A stretch of DNA of 64,000 nt from Pseudomonas vanderleydeniana. GTDB lineage: Bacteria; Pseudomonadota; Gammaproteobacteria; Pseudomonadales; Pseudomonadaceae. Positions 1-64,000 of the stretch are shown here, one piece after another (position 1 is the first letter of the stretch; each line of letters opens with the position of its first letter). A program made the position numbers and the translations under genes. A model generated the notes under the pieces. The model saw only the letters and a program-made list of their open reading frames with translations. It ran no database searches and was not told where the DNA came from. The stretch is taken from NCBI RefSeq assembly GCF_014268755.2, contig NZ_CP077093.1, positions 4,080,001 through 4,144,000 on the forward strand. Reading direction: 5' to 3'.

Positions 1-1882
1 TGTCGGAAGTGCCGCCATTGAATCCATCGGACTTCTCCAGCCGGTAATACAGGCGGATCCTGGATTCGAATCCACCCAGTTCCACATAGGGCGAGTAAGG
101 CACGGTGAACAACTCGCCTGGGTGCCCCGCATTAGCATGGTCCTGCTTGACCGTGATCAGGAAAGTTCCGCTGGCCGCTCCGATCTCGGTATCGCCCGAA
201 AAACCCTGAAGCAAACGCCACTCGATCGTGATTGTATCCTCAGCTTCTATATTGGCTCTATCCAGAATCCGAATGGGCACGCCATTGTAGGGTTGGTTCG
301 TGCAGTTGATCAGGTATTGTCCCGGTGCAAGTTCAATGAATCGGGTAAATTGCGGGTCCGCAAGATCGCCAATCTCGAAGATATTGACCTTCACCAATGT
401 TCTTGGCGACTCGGTTTCATTGTCATTGAGACCGTTATTGAGAGTGTAATAGACCTCATGCTCGCCATTTTTCACCGTGTCGATGACACTCCAGGGTACC
501 GTCAGTTCAAAGTGCCCGCGATCCAGGTCATCCTGGTTGATGGTATGGGCAGGCGAAAGAGCCTCTACTCCCCCCCAATACACCTGTACCTGATGGCCGA
601 GTTGGACATCGTCATACAGGGCGAAAGTGACCTTGGCATCCTCGTTGATATCCTCCTGCCCCAGTTCGTTGTCCTTACCCGTCGAGGAAATGACCAGGGG
701 CGGATCGAGGTCGTCGTTGATCGGCCCCGGACCACTGGGATCGTCCCCACCGCCAGCCGTGCTCAGATCCACCTCGACAGTAATGGGCGGCGTGTAGAAA
801 TACTCATCGGTTCCACGAACGATCTTGTAGCTGACCGGCGCCTGATAGGGCCCTGTGACCCCGCCAGACTTGAGCACTTCCCATGGCACATCGATCGATA
901 CGGGGAACGAGGGACGGTCGAGTGGCTTGAACAATGGCTTGCCATTGAAGTTGACCACAATGGTGTCCAAGCCGGGAATGGCGTTGTCGTAATGGTCGAT
1001 CTCCACCGTCACGCCAATCTGGGCATCCTTGAGGTCGATTGGGGCCAGCGGTACGCGAGGAGGCTGCAGGTTGGCGGGTTCCGGCTCGCTGATCACTTTC
1101 AGCGGATAGACCGTGGCGGGCTTGCTGTCATTGCCGGCTCGATCCCACAACTTGTAGGTCAGCAGCCGCTCACCATCCGGCTGGCTGCGGATCTTGGCGG
1201 CGTCGATGGTGAACGTATAGGGCTGGCCATCGCCGGGAAGATCCTCGACCTGAATCGGCTGGCCATCGAAATAGCTCCAGAAAAACTCGCAACGGTCGCC
1301 AGGCCAGGGATCGGCATAGGGCGGAATGGTGATTTCAACCCCACCATGGGTATCCAGGTACTCACCGGTGAGCACATGACCTATTTCCGGGGGCAGCTCG
1401 GCGGCGTCGGGCGTGCCCAGGGCGTTGGGATCATACAGGTCCACCGTGAATTCGACCGGCGTCGCAGTCCCGTATTGCTGCGTGAAAGTGACTACATGGT
1501 AGTGCACTTTCTTGAGGCCATCCCCTCCCAGACGGTTTTTCGGAATATTGAGCTTGAGGGGAAACTGGCCCGCCAACGGCCGGTTGATCTTGATCACCGG
1601 CTCCAGAGCAACGTTTTGAAAGTAGAGGGTCAGTGTGTCCTGCCCTGGAAGTTCATTGGTGTACCATTGGTCGATCTCGAACTGGAAACCATTGGCATTC
1701 AACTCCGCCTTGCTCAAAAGCCCTTTCTGACCATTCGGAATATCGGGCATAAGATTGCTCGGCCGCAGCGGGTCGATCTCCACTTCCACCGGCGCTCGTA
1801 TGGCCGAAGTGTTTCTGCTCGTCAGGTACTGCGTTCTCTGGCGCTCTGCCTCCAGATGTTTCTTGCTGGTTCGCATGTTCAT
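1..1882 (-). CDS. Large Ig-like repeat protein, partial (C-terminus beyond window)
   Basis: An open frame of about 627 codons runs off the left edge. It is rich in beta-strand-like segments of the kind Y-x-L-x-D-x-x-G-N (near residue 245) and VYWGG (near residue 410), which mark Ig-like modules. It is a paralogue of the gene at 2235-4226 along its whole length. By comparison with that protein only some 20-25 residues should be missing. I see no signal peptide, membrane segment or catalytic motif. The start is uncertain: in-frame ATGs lie at 1891, 1882 and 1876, and a GGAG best fits 1876. Base composition looks less GC-rich than the later genes. A LuxR-box-like palindrome lies upstream. Function is unknown; a structural or adhesive role is only inference. 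Confidence 0.8.
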   Translation of the reverse strand, partial: MNMRTSKKHLEAERQRTQYLTSRNTSAIRAPVEVEIDPLRPSNLMPDIPNGQKGLLSKAELNANGFQFEIDQWYTNELPGQDTLTLYFQNVALEPVIKINRPLAGQFPLKLNIPKNRLGGDGLKKVHYHVVTFTQQYGTATPVEFTVDLYDPNALGTPDAAELPPEIGHVLTGEYLDTHGGVEITIPPYADPWPGDRCEFFWSYFDGQPIQVEDLPGDGQPYTFTIDAAKIRSQPDGERLLTYKLWDRAGNDSKPATVYPLKVISEPEPANLQPPRVPLAPIDLKDAQIGVTVEIDHYDNAIPGLDTIVVNFNGKPLFKPLDRPSFPVSIDVPWEVLKSGGVTGPYQAPVSYKIVRGTDEYFYTPPITVEVDLSTAGGGDDPSGPGPINDDLDPPLVISSTGKDNELGQEDINEDAKVTFALYDDVQLGHQVQVYWGGVEALSPAHTINQDDLDRGHFELTVPWSVIDTVKNGEHEVYYTLNNGLNDNETESPRTLVKVNIFEIGDLADPQFTRFIELAPGQYLINCTNQPYNGVPIRILDRANIEAEDTITIEWRLLQGFSGDTEIGAASGTFLITVKQDHANAGHPGELFTVPYSPYVELGGFESRIRLYYRLEKSDGFNGGTSD

Positions 1883-2024
1883 CCACTCCATCAATGTCAC
1901 GGCGGGTCGCCCGGCCATCCAGGCGCCCTGTTCGCGCCTTCACCACCGGACGCCCCTTCGGGCAATGCCGCCGTACATCGATCAAGGTGAACCTATTAAA
2001 TCGGGAAACCGGCTCGCGCACATC

Positions 2025-2040
2025 CTGTCAGTTTTGACAG
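2025..2040 (-). promoter_or_regulatory. LuxR-box-like palindrome before the first Ig-like gene
   Basis: CTGTCAGTTTTGACAG has the CT-N12-AG form of las/rhl-type lux boxes. A minus-strand -10-like TTTAAT is centred about 35 bp downstream (1995-2000), which would place the box near -42 of the start point. The start codon is about 143 bp away. The regulator is not in the window. Confidence 0.6.
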
Positions 2041-2166
2041 GTGCGCAAACCGCAAAACTGTGCATCGCGGCAAAAGCGGGTCAAAAATGCCTTTTAAAAA
2101 GACCCGGGCATCAGGGTGCGATCCGGCTATTTCGAAACAGACTATCAACGGTTCTCAGCGGGTCGC

Positions 2167-2202
2167 CCCGCGTGGTAAAGCACTACCCGGCCACCACGCG
2201 GG
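2167..2202 (-). terminator. Inverted repeat downstream of the 663-aa Ig-like gene
   Basis: CCCGCGTGGT at 2167-2176 pairs perfectly with ACCACGCGGG at 2193-2202. It begins about 30 bp after the stop at 2235. There is no U-tract, so a role as terminator is only possible. Confidence 0.25.
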
Positions 2203-2234
2203 AACACTTCATCGCTGCTGTCGAACCAGGCGGG

Positions 2235-4226
2235 CTAGACGCCCAGGCACCGTTCGCCCGAGGGCCGGATCAGCGAAACGGCAATCATCTTTTTCTTCGA
2301 GTCGCCATAACTGCCGTCCTGCTTGCTCAGGGAGTATTGCAATACCGCCGAGCCGTTGCGTGGCGTCACCAGCCCCGGCAAGGTGATGAGTGGATTGAAC
2401 GGCAGGACGGTGATGTCGACACCGTCGCGGGCCTCCTCCGGGCTCAGTATCCGCGGGAAGCTTTCTTCCGAGCCCGGGATGGGCGCCCCTGCCCCGTTGG
2501 TGGTGCTGTAGCCTTTCCAGTAGAGGGTGACGGTGTCGCCAGGAGCAAAACGCGGGTCCGCAGGCACGTGTACCCGAATGCCTTCCCAGGGGCGCGGCAC
2601 CGTCTCGCAATTGATGGTGTTCCTGGCGTCGGCATCGACCACCACCGGCGCCAGCAGGTCCTCGATCCGGGTAATGGCCACCTTCACCAGCGTATCGCGG
2701 CTGCGCTGTCGGTTGACGCCATTGTCGGTCCAGTAATAGACCGGCAACCGCGGATGGCTGCCCACGCCCTCGACCACCGGCCAGGGTACGAACAGCTCGA
2801 GCAACTGGCCGGCGACATCACCTTGCTGGACCGTATAGGTACGGGCCAGCTCCGCGTCACTGCCCCACATCAGCTCCAGCCTTTCCCCCGGCTTGGGATT
2901 GTCGAACAGCGTCACCTCCACCTTCAGGTGTCGGTTGCTGTCGGCCGAGGTGACGATGTTGTCACCCGTCACGCCCTTGACCGTCACCGGGTCGAGGAAC
3001 CGGTTGATCGGGTCCGGCCCTTCGGGCGCGGGGCCGGCCACCGTCAGGTCGACCAGGAAGAATGATGAATCGGAGGGTTTGGGTTGCTGTGTCCCCCTCT
3101 GATACAAGTAATGGATGCGCGTGGGGACCGGCGCATCGAAGCCCCCCGAGGACACCACGGTCCAGCTGAGATCACGGGGTATCGGCCAGGTATTCACATC
3201 CGCGAGCTGGAACGAAGGCAATGCCTGGGCGTTCCAGTAAGGCATCACCCAATCGCCTGCCGACGCGCCGTCGATGAACGGAATCTTCATCTTCAGCGGC
3301 AAGCGGGCATCAGCCAGGTCGATCAGGCCATCGAGCGCCTCCTCGATCCAGGGTTTTTCCAGGTCGCCGGGAGCCGCCACGGTCAGGACCTCGATCGGCG
3401 TCGGTGCCGAGAACCCGCCGCCGTTGCCGGCACGGTCCTTCAGGCGATAGCCGGCGTAACGCCGACCGGGGCCGCTGGCACGAATGACCGCCTCGGGGAT
3501 CGTCGCCTCGATCGGTGCATTCTCATCCACCCAGTGTGCGTAAGTGATTTGCAGGGTGTGTGCCTCATCCTCATCGTCATCACTGCTCGATAGCCGTGGC
3601 GTCTTCGACCAGTAGAAGATGACCGTGTCCTCGATATGCAGGTCCGACCAGCGAGGGACGACCACTGGAGCGCCGCCATGATCGGTCAGGTACTCGTCGC
3701 TCAGTCCATCGGCCTCCACCTCATCCTCGAAACGCAGCCTCAGTCCGGCATTGCCCTGGTTGGGTGCGGTCTGGTCGATGTTCACGAACGTCGGACTCGA
3801 TTCATCCGAACCGATCAGCGGGTTGCTCACCTCATAGCGGATCACTCGAAAACCGGGGTTGGTCATGTAATGGGCAGGGATGAAACAGAAATAGGGAAAC
3901 AGCGTATTGGGATCGTAGGGCCCCACGATCTCATGATGGGGCACCACCGTTTCCGCGCCCCACTTCAGATCGATCCTTGTGGTGACTGACTGATTATGGA
4001 AGGGGTCAGTCCAGGGCCGTTCTATTCTGACGACCAACGGTTGCAGTTGCTGGCTCAAAGGGATGGTGTAGGCGGTTTCATCGGGCAACAGGGGCAAGCC
4101 GCCAGGCACCGTCGGAGAGTCCAGTTCCAGGATCCCGGACTTGGCCCTCTGGGCATCTGGCATGTCTGCCTGGGCTGCCAGCGTTGAGGCTTTTGATGTG
4201 CCTTTCTTGGACTTGGGTTTCGACAT
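2235..4226 (-). CDS. Large Ig-like repeat protein, 663 aa
   Basis: The protein starts with a Lys/Ser-rich stretch (MSKPKSKKGTSKAS) and has no hydrophobic signal sequence. It carries Ig-like modules with the landmark D-R-A-G-N near residue 264 and LYWKG near residue 590, and an acidic run (SSSDDDEDED-like) near residue 220. It aligns with the partial gene at 1-1882 throughout, including a shared VPWxVV...VYY...NG block and a shared INC motif near the C-terminus. The two are tandem paralogues. The start at 4226 is supported by GAGGA 8 nt upstream. A LuxR-box-like palindrome with a well-placed -10 lies 110 bp upstream. Function unknown. Confidence 0.85.
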   Translation of the reverse strand: MSKPKSKKGTSKASTLAAQADMPDAQRAKSGILELDSPTVPGGLPLLPDETAYTIPLSQQLQPLVVRIERPWTDPFHNQSVTTRIDLKWGAETVVPHHEIVGPYDPNTLFPYFCFIPAHYMTNPGFRVIRYEVSNPLIGSDESSPTFVNIDQTAPNQGNAGLRLRFEDEVEADGLSDEYLTDHGGAPVVVPRWSDLHIEDTVIFYWSKTPRLSSSDDDEDEAHTLQITYAHWVDENAPIEATIPEAVIRASGPGRRYAGYRLKDRAGNGGGFSAPTPIEVLTVAAPGDLEKPWIEEALDGLIDLADARLPLKMKIPFIDGASAGDWVMPYWNAQALPSFQLADVNTWPIPRDLSWTVVSSGGFDAPVPTRIHYLYQRGTQQPKPSDSSFFLVDLTVAGPAPEGPDPINRFLDPVTVKGVTGDNIVTSADSNRHLKVEVTLFDNPKPGERLELMWGSDAELARTYTVQQGDVAGQLLELFVPWPVVEGVGSHPRLPVYYWTDNGVNRQRSRDTLVKVAITRIEDLLAPVVVDADARNTINCETVPRPWEGIRVHVPADPRFAPGDTVTLYWKGYSTTNGAGAPIPGSEESFPRILSPEEARDGVDITVLPFNPLITLPGLVTPRNGSAVLQYSLSKQDGSYGDSKKKMIAVSLIRPSGERCLGV

Positions 4227-4335
4227 TTTTCATTCCTCGGCGAGTGGTCGACGGGCGCTCGCCGACTGCACCTGGGCCAAGGGCCCGGCAGCAAGACCGT
4301 GGGAACATTTAAGGAGCAAAGCCCTGGGCTGGATA

Positions 4336-4351
4336 CTGTCAGAAATGACAG
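4336..4351 (-). promoter_or_regulatory. LuxR-box-like palindrome for the leftward 663-aa gene
   Basis: CTGTCAGAAATGACAG is a perfect 6-bp inverted repeat around 4 bp. Its flanks (A before, GT after) extend the match to a lux box. A minus-strand -10-like TTAAAT at 4307-4312 is centred exactly 34 bp from the box centre, the same spacing as the two plus-strand copies at 4449 and 8328. Confidence 0.65.
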
Positions 4352-4448
4352 GTCGGGCTGCCTTACGTCCGAAAGAAAGCACCCTGCCCTCCACTTCAAC
4401 ACCGGCCAATGGCGACCTCGCACCCTGACAGTCAACCGCCCGTCGCCA

Positions 4449-4464
4449 CTGTCATTTCTGACAG
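4449..4464 (+). promoter_or_regulatory. LuxR-box-like palindrome for the 1179-aa gene
   Basis: CTGTCATTTCTGACAG is followed by a -10-like TTCAAT at 4488-4493, centred 34 bp downstream. The predicted start point near 4500 puts the box around -43. It sits back to back with the leftward box at 4336. The 333-bp divergent region between the two start codons holds nothing else I recognise. Confidence 0.65.
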
Positions 4465-4559
4465 GTTCTTTCTGCGGGTCATCGCAGTTCAATGTTCCCC
4501 ACGACTCGCTTCACGGGCTGTCGGGTCGAACTCCCTCTGCGATGACACAGGACATCGAC

Positions 4560-7500
4560 ATGAACGATCTCGCTCCAGACCTGCCCCTGCCCGACAGCGC
4601 CCCGACGCCCGATAGCATCAGCCAGCCACGCGCCTTCGACCTGTCACAACCCGAACCCCGCGAACGCCGCCCTTTCAGCGACCTGACGCTATTCATTCCC
4701 GGCATGACCACGCCGGTGCAGGGCTTCGACGGCGGCATCAACCTGGCGGCCCTCGACAACCACCGCGAGAAGGGCCTGTTGTGTCTGCTGGACCCGTACC
4801 AGGAGATGAACGAACTCGATTTCATCGAGCTGTTCTGTCGTGACACGCTGGTTCCTGTCGGTACCCATACGGTCTCCTGGACGGAAGCGGAAAAAGGTCT
4901 GCAGATCCCGTTCTACATCCCGCGCACACGGCTGCCCGATGGCTCGGTCGAGCCGGTGTTCTTCAAGGTCACCCGCGTCACCGGCGGCAATCCGGAAGAA
5001 ACACGCAGGTTCAAGCTCAAGGTCGACACCGTTCGCCCCGGCGGCCGCAACCCCGTCGCCAGCACCTTCCAGAACGAAAACCTCGCCAAACCCATTTTCC
5101 CTCGGGACCTGATCGACTTCGGCGTTGGCGAGGGCGATATCGGCACGCCGGTTCCGGTCACCATCGACTTCTATCCGGTCGAAGACCTACCCGCCAACAC
5201 TCACCGGGCCCCACGCGATCGTATCCGCCTGAGCATCGGCGGCGTCATCATCGAACACCGCGTCACCGATGGCGAGGGAGCGCCCAACAATCGCGACCCG
5301 ATCGATGTGATGGTCAACACCGGCGACTGGAAGAAAGTCGGCAGCGGCTCCCACGTCTGCGAATACGAGGTGATCGACGAGGTTGGCAACTACTCCGATG
5401 GCTGGTCGCCGGCACAGATTCTCGAGGTGCGACTCGATGATGGGGCTGAACCTCTGCTACCTGAAGCCTATGTCGAGGAGTCGAACGAAGACGACATACT
5501 TGATGCCGACAAGCTTGACGGCAAGGAGGCCACCATTGTCATCGCGGTCACCCGCGAGGACTACGTGCAGGGCGATATCCTGCGCGTCAAGGTCGCAGGG
5601 CGCACGACAGACAACATCACGGTGATCCGCTCTTATGAACAACCGGTCACCATTATTGGGCGTGCAGCCAAAGTGCCCTGGCCTTTCATCGATATCCAGC
5701 CACTGATCAATGGCCGGGCCGAGATCAGCTATGAGCGTATCCGCGCCGGCATGCCGAACCGCCGCTCCCGCAGCGTGCTCGTCGGTGTGATCGGCACGCC
5801 TGTCAGCCCTGGTCTACCGGCCCCTGTCGTGCACGATGCCCCAGGTAACATCCTGCCGCCCGACGTTCAATACCTGACCGTCGACGTACTGCCCTACCTG
5901 GGCCAGGATCATGATGACCGGGTCGTGCTGATCCTGGAGGGCACTCGTGCCAACGGCAGCAGCTACTACCGGGAACTGACTGACAGGGCCGGCAGTGACG
6001 ACCAGAAAGTGACCTTTCGCCTACTCAACGGTCCGGGTGGCGAGATCGCCGAACTCGAAGGTGGCACACTGCGGCTCTACTACCAGGTCACCAACACCGA
6101 AGGCACACGCACCTCCGACGATATCGATCTCGACGTCGGCGATCCGGTCGCCAGCCTGCCGGAGCCCTTCCTGGAAGAGGCGCCACCCCCCGACTACGTC
6201 TTCGATCCGGCGCTCTCGCCGTTCGATCTCAAGGTGCTCGTCAGAAAGCATCCCGACATCCAGGCCAATGACACCGTCACCGTGCACTTTGAAGGCACCG
6301 CACCCGGCGGAAGCTTTACCCCAGCTCCCATCAAGGTTATTGGCGGCTGGATCGGTGTGGACCTGCCGTACACCATCCCGCGCCAGTACGTCATTGCCAA
6401 CCTGGATCGCTCGGCCAGCGTCTATTACACCGTCGAACGCGAGAACAGCCGCCGGCGTCTGTCCCACGCCGTGCCACTGCGGGTCGGCAGCGCCCTGGAT
6501 CTGCCAGTGGCCTACATCTACCAGAGCACCGTCACCGGGCCGGACACTGCGACGATCAATCCCATGCAAGTCGTCAATCCACCCGTGGTCAGCATCCGGG
6601 TGAAATACGATGGCATGCAGGCCAGCGACGATATCAAGCTGTACTGGATTGGCAGGCCGGGACTGGGTACACCGGAGATTCCCGCCAAACCCGGCGCGGC
6701 CAGCGCAGACGAAGTGGATTTCACGCTGAGTGACAACCGCGCTGTCGCCGCCAACCTGGGCCACTCGCTCACGGTGTACTACGAGGTGACACGTGGGGGC
6801 AAGACAACCAAGTCTGCCGAGCTCACGGTCAAGGTGATGAACTTCGAGGAAATCCCTGGCGGCAATCCGCTCAAGGGATTGGTCAGTGTCCCTGAAGCGA
6901 CGAATGGTGTCATCGACACCGCGCGTGCCCATCGTGTCCACATCAAGGCCTGGCCCTTCAAGCGCGCAGGACAGGCGTTGTGGATCTACCTCAGAGGCAC
7001 GATTGATCTCACCCTGCGCAATGGAACCCCTGTCAGCGGCGACGAACTCAACAGAGAAATCGAACACAGCATACCCAGCGACTACCTGGGCAGTCTGGCC
7101 GACAGGAGCTCGCTGAGCGTCCAGGTGCTGGTATCACTGGATGGCAGCAACTCTCTTGACACCGCCACCCCTTTTGAAGAACCGAGCTACACCGTCAGCC
7201 GTGCGGCCGGGATCATCGCTCATATTGACGTTGGCGGTTCCCCCATGAATGTGGTCCTGCGTCCGGATGGGCTGCGGGCTTATGTCAGTAACTACTCATC
7301 CGATTCGGTGTCAGTGATCGACACGACAACCAACAGAGTCATCCAGACGATCACGGGGTTAAACAAGCCTTGGGGACTGGCTATTCACCCCAGTGGGTCA
7401 CCTCTGTATGTCAGTAATTTCGGCACGGTAGGCAGTCCAAGCTCGGTCACTGTGATCGACACGAGTACCCACTCGATTATCAGCAACATTAATGGCCCCA

Positions 7501-8099
7501 TCTCTCCACAAGGGCTGGCCCTGAATCTGGACGGTTCCACGCTGTACGTAGCCGCTTCAGGTTTCATTTATGCCTACCGATCCACCTCTCCGTACACAAG
7601 GCTCGCAAGCATAGCCATCAACCATGTGGTCGGCCTCGCTCTGAGCAATACTGGCGCACGGTTATATGCCATCAGCAACAATACTCCCGGCGCCATGTAC
7701 CTCATTGATACCCAGACCCATACATCGGTTGCCTGGTACAGGGTAATGGCAAGCAACGCTTACAGTATTGCCTGCGACCCACACCATCCTCGCGTCTATG
7801 TATCCAATCGAACGGGCAGCACGATCTCGATTGTCAACACCAATGACTACTCGGATGTAAAACCGCTGCAACTCGATAGTCCCCCGTATACGGCTGCCTT
7901 CCACCCGACCCAGAAGAAGGCATACGTTGCTCTGTGGTCGCCCTCCAACTCTCTCTGTGTCATCGACACCCAAAGCGAGCAGGTACTGAGCAACATCTCC
8001 GGTCTCAACAACCCGATGGGTGTCGCCATCAATGCCGATGGCAGCAGGGCCTATGTGACCAACAACAACAGCCACAGCGTATCGGTCGTAGCGCTCTGA
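4560..8099 (+). CDS. Ig-like scaffold protein with C-terminal YVTN beta-propeller, 1179 aa
   Basis: Residues 1 to about 880 are a string of Ig-like modules. Landmarks are ERRPFSDL near residue 37, YEVIDEVGN near 268, and repeated YW-G and VYYxV strands. Residues 883-1179 form a seven-bladed-type propeller of YVTN repeats (AHIDVGGSPMNVVLRPDG, AYVSNYSSDSVSVIDT). The scaffold is paralogous to the 9445-13500 product, which has a different C-terminus. The propeller is paralogous to the whole 8440-9384 product. Both propellers end in VVAL. The start at 4560 is chosen because AGGA lies 7 nt upstream and the leader matches those of the next two genes; an in-frame ATG at 4542 is the alternative. There is no signal peptide. 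YVTN propellers usually bind ligands or partners; the role here is unknown. Confidence 0.85.
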   Translation: MNDLAPDLPLPDSAPTPDSISQPRAFDLSQPEPRERRPFSDLTLFIPGMTTPVQGFDGGINLAALDNHREKGLLCLLDPYQEMNELDFIELFCRDTLVPVGTHTVSWTEAEKGLQIPFYIPRTRLPDGSVEPVFFKVTRVTGGNPEETRRFKLKVDTVRPGGRNPVASTFQNENLAKPIFPRDLIDFGVGEGDIGTPVPVTIDFYPVEDLPANTHRAPRDRIRLSIGGVIIEHRVTDGEGAPNNRDPIDVMVNTGDWKKVGSGSHVCEYEVIDEVGNYSDGWSPAQILEVRLDDGAEPLLPEAYVEESNEDDILDADKLDGKEATIVIAVTREDYVQGDILRVKVAGRTTDNITVIRSYEQPVTIIGRAAKVPWPFIDIQPLINGRAEISYERIRAGMPNRRSRSVLVGVIGTPVSPGLPAPVVHDAPGNILPPDVQYLTVDVLPYLGQDHDDRVVLILEGTRANGSSYYRELTDRAGSDDQKVTFRLLNGPGGEIAELEGGTLRLYYQVTNTEGTRTSDDIDLDVGDPVASLPEPFLEEAPPPDYVFDPALSPFDLKVLVRKHPDIQANDTVTVHFEGTAPGGSFTPAPIKVIGGWIGVDLPYTIPRQYVIANLDRSASVYYTVERENSRRRLSHAVPLRVGSALDLPVAYIYQSTVTGPDTATINPMQVVNPPVVSIRVKYDGMQASDDIKLYWIGRPGLGTPEIPAKPGAASADEVDFTLSDNRAVAANLGHSLTVYYEVTRGGKTTKSAELTVKVMNFEEIPGGNPLKGLVSVPEATNGVIDTARAHRVHIKAWPFKRAGQALWIYLRGTIDLTLRNGTPVSGDELNREIEHSIPSDYLGSLADRSSLSVQVLVSLDGSNSLDTATPFEEPSYTVSRAAGIIAHIDVGGSPMNVVLRPDGLRAYVSNYSSDSVSVIDTTTNRVIQTITGLNKPWGLAIHPSGSPLYVSNFGTVGSPSSVTVIDTSTHSIISNINGPISPQGLALNLDGSTLYVAASGFIYAYRSTSPYTRLASIAINHVVGLALSNTGARLYAISNNTPGAMYLIDTQTHTSVAWYRVMASNAYSIACDPHHPRVYVSNRTGSTISIVNTNDYSDVKPLQLDSPPYTAAFHPTQKKAYVALWSPSNSLCVIDTQSEQVLSNISGLNNPMGVAINADGSRAYVTNNNSHSVSVVAL

Positions 8100-8439
8100 G
8101 CGAGATTTGACAGGCCCATGCTCCAATACTCGATGCCAGTCAGCCTGACAGACCGGTATCGAGTACCTCCAAACCTTGCCCTGGCAACTTAAAGGTCGAC
8201 GGTAGTCATCCTTGGCCCTCTTCGAGGCCTTCCACCCCCGACCGCCCCGAAAGCCCTCCTCGACATGGCTTTGAAAACCGCGAGCCGTCGAGCGCCCACG
8301 GTCCTGCCCTTATACCACTCGTCGCCACTGTCATTTCTGACAGGTTCTTTCTTCCGGCGTGCGCAGTTCAATAGCCCTCACGGCTTGCCTAAGGGGTTGT
8401 CGGGTCGGTTTCCGGTTTGCGATCACACAGGATCTCGAC
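8100..8439. other. Intergenic region, duplicated promoter block
   Basis: No gene seen. From about 8321 to the start codon the sequence is a diverged copy of 4442-4559 (same palindrome, same -10 spacing, same ribosome-binding leader). TGACAG half-sites occur just after the preceding stop, at 8108-8113 and 8146-8151. Confidence 0.55.
8328..8343 (+). promoter_or_regulatory. LuxR-box-like palindrome for the lone beta-propeller gene
   Basis: This 16-bp palindrome is identical to the copy at 4449-4464. A -10-like TTCAAT at 8367-8372 is again centred 34 bp downstream. It probably drives both the propeller gene and the next gene, since the 60-bp gap at 9385-9444 has no box of its own. Confidence 0.65.
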
Positions 8440-9384
8440 ATGAACACCCTGCCGCCAGTCCCTACCGATCAGAATCACGTCCCCGACCGCGCCATCAAGA
8501 TCATTGCCCACATCGAGGTCGGCGCCAATCCTGTCGGTGTGGTCCTGCACCCCAATGGACAGCTGGCCTATGTCGCCAATGCAGGGGCCAACTCGGTTTC
8601 CGTGATCGACACGACAACCCAACAGGTCACCCGGACGATTACCGGCCTCCGTCACCCCTGGTACCTGGCGATCCACCCCGATGGATCGCACCTCTATGTC
8701 GGCAGCAACGGCCCTGGCGGCAGCTCGGAGGCGGTCTCGATCGTCGACCTGAATGATCATTCGCTGGTCGGCACCCTCGCCGATAACCAGCGCCCCCATG
8801 GCCTGGCTACCAACCTGGAAGGCTCCATTCTCTACGTGGCCTGCCAGCGCCCGGGCTTCGTGGGGGCCTACAGCACCACCGCGCCGTACCCGCAACTGGC
8901 CACCATCGAAATGGATGCGGCGGTCAACCTGGCCCTCAGTCACGACGGCACACGACTCTATGCGATCGATAACCTCAACCCCGGCCACCTGGTGGTCATC
9001 GACACGGCCAGCCATCAAGCGATCAGTCGGCACGGCATGGCAGAGCAGGCCGAGGACCTGGCCTGTGACCCGCATCGCCCCCGCGTGTACCTCTCCAACC
9101 AGACCGGTCATACGGTCTCGATCGTCGATACCCGCGACTACTCGCACAGCAGGACCCTGAACGTCGAGGCGTCCCCCCACGCGATCGCCTTCAATCCTGT
9201 CCGCGACGAGGCTTACGTCGCGCTGTACAACAACCGGCTGGCCGTCATCGACACCCGGCACGAGCAGGTCTCGGCCACTGCCCCCGGCTTCAGCGACCCG
9301 CGAGGCCTTGCCGTCACCGCGGACGGCAGCAGGGCCTACGTGAGCAACTACAACGGTCGCCACCTGTGGGTGGTTGCACTCTAA
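8440..9384 (+). CDS. Stand-alone YVTN-type beta-propeller protein, 314 aa
   Basis: After about 18 N-terminal residues the entire protein is a propeller built of YVTN-like repeats (AYVANAGANSVSVIDTTT, LYVGSNG, VYLSNQTGHTVSIVDT, AYVSNYNG). It matches the C-terminal propeller of the 1179-aa protein blade for blade, without any Ig-like scaffold. No signal peptide is visible, which is unusual because many YVTN proteins are periplasmic or extracellular. The start is set by AGGA 7 nt before ATG within a leader shared with the flanking paralogues. It is probably co-transcribed with the next gene. It may have arisen by duplication of promoter plus propeller with loss of the scaffold. Confidence 0.85.
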   Translation: MNTLPPVPTDQNHVPDRAIKIIAHIEVGANPVGVVLHPNGQLAYVANAGANSVSVIDTTTQQVTRTITGLRHPWYLAIHPDGSHLYVGSNGPGGSSEAVSIVDLNDHSLVGTLADNQRPHGLATNLEGSILYVACQRPGFVGAYSTTAPYPQLATIEMDAAVNLALSHDGTRLYAIDNLNPGHLVVIDTASHQAISRHGMAEQAEDLACDPHRPRVYLSNQTGHTVSIVDTRDYSHSRTLNVEASPHAIAFNPVRDEAYVALYNNRLAVIDTRHEQVSATAPGFSDPRGLAVTADGSRAYVSNYNGRHLWVVAL

Positions 9385-9444
9385 GACAAATGCGACACGA
9401 CTCATCGAGCCGATTCCCAGCTTGCGATCACACAGGATCTCGCC

Positions 9445-12400
9445 ATGAACGATCTCGTCTCCAGCCTGCGCTTTCCGGCCCCTACCTTCGAGCGTGACCC
9501 CCAGCCCGAGCGACGCCCCTTCAGCGACCTGGCCATCGAGGTCTACGGCCAGCGCCCGGTGATCGGTGCCGACCTCGGCATCAACAAGGGTGCCCTCGAT
9601 ACCTATTACCCCCACGGCCTGCTGTGCTTCCTGCTGCCCTACCTGGAGCAGGAAGAAGATGACTTCGTCGAACTGTTCTGCGGCAACGACGAGTTCCCCG
9701 TGGCGTTCACCCACGTCACTGCCTCCCAGGCCTTGAACGGCGAGCGCATCCCCCTGTTCATTCCCCATGCCCGCCTGCCCGACGGGGTGATCCAACCCGT
9801 GTTCTTTCGCCTGACCCGTGTCAACGGCGGCAACCAGGAGGAAACCCGGCGCCAAAGCCTGATGGTCGACACCATTGCTCCCGCCGGCCCCTACGATCCG
9901 GTTCCCAGCACACCCTGGCATGAAGGCATGGCCCCGCCATTGCCACCGCCGTTCATCATCGACTACGGCGTCGACCGCGACAGCGCCGAGCGTGGGGTAC
10001 CGGTGACCATCGAGCCCTACCCGCTGGACGAATCGGCCCCGCACAGCTGGCGCATGGCCGAACATGACCGCATCCGCCTGTTCATCGGCGGCGTGCTGGT
10101 CGAGCCCGTGCACCGGGTCACCTGGGATGAGGCCAACAATCGGCTCCCCCTGACCATGACCCTCTACTACGAAACCTGGCTCAAGGTCGGCGACGGCCAG
10201 AAGGTGCTCGAATACGAAGCCATCGACCAATGCGGCAACTACTCGGTCAAGTGGTCGCCGCAGACCGTGCTCAAGGTCAATATCGGCAACGACACCCGAC
10301 CCCGCCTGGCCTATGCCTACATCGACGAATCCCACCTGGGCGATGAGTTCGACACCCTCGACTACGATGAGCTGGGCGAGGACAACGACGCCACCATCGT
10401 GGTCACCCAGGTTCGCCAGGGTTATGAGCGAGGGGACGCCTTGCGGATCACCTTCGAAGGTCGTACGGCAGACAACGCCGCCGTGCGCGAGGTGATCAAC
10501 TACCCGATTCCCGACGAAGAGATTGGCCGCAACACCCGCCTGCCCCTGCGCAACGCGATCGTCCGCGAACTGGTCGGCGGCACGGCGGTGCTCAGCTACG
10601 AGCGCATTCGTAGCGGCGAGGAACCGCAGCCGTCGGAAGTGACCCGCCTGGCTATCGTCGGCAGCCTGATCAGCCGCCTGGAACGCCCCCTGGTACTGGA
10701 AGCGATCGGGGACTTTCTCGATCCCACCCTTGTGGAAGCTACCGTACAAATCACGCCCTATACCGGACAGAACCTCACGGACCGCGTCGACCTTTACCTG
10801 CTGGGCACCAAGGCCAATGACGAACTGGAATTCTGGCACTTCTTCAAGATGGCCGGCAGTGAAAAGGACCCGGTAATGTTCTACCTGCGCCATGGTCCGG
10901 ACCTGGATATCGCGGGTCTCAATGGCGGTACGCTACAACTGCACTATCAGGTCGGCAATGCCGAGGGCGTGCGTGAATCCCGGCACACCCTGCTCCAGGT
11001 CGGCGAGGCCTCCGCCACGCTGCCCGTACCGAATGTCCCCGAAGCCATTGGCGGCATACTCGATCCGGAAGCGGCGACACGCGGCGCCACTGTCGTGGTT
11101 CCCAAGACCGCCAACCTGGAACTGGACGACCGGCTCAACGTTTACTGGCGGGGCAGCAAGCCGGGGGGCAGCTTCACCTATCGCCAGTTCGACGTAACCA
11201 GCCAGTGGCTCAATACCGATATTCCCTTCCCCATCGATCGCCAATACGTGGATGCCAACCGAGGCGGCTCGGTCAGGGCCTCCTACCTCGTCGAGCGCGG
11301 CCGCAATACGGTGCTCTATTCCCATGTACGTTCACTGAGGGTCGGCGAAACGCTCGATCTGTCCCGCCCCGAGGTACTGGAGGCCAGCGCCCCCGGTGAC
11401 CTGCTCAACCCGATCAATGCCCAGAACGTGGCCACGATCAGGGTGCGTTACCTGGACATGAAGAACTCCGACAATATCCAGGTCTACTGGGAAGGCACAC
11501 CCGGTGACAGCGGCAGCCCCGTCATAGCTCCCAAGCCGGGCAACAGTACCCAGGGGTATGTCGATTTCGCGGTGACCGGCCGCACCGTCGCGGCGAACAT
11601 CGGACGGTTCGTCACCCTGCGCTACGAAGTCACCCGCGATGAACTGCCCCTACCCTCCAAACCTTTGAATCTACGCGTGCTCAGCTTCGACGAGATCCCT
11701 GGGGGTAACCCGCTGCCCCCGTTGCAGATCGAGGAAGCGACGGGAAACGCGGTCGATGTGCGGGGTAGCGTCACGTTCAGGGTCAATGCCTGGCCGTTCT
11801 ATCGTCAAGGCGACAAGGTCTGGTTGTCGCTGGAAAGCGAGAATTCGAGCGGGACGACCCTTCGCCTGGCCATCTGGACCGCCTCGGCGATCAACGGCAC
11901 CGAGTTCAACCAGAAATACCTGCGCAAGGTGATCACCAGCACACCGGCACACGCCACCTGGCTGCGGCAACTGGTCGACGGCCATCAGTTGAGAGTGGTG
12001 TTCAAGGTGGTGTTCGGAGGCGGCAGCAACGAGGGGGACGCCATCGTGTTCCCGGTACGAGCCTTCACCGTCGTCAATGTACTGGACTCAACCAGCATCA
12101 CATCGATCAAGACCGCCTCTGGCAGGGATATCGACAACGGTGACACCGTCGTCACCTCGACCATCACCCTCACCGGTACCGCCGCCGCCAACCAACGCGT
12201 CGAAATCCTTGACGAGGGTAACGACACACCCCTGGCCACCGTCACCGCCGACGGCAATGGCGAGTGGCACACGCTGGCGCTGACGGTGACGGCCAAGCCC
12301 TACACGATCACGGCTCGAGGCCTCTATGGCAGCAATCCGGAGTCGCTGGCGCGAAGCTTTACCGTCACGGCATTGGTGACACCCACCCTGACCTCGGTGA

Positions 12401-13500
12401 AGGACCCACAAGGCAACACCATCGGCGAGGGCGATACCACCACCGAGACGGTGTTCACCCTGACCGGAACCGCCAGCAAACACCAGCAGGTGAGTATTGA
12501 AGACGGTTCCGGCGCAACGGCCGAAGACCTGGGTAATGCGACCGCCGACGCCACTGGGGAATGGACCTTCACCACCCGTGACCGCCCCCTGGGTGCCCGT
12601 AGGTTCTATGCCAAGTCGCTGTACCACAGCGGCAATGTCTATTCCAACGTGCGCAATTTCACCATCAAGGTGCTGGCGGCGCCGACGATCAGGACAGTCA
12701 AGGACGCATCGGGCAAGGAGATCTACAACAACGACAACGTCGCCACCACGACCATCACGCTGACCGGTAGCGCAGTCGCCAACCAACGGGTCGAAATCCG
12801 TGACGAAGGCAGCAGCAACCCCATGGCCACCGTGACGGCCAATGGCAATGGTGACTGGTCCACGACCGCACTCGCGGTGACGACCAAGCGCTATGTCATC
12901 AGGGCCCGGGGTATCTACGGCAGCAACCCGGAGTCGGCGGCACGCACCTTCACGGTGATACCGGTGCTGAACTTCGACGAGGGAGCCGTCTCCAAGAGCG
13001 AGCGGGTCTATGTCATTCCGGGCAACCCCGACCGCTACCCCCTGGTCAACGCGGCCAACTCCTTCCAGCGGCAGGCCAGCGGTGGGCGCACGCCCTACAC
13101 CTACACCTCCAGCGACACCAGGATTGCCACGGTCGACAGCCGTGGTTCGGTGGTGGTTCGCGGTCGTGGCACGGCCACTATCCAGGTGACCGATGCCAAT
13201 GGCCAGTCCAAGTCCTACAACATCACCTGGACCCAAGTCACCCTCTGCCAGGGGCTGGGCGGCCGTAACTACAAGAATGCGGTTTCGGCGGCGCAAAACA
13301 TTGGCTACCGGCTGCCGAGCCTGGCGGAGTTGAACGGTATGAATCGCGAGTGGGGCAGCCACTGGCCAATGGGATCGAACTATTACTGGTCAACCGATGT
13401 GGCCTCGGCAACCATTCGAAAGACACTCAATGTCGCGACCGGCAGCCAGTCTTCACGATCGGAGATTCTTGAATCGCTCGTGGTTGCCATTCAGTCCTAG
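9445..13500 (+). CDS. Ig-like scaffold protein with Big repeats and lectin-like tip, 1351 aa
   Basis: Residues 1 to about 880 align with the scaffold of the 1179-aa protein (ERRPFSDL, YEAIDQCGN near 257, VYWRG and VYWEG modules, FDEIPGGNPL near 750). Then follow three bacterial Ig-like repeats of about 97 residues (near 883, 979 and 1079) and a Big_2-like module near 1175-1262 (SSDTRIATVDSRG). The C-terminal 85 residues read RLPSLAELNGM...WPMGSNYYWSTD, a C-type-lectin-like fold seen at the ends of Pseudomonas Ig-repeat proteins. The usual C-terminal cysteine appears to be absent (ends VVAIQS). No signal peptide. It starts 60 bp after the propeller gene with the same leader. Adhesion is the likely role of such tips, but the export route is unexplained. 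Confidence 0.85.
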   Translation: MNDLVSSLRFPAPTFERDPQPERRPFSDLAIEVYGQRPVIGADLGINKGALDTYYPHGLLCFLLPYLEQEEDDFVELFCGNDEFPVAFTHVTASQALNGERIPLFIPHARLPDGVIQPVFFRLTRVNGGNQEETRRQSLMVDTIAPAGPYDPVPSTPWHEGMAPPLPPPFIIDYGVDRDSAERGVPVTIEPYPLDESAPHSWRMAEHDRIRLFIGGVLVEPVHRVTWDEANNRLPLTMTLYYETWLKVGDGQKVLEYEAIDQCGNYSVKWSPQTVLKVNIGNDTRPRLAYAYIDESHLGDEFDTLDYDELGEDNDATIVVTQVRQGYERGDALRITFEGRTADNAAVREVINYPIPDEEIGRNTRLPLRNAIVRELVGGTAVLSYERIRSGEEPQPSEVTRLAIVGSLISRLERPLVLEAIGDFLDPTLVEATVQITPYTGQNLTDRVDLYLLGTKANDELEFWHFFKMAGSEKDPVMFYLRHGPDLDIAGLNGGTLQLHYQVGNAEGVRESRHTLLQVGEASATLPVPNVPEAIGGILDPEAATRGATVVVPKTANLELDDRLNVYWRGSKPGGSFTYRQFDVTSQWLNTDIPFPIDRQYVDANRGGSVRASYLVERGRNTVLYSHVRSLRVGETLDLSRPEVLEASAPGDLLNPINAQNVATIRVRYLDMKNSDNIQVYWEGTPGDSGSPVIAPKPGNSTQGYVDFAVTGRTVAANIGRFVTLRYEVTRDELPLPSKPLNLRVLSFDEIPGGNPLPPLQIEEATGNAVDVRGSVTFRVNAWPFYRQGDKVWLSLESENSSGTTLRLAIWTASAINGTEFNQKYLRKVITSTPAHATWLRQLVDGHQLRVVFKVVFGGGSNEGDAIVFPVRAFTVVNVLDSTSITSIKTASGRDIDNGDTVVTSTITLTGTAAANQRVEILDEGNDTPLATVTADGNGEWHTLALTVTAKPYTITARGLYGSNPESLARSFTVTALVTPTLTSVKDPQGNTIGEGDTTTETVFTLTGTASKHQQVSIEDGSGATAEDLGNATADATGEWTFTTRDRPLGARRFYAKSLYHSGNVYSNVRNFTIKVLAAPTIRTVKDASGKEIYNNDNVATTTITLTGSAVANQRVEIRDEGSSNPMATVTANGNGDWSTTALAVTTKRYVIRARGIYGSNPESAARTFTVIPVLNFDEGAVSKSERVYVIPGNPDRYPLVNAANSFQRQASGGRTPYTYTSSDTRIATVDSRGSVVVRGRGTATIQVTDANGQSKSYNITWTQVTLCQGLGGRNYKNAVSAAQNIGYRLPSLAELNGMNREWGSHWPMGSNYYWSTDVASATIRKTLNVATGSQSSRSEILESLVVAIQS
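12091..12963 (+). repeat. Three internal Ig-like domain repeats
   Basis: Three copies of about 290-300 bp begin near 12091, 12379 and 12679. Copies 1 and 3 are closest (both encode ITLTGxAxANQRVEI and YGSNPES), while copy 2 is more diverged (KHQQVSIED). This suggests duplication or gene conversion of non-adjacent units. Confidence 0.7.
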
Positions 13501-13608
13501 GTTCTATCGGGCAGGCGGCGGATTCACCTGCGCCGTCCTCGCCTGGACGAACGCGGCCGGGATGTTGCGGTGTAGCAGGAAGGTTCGCGGTCCACCTGAA
13601 ACCGCTGC

Positions 13609-13638
13609 GTGGCAAGGCACCGTATTGTGCCTTGCCAC
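13609..13638. terminator. Perfect hairpin between convergent genes
   Basis: GTGGCAAGGCAC at 13609-13620 pairs fully with 13627-13638 around a 6-nt loop. It lies 4 bp after the stop of the leftward lyase gene and 109 bp after that of the rightward Ig-like gene. No clear U-run follows on either strand. It may act as a bidirectional terminator or a 3' end stabiliser. Confidence 0.5.
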
Positions 13639-13642
13639 ACGG

Positions 13643-16429
13643 TCAGTCCTTCACCGGGTTCTGGAGCGCAGCAAACCCGCGTTGCAAATCCTCGATCAGC
13701 GCAGCCACCGCCTCCAGGCCGATATGCAGGCGAATCACTGGCTTGCGCGCCGACACCGGGAACTGCCGGTCGCTCAGGTCGGCCAGCGTCACCAGGCTTT
13801 CATACCCCCCCCACGAAGCACCCAGCCCGAACACCTGCAGGGCATCGATGAAGGCCTCGGCCTGGCGCTTGTCGGCCTCGGCGAATTCGAACGACAGCAG
13901 GCCGTTGCTGCCGCTGAAATCGCGTTGCCACAGCGCATGCCCCGGATGCTCAGGCAAGGCCGGGTGGAACACCTGCCGCACCTGCGGCTGCGCCTTGAGC
14001 CACCGGGCGATTTCCAGGCCCTGGCGCTGGTGCACCTCCAGCCGTGCCGCCAGGGTCCGCGCCCCACGCAGCACCAGGTAGGCATCGTCCGGGCTGACGG
14101 TGTTGCCGAAGCTGTCGCTCATCCGTGCCAGTGCCGGCCAGGCGGCCTCGGTGGTGCAGACGCTACCCATCACCACATCGCTGTGGCCGGCCAGGTACTT
14201 GGTCAGGGCCATGATCGAGATGTCCGCGCCCAGTGCCAGCGGCCGGTACTGGTAGGCCGAACCCCAGGTGTTGTCGACCGCCACCAGGATGTTGCGCGGC
14301 TTGCACAGGGCAACGATCGCCGACAGGTCGGCCAGTTCGTACAGCAACGAACCCGGTACCTCGCAATAGACCATCCGTGTGTTGGTCCGCAGCCGGGCTT
14401 CGAGGTCCTGACCATCAGCCGGGAAGTACTCGACCTCGATACCGAACGGTCCGAGAAACTCCCTCGCCAGCTGACGCACCGGTCCGTACACGCCATCGGT
14501 GATCAGCACATGGTCGCCCGGACGCAGGTAGGCCAACAGGGCCTGCGCCACCGCCGCCAGTCCGGTGCTGAACAGGCGGGTACGGTGGCCGCCTTCCAGT
14601 TCGGTCACCAGGTCTTCCAGGGCAAAGGCCGTGGGATTACCGCGGGCGCCGTAGCTCAGGACCTGCTCGTGGTCGCGTCGGCGCCGGGCTTCGCGCATCT
14701 GCGCAACGTTGTCGAACAGCACCGTGCTCAGGCGCGTTACCGGCACGTTGACCGCCCGTGCCCCATTGCCACCGGTGGTGCGGGCAGCCTGGACCAGGCG
14801 GGTGCGCACATCGACGGCGGCAGCCGGTTGCAACGGGCTCAGGCTGGCGATCTCGGCCTCGGTCATCTGCCCCAGCAGTCCGGTTTCCCAGGCCAGGTAC
14901 TGGCGTGCCGCGTCCTTGTTGCCGGAATGGCGGTCGTGGGTGAAGAACAGGAAGTCGATGCAACGTTCATCGGGCAAGGCCGCCGCGTCGCTGACCAGCG
15001 CCAGCCCGGCCGCCTGCCAGCTGGCGAGGTCCCCCGCCAGCAGTCGCGCGGTGGCCTGTTGCGCCGGCGGCAGCTCCTGCAGCGCCAGGCGGGCGACCGC
15101 CGGATCATCCGCCAGCAGCACCAGCGGCCGGGTTTCTTCTGCCACCTGGGCTGCCAGCAAGGGACGGATCGACCATTGCGAGCCGGCTACATGCTGCCTG
15201 CGAAAGCTCATGCCCGGACGCAGGTCGATCAGCGCCACGGCATTTTCAGTCAGGGCGTCCAACAGTTCGGCGGCGCTGATGGTCGGTAGTTCGGGTGCCG
15301 GCGCAGTGACCGGCAGCGGCAAGCGCAAGCCACTGTGCAAGCCACCTTCCAGCACCTGGGCGTCATGGCCCAGTTGCCGCAACCAGCTGGCGACGATCGG
15401 CGCACGCACGCCATCGCCATCGAACAGCACCAACCGTGCCTGGCGCACGCCGATGTAGAGGTCGGTGGCCTGGATCAACTGGCCACCCGGCGTGTGTTGC
15501 GCGCCGGGCAAACTGCCAAGAGCAAATTCCTCGGCGCTGCGCACGTCGCAGAGGAACAGGCTGCGCTCGGCGCTTTCAGCCCAGGCGGCGACCTGCTCGG
15601 CACTGACGTTCGGCACGGCGGCGCGCCGGGCCAGGTTCCGCGCGGCAGCGCGCTGTTGCTCGACACCTGCCGGCGCCTGCTCGTCACGGTAGCGCCGAGT
15701 GCTGCCGTGTTCCAGTGGCAGGTCAGCCAGGTACCAGCCCTGGGTACCGTTCTCCAGGGCATAGACCGGGTTCTTCACGCCCAGGTTGATCAGGGTCTGC
15801 GCGCCGATGATGCTGCGGGTGCGGCCGGCGCAGTTGACCACCACCGGCGTCGACTCGTCCGGTACCAGGTCATGCAGGCGATAGCCCAGTTCGCCATTGG
15901 GACAGCAGATCGAACCGGGAATGGTCATCTTGCGGTATTCGTCGAACGGCCGGCCATCGAGCAGCACCAGCGGCCGGCCGTCGGCCTGCCAGGCCGCCAG
16001 TTCAGCGGCGCCGATGTGCGGCGTGTGGCACGCCTCTTCGACCCGCTCGCCAAAGGCCTTGGATGGCACGTGGACGCCGGCGAACAGTTGCAGGCCGGCC
16101 GCCTGCCAGCCGTTGGCGCCGCCTTCGAGGCGGTGTACCTGACTGTAGCCCAGCTCGGCCAGGCGCTGCGCCGCGCGCAGCGAAAGCTCGCCGCCGTCCT
16201 GGTCGTAGATCACCAGGCGCACCGCCGGGTTCGGGGCCAGGCGCCGAACCTCCAGTTCCAGGCGACTATAGGGCAGGTGCACGCCGTGGAACAGGTGCGC
16301 CTCGCCGTACTGGCCGTGCTCGCGGATGTCGAACAGGGCGATTTCCCGGCCATCGAACAGCCACGTCTGCAACTGCGCCGGAGTCAGGGTTGTGCTCACG
16401 AAAGCCTCGTCTCGGGTTAGTGAAGTCAT
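13643..16429 (-). CDS. Four-rhodanese / cystathionine beta-lyase fusion protein, 928 aa
   Basis: Residues 1-490 hold four rhodanese-like domains. Only the second keeps a catalytic cysteine loop (CAGRTRS, Cys200); the equivalent loops of the others start with Asp or Ala (DQDGGE, DGDGVR, ADDPAV). After a linker, residues about 545-925 are a Cys/Met-metabolism PLP enzyme, with the Schiff-base lysine likely Lys744 in ALTKYLAGHSD. Family members of the second half cleave C-S bonds of cystathionine or related thioethers to a thiol, pyruvate and ammonia. A rhodanese could pass on released sulfane sulfur. The ATG overlaps the GST stop as ATGA, so translation is probably coupled. The frame is continuous with no sign of a frameshift. 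Substrate unproven. Confidence 0.85.
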   Translation of the reverse strand: MTSLTRDEAFVSTTLTPAQLQTWLFDGREIALFDIREHGQYGEAHLFHGVHLPYSRLELEVRRLAPNPAVRLVIYDQDGGELSLRAAQRLAELGYSQVHRLEGGANGWQAAGLQLFAGVHVPSKAFGERVEEACHTPHIGAAELAAWQADGRPLVLLDGRPFDEYRKMTIPGSICCPNGELGYRLHDLVPDESTPVVVNCAGRTRSIIGAQTLINLGVKNPVYALENGTQGWYLADLPLEHGSTRRYRDEQAPAGVEQQRAAARNLARRAAVPNVSAEQVAAWAESAERSLFLCDVRSAEEFALGSLPGAQHTPGGQLIQATDLYIGVRQARLVLFDGDGVRAPIVASWLRQLGHDAQVLEGGLHSGLRLPLPVTAPAPELPTISAAELLDALTENAVALIDLRPGMSFRRQHVAGSQWSIRPLLAAQVAEETRPLVLLADDPAVARLALQELPPAQQATARLLAGDLASWQAAGLALVSDAAALPDERCIDFLFFTHDRHSGNKDAARQYLAWETGLLGQMTEAEIASLSPLQPAAAVDVRTRLVQAARTTGGNGARAVNVPVTRLSTVLFDNVAQMREARRRRDHEQVLSYGARGNPTAFALEDLVTELEGGHRTRLFSTGLAAVAQALLAYLRPGDHVLITDGVYGPVRQLAREFLGPFGIEVEYFPADGQDLEARLRTNTRMVYCEVPGSLLYELADLSAIVALCKPRNILVAVDNTWGSAYQYRPLALGADISIMALTKYLAGHSDVVMGSVCTTEAAWPALARMSDSFGNTVSPDDAYLVLRGARTLAARLEVHQRQGLEIARWLKAQPQVRQVFHPALPEHPGHALWQRDFSGSNGLLSFEFAEADKRQAEAFIDALQVFGLGASWGGYESLVTLADLSDRQFPVSARKPVIRLHIGLEAVAALIEDLQRGFAALQNPVKD

Positions 16430-17082
16430 TCCAGCACCAGCGAGCGCTCAGCCGATGCCAGCTCGCGGCCACGGGCATAGGCGCGCTGGACCGCCGGGCG
16501 GGCCTTGATCCGCTCGCGCCAGGCGGCGATCGCCGGGTAGTCGGCCAGGTCGAAGCCCTGCCGGCTCGGCTGGATCCAAGGAAAGATCGCCATGTCGGCA
16601 ATGCCGTAGTCGCCGGCCACGTAGTCGAACTCGCCCAGGCGCCGTTCCAGCACGTTGTACAGTCGCGCCGCCTCGGCCTGCAGCAGGTCGAGGGCGAAGG
16701 GAATCGGCTCCGGGGCCTTTTCCCGGAACAGCTGCCACTGGCTCAGGTACGGGGTGATGTGCCCGACCTGCCAGAACAGCCACTCCTGTACCCGCTGGCG
16801 CTCGACACTGCCGGCCGCCGGCAGGAAACGCCCGGCCTTGTCCGCCAGATAAGTCAGGATAGCCCCGGATTCGAACAGGTTCAGCGGCTCGCGGCCGGTG
16901 GTCGGCGCGTGGTCGACGATCGCCGGAATCCGGCCATTGGCGCTGATGCGCTGGAAGCCCGCCTCACGCTGTTCTCCCGTGCGGATGTTCACCGGCTGCA
17001 GGCGATGCTCCAGGCCCAGTTCTTCGAGCAGGATGCCGACCTTGAGGCCATTGGCGGTCGGCCAGTAGTAGAGGTCGATCAT
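16426..17082 (-). CDS. Glutathione S-transferase family protein, 218 aa
   Basis: It has a thioredoxin-like N-terminal half (MIDLYYWPTANGLKVGILLEELGL; NGRIPAIVDH with the cis-Pro; ESGAILTYLAD) and an alpha-helical C-terminal half (GDYGIADMAIFPW). The pattern is that of the YfcG/YghU-like Nu class, which act on disulfides and thiol conjugates rather than classic electrophiles. Length is normal for the family. It sits between the dioxygenase and the lyase fusion, overlapping both by 1-4 bases, so it belongs to the same sulfur operon. It might reduce a mixed disulfide or process a glutathione adduct of the imported compound; this is inferred from position. Confidence 0.88.
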   Translation of the reverse strand: MIDLYYWPTANGLKVGILLEELGLEHRLQPVNIRTGEQREAGFQRISANGRIPAIVDHAPTTGREPLNLFESGAILTYLADKAGRFLPAAGSVERQRVQEWLFWQVGHITPYLSQWQLFREKAPEPIPFALDLLQAEAARLYNVLERRLGEFDYVAGDYGIADMAIFPWIQPSRQGFDLADYPAIAAWRERIKARPAVQRAYARGRELASAERSLVLE

Positions 17083-17678
17083 CAGGCGTAGGCCTTGATC
17101 GAAGGCGCCATCTGCGACTTGTTGTAGTTGAGCACCGTGCCATCGTCCTGTACCCCGTAGCGGCCCTCCAGGGACTCCAGCGGCCGGCCGTACAGGTGGA
17201 AGTGCAAGGTCGCCTGCTCGCCATCGACACGAATGCTGTGCAGGTCTTCGCCGAGGAAGGCGATCGAGGTACCCGGCTGCACCACCACTTCGCGCGCAAG
17301 CTCCAGCACCGCGCGGGTCGGATCGCTGCCATCGTCGCGGCGGGCATAGACGCGGTTCAGCTCCTGGCCCTCGATGGCGCTGATCACCGCCCAGGTCTCG
17401 TGGTTGTGGGCGACGGTGTTCTTGCCTGGCAACAACGAATTCAGGTACAGGGTCGGGGTTTCGCCGTCGTCGTTGAGGCGGTAGCGGAACGCGGTATTGC
17501 CCTCGCCCGCCACCGGCGCAGGAAAGCTGTCGAAGTTGAACAGGTCACGGCGCTCGGCCAGTTCCTCCAGCAGCGCGACGATCTGCTCCAGGGCCGCGCG
17601 GTCGACGCCGCGCTGGTGGATGGCGCGGATCTTCACCAGGAAAGATTCGATCACGTGGGCGCGTTCGGTAGTGCTCAT
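17082..17678 (-). CDS. Cysteine dioxygenase family (thiol dioxygenase) protein, 198 aa
   Basis: This is a cupin of the type I cysteine dioxygenase family. The iron ligands appear as H-N-H in VAHNHETW and a third His in EDLHSIRV. Relatives oxidise cysteine, or 3-mercaptopropionate in proteobacteria, to the sulfinate using O2. The preferred start is 17678 (MSTTERA), with AAGGA upstream; an earlier in-frame ATG at 17705 has no good site. The stop TGA overlaps the GST start (TGATG). Placed between an importer and C-S cleavage enzymes, it probably oxidises the thiol released inside the cell. Whether the substrate is cysteine or another thiol cannot be read from sequence by eye. Confidence 0.85.
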   Translation of the reverse strand: MSTTERAHVIESFLVKIRAIHQRGVDRAALEQIVALLEELAERRDLFNFDSFPAPVAGEGNTAFRYRLNDDGETPTLYLNSLLPGKNTVAHNHETWAVISAIEGQELNRVYARRDDGSDPTRAVLELAREVVVQPGTSIAFLGEDLHSIRVDGEQATLHFHLYGRPLESLEGRYGVQDDGTVLNYNKSQMAPSIKAYA

Positions 17679-17707
17679 GGGCAAGTTCCTTATAGGGTGG
17701 ATCACGG

Positions 17708-18526
17708 TCAGATGGACAGGCTGAAGGGGCTGATATTGGTCAGGCGGAACGGGTCGGCCGCTGGCGGGCGACGGTTGTCGCCGAGGGCATGCCGGAGGAA
17801 TTCGCGGGTCCGTTCGCTCTGCGGCTGCTGGAAGATCTGCCCGGCGCTGCCGGACTCGACGATACGACCGTTCTCGGTGAAATAGACCACGTCGCTGATC
17901 TCCTCGGCGAAGCGCATTTCGTGGGTGACCAGCACGCAGGTCATCCCCTCCTCGGTCAACTCGCGAATCACCGTCAGCACTTCACCGACGGTTTCCGGGT
18001 CAAGGGCCGACGTCACCTCGTCGAACAGGATCAGCTCCGGGCGCATCGCCAGGGTGCGGGCGATCGCCACGCGCTGCTGCTGGCCGCCGGACAGCTGGCC
18101 GGGATAGGCATCGGCCTTGTGCTCCATGCGCACCTTGGCCAGCAGTTGCCGGGCCTGTTGCTCGGCCTCGGCGCGGCTGCGACCGAGCACCTTGCAGGGG
18201 GCGATCAGCAGGTTCTCCAGTACCGACAGGTGCGGGAACAGGTTGTATTGCTGGAAAACGAAACCGACCCGCTTGCGCAACTCGATCAGCTCGGCCTCGC
18301 GCTGCAGGCGGTGCACCTCGGTATCGCCGACGCGAATGCTGCCGCGCTGGGGCTTGAGCAGCCCGGTGATGCACCGCAGGATGGTCGACTTGCCGGAGCC
18401 GGACGGGCCGATGATCGACACCGCCTGGCCGCGCTGCACATCCAGGTCGATGCCCTTGAGGACCGGGCTGGCGCCGAACGACAGGTGCAGGTCACGCAGG
18501 CTGACCAGGGTTTCAGTAGAAGGCAT
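17708..18526 (-). CDS. Amino-acid ABC transporter ATP-binding protein, 272 aa
   Basis: Walker A (GPSGSGKST), Q-loop (FVFQQYNLFPH), signature (LSGGQQQRVAIAR), Walker B (LILFDEVTSALD) and H-loop (VTHEM) are all present. The order and wording are those of the polar amino-acid importer family (GlnQ/TcyC type). It has a C-terminal tail of some 20 residues beyond the usual end. It overlaps the preceding permease gene by 14 bp. It powers the importer encoded upstream. Confidence 0.93.
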   Translation of the reverse strand: MPSTETLVSLRDLHLSFGASPVLKGIDLDVQRGQAVSIIGPSGSGKSTILRCITGLLKPQRGSIRVGDTEVHRLQREAELIELRKRVGFVFQQYNLFPHLSVLENLLIAPCKVLGRSRAEAEQQARQLLAKVRMEHKADAYPGQLSGGQQQRVAIARTLAMRPELILFDEVTSALDPETVGEVLTVIRELTEEGMTCVLVTHEMRFAEEISDVVYFTENGRIVESGSAGQIFQQPQSERTREFLRHALGDNRRPPAADPFRLTNISPFSLSI

Positions 18527-19202
18527 AACGGCGCTCCAGGCGTTGGGTCAGGCGGGAGATCGGGTAGCAATAGGCGAAGAACAGCGCCAGCACGCTGAAG
18601 TAGATCACGACGGTGAACGCGGTGCGGTTGATGGTATTGCTGGCAATCTGCGCGGTGTCGATCAGGTCATGCACGCCCACCAGCGAAGCCAGGGCGGTGC
18701 CCATGGTGATCACGGCGTAGAGGTTCATCCACGGCGGCAGCATGCGCTTGAAGCACTGCGGCAGAATGATCGAGCGAAACAGCTGGGCGCGGCTGAACGC
18801 CAGCGACCGCGCAGCTTCCCACTGGGTCGACGGGATCGAGCCGATCGCTCCGCGAAAGATCTCGGCCACGTTGGCACTGGCCGGCAACGCCAGCCCGAGG
18901 GTGACCTTCACCCAGTCGGGAAATGGCACGTAGTAGCTGCCCAGGTGGATTTCGAACGGGAACACGTAGGTGGTGAAGTAGATCAGCACCAGCCACGGCG
19001 CATTGCGGAACAGTTGCACCCACAGCCGCGCCGGCAGCCGCAACAGGCGCAGGGGCGACAGGCCCAGGGCGCCGATCAGCAGGCCGAACAGCGAGCCGAG
19101 GGCGATCGCCAGCAGGCTGATCAGGATGTTCTGGCCAAAACCCGTGACCAGCGCCGGGGTCCAGCGCAGCAGCGATTCCGCCAGTGATGTTTCAATGGCC
19201 AT
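18513..19202 (-). CDS. Amino-acid ABC transporter permease, 229 aa
   Basis: A polar amino-acid importer permease (HisM type) with five or so hydrophobic segments and the EAA loop (EAARSLAFSRAQLFRSIILPQ) that contacts the ATPase. It overlaps the second permease gene by 11 bp and the ATPase gene by 14 bp. With the 240-aa permease it forms a heterodimeric channel in the inner membrane. Confidence 0.92.
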   Translation of the reverse strand: MAIETSLAESLLRWTPALVTGFGQNILISLLAIALGSLFGLLIGALGLSPLRLLRLPARLWVQLFRNAPWLVLIYFTTYVFPFEIHLGSYYVPFPDWVKVTLGLALPASANVAEIFRGAIGSIPSTQWEAARSLAFSRAQLFRSIILPQCFKRMLPPWMNLYAVITMGTALASLVGVHDLIDTAQIASNTINRTAFTVVIYFSVLALFFAYCYPISRLTQRLERRYAFY

Positions 19203-19914
19203 AGCCGGGCATCCTCAGGCGCGCTTCGAGGTAGCGGCCGACACAGTTGACGATGAAGCTCAGCAGGCCGAAGAAACCCAGGATCAGGATCATCAGTTCC
19301 AGCACGTTGTCGCTCTGTGTCCAGATCATGATCGAGGCGTAGGTGATGTCGCCCACGGCAATGGCCGAAGCCACGGCCGTCATCTTCACCAGGTCGATCA
19401 GATTGTTGACCAGCGCCGGCAAGGCGAAACGCAGGGCCAGCGGCAACTGCACGTTCCACAACAGCTGGCGCCGGCTGAAGGCCAGCGAGCTGGCCGCTTC
19501 CAGGGTCACCGGCGGTACCGCCTCGATCCCGGCGCGCAGGGCCTCGGCATGAAAGGCGCCCTTGTGCAGGGAAATCACGATCACCACCCAGGCGAACGGT
19601 GTCAGCGGGTTGGCCGCGCCCACGGCCTGGGTCAACAGCATGTTCAGCACCAGGAAGGCGCAGTAGAGCTGGACCAGGGTCGGCGTATTGCGCGTCACCT
19701 CGACGAAGATCCGCGCCGGCCGGGCCAGCCAGCGGTTGCCGCTGGTGAGCATGGCCGCCAGCACGAAGCCGGCCAGCAGGCTGCCGATGAGAGTGAAGCC
19801 GCACAGCAGCAAGGTGGTCCAGGCACCGTCGACCAGGCTGCCGCGCTGGTAGGCGTCGAGCAGGAAGCGGTAGTTGAGGCCGAGGGTGGCGGCCCACTGT
19901 ACGAAGATTTCCAT
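19192..19914 (-). CDS. Amino-acid ABC transporter permease, 240 aa
   Basis: Second permease of the importer, with a typical RNTPTLVQLYCAF segment and EAA loop (EAASSLAFSRRQLLWNVQLPLAL). It is the first gene of the tightly packed block. A REP doublet separates it from the binding-protein gene, so a transcript from the binding-protein promoter would pass through that structure. Confidence 0.92.
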   Translation of the reverse strand: MEIFVQWAATLGLNYRFLLDAYQRGSLVDGAWTTLLLCGFTLIGSLLAGFVLAAMLTSGNRWLARPARIFVEVTRNTPTLVQLYCAFLVLNMLLTQAVGAANPLTPFAWVVIVISLHKGAFHAEALRAGIEAVPPVTLEAASSLAFSRRQLLWNVQLPLALRFALPALVNNLIDLVKMTAVASAIAVGDITYASIMIWTQSDNVLELMILILGFFGLLSFIVNCVGRYLEARLRMPGYGH

Positions 19915-19978
19915 CAGGGATGGTGCTCAGGGGATGTGGGCATTAGGGCGTGTCCTTGGGGTATGGGATGGCAGGGAT

Positions 19979-20082
19979 GGCCCTTTCGCGGATAAATCCG
20001 GCTCCCACAGGTTTAGCGGTGTTCACAACTCTTGTGAGCGCCACAAGGCTGTGGGAGCAGGATTCATCCGCGAAGAGGCCCG
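19979..20082. repeat. REP doublet (REPIN-like)
   Basis: Two inverted copies of a Pseudomonas REP (GCGGATAAATCCGGCTCCCA and its complement) face each other around a central spacer. They lie between the binding-protein gene and the permease gene of the same importer, where such structures often protect the upstream mRNA. Confidence 0.75.
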
Positions 20083-20110
20083 CAAACTCCCCAGCCTTTA
20101 ACTGAATGAC

Positions 20111-20944
20111 TCAACCCTTGAACTTGTCATGCAACTCCACCAGCGCCGGCGACGCCGGGGCGATGTGGTTGCGGGTCTCGGCCTCGATCAGCCAGCCGCT
20201 GCGATGCAGCCCCTGCACCACACTGTCCAGACGCTTCTGGGTGTCGGTCTCGCCGGTGCGGGTCCAGATCACCGACGGCGCCGGGTTGAGATCCGGCGTC
20301 AGCGCGCGATAGTCCTTCCACTCCGGGTTGCTCGCCAGCAACGGGTTGATCAGCGTCGAGTCATGCACGGCGGCCACGCAGTTGTTGCCACGCAGGGCCA
20401 GCAGTGATTCGGAGGAGCTCTTGAACGCCTTGATGTCCGCACCCAACTCGCTCAGCGGCTTGACGTAGCTGCTGCCCTGGGAGGTGCACACCGACTGGCC
20501 CTTGAGGTCCTCCCAGCGGGTGATTCTGCTGTCCTTGGGCAACGCCGCCGTGCCACCGATCTTGTAGAACGGCGTTGGGACATGGCCGAGCAGCGCATCA
20601 CGCTCCTGGGTCCACTCCATGTTGGCGATCAACAGGTCAACCTTGCCCTGCTGCAGGAACTGCACGCGGTTGGCCGGCAGCACCGGTATCAGCTCGACCG
20701 CTACGCCAAGATCCTTGCCCAGGGCGTTGGCCAGGTCGACATTGAGGCCCCTGGGGTCCTGGGTCGCCGGATCGATCGAGCCGAACGGCCCGCCGGACAG
20801 CACCACGCCGACCACCAGCTTGTGCCGCTGCTGGATCTTGTCGAGGGTGGCGTCGGCCTGGGCGGCAGCGCTCGCGCCAAAGGCCAGCAGGGCCCCGAGC
20901 ACGGTGGGCAGGAAGCGTTGGATCGGTGTGCGCGACAATGGCAT
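20111..20944 (-). CDS. ABC transporter substrate-binding protein, 277 aa
   Basis: A signal peptide of about 30 residues ending ASAAAQA is followed by a bacterial extracellular solute-binding family 3 fold (KLVVGVVLSGGPFGSIDP, GLNVDLANALGKDLGV, VDLLIANMEWTQER). It captures the substrate in the periplasm for the importer. Members bind polar amino acids or, in related operons, sulfur amino acids such as cystine. Context (thiol dioxygenase, GST, C-S lyase) favours a sulfur-containing amino acid. The gene starts a divergent pair with the LysR regulator. Confidence 0.9.
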   Translation of the reverse strand: MPLSRTPIQRFLPTVLGALLAFGASAAAQADATLDKIQQRHKLVVGVVLSGGPFGSIDPATQDPRGLNVDLANALGKDLGVAVELIPVLPANRVQFLQQGKVDLLIANMEWTQERDALLGHVPTPFYKIGGTAALPKDSRITRWEDLKGQSVCTSQGSSYVKPLSELGADIKAFKSSSESLLALRGNNCVAAVHDSTLINPLLASNPEWKDYRALTPDLNPAPSVIWTRTGETDTQKRLDSVVQGLHRSGWLIEAETRNHIAPASPALVELHDKFKG

Positions 20945-21052
20945 GGATTTCCCCTCGGTGGCGGTCGGCGTCTCCCGACCTCGTTGCCCCGCATGCTAGG
21001 GAGCGGCCTCGGCGAACGGAAATTCAAATATCTAATATTGTTATAACTTTCT

Positions 21053-21084
21053 GGTTATTAATTTTCTTAAAAAATGGAATAACC
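21053..21084. promoter_or_regulatory. Inverted repeat in AT-rich divergent promoter region
   Basis: GGTTATT at 21053-21059 and AATAACC at 21078-21084 form a perfect 7-bp inverted repeat. It lies in a strikingly AT-rich 245-bp region between the binding-protein gene and the LysR gene. A second smaller repeat (ATAAC-N6-GTTAT, 21043-21058) overlaps it. It is a candidate site for the adjacent LysR protein or CysB. Confidence 0.4.
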
Positions 21085-21189
21085 CCTGTTTACAGGCACT
21101 CAGCGAGGGAAAGAGATTTTTATCTCGCCATACACATAAGAATCCGTAATCTATTGCAAATAGCCCCTGATATGATTCCGAGCCGCCCC

Positions 21190-22047
21190 ATGCCCTCGCC
21201 CACCCTCGATCTGGAACTGCTGCGCACCTTTGTCGCGGTGGTCGACCATCACACCTTCGCCGAAGCCGGCCAGCACCTGGCCCGTACCCAGTCGTCGGTG
21301 ACGCAGCAGATGCAGCGCCTGGAGCATCAGGTCGGGGTCAGCCTGTTCCAGAAACAGGGGCGGCAGAAACAGCTCACCGAGCCCGGCCGGCAGTTGCTGC
21401 GCCATGCCCGGCAGATGCTGTCGCTCAACGATGAGGTACTCAACTCACTGCAGGAAAGCCATCTGAGCGGGGTGCTGCGGATCGGCTCGCCGCATGACAT
21501 CGCCGACACCATCCTGCCGCCGATCCTCAGCCACATCGCCCGCTCGGCCCCGCGCCTGCGCCTGGAGATCGACGTGGGTCGCAGTCCGTACCTGATGGAG
21601 GACCTGCACCGGGGCAAGATCGACATGGTCATTTCCACCCGCGAGGATTCGCGCCTGCAGGGCTTTGCCCTGCGTACCTCGCCGGTCTGGTGGATCTGCT
21701 CGGCGCAGTACATCCATGTCCCGAGCGAGCCGTTGCCATTGATCCTGGTGGAGGAACCGAGCATCTATCGGCGCTATGCCATGGAGGCACTGGAACGCGA
21801 GGGGATTGCCTGGCGCCAGGCGTACCTGGCGTCGAACCTGATCGGCATCAAGGCAGCGATCCGCGCGGGACTGGGCGTGACGCCGCGCAGCATGGAGCTG
21901 CTGGGGCCGGACATGCGGGTGCTGGGTGAAAAGGACGGGCTGCCACGCCTGCCGGACGTGACCTACCACCTGTGGATCCGGCCGAATACGGTCAACCCGC
22001 TGGTGCGCCGGGCCTATGACCTGATCCGCGCGAGCCAGGGACGCTAG
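21190..22047 (+). CDS. LysR-family transcriptional regulator of the sulfur-compound operon, 285 aa
   Basis: An N-terminal winged helix (LDLELLRTFVAVVDHHTFAEAG, TQSSVTQQMQRLEHQVGVSLFQKQG) is followed by a LysR effector domain (GVLRIGSPHDIADTILP). It is divergent from the substrate-binding gene, so it most likely controls the importer-lyase operon in response to the substrate or a product. Two starts are possible: 21190 (used) and in-frame ATG 21172. Neither has a strong ribosome site. Confidence 0.88.
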   Translation: MPSPTLDLELLRTFVAVVDHHTFAEAGQHLARTQSSVTQQMQRLEHQVGVSLFQKQGRQKQLTEPGRQLLRHARQMLSLNDEVLNSLQESHLSGVLRIGSPHDIADTILPPILSHIARSAPRLRLEIDVGRSPYLMEDLHRGKIDMVISTREDSRLQGFALRTSPVWWICSAQYIHVPSEPLPLILVEEPSIYRRYAMEALEREGIAWRQAYLASNLIGIKAAIRAGLGVTPRSMELLGPDMRVLGEKDGLPRLPDVTYHLWIRPNTVNPLVRRAYDLIRASQGR

Positions 22048-22077
22048 GTTTCATTCCGACCTGCCCTCCACCACCGA

Positions 22078-22231
22078 TCGTTCCCACGCTCCGCGTGGTA
22101 ACGCAGCCCGTGACGCTCCGCGTCACCAGGGGCGGACGCTGAGCGTCCGGGGAGGCATTCCCACGCGGAGCGTGGGAACGATCAAACGCGGAGGGTGGGA
22201 ACGATCAAACGCGGGGCGTGGGAGCGATCAG
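22078..22231. repeat. Palindromic repeat cluster, GTTCCCACGCTCCGCG type
   Basis: Several units of a second Pseudomonas extragenic repeat (TTCCCACGCTCCGCGTGG, TGACGCTCCGCGTCA, GGACGCTGAGCGTCC) are packed together. They end in three near copies of GTGGGA(A/G)CGATCA. The stop codon of the kinase gene (22228-22230) lies inside the last copy. Related units flank the tandem array at 47213-47575. Confidence 0.7.
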
Positions 22232-23526
22232 GTTGCGGGTAGCCAGAGGCGGAATCGGGCTCCGCCCAGCGGCGACTGCTCGACCGTCAACGTCCCACCC
22301 TGGGCCTCGGCCGCGCGCCGGCTGATCGCCAGGCCCAGGCCAAAACCACCCGTGGCTCGGTCGCGGCTGCGGTCCAGGCGGTAGAACGGCTCGAAGATCC
22401 GCTCGCGCTCCTGCTCGGGGATGCCGATCCCATCATCATCGACCCAGAACTCGCAGCCCTCGGCCGTTGCCTGGATACCCACCTGGATCCGCCGCTCGCA
22501 GTAGCGCATGGCATTGCGCAGCAGGTTCTGCACCGCCCGGGCGGTCAGCCGCGGGTCGAGCGAGAAATGCTCCTGGGGGCCCTGCATCAGCACATCGAGC
22601 ACGATTTCCGGCGCTTCCAGCTCCTCATCGAAGCTGCCCAGAATGCTGTCGACGAACTCGTGCAGTGGCACCAGCACCCGCTCCGGCGTACGCCCGGGAC
22701 TCTGCAGGCGGCTGTAGGACAGCAGTTCCAGCACCAGGTCATCCAGCTCACGAATATGCCCCACCAATCCCTGCAGACGCTCACGGGTCGCCGGCGGCAA
22801 GTCGTCGGACAGCGCCAGGGCCAGGCCGAAGTCGAGCCGGGTCAGCGGTGTACGCAACTCATGGGACACGGCATTGAGCAGGTCACGCTGCTGGTTGAGC
22901 AGGCATTCGATGTCGTTGGCCATGGTGTCGAACACCTGGGCCAGCTCACCGATGTTCGAGCGCGGCGAGATACGCGTCCGCTCGTGCAACTGGCCCTGGC
23001 CGATGTATCGGGCGGTCTGCTTGAGACGCTCCAGATCACGCCAGTGCGGGCGCAGCCAGAACAGCAGGCAACCGAGCAGCGCCGCGCCGACCAGTACGTT
23101 CATGCTCCAGTACAGCAGCTTCACGTCCATCGGGTCCGGCGGTATCTGCACCTGGACCGCCAACTGCCCATCCAGCGGCGAAGCCACCAGGTCCGGTGCG
23201 CCCCAGTCACCGATGCGGATGGCGTTCTCGCCACGGCGCAGGCGTTTCTGCTCCGGCTCGCTGAAGCTGATGTCATCGATGCGGATCAGCGACACCCGCA
23301 ACGGTGCGAAGCTCTTGTCCTGCTCGACGGCCAGCGCCGGCCAGCGCTCGTTGGGGACGGCCTGGAACTGCTTGACCAGCAGACTCTGCATGCCGCGGGA
23401 CTGGTCGATGTTGTAGTCCATGAAGCGCTGGTGAAACAGACCGACCACCAGGTCGGGTACCAGGTAGATCGCTGCACTGAAGGTGACGATGGTGATCAGG
23501 TACAGCCGGATGAGGATCTTGAACAT
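22228..23526 (-). CDS. RstB-like sensor histidine kinase, 432 aa
   Basis: Two membrane segments (near residues 5-27 and 140-160) frame a periplasmic domain of about 110 residues. HAMP, the H-box (AVSHELRTPLTRL), N-box (LLRNAMRY), G1 (DDDGIGIP) and G2 (GGFGLGLAIS) follow. The start at 23526 lies 4 bp after the stop of the regulator gene, so the pair is one operon. The stop codon falls in a repeat cluster, which may have slightly changed the C-terminus. The partner pattern suggests the RstB/ParS-type family, which senses envelope-active compounds. A link to the divergent efflux pump is inferred from position. Confidence 0.9.
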   Translation of the reverse strand: MFKILIRLYLITIVTFSAAIYLVPDLVVGLFHQRFMDYNIDQSRGMQSLLVKQFQAVPNERWPALAVEQDKSFAPLRVSLIRIDDISFSEPEQKRLRRGENAIRIGDWGAPDLVASPLDGQLAVQVQIPPDPMDVKLLYWSMNVLVGAALLGCLLFWLRPHWRDLERLKQTARYIGQGQLHERTRISPRSNIGELAQVFDTMANDIECLLNQQRDLLNAVSHELRTPLTRLDFGLALALSDDLPPATRERLQGLVGHIRELDDLVLELLSYSRLQSPGRTPERVLVPLHEFVDSILGSFDEELEAPEIVLDVLMQGPQEHFSLDPRLTARAVQNLLRNAMRYCERRIQVGIQATAEGCEFWVDDDGIGIPEQERERIFEPFYRLDRSRDRATGGFGLGLAISRRAAEAQGGTLTVEQSPLGGARFRLWLPAT

Positions 23527-23530
23527 CGAC

Positions 23531-24232
23531 TCAGCATTCCCATTCGGAGCGGCTGAACAGGTAGCCCTTGCCCCAGACGGTCTTGATCTTGCGCGCCTCG
23601 CCGGCGTGATCGTCGAACTTGCGCCGCAGCTTGGAGATCGCCACGTCCACCGAACGATCGGTACCGTTGAACTCGATACCGCGCAGGCGCTGCAGGATCT
23701 GGTCGCGGCTGAGCACTTCGCCAGCATGCCGGGCCAGCACCACCAGCAGGTTGTACTCACCGCTGGACAGCTCCACCTGCTGGTCACGCCAGGTCACGGT
23801 GCGCTCGGACAGGTCGATGCACAGGTTGCCCATGAGAATCTGGTCGCTGGCCACCTGCGGCTCACTCAGGCTGCTGCGGCGCAGCAGGGTCCGCACCCGC
23901 GCCAGCAACACCCGTGGCTCGCAGGGCTTGGTGACGTAGTCGTCGGCGCCCATTTCCAGGCCCAGCACCTGGTCATGGCTGTCGTCGCGGGCGGTGAGCA
24001 TCAGGATCGGCAGGCTCGCCGAGTCGGCGCGCAGCAAGCGGCACACCTGCAGGCCATCGAGGCCCGGCAGCATCAGGTCGAGGATCACCAGGTCCGGCGG
24101 ATTCTGCCGGGCACGCTCGCGCACCTGGTCGCCACGGGCCAGCACATTGACCTGATAGCCATTGCGCTCCAGATAGCTGGCAATCAATTCGGCAAGCGCG
24201 GTGTCGTCTTCGACCAGGAGAATCGTCGGCAT
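23531..24232 (-). CDS. RstA-like response regulator, 233 aa
   Basis: A receiver domain with phosphoacceptor Asp52 (LVILDLMLPGLDG) and the acidic pair EDD near residue 8 precedes an OmpR/PhoB winged helix (FNGTDRSVDVAISKLRRKFDD, KTVWGKGYLF). The C-terminal wording closely resembles E. coli RstA. It is divergent from the RND efflux operon across 154 bp, so control of the pump is a fair hypothesis. Confidence 0.92.
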   Translation of the reverse strand: MPTILLVEDDTALAELIASYLERNGYQVNVLARGDQVRERARQNPPDLVILDLMLPGLDGLQVCRLLRADSASLPILMLTARDDSHDQVLGLEMGADDYVTKPCEPRVLLARVRTLLRRSSLSEPQVASDQILMGNLCIDLSERTVTWRDQQVELSSGEYNLLVVLARHAGEVLSRDQILQRLRGIEFNGTDRSVDVAISKLRRKFDDHAGEARKIKTVWGKGYLFSRSEWEC

Positions 24233-24386
24233 AAATAACTACGAAATGGAGGAAAAGGTAAAGGATATACGCCCTTACGCGTGCGCGAGCATATGCTTCA
24301 CACTTTTTCACCAACCTCCTACATTGCTTCACAGCGGCCATTGACGGCCACCCGTAGCATGCCGGGGTCATCATTGGGACTTGATT

Positions 24387-25544
24387 ATGTTGAAGAAGCT
24401 GTTTGCCCCGCTTTGCCTGTCGGCACTGACCCTGGCGCTGGCCGCCTGCGACCAGTCTGCCGGCGAGCCCGAGGCCATGCCTGCGCCCAAGGTCCGGGTC
24501 GAGACCATCCACACCCAACCCCTGTCGATCAGCAGCGAGCTGAGCGGGCGCATTGCCGCGCCGCGTATCGCCGAGGTTCGTGCCCGGGTTGCCGGCGTGG
24601 TGCTCAAGCGCATGTTCCAGGAAGGCAGCGACGTCAAACAGGGCGATGTGCTGTTCCTGATCGATCCGGCGCCGTTCAAGGCCGACCTCGACAGCGCCGT
24701 CGCCGCCTTGCAGAAAGCCGAGGCCAACGCGTTCCAGGCCAAGCTGCAGCACCAGCGCTACCGCGAACTGGTGGAGAGCAATGCCATCAGCCGCCAGGAC
24801 TACGACAACGCCCAGGGTGCCGCGCGCCAGGCAGCCGCCGATGTGGCGGCCAATCAGGCTGCGGTGCAACGGGCCAAGCTGAACCTGGGCTACGCGACCG
24901 TTACCGCGCCGATCTCCGGGCGCATCGGCCGCGCGCTGGTCACCGAAGGCGCGCTGGTCGGCCAGAACGAGACCACCGCCCTGGCGCTGATCCAGCAGTT
25001 GAACCCGATCCATGCCGACCTGACCCAGTCGACCCGCGAACTGAACGACCTGCGCCGCGCCTTCCGCGCCGGCCAGTTGCAACAGGTCGGGCAGAACCAG
25101 GCCAAGGCCACGCTGATCCAGGACGATGGCAGCGCCTACCCGCTGCCGGGCAAGCTGCTGTTCACCGACATCAGCGTCGATCCGGGCACCGGCCAGGTGA
25201 TCCTGCGCAGCGAGTTCCCCAACCCGGAACTCGACCTGCTGCCGGGCAGTTTCGTGCGGGTGCGCGTCGAGCAGGCGGTCAACCGGGAAGGCATCAGCAT
25301 CCCGCAGCGGGCGATCCAGCGCGACAGCGCCGGCGTACCGCAGGTGCTGCTGGTCGACGCCCAGATGAAGGTCAGCCTGCAGACGGTGGACCTCGGCGCC
25401 GCGCAAAACGACCGCTGGATCGTCAACGCAGGCCTCAAGCCCGGCGACCGGGTCATCGTCGAGGGCGTGCAGCACGCCCGTCCCGGCGAGCCGGTCGAGA
25501 TCGATGACAGCCCCCTTTCCCTCGCCCAGTCCAAAGGACAGTGA
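24387..25544 (+). CDS. RND efflux periplasmic adaptor (membrane fusion) lipoprotein, 385 aa
   Basis: The signal sequence ends in a lipobox (LALAAC), giving a lipid anchor. Barrel-sandwich halves (VRARVAGVVLKRMFQEGSDVKQGD; ATVTAPISGRIGRALVTEGALV) flank a coiled-coil hairpin with a central QRYRELVESNAIS, the AcrA/MexA/MexX family layout. The start at 24387 is preferred over an upstream TTG at 24381. The stop is 2 bp before the pump gene start. It joins the inner-membrane pump to an outer-membrane channel not encoded here. Confidence 0.92.
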   Translation: MLKKLFAPLCLSALTLALAACDQSAGEPEAMPAPKVRVETIHTQPLSISSELSGRIAAPRIAEVRARVAGVVLKRMFQEGSDVKQGDVLFLIDPAPFKADLDSAVAALQKAEANAFQAKLQHQRYRELVESNAISRQDYDNAQGAARQAAADVAANQAAVQRAKLNLGYATVTAPISGRIGRALVTEGALVGQNETTALALIQQLNPIHADLTQSTRELNDLRRAFRAGQLQQVGQNQAKATLIQDDGSAYPLPGKLLFTDISVDPGTGQVILRSEFPNPELDLLPGSFVRVRVEQAVNREGISIPQRAIQRDSAGVPQVLLVDAQMKVSLQTVDLGAAQNDRWIVNAGLKPGDRVIVEGVQHARPGEPVEIDDSPLSLAQSKGQ

Positions 25545-25546
25545 GC

Positions 25547-28500
25547 ATGCCGCACTTCTTTATCGACCGCCCGGTCTTCGCCTGGGTGGTCGCCCTGTTC
25601 ATCCTGCTGGCCGGCATCCTCGCCATCCCGCAGTTGCCGGTGGCGCAATACCCCAACGTCGCACCGCCGAAGATCGAGATCGTCGCGACCTACCCCGGCG
25701 CCTCGGCCCAGACCATCGACCAGAGCGTGGTCAGCCTGATCGAGCAGGAGCTCAACGGCGCCGACCACCTGCTGTATTTCGAGTCGCAGAGCAGCCTGGG
25801 CACGGCCACCATCAGCGCCACCTTCCAGCCCGGCACCAACCCGGAGATGGCCCAGGTCGACGTGCAGAACCGTCTCAAGGCGGTCGAGCCGCGCCTGCCC
25901 GCCGCCGTGACCCAGCAGGGCCTGCAGGTGGAGAAGGTTTCCGCCGGCTTCCTGCTGCTGGCAACCCTCACCTCCACTGACGGCAAGTACGATGAAACTG
26001 CGCTGAGCGACTACCTGGCGCGTAACGTGATGAACGAGATCAAGCGTCTCGACGGTGTCGGCAAGGCCCAGCTGTACGGGGCCGAACGTGCCCTGCGGAT
26101 CTGGATCGACCCGCAGAAGCTGGTGGGTTTCAACCTGACCGCCGCCGATGTCAACGCCGCCGTCGCGGCACAGAACGCACAGGTCTCGGCCGGCAGCATC
26201 GGCGACCTGCCGGGCCCGTCGACCCAGGAAATCACCGCGGCGGTGCTGGTCAAGGGCCAGTTGTCGACGCCCCAGGAGTTCGCCGACATCGTCCTGCGGG
26301 CCAACCCGGACGGCTCCACCGTGCGCATCGGCGATGTCGCCCGGGTGGAAATCGGCAGCCAGGACTACCAGTTCTCGACGCGCCTGAACGGCAAGACGAC
26401 CACGGCCTTCGCCGTACAGCTGTCGCCCGGCGCCAACGCCCTGAAGACCGCGACCCTGGTGCGGGCGAAGATGGACGAACTGGCGCGCTACTTCCCGGCC
26501 GGCGTGGAGTACAAGATCCCCTACGACACCTCGCCGTTCGTCAAGGTGTCGATCACCAAGGTGGTCCACACCCTGCTCGAGGCGATGGCGCTGGTGTTCG
26601 CGGTGATGTTCCTGTTCCTGCAGAACATCCGCTACACGCTGATCCCGGCACTGGTGGTGCCGGTGGCGCTGATGGGCACCTTCGCCACCATGCTGGCCCT
26701 GGGCTTCTCGATCAACGTGCTGACCATGTTCGGCATGGTGCTGGCCATCGGCATCCTGGTGGACGACGCCATCGTGGTGGTGGAAAACGTCGAGCGGATC
26801 ATGGCCCATGAAGGCCTGCCGCCCAAGGAAGCCACCCGCAAGGCCATGGGCCAGATCGGCGGCGCGATCATCGGCATCACCCTGGTGCTGGTGGCGGTGT
26901 TCATCCCGATGGCCTTCATGCCAGGCTCCGTGGGAGTGATCTACCAGCAGTTTTCGTTGTCGATGGCGACCTCGATCCTGTTCTCGGCGTTCCTCGCCCT
27001 GACCCTGACCCCGGCGCTGTGCGCCACCCTGCTCAAGCCGATCGCCCCGGGCGAGCACCATGCCAAGGGCGGTTTCTTCGGCTGGTTCAACCGCCGTTTC
27101 GAGCAGATGAGCGACGGCTACCAGGGCTGGGTGGTCAGTGCGCTCAAGCGCAGCGGCCGCTACATGCTGCTGTTCGGCCTCCTGGTGGCGCTGCTGGGCC
27201 TGCTGTTCAGCCGCCTGCCCGCTTCGTTCCTGCCGGTCGAGGACCAGGGCTACACCATCACCGATATCCAGCTGCCAGCGGGTGCGAGCAAGAACCGCAC
27301 GGTCAAGGTGGTCGAACAGATCGAGGCCAACAATGCCACCGAGGCGGGTGTCGGCGACACCACCATGATCCTCGGCTTCAGCTTCTCCGGCAGTGGCCAG
27401 AACGCCGCGCTGGCCTTCACCACCCTCAAGGACTGGTCGCAGCGTAGCGCCGAGGATTCGGCGGCCGCGATCGCCGAGCGGGCGAACTATGCCTTCACCG
27501 AGCTCAAGGACGCGGTGGCCTACGCCATCCTGCCACCCCCGGTGGATGGCCTCGGTACCTCCAGCGGCTTCGAGTTCCGCCTGCAGGACCGCGGCGGCGT
27601 CGGCCACCCGGTGCTGATGCAGGCGCGCACCGAACTGCTGGATGCGGCGAAGAAGAGCAAGGTACTGGCCAACGTCCGTGAAAGCGCCCTGGCCGAAGCG
27701 CCACAGGTGCAACTGGAAGTCGACCGCAAGCAGGCCAATGCCCTGGGGGTGTCGTTCGCCGACATAGGTGGCATTCTCTCCACCGCCCTCGGCTCGACCT
27801 ATGTCAACGACTTCCCGAACCAGGGCCGCATGCAGCGGGTGGTGATCCAGGCCGAGGGCGACCAGCGCGCCCAGGTCGAGGACCTGCTGAAGATCCACGT
27901 GCGCAACAGCAGCGGCAAGATGGTCCCGCTGTCGGCCTTCGTCCAGGCCCGCTGGACCCAGGGCCCGGCACAACTGACCCGCTACAACGGCTACCCGGCG
28001 ATTTCCATCTCCGGCGAATCGGCTCCGGGCTACAGCACCGGCCAGGCCATGGAAGAGATGGAGCGCCTGGTGCAGCAACTGCCGCGGGGCCTGGGCATGG
28101 AATGGACCGGCCTGTCGCTGCAGGAGCGCCTGTCCGGCGCCCAGGCACCGATGTTGCTGGCACTGTCGCTGCTGGTGGTGTTCCTGTGCCTGGCGGCGCT
28201 GTACGAGAGCTGGTCGATTCCGACCTCGGTGCTGTTGGTGGTACCGCTGGGGGTACTCGGTGCGGTGTTGGCGGTGACCTTGCGCGGCATGCCCAACGAC
28301 GTGTTCTTCAAGGTCGGCCTGATCACCATCATCGGCCTGTCGGCGAAGAACGCGATCCTGATCATCGAGTTCGCCAAGAGCCTGTACGACGAGGGGCATG
28401 ACCTGCTGGAAGCGACGGTACAGGCGGCGCGCCTGCGCCTGCGGCCGATCATCATGACCTCGCTGGCATTCATTCTCGGCGTGGTACCGCTGGCGATCGC

Positions 28501-28639
28501 CACCGGGGCCAGCTCGGCGAGCCAGCAGGCGATCGGCACCGGGGTGATCGGCGGGATGATCAGCGCGACACTGGCGGTGGTGTTCGTGCCGGTGTTCTTT
28601 GTGGTGGTGATGAAGCGGGTTCGGCGCAAGGCATCCTGA
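25547..28639 (+). CDS. RND multidrug efflux transporter, HAE-1 family, 1030 aa
   Basis: A full-length pump beginning MPHFFIDRPVFAWV, with twelve expected membrane segments and the proton-relay aspartates (GILVDDAIVVVENVER). Large periplasmic loops and the late segment GLSAKNAILIIEFAK are typical of AcrB/MexB/MexY. AAGGA 8 nt upstream supports the start. No outer-membrane factor gene follows, as in mexXY-type operons that share OprM. Substrates cannot be told from sequence alone. Confidence 0.94.
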   Translation: MPHFFIDRPVFAWVVALFILLAGILAIPQLPVAQYPNVAPPKIEIVATYPGASAQTIDQSVVSLIEQELNGADHLLYFESQSSLGTATISATFQPGTNPEMAQVDVQNRLKAVEPRLPAAVTQQGLQVEKVSAGFLLLATLTSTDGKYDETALSDYLARNVMNEIKRLDGVGKAQLYGAERALRIWIDPQKLVGFNLTAADVNAAVAAQNAQVSAGSIGDLPGPSTQEITAAVLVKGQLSTPQEFADIVLRANPDGSTVRIGDVARVEIGSQDYQFSTRLNGKTTTAFAVQLSPGANALKTATLVRAKMDELARYFPAGVEYKIPYDTSPFVKVSITKVVHTLLEAMALVFAVMFLFLQNIRYTLIPALVVPVALMGTFATMLALGFSINVLTMFGMVLAIGILVDDAIVVVENVERIMAHEGLPPKEATRKAMGQIGGAIIGITLVLVAVFIPMAFMPGSVGVIYQQFSLSMATSILFSAFLALTLTPALCATLLKPIAPGEHHAKGGFFGWFNRRFEQMSDGYQGWVVSALKRSGRYMLLFGLLVALLGLLFSRLPASFLPVEDQGYTITDIQLPAGASKNRTVKVVEQIEANNATEAGVGDTTMILGFSFSGSGQNAALAFTTLKDWSQRSAEDSAAAIAERANYAFTELKDAVAYAILPPPVDGLGTSSGFEFRLQDRGGVGHPVLMQARTELLDAAKKSKVLANVRESALAEAPQVQLEVDRKQANALGVSFADIGGILSTALGSTYVNDFPNQGRMQRVVIQAEGDQRAQVEDLLKIHVRNSSGKMVPLSAFVQARWTQGPAQLTRYNGYPAISISGESAPGYSTGQAMEEMERLVQQLPRGLGMEWTGLSLQERLSGAQAPMLLALSLLVVFLCLAALYESWSIPTSVLLVVPLGVLGAVLAVTLRGMPNDVFFKVGLITIIGLSAKNAILIIEFAKSLYDEGHDLLEATVQAARLRLRPIIMTSLAFILGVVPLAIATGASSASQQAIGTGVIGGMISATLAVVFVPVFFVVVMKRVRRKAS

Positions 28640-28657
28640 TCCTTCGCTGAACTTGAG

Positions 28658-28945
28658 GGCCCTTTCGCGGATGAATCCGGCTCCCACAAGCGCTCGCGCA
28701 GTGCATGGATCCTGCGAACGGCGCTGACACTGTGGGAGCCGGCGCTCCGGTTTATCCGCGCCTCTTCGCGTTCCCGCAGTACCCATGGGAACGATCGGAT
28801 GATCTCTCGCTGAATCCGAGGGCCCCTTCGCGGATAAATCCGGCTCCCACAGTGGATCGAGTCGTACGCCTGTTTTGTGTACTACACGAAACCCGTGGGA
28901 GCCGGCGGTCCGGCGCTCCGGTTTATCCGCGAAGAGGCCCACCCA
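28658..28945. repeat. Two REP doublets filling a convergent intergenic region
   Basis: The 323-bp gap between the pump gene and hxcS holds two inverted REP pairs (about 28658-28770 and 28820-28945) of the GCGGATAAATCCGGCTCCCA type. No gene is seen. The pairs may terminate or insulate the converging transcripts. Confidence 0.75.
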
Positions 28946-28962
28946 GGCACCACCCATCCCGG

Positions 28963-30174
28963 CTATTGCACCAGCTGGTTGATCTCGATGATCGGCAACA
29001 ACACCGCCATCACGATCACCAGCACCACCCCACCCATCACCACGATCATCAACGGTTCGAGCAGCGCGGTCATGCCCATCGCCCGCCGCTCGATATCCAG
29101 CGACAGCGTCTGCGCCGCCCGCTCCAGCATCGGTGGCAAGGCCCCGGTCTTCTCGCCACTGGCGATCAGGTGGATCAGCAACGGTGGAAACACCTTCTCC
29201 ACCTTCAGCGCCGCCGCCAGGTTCACGCCCTCCTTCACCCGTGCCGTGGCCTCGCTCACACTCAGGCTCAAGCGCTCGTTCGAGACCGTCTGCCGCGCCG
29301 CTTCCAACGCCCGCAACAAGGGCACGCCGGCACCACCGAGAATCGCCAGGGTCGAAGCGAACCGTGCGGTATTGAGCCCCAGCACGAAGCGCCCGACCAT
29401 CGGCAGGCGCAGGATCCGGCTGTGCCAGCCCAGCCGCGCTTCGGGTTTGCGCAGATACAGGCGCCAGCCCCAGAACGCCCCCGCCAACCCGCCAAAGCAC
29501 AACACCCCCCACTCGCGGATGAAATCGCTGGCATTGAGCATCGCCAGGGTCAGCCCCGGCAGGTCCTGGCGGGCCTGGGAGAAGGCACTGACCACCTGTG
29601 GCACCACGTAGCTGAGCAGGAAGATCACGATGCCCACCGACACCAGCCCGACCACCGCCGGGTAGATGAACGCCGTGAGCACCTTGCCGCGCAGGTTGTT
29701 GCGTTCCTCGATGTAGTCGGCCAAGCGTTCCATGACCTGGGCCAGGTCGCCGGACTCCTCGCCCGCGGCGATCAGCGCCCGATAGATCTCGGGAAAGTCC
29801 CTGGGCCGCTTGGCCAGTGCCTCGGCCAGGCGCATGCCGCCGCGTACGTCGGCGCGTACCGCGCTCAGGGCCTGGGCGATGTGCTTGCGTTCAGCCTGCT
29901 CGACCGTGGCGCTCAGGGCCGCCTCCAGCGGCAGGCTGGCGCCGAGCAGGCTGGCCAGTTGGCGGGTGGCCCAGGCCAGGTCGTTGTCCGACAGCTTCGC
30001 GCTGAACAGCCCGGCGGCCGTCTCGCCACTGTCGCCACCCTCGGCCTTGAGCGACAGTGCGGTGAGCCCGCGCCCGCGCAAGGTGGCCATGGCCGCGCCC
30101 TGGCTGTCGGCCTCCAGGTGGCCGGACTCGATCCTGCCCTGGGCATCGGCGGCTTCGAAGCGATAGCGATTCAT
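28963..30174 (-). CDS. hxcS: Type II secretion inner-membrane platform protein GspF (HxcS), 403 aa
   Basis: It carries two GspF repeats with three membrane helices (AFIYPAVVGLVSVGIVIFLL; GVLCFGGLAGAFWGW; GGVVLVIVMAVLLPIIEI). It forms the platform around which the ATPase and pseudopilus work. Its start overlaps the hxcR stop (TGATG). In P. aeruginosa the next gene is the phosphatase lapA; here the gene borders REP repeats and an efflux pump instead. Confidence 0.92.
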   Translation of the reverse strand: MNRYRFEAADAQGRIESGHLEADSQGAAMATLRGRGLTALSLKAEGGDSGETAAGLFSAKLSDNDLAWATRQLASLLGASLPLEAALSATVEQAERKHIAQALSAVRADVRGGMRLAEALAKRPRDFPEIYRALIAAGEESGDLAQVMERLADYIEERNNLRGKVLTAFIYPAVVGLVSVGIVIFLLSYVVPQVVSAFSQARQDLPGLTLAMLNASDFIREWGVLCFGGLAGAFWGWRLYLRKPEARLGWHSRILRLPMVGRFVLGLNTARFASTLAILGGAGVPLLRALEAARQTVSNERLSLSVSEATARVKEGVNLAAALKVEKVFPPLLIHLIASGEKTGALPPMLERAAQTLSLDIERRAMGMTALLEPLMIVVMGGVVLVIVMAVLLPIIEINQLVQ

Positions 30175-31580
30175 CAGGCATCCCTCGTCACACGCAGGAT
30201 TTCTTCCGGTGCCGTCGCCCCCGCACGAACCCAGCGCTCACCATCTTCACGCATGCTCAGCATGCCGGCGGCACGTGCCGCCTGGCGCAGCGCCTGCTCG
30301 CCAGCGCCCTGGTGGATCAGGGTGCGCACGTCATCGTCGATGCAGAACAGTTCGTGGATGCCGGTCCGGCCGCTGTAGCCGGTGTGGTTGCAGGCGCTGC
30401 AGCCGACCGGACGCCAGGTGCCGGGCGCGGCCGGGTCGGGTTGACGGCAGTGCTGGCAGAGTCGCCGTACCAGCCGCTGGGCCAGCACGCCGAGCATCGA
30501 CGAAGCCAGCAGGAACGGCTCCACCCCCATGTCGATCAGGCGGTTGACCGCCGACACCGCATCGTTGGTGTGCAGCGTCGCCAGCACCAGGTGACCGGTC
30601 AGCGAGGCCTGCACGGCGATCTGCGCGGTTTCCAGGTCGCGGATCTCGCCGATCATGATGATGTCCGGGTCCTGGCGCAGGATCGCCCGCAGCGCCAGGG
30701 CGAAGGTCATGTCGATCTTGGCGTTGACCTGGATCTGGCTGATGCCCGGCAGGTCGTACTCGACCGGGTCCTCGACGGTGAGGATATTGCTGGTGCTGGC
30801 GTCGAGCCGAGCCAGCGCCGCGTAGAGGCTGGTGGTCTTGCCGCTGCCGGTGGGACCGGTGACCAGCACGATGCCATGGGGCTGGCGGATCAGGTGGTCG
30901 AGCCGGGCCAGGACGTCCGGGTCCATGCCCAGGGTTTCCAGCTGCAAGCGCCCGGCCTGCTTGTCCAGCAGACGCATGACCACCCGCTCGCCGTGGCCGG
31001 TGGGCACGGTGGAAACCCGGATGTCGATCGGCCGGCCGGCGACCCGCAGGGCGATACGCCCATCCTGGGGCAGGCGCTTTTCGGCGATGTCCAGTTGCGC
31101 CATGATCTTGATCCGCGACACCAGCGCGCCGTGCAGTGCCTTGCGCGGCGAAACCACGTCGCGCAGCGTGCCATCGACGCGGTAGCGCACCACCGAATGG
31201 GTCTCGAACGGCTCGATATGGATATCGCTGGCCTCGTCACGCGCCGCCTGGGTGAGCAAGGCGTTGATCATGCGAATCACTGGGGCGCCGTCCTGGGTGT
31301 CGAGCAGGTCGGTGACTTCCGGCATGTCCTGCATCAGCCGGTCGAGGTCCACCTCGTTCTCCGCCGCCCCCACCACCGCCGCGGCGCTGCCGGTGTCGGC
31401 ATACGCGCTGGTCAGCAGGCTGTCGAGTTCCTCGTCACGCACCCGTTCCAGCCGCGCCGGGCCGAACTGCCGCCGCACCTCGCTGATGGCCCAGCCAGGG
31501 GTCGAGGGACAGGCGGTGAGCACACCGTCGGCCAGCACCACCCGCTGCGCCTTGGCCCAGGCGTACGGCAACGCACTCAT
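30174..31580 (-). CDS. hxcR: Type II secretion ATPase GspE (HxcR), 468 aa
   Basis: Walker A (GPTGSGKTTSLYAAL), Asp box, Walker B (IIMIGEIRDLETA) and the tetracysteine zinc module (CQHC...CSAC) are present. It powers pseudopilus assembly from the cytoplasm. The N-terminal domain is shorter than in classical XcpR-type ATPases. A REPIN separates it from hxcQ. Confidence 0.93.
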   Translation of the reverse strand: MSALPYAWAKAQRVVLADGVLTACPSTPGWAISEVRRQFGPARLERVRDEELDSLLTSAYADTGSAAAVVGAAENEVDLDRLMQDMPEVTDLLDTQDGAPVIRMINALLTQAARDEASDIHIEPFETHSVVRYRVDGTLRDVVSPRKALHGALVSRIKIMAQLDIAEKRLPQDGRIALRVAGRPIDIRVSTVPTGHGERVVMRLLDKQAGRLQLETLGMDPDVLARLDHLIRQPHGIVLVTGPTGSGKTTSLYAALARLDASTSNILTVEDPVEYDLPGISQIQVNAKIDMTFALALRAILRQDPDIIMIGEIRDLETAQIAVQASLTGHLVLATLHTNDAVSAVNRLIDMGVEPFLLASSMLGVLAQRLVRRLCQHCRQPDPAAPGTWRPVGCSACNHTGYSGRTGIHELFCIDDDVRTLIHQGAGEQALRQAARAAGMLSMREDGERWVRAGATAPEEILRVTRDA

Positions 31581-31618
31581 TGTGAAGCCTCCCGCTGTTG
31601 AACGACGCTATCACACCC

Positions 31619-31752
31619 TTGTGGCGAGCGGGCTTGCCCGCGCTCGGCTGCAGAGCAGCCGTAAACCCAGCAATCGAGCCCTGTCTGGCACACCGCATTC
31701 GCTGGTTTGAGGGCCGCTGCGCGCCCCAGCGCGGGCAAGCCCGCTCGCCACA
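31619..31752. repeat. REPIN inside the hxc operon
   Basis: Inverted REPs of the GTGGCGAGCGGGCTTGCCCG type face each other in the 205-bp gap between hxcQ and hxcR. This is the only large gap within the minus-strand hxc genes. Confidence 0.75.
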
Positions 31753-31785
31753 CAGTGGGGCTGGCCGTTGCGGTTTGAAGGGGGC

Positions 31786-34182
31786 TCATGGCTGCTGCCG
31801 CTCGTTCAGCGACACCGGCACCGCACGGATCGGCCTGGGGGTCTGCGGCACCGGCACAGGTCGTGAGCCGGGGATCGCTTCGCTGGCGGCCGGCAGCTGC
31901 GGGGCCTGCATGTCCGGCATCATCCAGCTGCGTTCCGGCACCAGGCTGCCCTGGGCACGGCGGATGAAGTCATAGCGGTTGAGGGTGATCGCCCGCCCGG
32001 CCGCACCGTCGCGGATGATGTAGGGCCGCAGGAACACCATCAGGTTGGTCTTGTTGCTGTCGCGCCGCTCATGACGGAACAGTGCGCCGATCCCGGGGAT
32101 GCTCGACAGGAACGGCACGCCGTCATTGCTCTGGGTGTAGCCGTCCTGCAGCAGGCCGCCCATGACCATGATCTGCCCATCGTCGAGCAGGATGCTGGTG
32201 TCGATCGCCCGCTTCTTGGTCACGGTACCAGCCGCCGTCACGGTGGCGCGGTCGTCGACACTGCTGACTTCCTGGTACACGTCGAGCTTGACGGTACCGC
32301 CTTCGGAAATCTGCGGCCGGACGTTGAGCTTGAGCCCGACTTCCTCGCGCTGGATGGTCTGGAACGGGTTGTTGCTCGAATTGCTGCCGTTGGTCACGTA
32401 GCTGCCACTGACGAAGGGAATGGTCTGGCCGACGAAGATGCTCGCCACTTCGTTGTCCAGGGTCAGCAGGTTCGGTGTCGACAGCACGTTGGAGCCGCCC
32501 TTGCTCTTCAGGGCCCGGGCCAGCATCTTGAGGTCCATCACCCGACCGATCCCGGGAATGTCCACGGCGCCGCGTACCACCCCGATGTTCAGGCCCTGGG
32601 GCAAGGCATCGATACTGGTCTTGGCCGTGGTGACGATGCCGGTATTGCCCAGGTTGGCCCCGGCGAACACACCATTGCCCGCGAGGTTGCCGGTCTGCCA
32701 CTGCACACCGAACTCGTTGGCCTCGTCCTCGCTGACCTCGACGATCAGGCTCTCGATCACCACCTGTGCGCGGCGTTGGTCGAGCTGGTCGATGACCTCG
32801 CGCAGGTTGCGGTACAGCGGCTCCGGGGCGGAGATCAGCAGGGTGTTGGTGGTGGCGTCGGCCTGGATGGTCACGCCGCCGGCGGAAAACGCCACGTTCT
32901 GCTCGTTACCCTGCCCCGTGCCGGAAGCCTGGCTGGAACCGTTGCGGGCGGACTGGCCGTAGAGCGAGTTGCTACCGCTGGCGCTGTTACCGGTCTGGCT
33001 GGTGCTGTTGGTCTGGCTGCCACTCTGGCTATTCTGGCTGTTGCTGTTATTGCTACCGCCGCTGAGCATGGCCCGGGTCTGGTCGCCCTCGCCGCTGCTG
33101 TCGCTTTCGCCAGTGAGCAGGCCGCGCAGGGCCTGGGCCAGCTTGCCGGCCTGGGCATTGCGCAGATAGACCACGTGCAGGTTGCTCGGGTTGCTCTGGG
33201 CGTTGTCGAGCTTGTAGATCAGCTCCCGCGCCAATTGCGTGCGCTCCGGGCTGCTGGCGCGGATGATTACCGAGTTGGAGCGGGGATCACCCAGTACGCT
33301 GATCTTCTGCGTCGGGTCATTGCCCTGGTTCTCCAGCAACTCCGAGACCATGCTGGCGATATCGCTGGCAATGCCGTTCTGGATGCTCACCACATCGGTG
33401 TCGATGGCGCTCGGAGTATCGATGCTGGCGATCAGGCTGGCGACCCGTTGCAGGTTCTGCGCGTAGTCGGTGATGACCACGGTGTTGTTGCCCGGGTAGG
33501 CGTTGATCGGGTTGTTCGGCGAGACGATCGGGCGCAGTACCGGGATCAGGTTGACCGCGTTCTCGTATTGCAGGCGGAAGGTTCGCGTCACCATGCCGTT
33601 TTCCGCCGGCTTGTCGGCGCTATAGACCGGACCGCCGAGCAGCTTGGCGTCCGCTTCCGGCACCACCTGGGCGACACCGCCGACGTCGACCACACTGAAA
33701 CCCTGCATGCGCAGGGCCGACAGCAGCATGTCGTAGGCCCGGTGCGCCGGCACTTCACCTTCGGAGACCAGGGTCAGGTTGCCCTTGACCCGCGGGTCGA
33801 CCAGGAACTGGCGCCCCGTGGACCGCGACAGGGCGCGCACCACCGCCTGGATATCGGCGTCGACGAAATTCAGTTGCACCGGCTGGTCGCCCAACGGATT
33901 GCTGGCCGCGATCGTCTTGCTCGTCGTACTGCCGGCACGTGCCGAACTGCCGACCGGATGCAGCACACGCCGATGCTGTTCGACCTGGGCCTGGGCACGC
34001 TGCCGGTCCGCCACGACATCGCCACTGTTGCCGGTCGAGCCCAATGGCCGTCCCAGTTCGCTTTCGGCCAGCAACGGCGCCTGCGGCGTCATGCCGCTAC
34101 TGCAGGCGGTCAATGCCAACAGCAACCACGGCGCCGCCGCCTGCCGGCAGCGCAACCCATACAACGAGCCTGACCACTTCAT
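31786..34182 (-). CDS. hxcQ: Type II secretion secretin GspD (HxcQ-like liposecretin), 798 aa
   Basis: The signal peptide ends in a lipobox (LLLALTAC, Cys27), followed by Ser, which suggests outer-membrane sorting as described for P. aeruginosa HxcQ, a self-piloting liposecretin. N0 (PVQLNFVDADIQAVVRALSRSTG) and N1-N3 domains precede the secretin core (VLSTPNLLTLDN, VGQTIPFVSG, GLKLNVRPQI, MVMGGLLQDG). The N3 domain contains a long Ser/Asn/Gln/Gly-rich insert, about residues 365-425. A proline-rich tail follows the core. The start overlaps the hxcZ stop as ATGA. Confidence 0.94.
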   Translation of the reverse strand: MKWSGSLYGLRCRQAAAPWLLLALTACSSGMTPQAPLLAESELGRPLGSTGNSGDVVADRQRAQAQVEQHRRVLHPVGSSARAGSTTSKTIAASNPLGDQPVQLNFVDADIQAVVRALSRSTGRQFLVDPRVKGNLTLVSEGEVPAHRAYDMLLSALRMQGFSVVDVGGVAQVVPEADAKLLGGPVYSADKPAENGMVTRTFRLQYENAVNLIPVLRPIVSPNNPINAYPGNNTVVITDYAQNLQRVASLIASIDTPSAIDTDVVSIQNGIASDIASMVSELLENQGNDPTQKISVLGDPRSNSVIIRASSPERTQLARELIYKLDNAQSNPSNLHVVYLRNAQAGKLAQALRGLLTGESDSSGEGDQTRAMLSGGSNNSNSQNSQSGSQTNSTSQTGNSASGSNSLYGQSARNGSSQASGTGQGNEQNVAFSAGGVTIQADATTNTLLISAPEPLYRNLREVIDQLDQRRAQVVIESLIVEVSEDEANEFGVQWQTGNLAGNGVFAGANLGNTGIVTTAKTSIDALPQGLNIGVVRGAVDIPGIGRVMDLKMLARALKSKGGSNVLSTPNLLTLDNEVASIFVGQTIPFVSGSYVTNGSNSSNNPFQTIQREEVGLKLNVRPQISEGGTVKLDVYQEVSSVDDRATVTAAGTVTKKRAIDTSILLDDGQIMVMGGLLQDGYTQSNDGVPFLSSIPGIGALFRHERRDSNKTNLMVFLRPYIIRDGAAGRAITLNRYDFIRRAQGSLVPERSWMMPDMQAPQLPAASEAIPGSRPVPVPQTPRPIRAVPVSLNERQQP

Positions 34183-34721
34183 GAAGCTTCCTTAGCGCCA
34201 AGCGCCTGATCCATGCGAACGGTTCCCGACAGTCTGCCCGCCGAGCCTTCGGGTTCGGCCGCGGCCGTCCGTTGCAGGCGGGCCTCGACCACATCCAGGG
34301 TGAATGAACGGGGTTTGCCCAGCAGCCAGTCCAGCAGCGCATCGGCCGGGGCATCCTCGACGGTCAACAACCAGCCTTCCCCACTACCCTGCAACTGGTA
34401 ATGCCCGGACAACCCGCCGGCTTCGAGACTGGCGCGCAGCCCCGCCTCGAGGTCATCGCCGGCCGGCCGGGCAATGCCCTGCAGCAGGCCCTCGAGTGTC
34501 TGGGCCTGGGTCCTGAGCCTGGGCGTCTCGGCCGCCCAGTAATCAAGCTTCTTCAGCGGCGGCTGGATGAGTACGGTCCAGACCAGCAGTGCCGAAACAC
34601 CGATGGCCATGCCGATGACCATGCGTTTTTCCCGGGGCACCAGACCGCGCCAGTACCCCTGCGCCCGGGCTGACAGCGCCTGCCAGCGGGCCCGGTAATG
34701 AACCAACCTGGAGTTACTCAT
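34179..34721 (-). CDS. hxcZ: Type II secretion protein GspM (HxcZ), 180 aa
   Basis: A short cytoplasmic N-terminus, one membrane helix (MVIGMAIGVSALLVWTVL) and a periplasmic domain fit GspM, which pairs with GspL in the platform. The start at 34721 overlaps the end of hxcY by 8 bp. Sequence conservation in this family is low, so assignment rests on size, topology and position between hxcY and hxcQ. Confidence 0.82.
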   Translation of the reverse strand: MSNSRLVHYRARWQALSARAQGYWRGLVPREKRMVIGMAIGVSALLVWTVLIQPPLKKLDYWAAETPRLRTQAQTLEGLLQGIARPAGDDLEAGLRASLEAGGLSGHYQLQGSGEGWLLTVEDAPADALLDWLLGKPRSFTLDVVEARLQRTAAAEPEGSAGRLSGTVRMDQALGAKEAS

Positions 34722-35868
34722 TTTCAGCCTCCGCCGCCGGTTGTCCCTGTTCGGCCTGGGCCTTGAGCGTCCAGCCCTCGGCCGACGCACTCGCCAGCAC
34801 CCCGGCCTGAGCCAGTTCGGCCTGCCAGGTGGCAGCGGCGCCCGGCTTGCGGTTATCCGGCAGCAGTTTGAGGTGCAACTCGCCCTTTTCGAACGCCAGG
34901 CCCTGCACCCCACCGACCACGAACGGCATCAACAGGCCGGCCTGGCGCACCAGCCGGGAGAAATCGCTGTCGCCACCGGCCTGGCTCTGGGCCAGTTGTT
35001 GGCGAGCCTGCTGCAGGGGATTGAGCACCACCGGCAAGGCCGGGAATGCCTGCTTGACCCGCTGGACCATCCACGCCTTGAGTTGTTCGCCCTGCTCGGC
35101 CTGCCGCGCCGCATAGAGGTTCAGGCCCACGCCCCAGACCAGCACGGCCAGCGCGCAGCAAGCGATTGCCCGGCCCCATTTGCCGGAGGCTGCGCCCGGC
35201 TGGCGCAGCGCACGGTGCAGACCCCATGCCGGCACCTTGCCGGTCCAGCGGCGATCGGCCGGCAGGGCCTGCAGCAGCGGATGCGTCGAGGGCGGCTCGC
35301 CGAGCCAATGCAGCACTTCGCCACGCGCCTGTAACTGCGCCAGGGCCTGTTCAACATCCGGGTGCACTTCGGCCAGGTCCGTCCCGAGGCGAATCAGCAG
35401 ATGCTCGTCACGCACCTCCAGTACCGGTTCGGCGCCAATCACCGGTAGGCAATAGGCCGCCGGGTAAAGGCCGCGCAGGGACAAACCGGCCTGGCGCAGC
35501 AAGGCACCCAGTCGCTCCAGAGCCTCGCGCGGCAACCAGGCGACCGGTACGCGACCGTCGGCATCCCTTGGACCATGGGCGATGTGCATCGAGTCGCTGG
35601 TACCAAGGATCAGCGCCTGGGCTGCACAGTCGACCGCCGCACGGATCTTCGCCGGCGGCAATGCCGGCAATTCCAGGCTGGCCAACAGGCTGTCCTGCGG
35701 ATGCAGGTAGCACTCCACAGTGCCACCCTTGTTGGCCTGCCCCAACCGGGCCAGGCTGGCACGGCCGGTTTCGCCAAGCTGGCCCTGACGGTCGAGTCGG
35801 GCGAACGCCAGCGGACTGTCGAGGTCCAGCGCCGCAAGCGGCGCCAAGGCAATACGCAAGAGACTCAT
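34714..35868 (-). CDS. hxcY: Type II secretion protein GspL (HxcY), 384 aa
   Basis: An actin-like cytoplasmic half (residues 1 to about 225) is followed by one membrane helix (AIACCALAVLVWGVGLNLYAA) and a periplasmic ferredoxin-like domain. GspL links the ATPase to GspM. It overlaps hxcX by 4 bp (ATGA). Confidence 0.86.
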   Translation of the reverse strand: MSLLRIALAPLAALDLDSPLAFARLDRQGQLGETGRASLARLGQANKGGTVECYLHPQDSLLASLELPALPPAKIRAAVDCAAQALILGTSDSMHIAHGPRDADGRVPVAWLPREALERLGALLRQAGLSLRGLYPAAYCLPVIGAEPVLEVRDEHLLIRLGTDLAEVHPDVEQALAQLQARGEVLHWLGEPPSTHPLLQALPADRRWTGKVPAWGLHRALRQPGAASGKWGRAIACCALAVLVWGVGLNLYAARQAEQGEQLKAWMVQRVKQAFPALPVVLNPLQQARQQLAQSQAGGDSDFSRLVRQAGLLMPFVVGGVQGLAFEKGELHLKLLPDNRKPGAAATWQAELAQAGVLASASAEGWTLKAQAEQGQPAAEAENE

Positions 35869-36839
35869 ACGCCCACCCGTGACCAGATCACCTGGGGCAT
35901 GTCCAGCTCACTGCGATGCAGCAAGGCGGTCAGGTTGACCCGGCGACGATCGTTGCGCGCCTGGCCGAGCAACAGAAACCACTCGCTGGTGATACCGACC
36001 TTGATGTCGGCGACCACCAGTTGCGGCATGCGCAGGCGGTTGACGAAGTCGCCCCGGTTGATGAACCACTGCCCGGAGTCACGCTCGCTGATCAGGCCCC
36101 GGGCGCGCTGCGGCGACAGCCCGGGAACCTGTGAGGCCAGCACTTCGGCGGTGGCGGTGTTGCCGTTGATCCAGGTATTGGCCGGCAGGATGGTCACATG
36201 CGGGGCCAGGCGGGCCAGGGTTTCGTCGTCCACGCCGTCGACGCTTCTCAAGTCATCCAGGCTGCGCAGCATCGGCCGGGTAGCGGGCAGCGGCTTGTCG
36301 GCAGCCCCCGGCGAGGTCAGGCGACCGCTGTCGAAGGTGCCCTGCAAGGCGCCGCTGGCCTGGCGCTCGGGGTTCTGCAGGCGTGGGTAGGAGCTGATGA
36401 CCCGCTGGGCGATGCGTTGGGCGACCACCGACTTGACACCGATCATCTCGCACAGACGGGCAAAGCCCTCCATCTGCTCGGCATCGATGCGCTCATCACT
36501 CACCAGGTTGCGCAGGTTGAACTTGCCCTGTTCGTCTTCCAGGCGCCCGTCGAACCGGCCGCCGCGCGCGCTCTGGATCGGTTGCGCCCAGGCCTGGGCC
36601 TGATGGGTCAAGGGGTCGCGCTGGCGCGCCTCCCAGAGCACCTGGCGACTGAGCTCAAGACCACCGCGCAACTGCCAGGAACCCTGGACACGCAGTTGCT
36701 CGGCTTCCAGGCTGCGGGTAAACACGGTTTCGCGGCTCAGCATGCCGGCGGCAATCACCGCCACCACCGCGGCAATCAGCAGCGCGCTGATGATCGCCAT
36801 GCCCTCCTGCTTCGCCGCTCTCGGCGAACGCGCCTTCAT
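35865..36839 (-). CDS. hxcX: Type II secretion minor pseudopilin GspK (HxcX), 324 aa
   Basis: A prepilin-like leader (KQEG / MAIISALLIAAVVAVIAAG) lacks the Glu+5 of other pseudopilins, which is the normal sign of GspK, the tip protein. Later motifs (GKFNLRNLV, RLAPHVTILP, NTATAEVLAS) are typical. It is cleaved by the prepilin peptidase encoded elsewhere. It starts 8 bp after hxcT. Confidence 0.92.
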   Translation of the reverse strand: MKARSPRAAKQEGMAIISALLIAAVVAVIAAGMLSRETVFTRSLEAEQLRVQGSWQLRGGLELSRQVLWEARQRDPLTHQAQAWAQPIQSARGGRFDGRLEDEQGKFNLRNLVSDERIDAEQMEGFARLCEMIGVKSVVAQRIAQRVISSYPRLQNPERQASGALQGTFDSGRLTSPGAADKPLPATRPMLRSLDDLRSVDGVDDETLARLAPHVTILPANTWINGNTATAEVLASQVPGLSPQRARGLISERDSGQWFINRGDFVNRLRMPQLVVADIKVGITSEWFLLLGQARNDRRRVNLTALLHRSELDMPQVIWSRVGV

Positions 36840-36847
36840 GGCCGCGA

Positions 36848-37297
36848 CTACAACTGCCAGGAGCCGATATCGGCATTGACCCCGTCGCCTTCCGGCTTGC
36901 CGTCGGCGCCCAGGGAGAACACGTCGACTTCACCGTTGGCGCCCGGGTTCAGGTACTGATAGGGACGCCCCCACGGGTCGTTGGGCAGGCGCTCCAGGTA
37001 GGAGCGCCAGTTGCTGTCCTTGGCGTTGGCCGGACGCTCGGCGAGGATCTTCAGGCCCTGGTTCTGGCTCGGGTAGCTGCCGTGGTCGAGGCGGTAGAGC
37101 TTGAGCGCCTGCATCAACCCGCCAATGTCCTGCCTGGCCGCGGTGACCCGCGCCTGGTCAGGCCGGTCGAGGACCTTGGGCACCACCATGGCGGCGAGAA
37201 TCCCGAGGATGACCACCACCACCATGATCTCGATCAGCGTGAATCCCTGCTGAGCCCGGCGACCTCTGGAACGGGAATTGATGCGCGCGATATCCAT
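36848..37297 (-). CDS. hxcT: Type II secretion major pseudopilin GspG (HxcT), 149 aa
   Basis: The prepilin cleavage site and Glu+5 are clear (QQG / FTLIEIMVVVVILGILAAMVVP). The C-terminal DPWGRPYQYLNPG and calcium-site-like SLGADGKPEGDG are GspG hallmarks. The start at 37297 (MDIARINSRSR) follows AAGGA; a longer frame reaches 37342 but lacks a site. This is the main shaft subunit of the pseudopilus. Confidence 0.94.
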   Translation of the reverse strand: MDIARINSRSRGRRAQQGFTLIEIMVVVVILGILAAMVVPKVLDRPDQARVTAARQDIGGLMQALKLYRLDHGSYPSQNQGLKILAERPANAKDSNWRSYLERLPNDPWGRPYQYLNPGANGEVDVFSLGADGKPEGDGVNADIGSWQL

Positions 37298-37414
37298 CTC
37301 GACAGTCCTTGGCTTGATTCGATTCGCGGCGGATTGTTGCAAGAAGATATGTCACCGATATTGAAAATCCTCGGGTGAATCCGATGGCGGTCACGCTGAT
37401 GAATGTGCAGGCGT

Positions 37415-37592
37415 CGTGGCGAACGGGCTGGCTGGCGCTCGGCTGCAAAGCAGACGCAAACCCTGCGATCGCATGAGCCCTGATGCAACGCACTGGCAGG
37501 TTTCAGGGGCACTGCGCGCCCCGGCGCGGGCGAGCCCGCTCGCCACAACACCCTTGCCAATATCCGTAGGAGCGCGGCTTACCCGCGAATGG
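37415..37592. repeat. REPIN plus single REP between hxcT and hxcV
   Basis: The 408-bp gap between the divergent hxcT and hxcV genes holds an inverted REP pair (37415-37547, GTGGCGA-CGGGCT type) and a separate single REP (GTAGGAGCGCGGCTTACCCG, 37565-37592). No gene seen. The promoters of both genes must lie around these elements. Confidence 0.7.
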
Positions 37593-37705
37593 GCTCGCAA
37601 GCCCCCTGGAACACCCCGCCAGGCGAAAAGCTCGGGAGCTTTGGTCAGCAAGCGGTCAAACAAGCGCGCTAGTGTCCTGACTCGATTCCCGGCTTCGAGA
37701 CCGCC

Positions 37706-38119
37706 ATGCAGCGCCCTTCCCGCCAACAAGGTTTCACCCTGATCGAAGTGCTGGTGGCGCTGACGATCATTGCCGTGGCGATGTCCGCCGCGGTGCGGGT
37801 GGCCGGTTTGATGACCCAGAGCAATGGCATGCTGCGCGACCGCTCCGTGGCCCTGCTGGCCGCCCAGAGCCGGCTGGCCGAACTGCGCCTGGAGGGCCGG
37901 CTGGGCAATGGCCGCCAATCCTTCGAGTGCGATCAGGGCCGCCTGGCCCTGCGCTGCGACCAGACCATCGGCCCAGGTGGAAACCCAGGGCTGTTACGGG
38001 TCGAGATCCTGGTATCGGACCGGCGCCACGAAGGTCCGCCGCTGGCGCGCCTGGAAACCCTGATGAGCCCGCCGGCCCTCAAGGCCGGGTCAGTTTCGGC
38101 AGGAACGGCACTTCGCTGA
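37706..38119 (+). CDS. hxcV: Type II secretion minor pseudopilin GspI (HxcV), 137 aa
   Basis: A prepilin leader and Glu+5 (RQQG / FTLIEVLVALTIIAVAMSA) followed by a short C-terminal domain fit GspI. It is transcribed against hxcP, and the two coding regions overlap tail to tail by 41 bp (38079-38119). It sits alone on the plus strand between two minus-strand genes, as in P. aeruginosa. Confidence 0.9.
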   Translation: MQRPSRQQGFTLIEVLVALTIIAVAMSAAVRVAGLMTQSNGMLRDRSVALLAAQSRLAELRLEGRLGNGRQSFECDQGRLALRCDQTIGPGGNPGLLRVEILVSDRRHEGPPLARLETLMSPPALKAGSVSAGTALR

Positions 38120-38510
38120 GCCGGGTCACCGCCAGGTGCAGCTTCTGCGAACCCTGCTCGATCAGGATGCCGTCACGCTCGATCGACAGCAGTTTTACCC
38201 CCTGCCCCAACCGCTCGCCAGCCAGGAAGCTGCGGGGCGGGCCATCGTTGAGACTGAGGATCGCCACCGCGCCACGGGAACTGGCCATCACTCCGGAGAC
38301 CTTGATGTCGAGTCGCGCCGGCTGGTTGGAAAACCACTGCAGGGCCGGATTGTCACTACGTGCCGCGGCCACCGGCAACTGGGCCTCGGGGACCTGGGAC
38401 ACCGCCGGGGTCAGCAACAGCGTCGACCAGACCAGCACACCGGCCAGGGCGGCGAGCAAGGCGGCCGACTGGACAATCTGCACAGGGGCGAAGCGCGGGG
38501 TCCATTGCAT
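38079..38510 (-). CDS. hxcP: Type II secretion protein GspC (HxcP), 143 aa
   Basis: One membrane helix (VQIVQSAALLAALAGVLVW) and a homology-region domain (DIKVSGVMASSRGAVAILSLNDGPPRSFLAGE) are seen. The protein is too short for a PDZ domain, unlike classical XcpP. The start at 38510 is supported by AAGGAG 8 nt upstream; the longer frame to 38618 is not. GspC connects the inner platform to the secretin and helps select substrates. Confidence 0.88.
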   Translation of the reverse strand: MQWTPRFAPVQIVQSAALLAALAGVLVWSTLLLTPAVSQVPEAQLPVAAARSDNPALQWFSNQPARLDIKVSGVMASSRGAVAILSLNDGPPRSFLAGERLGQGVKLLSIERDGILIEQGSQKLHLAVTRLSEVPFLPKLTRP

Positions 38511-38691
38511 GCTTGAGGCTCCTTTTTCATCGATCGGCGCAACAGGGTTGGCGGACAGCAGTCCACAGGCCGTGCGCAAGGGCGAGCCCGGCCACGACCC
38601 CACCAGCCTACCTGGCAATTCTCACGTTTTTATTTCACACGCTCATCATCTTTGCCATGCAGCATGAAGCCAGACACAAGGAGTCTGTCGA

Positions 38692-39147
38692 ATGGATGCC
38701 CCACACCCCGCCCAGGCGGGTTTCACCCTGATCGAGCTGATGGTGGTGCTGGTGATCGTCGGTATCGCCAGCGCCGCCATCAGCCTGAGCATCAGGCCCG
38801 ACCCGCTGCAATTGCTGCGCAAGGATGCAGAACGCCTGGCCCAGGCGATCCAGGTGGCCCAGGCCGAGGCCCGGGCCGATGGCCGGCCGATCCTCTGGCT
38901 GAGTGACAGCAAGGGCTACAAGTTCATCCGCACCGATGGCCAGGGCGGCAAGGAGCAGTTCAACGGCGACGCCCAATTGCGCCCGACCCGCTGGCAGAGC
39001 ACGCCGATGCAGGTGCAACTGGACCGGGGCAAGACCCTGGTGCTCGACGCCGAGTGGATTGCCCCGCCCATGCGCCTGTCGCTCTCGGACGGCCAGCACA
39101 GCATCGGCGTGGTGCGCAGTGCCAACGGCGAGGTGCGCGTGCAATGA
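38692..39147 (+). CDS. hxcU: Type II secretion minor pseudopilin GspH (HxcU), 151 aa
   Basis: The leader AQAG / FTLIELMVVLVIVGIASAAIS has Glu+5, and the length fits GspH. The stop overlaps the hxcW start (ATGA). It is divergent from hxcP over 181 bp, which should contain the promoters of both. Confidence 0.9.
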   Translation: MDAPHPAQAGFTLIELMVVLVIVGIASAAISLSIRPDPLQLLRKDAERLAQAIQVAQAEARADGRPILWLSDSKGYKFIRTDGQGGKEQFNGDAQLRPTRWQSTPMQVQLDRGKTLVLDAEWIAPPMRLSLSDGQHSIGVVRSANGEVRVQ

Positions 39148-39752
39148 AGCGCCAGGCCGGCTTTACCCTGATCGAGGTGATGATCGCCCTGATGCTGATG
39201 GCGGTGGTCAGCATCATTGCCTGGCGTGGCCTGGACAGCGTCAATCGTACCGACGAACACCTCAGGCGCAGCAGCGGGCAGACCCATCAGTTGCTGGCCG
39301 CATTGGGCCAACTGGAACGCGATGTGGCGCTGCGCGCCAGCATCGAACTGGTGGAGCCACCCCGCCCCGACCAGGAACCGCGCCCCTCGGGCGCGCCGGC
39401 CGCGCTGAGCGTGCGCAGCGCCGAGGGCAAGGGCTTTCGGCTGGACCTGATTCGCACCTCGCCCGAGCAGGATGGCCGCCTGCAGCGGGTCCGCTGGTGG
39501 TTGAAAGGCGGAACCCTGTACCGCTCCGTGGCGGCGGCGCGCACGACGTTTCCGCTTCCGGCGCCGAAGGACGGCGTGGCCGTTCTGGAGCAGGTGACTT
39601 CGATGGATTTACGGGTGTGGCAGCCGGGCAAGGGCTGGCGACAACTGAGTGGCAATCACCGGGACAATCCGACCGGGCTGGAGATCAGCCTGGTGCGTAA
39701 CACGCCGCAAGGTGTGGAGCGCTATCGGCAGGTGCTAGGACCGTTGGAGTGA
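39144..39752 (+). CDS. hxcW: Type II secretion minor pseudopilin GspJ (HxcW), 202 aa
   Basis: Leader RQAG / FTLIEVMIALMLMAVVSIIAWRG with Glu+5, followed by the GspJ features QLERDVALRA and RVRWWLKGGTLYR. It is the last gene of the hxc set and converges with vreR, the same neighbour as in P. aeruginosa. Confidence 0.92.
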   Translation: MKRQAGFTLIEVMIALMLMAVVSIIAWRGLDSVNRTDEHLRRSSGQTHQLLAALGQLERDVALRASIELVEPPRPDQEPRPSGAPAALSVRSAEGKGFRLDLIRTSPEQDGRLQRVRWWLKGGTLYRSVAAARTTFPLPAPKDGVAVLEQVTSMDLRVWQPGKGWRQLSGNHRDNPTGLEISLVRNTPQGVERYRQVLGPLE

Positions 39753-39800
39753 ATCGATACCCAGCACCTGAGACCTGGAACTGGAGCTGAACACAGCACC

Positions 39801-39828
39801 TGTAGGAGCCGGCTTGCTGGCTCCTACA
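39801..39828. terminator. Hairpin between convergent hxcW and vreR
   Basis: TGTAGGAGCC pairs perfectly with GGCTCCTACA around an 8-nt loop. It is a short REP-related hairpin placed midway between the two stop codons, suitable as a bidirectional terminator, although no U-run follows. Confidence 0.5.
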
Positions 39829-39863
39829 ATGGATTGCGTGATTCCCACATCAGAGCAGCGGAC

Positions 39864-40820
39864 TCAGCTGAGCAACACCACCCCACCCGGCAACTCGGTG
39901 CACTTGGCCCCGTAGGCATCACGAATCAGCAACGCCACACCGGCCAGCTGATCCAGGCTGAAGCGCGCCTGCACCTTGCGCTTGCCCAACTCGCTGTTGA
40001 GCAGGACCAGCATCCCCGGCCGGTAGCGGTTGATCTCACTGATCACCGTCGCCAGGGTCGCATCGTTGAACACCAGCATCTTGTTGCGCCAGGCGATCAC
40101 CGCGCTCGGGTCGACGCTTTGCGGCTCACTGGCCTGGCGGGAGTCGTACACCAGCTGCCGGCCGCCTTCCAGGCGGAAACGGCGACCCAGCACGTCCACC
40201 GTGAGGCTGCCTTCGATGCAGGTGACGCAGACGCTCTGATCGAGGTTGCGCAGGTTGAAGCGCGCCTGCTCGGCGGTCAACAGACCACCACCGGCCTGCA
40301 CCTTGACCGGGGCCTGGGCCCGCGCCAGCACCTCGACCTCACCGCTGACCAGCTCGATCCGTGCGTCACCATCGCTCGACGGCAGCCGATTGATCCGGGT
40401 CTGCGTGTTCAGTTCCAGGCTGACGCCAGCGGCCAGGTCGATGCGGCGTTGCTCCCCCACCTCGGTGCTGTAGTCCGCACCCAGACCGGAGAAACCACCC
40501 GGCACGGTGGCTCGCACCAGGAAAAACGCCGCCGACGCGGCAATCGCCCCGCCCAGGAATGCGCGGCGCCCGAAATGACGGGCACGCGGTGGATGCTGCA
40601 GTTGTTCGAGCGCCGGTTTGAGCGACTGCCACAGCAGCTTGGCCTGCTCAAAGGCCTGGGCGTGCTCGGGGCTCTGTTCGCACCATTGGCGCAAGGCCCG
40701 CGCATCGGCGACGGTGGCCTGGCCAGAGGTCAGAAGAATCAGCCAATCCCGGGCTTCGCTCTGCAAGCGGGCGGTCGGGCCGACCCGCAATGGGGTAATG
40801 GAAGTCGTGTTCAAGCGCAC
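39864..40820 (-). CDS. vreR: FecR-family anti-sigma factor VreR, 318 aa
   Basis: An N-terminal sigma-binding region (DWLILLTSGQATVADARALRQWCEQSPEHAQAF) precedes one membrane helix (near 88-106) and a periplasmic FecR domain (STEVGEQRRIDLAAGVSLELNT; LVFNDATLATVISEINRY). It relays an outer-membrane-side signal to VreI. It starts 31 bp after vreI. Placement between vreI and hxcW matches the PUMA3 locus of P. aeruginosa. Confidence 0.88.
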   Translation of the reverse strand: MRLNTTSITPLRVGPTARLQSEARDWLILLTSGQATVADARALRQWCEQSPEHAQAFEQAKLLWQSLKPALEQLQHPPRARHFGRRAFLGGAIAASAAFFLVRATVPGGFSGLGADYSTEVGEQRRIDLAAGVSLELNTQTRINRLPSSDGDARIELVSGEVEVLARAQAPVKVQAGGGLLTAEQARFNLRNLDQSVCVTCIEGSLTVDVLGRRFRLEGGRQLVYDSRQASEPQSVDPSAVIAWRNKMLVFNDATLATVISEINRYRPGMLVLLNSELGKRKVQARFSLDQLAGVALLIRDAYGAKCTELPGGVVLLS

Positions 40821-40851
40821 AGGTACTCACGAAGATTTCGCTGATGTATGA

Positions 40852-41397
40852 CTAAGACTGTTTTCCCGCCCCGGGACCGAACCGCTGAATCACTTTTCTT
40901 TCAAGACGGGCAGCACAATGCCCCAGGGCGGCCTTCAGTTCCTTCTCGACCATGCGCGTGGAAATACCGAAACGCTGGGAAATCTCCAGGTGTGGCGCCT
41001 CCTCCAGGCGGGCGGCGATAAAGATCCGCCGGCGCCGGGCCGGCAGTTCGTACAACGCGCTGAGCAACGACTGGATTTCCTTCTGGCCACCGACCACCCG
41101 TTCCGGGTCGAGGGCCTCGTCACTCAGTTGCAGCAATTCTTCGACCTCTTCGCCAGTGAGCAGGCGCGCATCGGCCTGGCGCCGGTCGGCGGCGATGTTC
41201 AGGGCCATCCGATACAGATAGGCATTGGGCTGGGTCAGATTCAGCGGCGCTTCCATGCGGTCGACCCGCAGGTAGGTTTCATGCAGAACGTCATTGGCCA
41301 ACTCCTCCGACCCCAGGCGGCGGCGCAGGCGCAGCTTGAAATCGTCGTAGGAGGTCAGGAACAACCGGACCATCGGACTGTGCCCGATATTCTTCAT
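40852..41397 (-). CDS. vreI: ECF sigma factor VreI, 181 aa
   Basis: FecI-type ECF sigma factor with region 2 (SEELANDVLHETYLRVDRM...NAYLYRMALNIAADRRQ) and region 4 (LPARRRRIFIAARLEEAPHLEISQRFGISTRMVEKELKAALGHC). The start at 41397 overlaps the vreA stop (ATGA) with AAGGGAG upstream. In P. aeruginosa VreI activates the hxc genes and exported factors under phosphate starvation; the same target is next door here. Confidence 0.9.
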   Translation of the reverse strand: MKNIGHSPMVRLFLTSYDDFKLRLRRRLGSEELANDVLHETYLRVDRMEAPLNLTQPNAYLYRMALNIAADRRQADARLLTGEEVEELLQLSDEALDPERVVGGQKEIQSLLSALYELPARRRRIFIAARLEEAPHLEISQRFGISTRMVEKELKAALGHCAARLERKVIQRFGPGAGKQS

Positions 41398-42149
41398 ACC
41401 CCAGCGGCTCCCTTTCGTTCTGTGCAATCCATGCTCGTTCCTGCTGAATCCGGCATTAATAGAAGGGTCACCGGCTGGCGCAGCGACGACGGGGCCGAGC
41501 GATCGACCCGCACCGTACGCAAACGCTCGACCAGCGCCCCATCACGCTGAACATCCCCGGTCGAACTGACCAGTCGACTGTGCTGCAGGGCACCGTCATG
41601 GCCGATCCAGACCTGCAATACCGCCCGGTAGGTGCCGGGGCGGGTCAAGGGCACGGCGCACAAGGCCTGTTCGATGGCCTGCTGGATCGCTCGTGCATAA
41701 CTACCGGCCAGCGCCCCGCCCTTGCCGGGCGCACCCCTGGTCGGCGACTCACTGACCTGGGCCACCTGCAAGGTAAAGGCATCGGCCCGGGCATAACGCG
41801 CCATCAGCCCGCTGCCCGTGAGCAACAGGGCCAAGGCTTCGCCGGCCCGATAGCGGCCGTGCACCGCCAGGGAACGGCGGGCACGGGTCAGGTCGCGGTC
41901 GACCAGCACCGCCATCCCGGTCTGGCGGCTGAAGGCATCCAGCGCACCGGCCAGGTCCTGGGCGGCGATATCGAGGTCAACACGGGCCTGGGGGTCGACC
42001 TTCAGTGGCTCGGCTGCCAAGCAGACCGGCCACTGGCCAACCAGCAGCACCACCAGGGCGATCCCCCTCAGAACCAGGCGAAAAAACGACAGACTCACGG
42101 TCACGGATCGAAGTCCCTGCACGGCTGACGTATCCCTGAAAACCGTCAT
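41394..42149 (-). CDS. vreA: PUMA3 signalling protein VreA (STN domain, no barrel), 251 aa
   Basis: A signal peptide ending near PVCLAAEP is followed by an STN (secretin/TonB short N-terminal) domain (DIAAQDLAGALDAFSRQTGMAVLVD; GEALALLLTGSGLMARY). The C-terminal part resembles a TonB C-terminal domain (YRAVLQVWIGHDGALQHSRLVSSTGDVQRDGALVERLR). It lacks the beta-barrel of a TonB-dependent receptor, as described for VreA. A GTG start at 42104 with AGGGA 9 nt upstream is a serious alternative; it gives a more normal signal peptide and leaves room for the Pho-box-like site. Confidence 0.85.
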   Translation of the reverse strand: MTVFRDTSAVQGLRSVTVSLSFFRLVLRGIALVVLLVGQWPVCLAAEPLKVDPQARVDLDIAAQDLAGALDAFSRQTGMAVLVDRDLTRARRSLAVHGRYRAGEALALLLTGSGLMARYARADAFTLQVAQVSESPTRGAPGKGGALAGSYARAIQQAIEQALCAVPLTRPGTYRAVLQVWIGHDGALQHSRLVSSTGDVQRDGALVERLRTVRVDRSAPSSLRQPVTLLLMPDSAGTSMDCTERKGAAGV

Positions 42150-42163
42150 CCTGAGGGCTGTTT

Positions 42164-42181
42164 ATGAATCTGATATGACGG
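42164..42181 (-). promoter_or_regulatory. Possible Pho box before vreA
   Basis: On the minus strand CCGTCAT-ATCA-GATTCAT has the 7-4-7 spacing of a PhoB site; the first repeat matches CTGTCAT at 6 of 7 and the second at 4 of 7. PhoB control of vreAIR is established in P. aeruginosa. The position fits only if translation starts at the GTG at 42104. Confidence 0.35.
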
Positions 42182-42275
42182 ACGTCGCAAAAAAACCATC
42201 ACCCAGGCAGGACGGGCTTTGCACTAGACTCCAGGGCACCAGAACCTCAGTCGCGAGGTCAGCCAGGAGGCCCTC

Positions 42276-42599
42276 ATGAAAGCTCTTTCACGTCTATCCA
42301 GTGTTCTTCTGCTCGCCGCCCTGCCCGGCCTGGTTCACGCCGCACAGGGCGAACCGAGCGGCTGCGTCGAAGTCAGCGTCGACGGCTACAAGGCGCCGGA
42401 CTACCACTGCCTGAGCCAGCAGATGAGCAGTCCGGAAAACACCGAAGCCAAGCGTCGCAATCAGGCAGCGATGAACCCGGACATCACCAGGAAGCCAGCG
42501 AACCAGGCGGGCCTGGCCACGCCGGCCGCCACCCGCATCCGCATGGGCAATACCTTCGGCAGTTCGGTCAAGCCCCAGCGTCCGGTCTCGGGTCAGTAA
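42276..42599 (+). CDS. Small secreted protein, 107 aa
   Basis: A clear signal peptide (MKALSRLSSVLLLAALPGLVHA) leads a mature part of about 85 residues with two cysteines and a basic, Asn/Pro-rich tail. AGGAGG 5 nt upstream supports the start. It is divergent from vreA. I recognise no family. Its place next to the signalling genes makes co-regulation possible. Confidence 0.75.
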   Translation: MKALSRLSSVLLLAALPGLVHAAQGEPSGCVEVSVDGYKAPDYHCLSQQMSSPENTEAKRRNQAAMNPDITRKPANQAGLATPAATRIRMGNTFGSSVKPQRPVSGQ

Positions 42600-42607
42600 C
42601 CGGACCG

Positions 42608-43240
42608 TCAGGCCGGCTGGGCCCACTGCCGGGCGACCTGTGCCAACTCCATGCGTGCCCGCTCCAGGGCTTCCAGGCGGGCTTCGGCGGCGGAGAACAG
42701 CAGCGGCTGGGCATCGACGAACTGTGGGTCCTGCACGCCGATGAAGGCGAAGGCGGCCTTGAGCGCCGGGGTCAGGGCATCCATCCAGGCCATCGGGTTG
42801 CCCGGACGCAGGTCGGCACCGCGACTGGTCAGAAACAGCACCTTTTGCCGGGTCAACTGGCCGACGATGCCCTCCGGGGTGTTCAGGTAGGTCAACTCGG
42901 TGCGGGTGATGCTGTCGATGAAAGTCTTGAAGGTCGAAGGCATCGACCAGTTGTACATCGGCATGGCGAACAGGCAGGCGTCGGCGTCCATCACCCGTTT
43001 ACACAGGGCATCCGAAGCCGCGAGGGTCTGCTTCATCTCGTCAGTACGGGCGTCCGGGTGGGTATAGGTGGCCGCAGCGAACGCCTCGGTGACATGCGGC
43101 GGGGTATCGATGTTCAGGTCCAGGTAATCGACCGTCAGGTCGACACCCTGCTCGCGCAGTTGCTCGATGAAAAAGCGCGACAGCGTGCGGGAGTTGGACC
43201 AGTCGCCCTTGGCGCTGGCGTCTACGTGCATCAGTTTCAT
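42608..43240 (-). CDS. azoR: FMN-dependent NADH azoreductase, 210 aa
   Basis: Flavodoxin-like fold with the FMN-binding stretch MPMYNWSMPSTFKTFID and N-terminal DASAKGDWSNSRTLS. AzoR-type enzymes reduce quinones and azo compounds with NADH. Length is normal for the family. It is divergent from an ABM monooxygenase gene, a usual context for quinone or electrophile defence. The intergenic region carries nested inverted repeats. Confidence 0.9.
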   Translation of the reverse strand: MKLMHVDASAKGDWSNSRTLSRFFIEQLREQGVDLTVDYLDLNIDTPPHVTEAFAAATYTHPDARTDEMKQTLAASDALCKRVMDADACLFAMPMYNWSMPSTFKTFIDSITRTELTYLNTPEGIVGQLTRQKVLFLTSRGADLRPGNPMAWMDALTPALKAAFAFIGVQDPQFVDAQPLLFSAAEARLEALERARMELAQVARQWAQPA

Positions 43241-43371
43241 GGCGATTGACCTCTCGGGACAGACGGGATGGGTTTGACTCGATCCGGCCCCTTGGCGAAA
43301 GCCTAAGGTCGAGCCGCGGTGAGTCGAACCGGAACGGCGTGCAGCCTAAAGCCTCGCCAGACAATTTCAGG

Positions 43372-43444
43372 TAGCCAATTCGGGCTTTTTTTTGCAGGCC
43401 AAAGCCACGGCGATTGGCCCGTGGTTTTTGCCGGAAATTGGCTA
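43372..43444. promoter_or_regulatory. Nested inverted repeats between azoR and the ABM gene
   Basis: TAGCCAATT (43372-43380) and AATTGGCTA (43436-43444) are perfect mates. Inside lie GGCCAA/TTGGCC (43397-43419) and CCACGG/CCGTGG (43405-43424). This is probably an operator for a LysR-like regulator not encoded nearby. Confidence 0.45.
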
Positions 43445-43523
43445 TAGGCCCCCTCGCCTGCCGCCCCTACTCTTGTTCACGCCACCCCGCTGTCGGGGTG
43501 CTCGTGACACAGGAGATTCGGCA

Positions 43524-43802
43524 ATGTCAGTCCAGGTGATCAACATCATTCACTTCAAGGCCGTCCCGGGACGCAGCGATGAACTCGGGCAGCGCCTGGG
43601 CACACTGGTCGAGAACCTGCGCCAGGCTAACGGTTGCGTGGACTACGTGGTGACCTGTGCCGACACACCTGGCGAGTGGACCGTCACCGGCCGCTGGCAA
43701 TCCCCTGCTGCGCTGCAGGCGCACTTCCAGCTACCGGCCCTGCAGGGTTTCATCGACCTGCTCGGCGCAAGGCTGGCTTGCCGTATCGACCTGCAGCACT
43801 GA
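43524..43802 (+). CDS. Antibiotic biosynthesis monooxygenase (ABM) domain protein, 92 aa
   Basis: A single ABM/dimeric alpha-beta barrel domain (VINIIHFKAVPGRSDEL, ENLRQANGCVDYVV, TGRWQSPAALQAHF). AGGAG lies 9 nt before the ATG. Relatives such as YgiN act on quinols. It forms a unit with the secreted cupin gene 45 bp downstream and is divergent from azoR. Confidence 0.85.
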   Translation: MSVQVINIIHFKAVPGRSDELGQRLGTLVENLRQANGCVDYVVTCADTPGEWTVTGRWQSPAALQAHFQLPALQGFIDLLGARLACRIDLQH

Positions 43803-43847
43803 ACGCCCTGACAGCTCCCTTTTTCACTGAAGCTTGCGAGAACGACC

Positions 43848-44267
43848 ATGAAAACCCTTGAAGTCCTCCGTACCGCCCTGGCCACTGCCGTACTGCTGAC
43901 CAGCTTCGGCGCTCTGGCGCATGAAGCCGGCGCCAGCCAGGAAAAGATCACCGTCCTGCAGGACCAGGCCCTGCTCAACGCCCCTGGCAAGAAAGCCATG
44001 ATGCTCACCGTCGACTACCTGCCCGGCCAGGCCTCCGCCGCCCACCGCCACCAGGGCACGGCCATGGCCTACGTGCTGGAGGGTGAAATCACCTCCCAGG
44101 TCAAGGGCGGTCCGGCGATCACCTACAAGGCCGGCCAGTCCTGGTACGAACCGGCGGGCTCCGAGCACCTGGTCTCGAAGAACGCCAGCAACAGCAAGCC
44201 GGCCAAACTGCTGGTCTTCATGTTCATGGATGAAAAGGATGCGGTGCTGACCCCACTGAACCCGTAA
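43848..44267 (+). CDS. Secreted cupin-domain protein, 139 aa
   Basis: A signal peptide (to about residue 25, FGALAHEAG) precedes one cupin barrel with metal-ligand-like H-R-H (AAHRHQGT) and a later His (GSEHLVS). It is probably periplasmic. Substrate unknown. Co-transcription with the ABM gene is likely from spacing. Confidence 0.85.
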   Translation: MKTLEVLRTALATAVLLTSFGALAHEAGASQEKITVLQDQALLNAPGKKAMMLTVDYLPGQASAAHRHQGTAMAYVLEGEITSQVKGGPAITYKAGQSWYEPAGSEHLVSKNASNSKPAKLLVFMFMDEKDAVLTPLNP

Positions 44268-44641
44268 GCCCCGAGAGTGTTGCGGTGAACGTCATATCGC
44301 TTTCGCGGCGATGCGGCGTTCCGACCAACCCTGCCCCTAAACATCGGTACCGTATGCCGTCTCTGGGTACGACGCCAACCTGCAGGAGCAGGGCTTGCCC
44401 GCGAAGCGCTTGATCTTGCTCTTGATCTACCGGCGCCGTTCCCGGCAGGCTGGGTGGAGGGGCGAAACCACCCCATCGGCTGAACACGCAAATGGAGATG
44501 TACAGCTATCCCCCATTAAAGCCCCGCCTCCGACCAACGGTCACCAAAACTGTCATTTCTGACAGTAGTCAACCCAGGCAAAGCATCGGAAGCTGACTCC
44601 TCAGGCAGTCCCCTCACCACCTCAGCTTCCGAGAAACCGAC
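44268..44641. other. Intergenic region with REP and LuxR-box-like palindrome
   Basis: No gene seen. A single REP (GCAGGAGCAGGGCTTGCCCG) lies at 44382-44401 and the fifth palindrome at 44550-44565. Confidence 0.5.
44550..44565 (+). promoter_or_regulatory. LuxR-box-like palindrome before the orphan 149-aa gene
   Basis: It is identical over 16 bp to the copies at 4449 and 8328 (CTGTCATTTCTGACAG), 77 bp before the ATG at 44642. Unlike the other four sites I see no good -10 hexamer 34 bp downstream, so promoter geometry may differ. Confidence 0.6.
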
Positions 44642-45091
44642 ATGCCCACCACTCAAAAGACCTCTCACGACCACACCTCGCCAAACCCCCACAAAGCCAC
44701 GGGATTCATGCATGTCGAAGTCATCGCACTCAGCGGAAACAGGATACTGCTCAACATCCACCAGATTCACCGGGATATGGGAGGAACCCGTATCACGGGC
44801 AACGCCACGGAAAATGGAATCCGCTACACCGTAAGCTTCACAATGAGCGAGGAGTTCCTGCCAGCCGGGCAATACGACTTTCCCGGAGACCGGATCAGGG
44901 ACATCCACTACATGGTCGTCATCCCGGGCCAACCCGAGTGGGTTTATCCGGCAAGACGTGCCCATCTGGTCATCTATGAAAACACCCCCGCCCCTTTCAT
45001 CTCCGGTGACCTGATATTCGAAACACAAGCCGTGGGCGGTGAGGAATACCGGGTCGAAATCAGGCCTTTCGAAGTCCGAGGGAAAGATTGA
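44642..45091 (+). CDS. Orphan beta-rich protein under a LuxR-box-like site, 149 aa
   Basis: No family recognised. A polar, His-rich N-terminus of about 20 residues leads alternating hydrophobic strands (MHVEVIALSGNRILLNIHQI, YTVSFTMSEEFLPAGQYDF, HLVIYENT, EYRVEIRPFEV), suggesting a small beta-sandwich. There is no signal peptide. Base composition appears lower in GC than the neighbours. It shares its upstream palindrome with the Ig-like cluster at the left end, so it may belong to the same regulon. Confidence 0.75.
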   Translation: MPTTQKTSHDHTSPNPHKATGFMHVEVIALSGNRILLNIHQIHRDMGGTRITGNATENGIRYTVSFTMSEEFLPAGQYDFPGDRIRDIHYMVVIPGQPEWVYPARRAHLVIYENTPAPFISGDLIFETQAVGGEEYRVEIRPFEVRGKD

Positions 45092-45140
45092 AACCGTGCC
45101 TTCCTGGCCCTGAACACCCCTGTTGTACGATCGAAAAGCA

Positions 45141-45172
45141 CCGTCATCAAGGTCCGCAGTCCTCGATGACGG
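45141..45172. terminator. Inverted repeat between convergent genes
   Basis: CCGTCATC (45141-45148) pairs with GATGACGG (45165-45172), between the orphan gene and dctM. No U-run; weak candidate. Confidence 0.25.
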
Positions 45173-45189
45173 GCATGGCTCCGACAGCC

Positions 45190-46473
45190 CTACGGCATCC
45201 CCAACCAGTGCGGCAAGGCCAACGAAATCACCGGCACGTAAGTCACCAGGATCAGGAACGCCAGCAGAATCATCAACCACGGCAACGCCGCCCGAATGGT
45301 CTGCCCCAGGCTCAACCCGGTCACTGCCGAAGTGACGAACAGGTTCAGTCCCACCGGCGGATGCACCAAGCCGATCTCCATGTTCACCACCATGACGATC
45401 CCCAGGTGAATCGGATCGATCCCCAGCTTCATCGCGATCGGGAAAAAGATCGGCGCCAGGATCAGCACGATGGCCGACGGCTCCATGAAACTGCCCGCCA
45501 CCAGCAGCACCACGTTGACCATCAGCAGGAAGCCGATCGGCGTCAGGCCCTCGGACACCACCCAGTTGGTGATCTGCTGCGGAATCTGCTCGGTGGTCAG
45601 CACATGGGCGAACAGGATCGCGTTGGCGATGATGAACATCAGCATGATCGCCAGCCGACCGGACTCCATCAGCACTTTCGGGCAGTCGCGGAGCTTCATG
45701 TCCTTGTAGACGAACAGCGCGACGAACGCCGAATACACCGCCGCCACCGCCGCCGCTTCGGTCGGGGTGAACAGGCCGCTGTAGATCCCGCCGAGGATGA
45801 TCAACAGCAACAGCAGGCCCCAGAACGCGCGGCGGGCAGCGGTCAGCCACTCGCGGAACGTGGCCCGAGGCTGGGCCGGCAGTTTCTTGATCCGCGCCAC
45901 GATGTAGATCGCCACCATCAGCATCAGGCCCAGCAGCAACCCGGGAATCACCCCGGCCATGAACAGCTTGCCGACCGAGGTTTCGGTCGCGGCCGAGTAC
46001 ACCACCATCACGATCGACGGCGGAATCAGGATCCCCAGGGTCCCGGCGTTGCAGATGATCCCGGCACCGAATTCCTTTGGATAACCGGAACGCACCATGC
46101 CGGCCACGGCAATCGAGCCCACCGCCGCCACCGTCGCCGGTGACGAACCGGACAGCGCGGCGAACAGCATGCAGGCCAGTACTGCGGCAATCGCCAGGCC
46201 CCCGCGAATGTGTCCGACACAAGCGTTGGCGAAGTCGATCAGGCGCTTGGCCACCCCACCGGTGGTCATGAACGCCCCCGACAGGAGGAAGAACGGGATC
46301 GCCAGGAAGGTGTAGGCATCGGAGGTTTCGAACAGCTTGATCGCCAACGAACTCAGGGAGTCCTGGCTGAACAGCAGGATCGACACGGCGCCTGACAGGC
46401 CCAGGGAAATCGCGATCGGCACACCGAGGAACATGAAGGTGAACAGCAGCAGGAACAGGCAGAGAACCGTCAT
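45190..46473 (-). CDS. dctM: TRAP transporter large permease DctM, 427 aa
   Basis: About a dozen hydrophobic helices with the DctM patterns GVPIAISLGLSGAVSILL, AGIICNAGTLGILIPPSIVMVVY and PPVGLNLFVTSAV. It is the transport subunit of a tripartite carrier that uses ion gradients. The start overlaps the dctQ stop (TGATG). Together with DctPQ next to the itaconate genes it probably imports itaconate or a related C5 dicarboxylate. Confidence 0.93.
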   Translation of the reverse strand: MTVLCLFLLLFTFMFLGVPIAISLGLSGAVSILLFSQDSLSSLAIKLFETSDAYTFLAIPFFLLSGAFMTTGGVAKRLIDFANACVGHIRGGLAIAAVLACMLFAALSGSSPATVAAVGSIAVAGMVRSGYPKEFGAGIICNAGTLGILIPPSIVMVVYSAATETSVGKLFMAGVIPGLLLGLMLMVAIYIVARIKKLPAQPRATFREWLTAARRAFWGLLLLLIILGGIYSGLFTPTEAAAVAAVYSAFVALFVYKDMKLRDCPKVLMESGRLAIMLMFIIANAILFAHVLTTEQIPQQITNWVVSEGLTPIGFLLMVNVVLLVAGSFMEPSAIVLILAPIFFPIAMKLGIDPIHLGIVMVVNMEIGLVHPPVGLNLFVTSAVTGLSLGQTIRAALPWLMILLAFLILVTYVPVISLALPHWLGMP

Positions 46474-47111
46474 CAGTGCTGCTCCTTGTGCTCATTCGCC
46501 AGCTTGCTGGCCTCGCCGGCCTCATCGGCCAGGCCCAGGCCGCTCTGGCGGCGGGTGAAGATGCGGTAGAAGATTTCCAGGTAACGGATCAGCACCAGGG
46601 CGAAACCGATGGGCACGATCACCACGATGTAGCCGACCTTGATGCCGAACTGGTCGAGGTCTTCGGCGCCGATGCCGGCCATCAGCACCGCGCTCAGCCA
46701 CTTGTAGCTGGCGATCATGAACAGCCCGGCATAGGCCAGGCAGCAGGTGCAGGCGAGCAGCGCCAGGTAGCGTTGCACCGGGCGCGGCGTCAGCTTGACC
46801 AGCGCGTCCACCCCCAGGTGGCCGGCGGTACGCACGCCATAGGAAATGCCGAAGAAAATCAGCCAGCCGAACATGGCCTTGGTCAGGGCCACGCTCCAGG
46901 TCATGTCCTGGGCCACGGTCATGGTCGCGTCGCCCAGGGTGTTGAAGAAGCCGCTGCTCCAGGCCCAGCGGTCGGCCAGGTTGAAGAACAGCGTATAGAC
47001 GTTGTTGGCCATCACGTAGACGAAGGTCACCAGGGTCATGGCGGCCAGCAGGAAGGCGATCAGGCCCTCCTCGAAATGCTCCCAGATGCGCCGCAGGGAT
47101 TGCGTTGGCAT
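46473..47111 (-). CDS. dctQ: TRAP transporter small permease DctQ, 212 aa
   Basis: Four expected membrane helices with the family signature (FFGISYGVRTAGHLGVDALVKL). Slightly longer than average, with a central segment near residue 45-65 and a polar C-terminal tail. It is separated from dctP by 546 bp that hold a tandem repeat, which is unusual for a TRAP operon. Confidence 0.9.
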   Translation of the reverse strand: MPTQSLRRIWEHFEEGLIAFLLAAMTLVTFVYVMANNVYTLFFNLADRWAWSSGFFNTLGDATMTVAQDMTWSVALTKAMFGWLIFFGISYGVRTAGHLGVDALVKLTPRPVQRYLALLACTCCLAYAGLFMIASYKWLSAVLMAGIGAEDLDQFGIKVGYIVVIVPIGFALVLIRYLEIFYRIFTRRQSGLGLADEAGEASKLANEHKEQH

Positions 47112-47155
47112 AGACAGGACTCCGCAAGAGAAAAAGGGATTGGATCGGGTATCGC

Positions 47156-47213
47156 GTTACGGTGACGCGGAGCGTCACGGGCTGCATTCCCACGCAGAGC
47201 GTGGGAACGATCG
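47156..47213. repeat. Palindromic extragenic repeat flanking the tandem array (left)
   Basis: GTGACGCGGAGCGTCAC and a TTCCCACGC-AGAGCGTGGGAA hairpin belong to the same family as the cluster at 22078-22231. A unit in opposite orientation lies on the other side of the array. Confidence 0.65.
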
Positions 47214-47575
47214 GGGCAACCGGCCCTTGCAGTGCGGGGGAGCCACCGAAGTAGCCGGCCCTTGCAGTGCATGGGAGCCACCGGAGCAACCGATCCTTGC
47301 AGTGCATGGGGGCCACCTGGGCAGCCGGCCCTTGCAGTGCGTGGGAGCCGCCGGAGCAGCCGGCCCTTGCAGTGCATGGGGGCCACCGGAGCAGCCGGCC
47401 CTTGCAGTGCGTGGGAGCCACCGAAGCAACCGGCCCTTGCAGTGCACGGGGGCCACCGGAGCAGCCGGCCCTTGCAGTGCGTGGGGCCACCGGAGCAGCC
47501 GGCCCTTGCAGTGCGCGGGAGCCACCGAAGCAGCCGGCCCTTGCAGTGCGTGGGGCCACCGGAGCAGCCGGCCCC
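47213..47575. repeat. 35-bp tandem repeat array between dctQ and dctP
   Basis: Ten copies of CCTTGCAGTGC occur at 35-bp steps (one step of 34), beginning at 47225, 47260, 47295, 47330, 47365, 47400, 47435, 47470, 47504 and 47539. The rest of each unit is like GTGGGAGCCACCGGAGCAGC with small changes. GTGG-GAG-CCAC could form a small hairpin in each unit. The units abut with no spacers. Confidence 0.92.
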
Positions 47576-47597
47576 GTGGAGCGTGGCCCCTGGCTGG

Positions 47598-47648
47598 ATC
47601 GTCCCCACGCTCCGCGTGGGGATGCATCCGGTGACGCTCCGCGTCGCC
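47598..47648. repeat. Palindromic extragenic repeat flanking the tandem array (right)
   Basis: Contains TCCCCACGCTCCGCGTGGGGA and GTGACGCTCCGCGTC, the inverse of the left flank. It ends about 10 bp before the dctP stop codon. Confidence 0.65.
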
Positions 47649-47657
47649 GAACGGTGA

Positions 47658-48797
<1,140 letters not shown>

Positions 48798-48880
48798 TTA
48801 GGGGTCGTGACCGGCCAACGTCGGTGCGGTGCCCTCTCATTCACCGGTAGGCAGACACCGCCGATCGGCAGGGATGGCGC

Positions 48881-49693
48881 CTACAACAACCCCAGCAGGC
48901 GCCGAGCGCGCAACAGCACCGGGGCATCGACCATCTGTCCATCGACCTGGTAAGCCCCGGCCCCATCACTGCCGGCGTCGACGACCCGCCGGGCCCAGGC
49001 CAGGTCTTCGGCACTGGGCGTCAGCGCGGCATGGATCACCGGGACTTGCCGGGGGTGTATGCACAGGGCACCGGCGAAGCCCATTTCATAGGCATGGCGA
49101 ATGGAGCGCTGCAGCCCCTCGGGATCGTCGATGGCCGGGTGCACGCCGTCGAGCGGCGCCACCAGCCCGGCGCCCCGGGAATGGATGATCAGGGCCAGGC
49201 GAGCCTGGTCGAGGGCGAACCGGGCCGCCTCCGAGCCGCTGCGGAGGTTGAGGTCCAGGGCCAGGTCGAGGCCACCGAAGGACAGGCGCTCGACGCCCCT
49301 GGCGCCGGCGATCTCGGCCAGGGCCAGCAGCCCACGCGCACTTTCGATGATCGGCCAGACCCGTTTGCCGGCCGCGGCGACCGCCTCGACCTGAACCGCG
49401 CTCTCAACCTTCGGCAGCAGCACCCCCACCACACCGGGATGCTGCTTGCAGAAGGCCAGGTCGGCGGCGTGTTCGGCGTGTTCCGGGGCATTGACGCGAA
49501 CCAGCACGCGGACGTCGGGGTTTTCCTCGAGAAACGTCCCGAGGTGGTCACGGGCGGCGCGCTTGAGCGGTTCCTCGACGGCGTCCTCGAAATCGACGAT
49601 TACCGCATCGGCACCGCTGGCCAGGGCCTTGGCGAAGCGCTCGGGGCGGCTGCCGGGTACGAACAGCGCGGAACGGAGAATGGATGAAGACAT
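48881..49693 (-). CDS. ccl: (S)-citramalyl-CoA lyase-like CitE/HpcH aldolase, 270 aa
   Basis: CitE-type TIM barrel: ALFVPGSRPERFAKALASGADAVIVDFEDAV (CoA and metal region), VRVNAPE, LLPKVES, and FGGLDLALDLNL. In the itaconate pathway Ccl splits citramalyl-CoA to acetyl-CoA and pyruvate. Gene order (ict upstream, TRAP genes downstream) matches PA0883 of P. aeruginosa. Confidence 0.87.
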   Translation of the reverse strand: MSSSILRSALFVPGSRPERFAKALASGADAVIVDFEDAVEEPLKRAARDHLGTFLEENPDVRVLVRVNAPEHAEHAADLAFCKQHPGVVGVLLPKVESAVQVEAVAAAGKRVWPIIESARGLLALAEIAGARGVERLSFGGLDLALDLNLRSGSEAARFALDQARLALIIHSRGAGLVAPLDGVHPAIDDPEGLQRSIRHAYEMGFAGALCIHPRQVPVIHAALTPSAEDLAWARRVVDAGSDGAGAYQVDGQMVDAPVLLRARRLLGLL

Positions 49694-49752
49694 GGTGAAT
49701 TCCTTGTTCGGTGTTGATGCGCGCAGCTGTTTGGGAGATTGGTGATCCGAGG

Positions 49753-49855
49753 GGCCTCATACGCGGGCAAGCCCCGCTACTACAGAACCGTGCCGTTCAC
49801 AGGCGCGCATGCAACATAGTCCTGTAGGAGCAGGGCTTGCCCGCGAATGGGCCCT
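49753..49855. repeat. REP pair between ccl and ict
   Basis: Two inverted REPs (GCGGGCAAGCCCCGCTAC and TAGGAGCAGGGCTTGCCCGC) lie in the 180-bp gap within the itaconate operon. Confidence 0.65.
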
Positions 49856-49873
49856 CAAGATCAAACACAGGGC

Positions 49874-51088
49874 TCAGACCACTCCACCCGCCCGCAACTG
49901 CGCCACGGCTTCGGCGCAAAACCCCAGTTGTCCCAGGATCGCCTCGGTGTGCTGGCCCAACTCCGGCACCGCGTCCATCCGCGGAGCAAAAGCGGCGTTG
50001 CGCGCCGGAGGCAACAGGGCCGGCAGTTTCCCCGAGGGACTGTCGACCTCGCGCCAGCCGTCACGGGCCTTGAGTTGCGGGTGCTGCCACACGCCTTGCA
50101 TGTCGTTGACCCGCGCATTGGCGATCTGTGCCTCTTCCAGGCGACCGATCAGCTGCTCGGTGCTGAGCCTGGAGAAACTGTCGACGATGATCTGGCGCAG
50201 CACTTCGCGATTGGCCGAACGCTTGAAGTTGGCCGAAAACCGCTCGTCCACCGCCAGCGCCGGCGTCAGCAGCACCTTGTCGCAGAACGCCGCCCATTCG
50301 CGCTCGTTCTGCAGGCCGAGCATCACCGTGCCGCCATCGCCGGCCGGGAACGGCCCGTACGGATAGATGGTCGAGTGCGCCGCGCCGGCGCGGGGCGGTT
50401 GCGGCGCACCGTCGAAGGCGTAGTACATCGGATACCCCATCCACTCCACCAGGCTCTCCAGCATGCTGATGTCGACCCGGCTGCCCTCCCCGGTTCGGCC
50501 CCGCAGCAACAGTGCCGAGAGAATCCCGCTGTAGGCGTACATGCCGGCGGCGATGTCGGCAATCGAGCAACCGGCCTTGGCCAGCTCGTCCTCGCCCGGG
50601 CCACCGGTGACCGAGAGGAACCCACCCTCGCTCTGGATCAGCAGGTCGTAGGCCTTTTTCTTCTCGTAAGGGCCACCCTCGCCATAGCCGGAGATGTCGC
50701 AGACGATCAGCCGGGGGAAGCGCTCATGCAGCGCCTCGAACGACAGGCCCATGCGTGCGGCAGCGCCGGGCGCCAGGTTCTGCACCAGCACGTCGGCCTG
50801 GCCCAGCAGTTGCTCGAGAATCTCGCCGGCCTGGCCCTGCTTGAGGTCCAGGGTCAGGCTCTCCTTGGAGCGGTTGGTCCAGACGAAGTGCGAGGCCAGG
50901 CCGTTGACCCGCTGGTCATAGCCGCGCGCAAAATCACCCACGCCCGGGCGCTCGACCTTGATGACGCGCGCGCCGAGATCGGCCAGTTGCCGGGTGCAGA
51001 ACGGCGCGGCGATGGCGTGTTCCAGGCTGATCACGGTGATGCCATCCAGTGGCCGTGGGGCCACGTTGTTGCCCGCTGTCTTGCCCAT
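49874..51088 (-). CDS. ict: Itaconate CoA-transferase-like family III CoA-transferase, 404 aa
   Basis: Family III (Frc/CaiB-BaiF) pattern: ITVISLEHAIAAPFCTRQLADLGARVIKVERP, FVWTNRSKESLTLDL, and the likely catalytic Asp in KKAYDLLIQSEGG. Ict moves CoA from succinyl-CoA to itaconate, the first committed step. The start overlaps the stop of the PrpD-like gene (TGATG). Assignment to itaconate rests on synteny with PA0882. Confidence 0.87.
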   Translation of the reverse strand: MGKTAGNNVAPRPLDGITVISLEHAIAAPFCTRQLADLGARVIKVERPGVGDFARGYDQRVNGLASHFVWTNRSKESLTLDLKQGQAGEILEQLLGQADVLVQNLAPGAAARMGLSFEALHERFPRLIVCDISGYGEGGPYEKKKAYDLLIQSEGGFLSVTGGPGEDELAKAGCSIADIAAGMYAYSGILSALLLRGRTGEGSRVDISMLESLVEWMGYPMYYAFDGAPQPPRAGAAHSTIYPYGPFPAGDGGTVMLGLQNEREWAAFCDKVLLTPALAVDERFSANFKRSANREVLRQIIVDSFSRLSTEQLIGRLEEAQIANARVNDMQGVWQHPQLKARDGWREVDSPSGKLPALLPPARNAAFAPRMDAVPELGQHTEAILGQLGFCAEAVAQLRAGGVV

Positions 51089-52437
51089 CAGCGCAGCTCC
51101 TTCAAATCGGTGGCGTGACGCAGGTCCCAGACCTGCTGGATCAGGGTGCTGGCCTGTTCCGGCGAGCGAGCGCCGGAGAACTGCACCAGGCGACGGAACT
51201 TGTCTTCCAGTTCGGGCCGCGACAGGCTGTTGCCCGGGTCGCCCTTGGGCTCGTCGATGGCCCCGTGCAGGGTGCGGCCGTCGACCGTGGTGACCACCAC
51301 CCGGCCCAGCCAGCGTCGTGGGTAGGCAGCGTCGACCTCGGGATCGAGGGTCATGCCGACCTTCTCGCGAAAGGCCGCGACCGCCGGGTCGGTCAGCGAC
51401 AGCTCATGGAACTCGGGCAAGCCGGCCTTGCCATGCACGGCGATCAGGCCGAGCACGGTGCCCATGGAAAACTTCGCCTGATGCACGGTCCGCGGCACCT
51501 TGACCCGTCCCAGCACGTCGATGGCACCATGATGCACACGGGTCTCCACCCGCTCGATCTGCTCATGGCGCAACCCCTGCTGCGCCATCAGTTGCAACAG
51601 GGCATCGGCAGCCGGGTGGGTATGTCGGCAGGACGCATGGAACTTGAACGAGGTTTCCAGCAGTGCCCAGCGGCTGCCCAGGCGGTCAGACAGCCGGGTC
51701 GCGTCGGCATCGCTGGACATCCCGGCGGCCATGCCCTGGTCACCCTCAAGAATGTTGCGTGCGCCCGTCAGGCCGTCGGCGGTCAGATAGGCGGCCAACA
51801 GCCCATCGGCGGCGGCCTTGGCGGTGTGCAACTGCTTGGAATCGGCGGCATCGCGCAGGAACTCCCAGAGCCCGGCGGCCTGGGTACCCGCACTGCCCAA
51901 CAGGTTGAGAAACTGTTCCTGGCCGAAATCCATCAGCTTGCCCACGGCAACGGCTGCCGCCAGGGTGCCGACGGTGGCCGTGGTGTGGAAGATGCGGTAG
52001 TGCGAGCGGCCGAGGAATTCGCCGATGCGAATCCCCGCCTCATAGCCGGCGATCGACGCCAGCAGCAGCTCGCGACCGGACTTGCCCAGGTCCTGCGCCG
52101 CCGCCAGGGCCGCCGGGAACACCACGGTGGCCGGGTGCAGCACGGAGCTGTTATGCAGGTCGTCCTGCTCCACCAGGTGGGACGAGGCGGCATTGACCAG
52201 GGCGGCGAAGTAGGCCGAACTGCTCTCGCCGTTGACCAGAATACGCGCCGGCCCCTGCGCCGGGCCCATCCTGCGCGCATAGGCCTCGAACAGCGGGATC
52301 GGGTGGGCACCCTGGCTGGCCAGGGCCGAGGCCAGCCAGTCGAGGAACAGGTCTTCGGTACGCGCCAGCACTGCATCGGGCACCTGCTCGTAGCGCAGGC
52401 CGGCGAGGAATTCGGCAAGGGCTTGGGTATGGCTCAT
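51088..52437 (-). CDS. MmgE/PrpD family protein, 449 aa
   Basis: PrpD-like dehydratase/isomerase fold (DWLASALASQG near residue 33, HLVEQDDLHNSSVLHPATVVFPAALAAAQ, SFKFHASCRHTHPAADALL). Relatives include 2-methylcitrate dehydratase and aconitate decarboxylase, the enzyme that makes itaconate. The equivalent gene in P. aeruginosa is PA0881, whose exact step is unclear to me. It lies 10 bp after the acyl-CoA dehydrogenase gene. Confidence 0.88.
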   Translation of the reverse strand: MSHTQALAEFLAGLRYEQVPDAVLARTEDLFLDWLASALASQGAHPIPLFEAYARRMGPAQGPARILVNGESSSAYFAALVNAASSHLVEQDDLHNSSVLHPATVVFPAALAAAQDLGKSGRELLLASIAGYEAGIRIGEFLGRSHYRIFHTTATVGTLAAAVAVGKLMDFGQEQFLNLLGSAGTQAAGLWEFLRDAADSKQLHTAKAAADGLLAAYLTADGLTGARNILEGDQGMAAGMSSDADATRLSDRLGSRWALLETSFKFHASCRHTHPAADALLQLMAQQGLRHEQIERVETRVHHGAIDVLGRVKVPRTVHQAKFSMGTVLGLIAVHGKAGLPEFHELSLTDPAVAAFREKVGMTLDPEVDAAYPRRWLGRVVVTTVDGRTLHGAIDEPKGDPGNSLSRPELEDKFRRLVQFSGARSPEQASTLIQQVWDLRHATDLKELR

Positions 52438-52447
52438 GCGGGGTTCC

Positions 52448-53611
52448 TCAGAAGCTGCGCGGCAGTTCGAGCAGGTGCTCGGCCACGTAGGACAGGATCA
52501 GGTTGGTGGAGATCGGCGCCACCTGGTACAGGCGGGTTTCGCGGAACTTGCGCTCGACGTCGTATTCGTTGGCGAAGCCGAAGCCACCATGGGTCTGCAG
52601 GCAGGCGTTGGCCGCCTCCCAACTGGCCTTGGCCGCCAGGTACTTGGCCATGTTGGCCGAGGCACCGGCGTTCTGCCCGGAGTCATATTCCTCGCAGGCA
52701 CGCCAGCGCATCAGGTCGGCCGCCTCGATCTCGATGTGCGCCTCGGCAATCGGGAACTGCACGCCCTGGTTCTGCCCGATCGGCCGGCCGAACACTACCC
52801 GGTCACGGGCATACTGGCTGGCCTTCTCGACGAACCAGCGGCCATCGCCGATGCATTCGGCCGCGATCAGCGTACGCTCGGCGTTCAGGCCGTCGAGGAT
52901 GTAGCGAAAGCCCTTGCCCTCTTCGCCGATCAGGCTGCTGGCCGGAATCTCCAGGTTGTCGAAGAACAGCTCGTTGGTCTCGTGGTTGACCATGTTGGCG
53001 ATCGGCTGCACGGTCAGGCCGTTGCCGATGGCTGCGCGCAGGTCGACGAGAAAGATCGACATGCCTTCGGACTTGCGGGTGACCTCGGCCAGAGGCGTGG
53101 TGCGCGCCAGCAGGATCATCAGGTCGGAATGCTGGATGCGCGAGATCCATACCTTCTGGCCGTTGATCACATAGTTGTCACCCTTGCGCACGGCGGTGGT
53201 CTTGATCTTGGTCGTGTCGGTGCCGGTGGTGGGCTCGGTCACGCCCATCGACTGCAGGCGCAACTCGCCGCTGGCCAGTTTCGGCAGGTAGTGGCGCTTC
53301 TGCTCGTCGCTGCCGTTCCGCAGCAGGGTGAACATGTTGTACATCTGGCCGTGGATCGTGCCGGAGTTGCCCCCGCAGCGGTTGACCTCTTCGAGGATCA
53401 CCGAGGCCTCGGCCAGGCCCAGGCCGGAACCGCCATATTCCTCGGGAATCATCGCCGACAGCCAGCCGGCCTCGGTCATGGCCTTGACGAAGGCCTCGGG
53501 GAAGCCTTTTTCCTCATCGATGCGGCGCCAGTATTCGGCAGGAAACTCCGCGCACAAGGCGCGCACGCCCTCGCGGATGGCATTGAGTTCTTCGTTTTGA
53601 TTGGGATTCAT
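52448..53611 (-). CDS. Acyl-CoA dehydrogenase, 387 aa
   Basis: Complete acyl-CoA dehydrogenase: N-terminal helices (MIPEEYGGSGLGLAEASVILEEVNR), middle FAD region (MGVTEPTTGTDTTKIKTTA, VINGQKVWISRIQHSD) and C-terminal domain (YARDRVVFGRPIGQNQGVQFPIAEA, CLQTHGGFGFANEYDVER). The start at 53611 (MNPNQNEEL) is the first well-placed ATG. In this operon it may act on a C5 intermediate such as methylsuccinyl-CoA or itaconyl-type esters. Corresponds in order to PA0879. Confidence 0.9.
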   Translation of the reverse strand: MNPNQNEELNAIREGVRALCAEFPAEYWRRIDEEKGFPEAFVKAMTEAGWLSAMIPEEYGGSGLGLAEASVILEEVNRCGGNSGTIHGQMYNMFTLLRNGSDEQKRHYLPKLASGELRLQSMGVTEPTTGTDTTKIKTTAVRKGDNYVINGQKVWISRIQHSDLMILLARTTPLAEVTRKSEGMSIFLVDLRAAIGNGLTVQPIANMVNHETNELFFDNLEIPASSLIGEEGKGFRYILDGLNAERTLIAAECIGDGRWFVEKASQYARDRVVFGRPIGQNQGVQFPIAEAHIEIEAADLMRWRACEEYDSGQNAGASANMAKYLAAKASWEAANACLQTHGGFGFANEYDVERKFRETRLYQVAPISTNLILSYVAEHLLELPRSF

Positions 53612-53658
53612 CAGCGGATGACCTTTTCTTATTGTCTTGATCAGTCGACGTACAGGCT

Positions 53659-54486
53659 TTATTCGAAATGCACTTCGGCACGTTGGGCGATACCGTCGGC
53701 GTTGCCGGCCCACAGTTCGGCGACGCCGGGCTCGACGATCCGCCCGCCCACCTCGAAGGGCTGCGGCGCGATCAGCGGACGCAGGCCGCGGTAGGCGAAG
53801 CGTCGCAACCGCGCCTCGGGCTGGGCCCGGCAGAAGGCACGCAGGTTCAGGGTGGCGATCATCGGGCCGTGCACGACCAGGCCTGAGTAGCCCTCGGTGC
53901 CGGTGACGTAGGGATAGTCGTAGTGAATGCGGTGACCGTTGAAGGTCACGGCGCTGTAGCGGAACAGCAGGGTTGGCGTCGGCTCCACCGCCTCGCGCCA
54001 CTGCCCTTCAGCCAGCGCCTCGCCGCTGCCCTGCTTGGGTGGCGTCGGCTCGCGGTAGACGATGTCCTGTTCCTCGCGGATCGCCAGGCGCCCGTCCTGG
54101 GAATATTCATGGCGCACGGTGACGAACAGCAGCGCCCCGGTGCGCCCCTGCTTTTCCTCGATATGGGTGATGGTGGAGACGCGCGTGGCATCGAAGCCGG
54201 CCTTCAGGCTGTCGAAAAACTCCAGGCGTCCACCAGCCCACATGCGATTGCGGTTGTCCGCCGGGGGCAGGAAGCTGCCGCGGGCCGGATGACCGTCGCC
54301 GCCCAGTTGGCTTTCGGGCAGCGGGTCCTGGAAGAAGCACCACTGCCAGAGTGCTGGCAACGCCTCGCCGTGAGCCGGCGCGGTTTCGCCAAAGGTTGCG
54401 GCGATACGCTTGAGCAGGTTGCGACTCAGTTGGTCGTGGGCCTCTTCGGTACGCCCCAGCCAGGCACTCAGATCCGTCACACTCAT
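53659..54486 (-). CDS. ich: Itaconyl-CoA hydratase-like MaoC/HTD2 protein, 275 aa
   Basis: A double-hotdog hydratase of the mesaconyl-C4-CoA / itaconyl-CoA type (RMWAGGRLEFFDSLKAG, LLFRYSAVTFNGHRIHYDYPYVTGTEGYSGLVVHGPMIATL). Ich hydrates itaconyl-CoA to citramalyl-CoA. It is the first gene of the operon, divergent from the LysR regulator, as PA0878 is from PA0877. Confidence 0.87.
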   Translation of the reverse strand: MSVTDLSAWLGRTEEAHDQLSRNLLKRIAATFGETAPAHGEALPALWQWCFFQDPLPESQLGGDGHPARGSFLPPADNRNRMWAGGRLEFFDSLKAGFDATRVSTITHIEEKQGRTGALLFVTVRHEYSQDGRLAIREEQDIVYREPTPPKQGSGEALAEGQWREAVEPTPTLLFRYSAVTFNGHRIHYDYPYVTGTEGYSGLVVHGPMIATLNLRAFCRAQPEARLRRFAYRGLRPLIAPQPFEVGGRIVEPGVAELWAGNADGIAQRAEVHFE

Positions 54487-54570
54487 GGAAGGTTTCCCCT
54501 TGCCGGTTATCGTTGTGCGCCGATGATGCAAGTTGATCGCCGTTCCGAGAATCTGCATTTCGATAAGCCG

Positions 54571-54593
54571 GCGTTCAGGTATGCTGAACGCCA
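54571..54593. promoter_or_regulatory. Perfect inverted-repeat operator between ich and the LysR gene
   Basis: GGCGTTCAG-N5-CTGAACGCC is a 9-bp perfect inverted repeat. It contains a T-N11-A core, the usual LysR site, and lies 20 bp before the regulator ATG and 85 bp before the ich ATG. Confidence 0.65.
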
Positions 54594-54613
54594 GACCTTG
54601 AGTGGAGCCATCC

Positions 54614-55507
54614 ATGCATTTCGACCTGGCGGATCTGCGTCTCTTCATACATATAGCTGAATCGCCCAGCCTGACCCAGGGCGCCAAGCGCGCCTTCCTC
54701 TCGCCGGCCGCCGCCAGCGCGCGGATCAAGGCGCTGGAGGCGCAGTTCGATACTCGCCTGCTGTACCGCGACAGCCGGGGGGTGGAAGTCACCCCTGCCG
54801 GTGAACGACTGCTGCAGCATGCACGCCTGATCATGCGTCAGGTCGACTACCTCAAAAGCGAATTCACCCACTATGGCAGTGACTCCGCCGGACACATCCG
54901 GATCTTCGCCAACACAACGGCAGTCACCGAATTCCTTCCGGAAGTGCTGGCCGGCTTTCTCTCGGAACGCCCGGGGGTGACGGTGGACCTGCAGGAACGG
55001 CTGTCGCGGGACATCGTGCGCGGCGTGCTCGACGGCACCAGCGACATGGGCATCATCGCCGGCCCCGTCGAGGCCAGCGGCCTGCAGGTCATGCACTTCA
55101 GTACCGATCGCCTGGTATTGATCGTCCCGGCCGACCACCCGCTGGCGGGGCAGCCTTCGGTCAACCTGAGCAAGACCCTGGCCTATCAGCACATCGGCCT
55201 GCATGAAGGCAGCACATTGCTGAGTTTCCTGCGCGAACACGTCGAGCGCATCGGCAAGACCCTTTCGCTGCGTATCCAGGTTTCCAGCTTCGAGGCCATC
55301 TGCCGGATGGTCGAGGCGGGCGTGGGCATCGGCATCATTCCCGAATCGGCAGCCGTTCGGCACAGCCGGACGATGCAACTGGTGAGCGTGGCGCTGGACG
55401 AACCCTGGGCAATTCGCGAACGCAGCATTCTGGTGCGTGAACTCGAAGCCCTGCCCGGCGTCGTCCGCGCCCTGATCGCCACGCTGATGCCGGCAACCCC
55501 GGCATGA
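54614..55507 (+). CDS. itcR: LysR-family regulator of itaconate genes (ItcR-like), 297 aa
   Basis: Winged helix (LADLRLFIHIAESPSLTQGAKRAFLSPAAASARIKALEAQFDTRLLYRDSRG is the region; LSPAAASARI is the recognition helix) and a LysR effector domain. The start at 54614 has GGAG 6 nt upstream; a GTG 12 bp earlier is possible. Divergence from ich and the operator between them suggest itaconate-responsive activation, as known for ItcR in P. aeruginosa. The symbol is by synteny. Confidence 0.82.
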   Translation: MHFDLADLRLFIHIAESPSLTQGAKRAFLSPAAASARIKALEAQFDTRLLYRDSRGVEVTPAGERLLQHARLIMRQVDYLKSEFTHYGSDSAGHIRIFANTTAVTEFLPEVLAGFLSERPGVTVDLQERLSRDIVRGVLDGTSDMGIIAGPVEASGLQVMHFSTDRLVLIVPADHPLAGQPSVNLSKTLAYQHIGLHEGSTLLSFLREHVERIGKTLSLRIQVSSFEAICRMVEAGVGIGIIPESAAVRHSRTMQLVSVALDEPWAIRERSILVRELEALPGVVRALIATLMPATPA

Positions 55508-55637
55508 GCCGGCCCGTGTTGCGGGTTGCACAACACCGGCTGGCGCGGCATCCTTGAGCTATTCCTGCAACAGAACTTTTTACGCCACAGGCACTCAATC
55601 AGTGCATTGATCCATGCCCTTCCCGACAGAGACGCTC

Positions 55638-56558
55638 ATGACTTCGAAGCTGGAACAACTCAAGCAGTTCACCACCGTGGTCGCGGACACCGGCGACCTC
55701 GACGCGATCACCCGCCTCAAGCCGGTCGACGCCACCACCAACCCGTCGCTGCTGCTCAAGGCCGCTGCCTTGCCAGGCTACGCCGACCTGCTCAAGAGCG
55801 CTGTCGCTCATGCCAAGGGCGATGTCGGCCTGGCCTGCGACCAGTTTGCGGTATCGGTCGGTGCCGGCATTCTCAAGGCGATTCCGGGACGTATCTCCAC
55901 CGAGGTCGACGCGCGCCTGTCGTTCGACGAAGCCGCGTTGCTGGCCAAGGCCAACCAGTTGATCGAGCTGTACGACAAGGCCGGTGTCGGTCGTGACCGC
56001 GTACTGATCAAGCTGGCCTCGACCTGGGAAGGTATCCGCGCCGCCGAGAAACTGGAGAAGGCCGGTATCCAGACCAACCTGACCCTGCTGTTCTCCTTCG
56101 CCCAGGCCGTGGCCTGTGCCGATGCGGGCGTGTTCCTGATCTCGCCGTTCGTGGGCCGCATCTACGACTGGTACAAGAAATCCACCGGCAACGAATACAC
56201 CGGTGCCGATGATCCGGGCGTGCAGTCGGTCACCCGCATCTACAACTACTACAAGTCCAATGACTACAAGACCGTGGTCATGGGCGCCAGCTTCCGCAAC
56301 CTCAACCAGATCGAACACCTGGCCGGCTGCGATCGCCTGACCATCAGCCCGGACCTGCTGGAAAAACTCTCCCAGGACCAGGGCGAGCTGGTACGCAAGC
56401 TGACCCCGGGCACCGCTGGCGAAGCCCGCCAGAGCCTGAACGAAGCGCAATTCCGCTGGGCCTCCAACGAAGACGCCATGGCCACCGAGAAACTGGCCGA
56501 GGGTATTCGCCAGTTCGCCCGTGACCAGGAAAAACTGGAAGCCTTGCTGACCCGGTAA
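55638..56558 (+). CDS. tal: Transaldolase, 306 aa
   Basis: TalB-type enzyme of the pentose phosphate pathway: [13 protein letters not shown], the Schiff-base lysine in [24 protein letters not shown], and [12 protein letters not shown]. The start at 55638 ([11 protein letters not shown]) is the normal family start; a frame extension to 55614 is not needed. Single gene with REPs downstream. Confidence 0.95.
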
Positions 56559-56565
56559 AACCTTA

Positions 56566-56665
56566 GGCCCCGTTCGCCGGCAAGCCGCGCGCCTATGACG
56601 CTGAGGGTGTACACACTTTTGTGAACGCCATGGCCCCCTGTAGGAGCGCGGCTTGCCCGCGAAAG
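56566..56665. repeat. REP pair after tal
   Basis: Inverted REPs (CCGTTCGCCGGCAAGCCGCG and TAGGAGCGCGGCTTGCCCGC) flank a 60-bp spacer in the 267-bp gap before the MFS gene. Confidence 0.65.
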
Positions 56666-56825
56666 CGATCGCCCGGCCACACACCCTCCTGACCGACACA
56701 CCGCTACCGCCGGCAAGCGGCGCGCCGGACGCAACATCCCTTCACAAAGCCCCGACAATTTCGCCATTGAGCCCGTCCTGAACCGGTGCCTAAACTCTCG
56801 CGCCTGCCTGATAAGAGAGTCCATC

Positions 56826-58280
56826 ATGACCGCGCCTGATTGCACCTCCCAAGAACCCCGACAGCGCTGGCTGGCCCTGGTCGTACTGTGCCTGGGGGTG
56901 TTGATGATCGTGCTCGATACCACCATCGTCAATGTTGCCCTGCCCTCGATCAAGACCGACCTGCAGTTCAACGAAACCTCCCTGGCCTGGGTGGTGAACG
57001 CCTACATGCTGACCTTCGGCGGCTTCCTGCTGCTCGGTGGTCGCCTGGGTGACCTGTACGGGCACCGCCGGCTGTTCCTGCTGGGGATCGCCTTCTTCAC
57101 CCTGGCTTCACTGGCCTGCGGCATCGCCCAGACCCAGACCCTGCTGATCGGGGCCCGGGCCTTCCAGGGCCTGGCCGCCGCCGTGGTCACGGCCGTCGCG
57201 TTGTCGCTAATCATGGACCTGTTCACGGAACCGGCCGAACGGGCCAGGGCCATGGGGGTCTACGGCTTCGTCTGTGCCGGTGGCGGCAGCCTGGGTGCGC
57301 TGCTCGGCGGGGTGTTGACCAGTACCTTGAGCTGGCACTGGATCTTCCTGGTCAACCTGCCCATCGGCCTGGCGGTGATCGTGATGTCGCTGCGCCTGCT
57401 GTCCAGGTCCCTCAACCAGCACCCCGAACGCAGCCTGGACGTGATCGGTGCCCTGACGGTGACCGCCTCTCTGATGCTGGCGGTATACGCCATCGTCAAC
57501 GGCAACGAGATGGGCTGGGAGTCGCCGCGTACCCTCGGGCAACTGGCCCTGGCCATCGGCCTGCTGATGGCGTTCCTGGTGATCGAAACCCGAGTGAAGG
57601 TCCCATTGATGCCGTTGCGGCTGTTCCGCCTGCGCAACCTGGCGGTGGCCAATATCGTCGGTGTGCTCTGGGCGGCCGCCATGTTCGCCTGGTTCTTTCT
57701 CTCGGCGCTCTACATGCAACTGGTGCTGGGCTACACACCACTGCAGGTTGGCCTGGCGTTCCTGCCAGCGAACCTGATCATGGCCGTGTTCTCCCTGGGC
57801 ATCTCGGCCAGGCTGGTGATGCGCTTCGGTATCCGCGGGCCTCTGGCGGCCGGCCTCGGCCTGGCTACGCTCGGCCTGCTGCTGTTCGCCCAGGCGCCGG
57901 TGGATGGCAACTTCTTCCACGACATCCTGCCGGGCATGGTGCTGCTGGGACTGGGGGCCGGAATCGCCTTCAACCCGTTGTTGCTGGCGGCGATGAACGA
58001 TGTCGCGCCGTCCGAGTCGGGCCTGGCCTCCGGCGTGGTCAATACCGCTTTCATGATGGGCGGTGCCCTGGGGCTGGCCGCCTTGGCGAGCCTGGCGGCA
58101 GCGCGTACGCAGTTGCACCTGGGCGCGGGACTGGCGGAGCTGGTGTCGCTCAATGACGGTTATCAGGCGGCCTTTCTGGCGGGCGCAGTGTTTTCCGCAC
58201 TGGGCGCCGGCATCGCCGCCACCCTGATGCGCACGAAGACCGGCAGCAATGTCGGCGGCGAAGCCCCACTGGCGGTGTAG
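56826..58280 (+). CDS. MFS transporter, DHA2 (EmrB/QacA-like), 484 aa
   Basis: Fourteen expected membrane helices with the DHA2 start (VLMIVLDTTIVNVALPSIKTDL), motif A (LGGRLGDLYGHRR) and motif C-like G-rich helix (GFVCAGGGSLGALLGGVL). It exports drugs or metabolites by proton antiport. It stands alone, with no adaptor or regulator beside it. Substrate unknown. Confidence 0.92.
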   Translation: MTAPDCTSQEPRQRWLALVVLCLGVLMIVLDTTIVNVALPSIKTDLQFNETSLAWVVNAYMLTFGGFLLLGGRLGDLYGHRRLFLLGIAFFTLASLACGIAQTQTLLIGARAFQGLAAAVVTAVALSLIMDLFTEPAERARAMGVYGFVCAGGGSLGALLGGVLTSTLSWHWIFLVNLPIGLAVIVMSLRLLSRSLNQHPERSLDVIGALTVTASLMLAVYAIVNGNEMGWESPRTLGQLALAIGLLMAFLVIETRVKVPLMPLRLFRLRNLAVANIVGVLWAAAMFAWFFLSALYMQLVLGYTPLQVGLAFLPANLIMAVFSLGISARLVMRFGIRGPLAAGLGLATLGLLLFAQAPVDGNFFHDILPGMVLLGLGAGIAFNPLLLAAMNDVAPSESGLASGVVNTAFMMGGALGLAALASLAAARTQLHLGAGLAELVSLNDGYQAAFLAGAVFSALGAGIAATLMRTKTGSNVGGEAPLAV

Positions 58281-58362
58281 CGCCAGTGGTCGCGTGGCGG
58301 GTGGCAGCGCCGGCTCCCACAGCAGCGTTTCCACCCTGGGCTCAACGGTCACCGCTCGCCCA

Positions 58363-60450
58363 TCAGCCGGTGGCCTGTTGCTCCTCCGCCTGGCGGATGC
58401 TGGCCATGAACCGATCGGCCGGCATCGGCCGCCCCAGCAGATAACCCTGCAACGAGTTGCAACCCAGGCTGGTGAGGAAGTCACGCTGCTCGTCGGTCTC
58501 CACGCCCTCGGCGACGATCCGCAGCCCCAGCGCCTGGCCCAGCGCGACGATGGCCGAGACAATCGCCGCATCGTCGGAATCGTGCTCCAGGTCCCGGACA
58601 AACCCGCGGTCGATCTTCAACTCCGTGGCCGGTAGCCGCTTGAGGTACATCAGGCTCGAATAGCCGGTGCCGAAGTCATCGATGGACAGGTCCACGCCCA
58701 TTTCCGAGAGCTGGCGCAACACCGTCATGCTCGCATCGGCATCGCTCATGGTCGTGGTTTCGGTGATTTCCAGGGTCAGGCTGTTGGCCGGCAGGTGATG
58801 CCGGTTCAGGGCGCTGGCAACGCTGGCGACCAGCCCGGCATGGCAGAACTGCTGGGCCGACAGGTTCACGGCAATACGCCAGTGCCGGTAACCCTGTTCG
58901 TACCATAGACGCATCTGCCGGCAGGCTTCGTTCAGCACCCATTCCCCGATCGGGATGATCAGCCCGCTCTTCTCCGCCAGGGGGATGAACGTATCCGGCA
59001 TCATCAACCCCTGCTCGGGGTGATGCCAGCGCAACAGGGCCTCCGCGCCGATGGGCTGGCCACTCTGGGCATCGAACTTGGGTTGGTAGTGCAGACGGAA
59101 TTCCTCGCTGTTCTCCAGCGCCTGGCGCAAATCCTGCTGCAACTTCAGTTTCTTGCGCGCATTGCCGTTCATCGAGGCATCGAAGAAGCTGTAGCCGTTC
59201 TTGCCCGCGCTCTTGGCGTGATACATGGCCGCATCGGCATTCATCAGCAATTCCTCGGCGGTGTGGCCACTGCCGGGATACAGCACGATGCCAACGCTGG
59301 CGGAGATCTGCAGGTCCTGCTCGACCACCTGGAACACCTGGGACACCAGGCTGACCTGACGCGCAGCCACCTCCAGCGCATCGTCCGGCTCGGACAACTG
59401 CGCCAGCAGGACGAACTCGTCGCCACCGATCCGGGCCAGGGTGTCCTGCGAAGGCAGTTCATCTCGCAGACGATGGGCAACCGCCCGCAGCAGTTGGTCG
59501 CCGACGTGGTGGCCGAATGCATCGTTGACCGGTTTGAAACCATCCAGATCGATGAACATCAGCGCAAACAACCCGCCCTCGGCGCTGACCTTGTGCATCG
59601 CCTGGTCAATGCGGTCGGCCAGCAACATGCGGTTCGGCAGGCCGGTGAGGTTGTCGTGCAGGGCCAACTGGGTCAGTTCCCGGTTGGCCAGGGTCAGGGA
59701 ATCGGCCAGGTCGGCGGTGCGTTCCTCCAGCCGGGCATCGAGCACCGAGGTCAGCAAGGCGATCGACAGCACCGCCAGGCTGGTGACCAGTACCAGGTTG
59801 TCCAGACCCTTGACCGCCAGGCCACTGACCGCCGCGCCACAAAAGCTGCCTTCGGGAAAATTGGCCGCAGCCATGCCCGTGTAATGCATGCCGACGATCG
59901 CCACGCCCATGATCACCGCGGCGCCGGCGCGAGCCAGGCGGATATAGGGCGTGTTGCGACGCAGGTGGAAGGCAATCCACAACGCCGCCGCTGAAGCACT
60001 GACGGCAATCAGCAGCGAGGCACCGAACAGAGTCGGATCGTAGTCGATACCCGGCTGCATCCGCAGGGCCGCCATGCCCGTGTAGTGCATGGCGCTGATG
60101 CCGGCGCCCATGATCAACGCGCCGAACCCCAGTTGCAGCAACGGCAGGCTTGGCTGGCTGACCAGCCATAGGGCAAACCCGCTGGACAGGATGGCGATCA
60201 GCAGCGACAACGCCGTGATCGAGCCGTCATAACCCAACTCGATCGGCAGACGGAAGGCCAGCATGCCGACGAAATGCATCGACCAGATGCCCACGCCCAT
60301 GGCCAGGGCGCCTCCGAGCATCCACATGTAGACCGCGCGCCCGCTGGCGGTGGCGATTCGTCCAGCCAGGTCCAGGGCGGTATAGGAAGCCAGGATCGCG
60401 ACACACAGCGACATGATGACCAGCGATGAGGAGTAACTACCGGTGAGCAT
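58363..60450 (-). CDS. mucR: MHYT-GGDEF-EAL cyclic-di-GMP protein (MucR-like), 695 aa
   Basis: Seven membrane segments carry three MHYT motifs (MHFVGM, MHYTGMAAL, MHYTGMAAA), thought to bind metal and sense a gas. A GGDEF domain follows with an intact active site (IGGDEFVLLA) and an EAL domain with E-A-L (GAEALLRWHHP), DFGTGYSSL and LKIDRGFV. Both synthesis and breakdown of c-di-GMP are therefore possible. The start at 60450 (MLTGSYSSSL) gives the domain layout of P. aeruginosa MucR, which affects alginate and biofilm dispersal. Orthology is by architecture. Confidence 0.88.
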   Translation of the reverse strand: MLTGSYSSSLVIMSLCVAILASYTALDLAGRIATASGRAVYMWMLGGALAMGVGIWSMHFVGMLAFRLPIELGYDGSITALSLLIAILSSGFALWLVSQPSLPLLQLGFGALIMGAGISAMHYTGMAALRMQPGIDYDPTLFGASLLIAVSASAAALWIAFHLRRNTPYIRLARAGAAVIMGVAIVGMHYTGMAAANFPEGSFCGAAVSGLAVKGLDNLVLVTSLAVLSIALLTSVLDARLEERTADLADSLTLANRELTQLALHDNLTGLPNRMLLADRIDQAMHKVSAEGGLFALMFIDLDGFKPVNDAFGHHVGDQLLRAVAHRLRDELPSQDTLARIGGDEFVLLAQLSEPDDALEVAARQVSLVSQVFQVVEQDLQISASVGIVLYPGSGHTAEELLMNADAAMYHAKSAGKNGYSFFDASMNGNARKKLKLQQDLRQALENSEEFRLHYQPKFDAQSGQPIGAEALLRWHHPEQGLMMPDTFIPLAEKSGLIIPIGEWVLNEACRQMRLWYEQGYRHWRIAVNLSAQQFCHAGLVASVASALNRHHLPANSLTLEITETTTMSDADASMTVLRQLSEMGVDLSIDDFGTGYSSLMYLKRLPATELKIDRGFVRDLEHDSDDAAIVSAIVALGQALGLRIVAEGVETDEQRDFLTSLGCNSLQGYLLGRPMPADRFMASIRQAEEQQATG

Positions 60451-60595
60451 TGGAAATTCTCTCAAACTCCATGCCGGATCAGCGTCCGGCTCGCCAAAAG
60501 TCGCCGATTGTACCCACTCCATCAACGAACGCACGGGAAAACAGGCAAATGGCCATTATTTCCCGCGAGGCACATACGACCCCCAGTGACAGCCT

Positions 60596-62149
60596 TTACA
60601 AGCGCTTCAGAAACAATCGGGTCACCCGCCGCTCCTGCACGGCAACCACCGTCATCTGCCAACTTGCCCATTGCACCTGGTCACCGATCATCGGCAGCCG
60701 GTCGAGCAGGCTCATCACCAACCCGGCCAGCGTCTGGTAATCCTCGGTGGCCTTGGCCTCAAGTCCAATACGCTGACGCGCACGGCTGAGAGTCATGGCA
60801 CCGCTGACCTGGAACCCCTCCGCTTCCTCGACCACCTCGGGACCTTCCACCTCGCTGGCATCCGGCAACTCGCCGGCGATCGACTCGAGGATGTCGGTCA
60901 TCGTCAACAAACCGACGAAGTCACCGAACTCGTTGACCACGAAGGCGATGTGGGTCGAAGCCTGGCGCATCTGCTCCAGAGCGTTGAGCACAGAGTAGCT
61001 GTCTAATAGGTTTATCGCCCGGCGCGCGAGAAACTCCAGTCCCGGCTCACTCCCCTCCAGGTAGGCCTTGAGCAGTTCCTTCTTGTGCACGAAGCCCAGC
61101 GGCTCATCGACCTTGCCCTGCCGGATGAGCGGCAGGCGCGAGTAGGACGAGCGGATCAGCTTCTGCCGAATGACCGCCGGACTGTCGGCCACATCCAGGC
61201 TGTCGACCTGCGCCCGAACCGTCATCAACGTGCGGATCGGCCGCTCGGCCAACTGCAGCACGCCACTGATCATCACCCGCTCACTGCGTTCGAACGGCAC
61301 CAGGGTCTCGTCCGCCGCAGGCTCGAGCAGGTCGGCAATCTCCTCGTCCACTTCCTCGCTGGACACGCGACGCCCGCCCAGCATGCGCAACACGGCATGG
61401 GCCGTGCGCTCACGCAGCGGCCGCTGACCATGGGCCGAGCGCTTGCGCCGGGCTCGCGCCACCTGGTTGAACAGTTCGATCAGCACCGAGAAACCGATGG
61501 CCGCGTACAGGTAGCCCTTGGGAATATGGAAGCCCAGGCCCTCGGCGGTGAGGCTGAAGCCGATCATCATCAGGAAGCCCAGGCACAGCATGATCACCGT
61601 CGGCCGCTCGTTGACGAAGCGGGTCAGCGGTTTGCTGGCGACGATCATCAGGCCGATGGAGACGATCACCGCGATCATCATGATCGACAGTTCCTCGACC
61701 ATGCCCACCGCCGTGATCACCGCGTCCAGCGAGAACACCGCATCGAGCACCACGATCTGCGCGACGATCGGCCAGAACAGCGCATAACTGCCGTTCGCCG
61801 AACGCTGGCTGACATGCCCTTCCAGCCGCTCATGCAACTCCATGGTGGCCTTGAACAACAGGAACACGCCACCGAACAGCATGATCAGGTCACGGCCGGA
61901 GAACGTCTTGCCCAGCACCTCGAACAGCGGCTGGGTCAGGGTCACCATCCAGGCGATGCTCGCCAACAGGCCCAGGCGCATCAGCAGCGCCAGCGACAGG
62001 CCGATGACCCGCGCCCGGTCACGCTGCTCGGGTGGCAGCTTGTCTGCCAGGATCGCAATGAACACCAGGTTATCGATGCCCAGCACCAGTTCCAGGAAAA
62101 TCAGGGTCGCCAGGCCAAGCCAGGCCGTCGGATCAGCCAACCATTCCAT
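60596..62149 (-). CDS. TerC-family membrane protein with CBS and CorC/HlyC domains, 517 aa
   Basis: Residues 1 to about 235 form the TerC domain ([42 protein letters not shown]), with paired acidic residues in helices that may carry metal ions. Then come a CBS pair ([36 protein letters not shown]) and a C-terminal CorC_HlyC domain. The family is linked to metal or tellurite tolerance and metal loading of exported enzymes. I saw no yybP-ykoY riboswitch upstream. Confidence 0.9.
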
Positions 62150-62443
62150 TTAAAATGCTCTCCCTGGGTCAGTCAGGACATACGCGCACGACAAAGCCAG
62201 GCCCGTGAATGGCCAGGAAACGACGTTGCAGGTGTGGGAAAAACGCTCGACAGGGGAATTGCCGGGCTTGGGGCACGACAGGAAGACGTGCGTGAAGAAG
62301 AAGAACGGGAGGGGGCGACCGGGAGGCTCCGTGAGGGTGTTCATGTACAACCTGAGTGGCTAATAGGGAAATAAATCCTACATGACCAATGAACCGAACC
62401 TGACAGACAAACTATTTCAAATCATGAAAGCACGCACCTGGCC

Positions 62444-63343
62444 TCATCGCGCAGCGCCCTGCTCCCGCCGATAACCCTGCCTGACCCGCTCGATGTAACG
62501 GGCCACGGCTGGCGCCTTTTCGAAACGTCGGTGGATCAGCGACAGCCAGGAGGTGGCCTGGCAGCCGACGATCGGTCGATAGACCACATTCGGCAGGTTG
62601 ACGTGACCGATCACCGACTCGGGCACCACGGCCACGCCCTGCCCCAGGGAAACCGCGGCGATCACCGCCACCAGCCCACCCGGCTGCGGCCCCAGGTTGG
62701 GCGCGTAACCGCCCTCGGCGGCAACCTGCAAGGTACCGTTGATCTGTTCCGGCAGGATGAACGTCTCGTTCTGCAGGTGTTCGGCACCGATACCCGGCAG
62801 CCGACACAACCAACTGTCGTCGGCCAGCGCCAGCACGAAGCCCTCGGCGTTCAGACGCACCGCTTCCACACCTTCCGGCAGCGACATCGGCGAGCGTACG
62901 TAGCCGATATCGAAGCGGCCTTCGGCGATCAGCCCGGGCAACGCCGCCATGGGACTCTCGCGTACGTTGAGGCTGACATCGGTAAAGTCGTGGACATACG
63001 CCTTGACCTGCTGCTGCAGCACCCCTGAATACACCGCCGAGGCGACGTAACCGATCTCGATATGCCCGATCTCCCCTCGCCCGGCGCGCTGGGCATTGCG
63101 CTGAGCGAACTCGAACTGACGCACCGTTGCCTCGGCTTCGGGCAACAACGCCGCCCCGGCCTCCGTCAGGCTGACCTCGCGCTGCCCACGCAGGAACAGG
63201 CGGGTCCCGAGGGCGTTTTCCATGTCCTGGATCTGCCGTGTGAGGGTCGGCGGCGCGATGTCCAACTGCTCGGCGGCACGGGTGAAATTGCGCTGGCGGG
63301 CCACCGCGAGAAAATAGCGGAAATGACGGATTTCCATGGGCAT
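62444..63343 (-). CDS. LysR-family transcriptional regulator, 299 aa
   Basis: MEIRHFRYFLAVARQRNFTRAAEQLDIAPPTLTRQIQDME is the region of the winged helix; a BenM/CatM-like effector domain follows (IGYVASAVYSGVLQQQV). ATGs at 63343 and 63337 are both possible. Divergent from the MFS gene at 63561 across 217 bp, so it probably controls that exporter. Confidence 0.88.
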   Translation of the reverse strand: MPMEIRHFRYFLAVARQRNFTRAAEQLDIAPPTLTRQIQDMENALGTRLFLRGQREVSLTEAGAALLPEAEATVRQFEFAQRNAQRAGRGEIGHIEIGYVASAVYSGVLQQQVKAYVHDFTDVSLNVRESPMAALPGLIAEGRFDIGYVRSPMSLPEGVEAVRLNAEGFVLALADDSWLCRLPGIGAEHLQNETFILPEQINGTLQVAAEGGYAPNLGPQPGGLVAVIAAVSLGQGVAVVPESVIGHVNLPNVVYRPIVGCQATSWLSLIHRRFEKAPAVARYIERVRQGYRREQGAAR

Positions 63344-63560
63344 TAGCTCAAAGGTAATGAAGTGCCAGGAACGGTCTAACGCAGGCGCTCAAAGCCAGCG
63401 TTAAGCTGATCTGACCGCAACAGTAGAGAGCCTTGCCCATGTCCGTCAAATGCCTTTTCCCCTTGCCTTCCCTCACCCATTCAGAGCGAGCCGGACTTGC
63501 CGCGGGCACCTCGCCTGCATTCATTGCCTGCCAGGCAACCATACCCATGCAGGCCCGACC

Positions 63561-64000
63561 ATGAACCGGATCAACCCGAGATTGACGCTGCTCACGGCCT
63601 CCGGCGTCTGCTCGCTGATTGTGCTGGACACCAATATCGTCGCCGTCACCCTGCCGAGCATCGCCCGCGACCTGGGCGCCAATTTCACCGACATCGAGTG
63701 GGTGGTCAGCGCCTACATGCTGGCTTTTGCCGCCCTGCTGCTGCCCGCCGGCAGCATTGCCGACCGTTTCGGGCGCAAGAAGACCCTGCTTTGCGGCCTG
63801 ACCCTGTTCATCCTCGCCTCCCTGGGGTGCGGCGCCGCCCCCGACAGCCTGTTCCTGGATATCGCCCGGGCGATCAAGGGCGTGGGCGCCGCGCTGCTGC
63901 TGACGTCGGCCCTGGCGACCATCGGCCATACCTTCCATGACGAGACCGAGCGGGCCCGGGCCTGGGCCTTCTGGGGCGCCTGCATGGGCGTGGCCATGAC
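63561..64000 (+). CDS. MFS transporter, DHA2 type, partial (3' end beyond window)
   Basis: The first 146 codons show helix 1 (CSLIVLDTNIVAVTLPSIARDLG), the WVVSAYMLAFAALLLPAG segment and motif A (GSIADRFGRKKTL). It is the same family as the 484-aa transporter at 56826 but clearly distinct in sequence. Probably regulated by the divergent LysR protein. Confidence 0.85.
   Translation, partial: MNRINPRLTLLTASGVCSLIVLDTNIVAVTLPSIARDLGANFTDIEWVVSAYMLAFAALLLPAGSIADRFGRKKTLLCGLTLFILASLGCGAAPDSLFLDIARAIKGVGAALLLTSALATIGHTFHDETERARAWAFWGACMGVAM

Follow-up and report, generated by a model that had tools for sequence, protein, structure and literature searches.

The stretch of the Pseudomonas vanderleydeniana chromosome analysed here (64,000 nucleotides, the window) contains an unstudied cluster of genes for Ig-like and propeller proteins preceded by copies of one palindrome, and the question that it raises is what reads these palindromes and how far the set extends beyond the cluster.

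A genome-wide set of palindromic sites

The first-pass annotation had described four near-identical palindromes, and each turned out to be an exact match to CTGTCA-N4-TGACAG, at positions 2025, 4336, 4449 and 8328; a further exact copy that it had missed is located at 44550. With up to two mismatches allowed there were 6 matches in the window against 2.19 expected, and the window alone is weak evidence, since 6 matches were reached in 2 of 100 shuffles. The set is established rather by the genome-wide counts. A scan of the whole P. vanderleydeniana genome gave 19 exact palindromes and none of the reversed pattern, so the recurrence is real, and over 199 Pseudomonas genomes the figures were 1325 and 21. 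All 19 sites lie between genes, as delimited by our own codon-usage gene caller, and not at random across coding regions. The spacer is TTTC in 15 of them. The Ig-like/propeller cluster holds six of the 19 (including 4071777 and 4072958 of the genome, just before the window), i.e., the set is genome-wide and larger than the cluster to which it had been assigned.

The LasR and RhlR boxes of P. aeruginosa have the form CT-N12-AG and are found near -42, and the palindrome, a dyad within the 16–20 bp range that matches CT-N12-AG, fits this description. Its surroundings fit as well. When the mean identity to TATAAT was scored at every spacing, with the boxes oriented by TTTC, a -10-like hexamer 23 bp after the box ranked first of 107 spacings in the 15 own TTTC sites (z 6.0) and, scored separately, also in 29 sites of four relatives (z 4.8); the same scan of both sets in the opposite box orientation lacked this signal. 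At least four of the six TATAAT positions were matched at 23 bp in 11 of the 15 own sites and in 19 of all 44, where 0.9 would be expected, the remaining 25 (44550 among them) having poorer hexamers. Taking the hexamer as -12 to -7 of a putative start, the box centre falls at about -43.5, close to the -42 given at first for las/rhl-type lux boxes. LuxR-type activators contact RNA polymerase from such a position, and an activator mode is suited by a box that lies upstream of the promoter and not over it. Of the readings of the palindromes, the one with most support is a lux-type operator placed for activation. As an inverted repeat that is short, perfect, looped over 4 bases and present in many copies, the palindrome might also be a terminator, a hairpin or a mobile repeat with no regulatory role, but the 60-mers downstream were distinct in all 44 sites, and the fixed distance and polarity to the -10 hexamer speak against a terminator or mobile repeat, leaving this explanation with a negligible probability.

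The four -10-like hexamers claimed for the cluster were confirmed, and each shares the strand of the gene behind it. On the minus strand, the palindrome at 2025..2040, with spacer AAAC in promoter orientation, has TTTAAT 24 bp after it (1995..2000) and an open reading frame that runs off the window (2..1918, start at 1918 or 1789, ATG 106 nt after the box). The one at 4336..4351, also on the minus strand and with TTTC in promoter orientation, is followed at 23 bp by TTAAAT (4307..4312) and by the gene at 2235..4226 (663 aa, ATG 109 nt after the box). On the plus strand, the TTTC palindromes at 4449..4464 and 8328..8343 both have TTCAAT at 23 bp (4488..4493 and 8367..8372). Behind the former lies a 1179 aa gene with a C-terminal propeller (4560..8099), and behind the latter a 314 aa gene for a YncE-like propeller (8440..9384), with which the next gene, of 1351 aa and with bacterial Ig-like domains (9445..13500, plus strand), could be transcribed. 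The Ig-like and propeller labels given at first were borne out by Pfam for these three plus-strand genes and not for the two minus-strand ones, as Pfam gave no match for 2235..4226 (listed also as 2235-4163) nor for the gene left of 1789 (L025:15940-17790). The fifth palindrome (44550..44565, plus strand, TTTC) has the poor -10 GAAGCT at 23 bp and precedes a gene of 127 aa in our own gene call (44708..45091, plus strand). By eye, the product of this gene resembles two targets in relatives (L144 and L148).

An AlgR-like element beside the box

About half of the sites match the AlgR consensus CCGTTCGTC at one of two fixed offsets upstream of the box, a feature that had been overlooked. With a pattern composed after inspection of the sites, the 11-base form was matched with up to two mismatches in 17 of 44 upstream regions, three control regions giving 0, 3 and 1 of 44, and with up to three mismatches the two fixed offsets gave 12/44 and 10/44 (mean per offset 0.31). 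In the window, the 4336 site has the element at 4360..4370 on the minus strand (offset -20, 3 mismatches in 11, two of them in the core 9), the 4449 and 8328 sites have CCGCCCGTC at 4436..4444 and CCACTCGTC at 8315..8323, both on the plus strand (offset -13, 2 mismatches in 9), and the 44550 site has it at 44530..44540 on the minus strand (offset -20, 1 mismatch in 11); none was found at the usual offsets of the 2025 site.

The genome encodes one LytTR protein, with AlgZ-like and HemC-like neighbors recognised by eye, and it is this single match together with these neighbors that led us to call it AlgR. A comparison with solved structures gave no match for the LytTR piece, while the best 60 of the 266 matches of the full protein were mainly receiver domains, none of them named AlgR. 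The available text on AlgR gives the consensus as CCGTTCGTC and CCGTTTGTC (PMC4064291), and the element here carries that same core or a close variant. Both orientations and a single LytTR regulator with an AlgZ-like neighbor are likewise common to the two cases, although the AlgR sites given there are scattered (-470, -394, -45, -94, +163, +391; PMC4064291) and those described here stand at either of two fixed distances from the lux-type box. AlgR would be the protein that reads the element. As the AlgR-like site adjoins the box, about half of the promoters would respond both to a LuxR-type receptor and to the AlgZ/AlgR system.

Candidate readers of the box

No luxR or luxI gene had been noticed in the window, and in effect all the Autoind_bind and Autoind_synth matches of the genome lie elsewhere. 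One of the proteins concerned, labeled LuxA here, is a LuxR solo of 237 aa (genome 1123709-1124422) whose gene has fpr on one side and an rlmG-type methyltransferase gene on the other, the place of PpoR in P. putida. It has Autoind_bind and GerE domains (Pfam) and no luxI alongside, the only luxI of the genome being at 5.2 Mb. By sequence, the proteins of solved structure that match it best are QscR, RhlR, LasR and SdiA, and alignments to QscR, RhlR variants and LasR indicate that it keeps the residues W, Y, D, P, W and G, which are conserved in the AHL pocket of LuxR receptors. Because these are kept, an AHL, of the cell itself or of a neighbor, is the likely signal and ligand of LuxA.

The evidence for LuxA as reader comes from covariation. 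When the 199 genomes were sorted by the recognition-helix class of this PpoR-locus solo, the number of sites and their spacer tracked the class. Class A (T[TA]RTVGFHMSTIM) goes with TTTC operators: the eight genomes with LuxA at about 73% or more had 6–27 TTTC sites each, and at least five were present in only 3 of the 191 others. Class B (n = 20) had 4–14 GATC sites. At least three sites were found in 1 of 30 class C genomes, against 97 of 100 of the other classes, and in 1 of 50 genomes that had no fetched syntenic LuxA and no full copy of LuxE, another LuxR protein. In a tree of flanking genes, classes A, B and C formed one clade each, so that the covariation rests on few events. The same covariation bears on a binder of other kind. 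A perfect 6+6 palindrome is not exclusive to LuxR proteins and would allow a repressor of, say, the TetR or GntR type, yet the sites vary in number and spacer with the helix class of a LuxR solo and the box does not overlie the promoter, which makes such a binder improbable.

LuxA may not be the sole reader, given that 12 genomes with at least three sites had no LuxA match below 1e-30 and carried a full-length LuxE (12/12), and that two sites of one genome (G190) had the same promoter layout. A stop inside the match was present in four LuxA genes, including that of G074, whose genome has 30 sites. A LuxA paralogue (43–45%) was observed in five class A genomes (G006, G070, G077, G137 and G165). 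A different LuxR protein could read the lux-type operator instead: an HTH-only LuxE relative without sensor domain (G000:C1:2108568-2108918), a second LuxR solo (L035, genome 3824205-3825023) or the LuxI/LuxR pair at 5.2 Mb. Genomes with LuxE (19/199) had 0–7 TTTC sites against 0–3 in the remaining 172 (p 1e-5), and the HTH-only relative is present in all eight class A genomes. Against this, 31 other genomes list that relative and have only 0–1 TTTC sites, by which we discarded it as sole TTTC determinant. The local pair was also discarded as regulator, since no box with up to two mismatches was found in the 16.4 kb around it, and for this reason a solo is likelier. Overall we consider a LuxR reader other than LuxA rather unlikely, though a better candidate than a non-LuxR binder.

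A possible two-input regulon and its relation to known systems

PpoR of P. putida and the subgroup A solos of fluorescent pseudomonads share with LuxA the fpr/rlmG-type locus, the autoinducer and GerE domains and the AHL-pocket residues, but LuxA has a class A helix that goes with TTTC operators, and the portions of those reports available to us give no operator for PpoR or subgroup A (PMC2703642, PMC8546723, PMC10134790). In the same portions, subgroup A solos are found in almost all the fluorescent Pseudomonas species analysed and no direct gene target of Ppu16R was found (PMC8546723), and AHL binding or response is reported for PpoR and PplR only. The LasR, RhlR and QscR boxes resemble the palindrome in the CT-N12-AG form and the place near -42 (QscR, RhlR and LasR being also the best PDB matches of LuxA), but the operator here is far stricter, with 12 fixed bases and a directional TTTC spacer, and has an AlgR-like site adjoining it at fixed offsets. 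The phz boxes of P. chlororaphis PA23 are likewise LuxR-type operators catalogued genome-wide; unlike those described here, in the available text they have a loose consensus and a paired LuxI/LuxR and can lie as far as 500 bp from the start codon (PMC7048289). When 5.39 million open papers were searched literally for the 16-mer and related strings, the only two matches were irrelevant, both on human tumours, and in the portions available of the open literature on LuxR solos and Tc toxin, AlgR and lux boxes, LuxR regulons and TGTCA, and P. fuscovaginae quorum sensing, in which subscription journals are mostly missing, neither the box nor its pairing with AlgR was described.

Put together, the palindromes would be lux-box-type operators of a single genome-wide regulon, each box directly preceding a -35-like stretch and centered at about -43.5 of a putative sigma-70-type promoter with its -10 23 bp downstream, about half of the promoters having in addition an AlgR-like site upstream, at either of two fixed offsets. 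The most likely LuxR reader would be LuxA, with an AHL, own or foreign, as signal. The binding of the box, the activation, the AHL ligand, AlgR as second protein and the choice of LuxA over other LuxR proteins are inferred from sequence, and we give this two-input arrangement of LuxA with AHL and AlgR an even chance of being correct. The first-pass proposal of an AHL- or LuxR-solo-dependent regulon driving the cluster is supported in part: the position of the operator and the helix-class covariation speak for it, but the set extends beyond the cluster and about half of its sites have an AlgR-like element beside them. Most likely an orphan quorum-sensing receptor acts through the regulon to turn on proteins that are secreted or exposed at the surface, many predicted targets being, on the best reading, exported or host-interaction proteins.

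More tentatively, and at somewhat less than even confidence, we suggest that Pseudomonas species share promoters that jointly read AlgR and the PpoR-locus solo in a fixed arrangement. The solo, whose two flanking genes change slowly, would have changed its recognition helix by lineage, with the operator spacer changing alongside (TTTC, GATC or the set lost), and the targets would include exported, surface and host-interaction proteins such as the unstudied Ig-like/propeller family and the toxin-complex (Tc) components of relatives. For a subgroup A-type solo there is now a proposed operator, together with the layout of its promoters and a list of candidate targets. If true, a receptor of cell-cell signals and the AlgZ/AlgR system would be joined to exported proteins, and the receptor helices of the genus, with the operators that match them, would form a natural series in which to study how LuxR specificity evolves.

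The palindrome, its promoter geometry and an adjoining element

The first-pass annotation had taken four palindromes CTGTCA-N4-TGACAG, at 2025, 4336, 4449 and 8328 of the window, as LuxR boxes driving the Ig-like/propeller cluster. The observation was right, and understated. All four are exact, a fifth exact copy lies at 44550, and over the genome (7.03 Mb, one contig, the window being 4080001-4144000) the palindrome occurs 19 times and the reversed pattern not at all. Random occurrence in coding regions was not borne out, all 19 sites being intergenic by a codon-usage gene caller. Six fall within 17 kb, i.e., the original four and two located 7-8 kb ahead of the window (4071777 and 4072958). 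The spacer is TTTC in one orientation at 15 of the 19. Among 199 Pseudomonas genomes (completeness at least 95%, this one included) the number of sites ranged from 0 to 35, those with TTTC from 0 to 27 and those with GATC from 0 to 14.

Promoter geometry was examined in 44 TTTC sites oriented by their spacer, the 15 of this genome and 29 from four relatives (G044, G070, G137 and G037; 30 loci taken of 79 sites, one dropped). Among 107 spacings scanned, mean identity to TATAAT was highest 23 bp after the box in both groups (own sites 3.60 vs. 1.32 on average, z 6.0; relatives 2.72 vs. 1.42, z 4.8). At least four matches were found in 19 of the 44 hexamers (11 of the 15 own), with 0.9 expected. 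The opposite orientation gave 1.05 vs. 1.29 and no peak, indicating that the asymmetric spacer marks the direction of the promoter. The bases directly after the box (preference T, A/T, G, any, C) resemble a -35 element and lie 17 bp ahead of the -10. If the hexamer is taken as -12 to -7, the box would be centered at about -43.5 of the predicted start. The start codon chosen by script lies 89-118 nt past the box at 11 of the 15 own TTTC sites and at 132, 142, 172 and 198 nt at the others; the 172-nt case has an alternative start at 109 nt, and in the 198-nt case the gene caller's gene begins 65 nt past the box.

Upstream of many boxes we found CCGTTYGTCGG or its reverse complement, an AlgR-like element that is new relative to the first-pass annotation. 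With up to two mismatches it was present at 17 of the 44 sites in the 52 bp adjoining the box on its upstream side; of 44 control windows each, 0 (downstream), 3 (far-upstream) and 1 (far-downstream) had it (shuffled windows: 1.3 on average, maximum 5 in 100 shuffles). The pattern was written after the sites had been seen, so this enrichment is partly circular. Less so are the fixed offsets (at up to three mismatches, '+' -13 in 12 of 44 and '-' -20 in 10, the mean per offset being 0.31) and the agreement of the core with published AlgR sites (consensus CCGTTCGTC, variant CCGTTTGTC; PMC4064291). A few elements are about one helical turn farther from the box. Of the 40 flank windows at 20 GATC-type sites from four other genomes, 9 contained the element, compared with 1 of 40 far windows and 1.4 in shuffled sequence; in seven of these 9 it stood at '+' -25 or '-' -20. 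Within the window of this genome it occupies a usual offset at four of the five sites, where its nine-base core has one or two mismatches; at 2025 it was not found at those offsets. The genome encodes one LytTR protein, with AlgZ-like and HemC-like neighbors by eye. Neither the operator nor its pairing with this element was found in the literature searched.

A LuxR solo that covaries with the sites

As the annotation had stated, the window holds no luxR or luxI; the four Autoind_bind matches (one below cut-off) and the single Autoind_synth match are all elsewhere in the genome. A 16.4-kb region surrounding the luxI/luxR pair (5.20 Mb; 8857-10486 of locus L034) contained no box at up to two mismatches. 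Genes across the stretch in which this pair lies fit the genome's codon usage poorly and were partly missed by the gene caller, and the stretch was perhaps acquired. Besides LuxA, described next, the genome also encodes a second solo (L035), which may be another reader of the box.

LuxA, a solo of 237 aa (1123709-1124422) with Autoind_bind and GerE domains, matched QscR best among solved structures (E 4e-43), followed by RhlR variants, LasR and SdiA. The AHL pocket of LuxR receptors is marked by the residues W, Y, D, P, W and G. LuxA retains them in the four alignments listed, so that from its sequence it likely binds AHL, as is reported for PpoR and PplR. The gene is flanked by fpr and a methyltransferase gene, which matches the position of PpoR (fprB-ppoR-rlmG; PMC10134790) and of the subgroup A solos (PMC8546723). 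Among named species, Pseudomonas fuscovaginae has the nearest LuxA proteins (93-95%), followed by P. gingeri and P. agarici (86%).

Eight genomes, this one included, have a LuxA at about 73% or more, and they contain 6-27 TTTC sites; at least five were found in only three of the other 191 (Fisher p 3e-12). We examined 131 LuxA-like loci, 130 of them syntenic, and sorted them by recognition helix. Class A (T[TA]RTVGFHMSTIM, n = 8) goes with 6-27 TTTC and no GATC sites, and class B (Y at the seventh place, n = 20) with 4-14 GATC and 0-3 TTTC sites. In class C (STV[NH]FH, n = 30) one genome has at least three sites, against 97 of the 100 in the remaining classes; class D (other helices, n = 72) has 1-21 sites, with mixed spacers in those genomes whose sites are listed. 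The class A helix is also found in 12 named LuxA loci at 73-95%. LuxA falls from about 73% to below 50% while its flanking genes vary little (fpr 76-89%, methyltransferase 79-93%, own genome left out; class C most distant). Spacer ACTC/GAGT recurs in genomes of differing LuxA classes (G092, G062, G161, G158 and G102), perhaps as the site of another regulator.

In 50 genomes there was no syntenic LuxA among the fetched loci and no full LuxE, the other full-length LuxR protein discussed below. At least three sites occur in one of these genomes (G085, five sites), which has a LuxA-like match at 2e-32 outside the fetched loci. On the flanking-protein tree, classes A, B and C each form a single clade (support 0.85, 0.99 and 1.0), and the covariation therefore reflects a few events rather than 130 independent ones. 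An in-frame stop interrupts the LuxA match in G182, G087, G074 and G185 (L083, L096, L101 and L238), which may mean a disrupted gene or a sequence error; G074 has 30 sites nonetheless. Other genomes have intact copies. The LuxR-type reading is supported by the genus comparison but falls short of proof.

LuxE as a second candidate reader

Twelve genomes have at least three sites and no LuxA match below 1e-30, and all twelve (ten also covered by a separate scan) encode LuxE. TTTC sites number 0-7 in 19 LuxE genomes vs. 0-3 in the remaining 172 (p 1e-5). At two sites of G190 the AlgR-like element lies at '-' -20 and the hexamer 23 bp after the box is CTCAAT or CCCAAT; two sites of G068 have neither the element nor a -10-like hexamer at 23 bp. 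These site-rich genomes imply either that LuxE is a further reader of the box or that some third factor is common to them. At the two loci read (G190 and G123) the neighbors of LuxE resemble, by eye, methionine-salvage genes, a setting that recalls subgroup F of PMC8546723.

A relative of the DNA-binding part of LuxE alone is listed in all eight class A genomes and in 31 further ones (sequences fetched for eight and nine, respectively). As sole explanation of the TTTC set it was rejected, since the 31 other carriers have 0-1 TTTC sites. What appears to be one locus, with methionine-salvage-like neighbors by eye, encodes the full LuxE in some Pseudomonas (compare L305 and L306) and in others, this genome among them, the small protein, its recognition helix well kept (2069-2419 of L288, i.e., G000:C1:2108568-2108918; L289-L304); the latter seems to be a LuxR that has lost its sensor.

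Genes behind the sites

Genes behind the oriented TTTC sites of this genome encode, besides members of the window cluster, a family 2 glycosyltransferase, a thioredoxin-like protein and a DUF5122 propeller. There are also small proteins (66-97 aa), among which one of 77 aa begins, by eye, like a signal peptide. At site 3564762 (L028) the sole good ORF in promoter orientation, 104 nt past the box, was not called; its 77 aa begin like a signal peptide and end in a lysine-rich tail. An autotransporter follows a site with spacer TTCT. Elsewhere in the window, the 918-aa product of 13643-16399 combines, by Pfam, rhodanese domains with a Cys/Met-metabolism PLP enzyme domain.

At some sites no convincing gene follows the box. 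The relatives' targets include further members of the window cluster by eye (L126, L130 and L140, all three lacking a Pfam match), a T2SSE ATPase (L131) and, by Pfam, the toxin-complex components SpvB (L129), VRP1 (L123, L315, L320 and L321) and RHS (L121 and L326). The words LuxR, promoter and quorum were not found in the main text of a paper on P. fluorescens Tc clusters. We infer that export or host interaction may be the common thread among the targets; many of them match no family.
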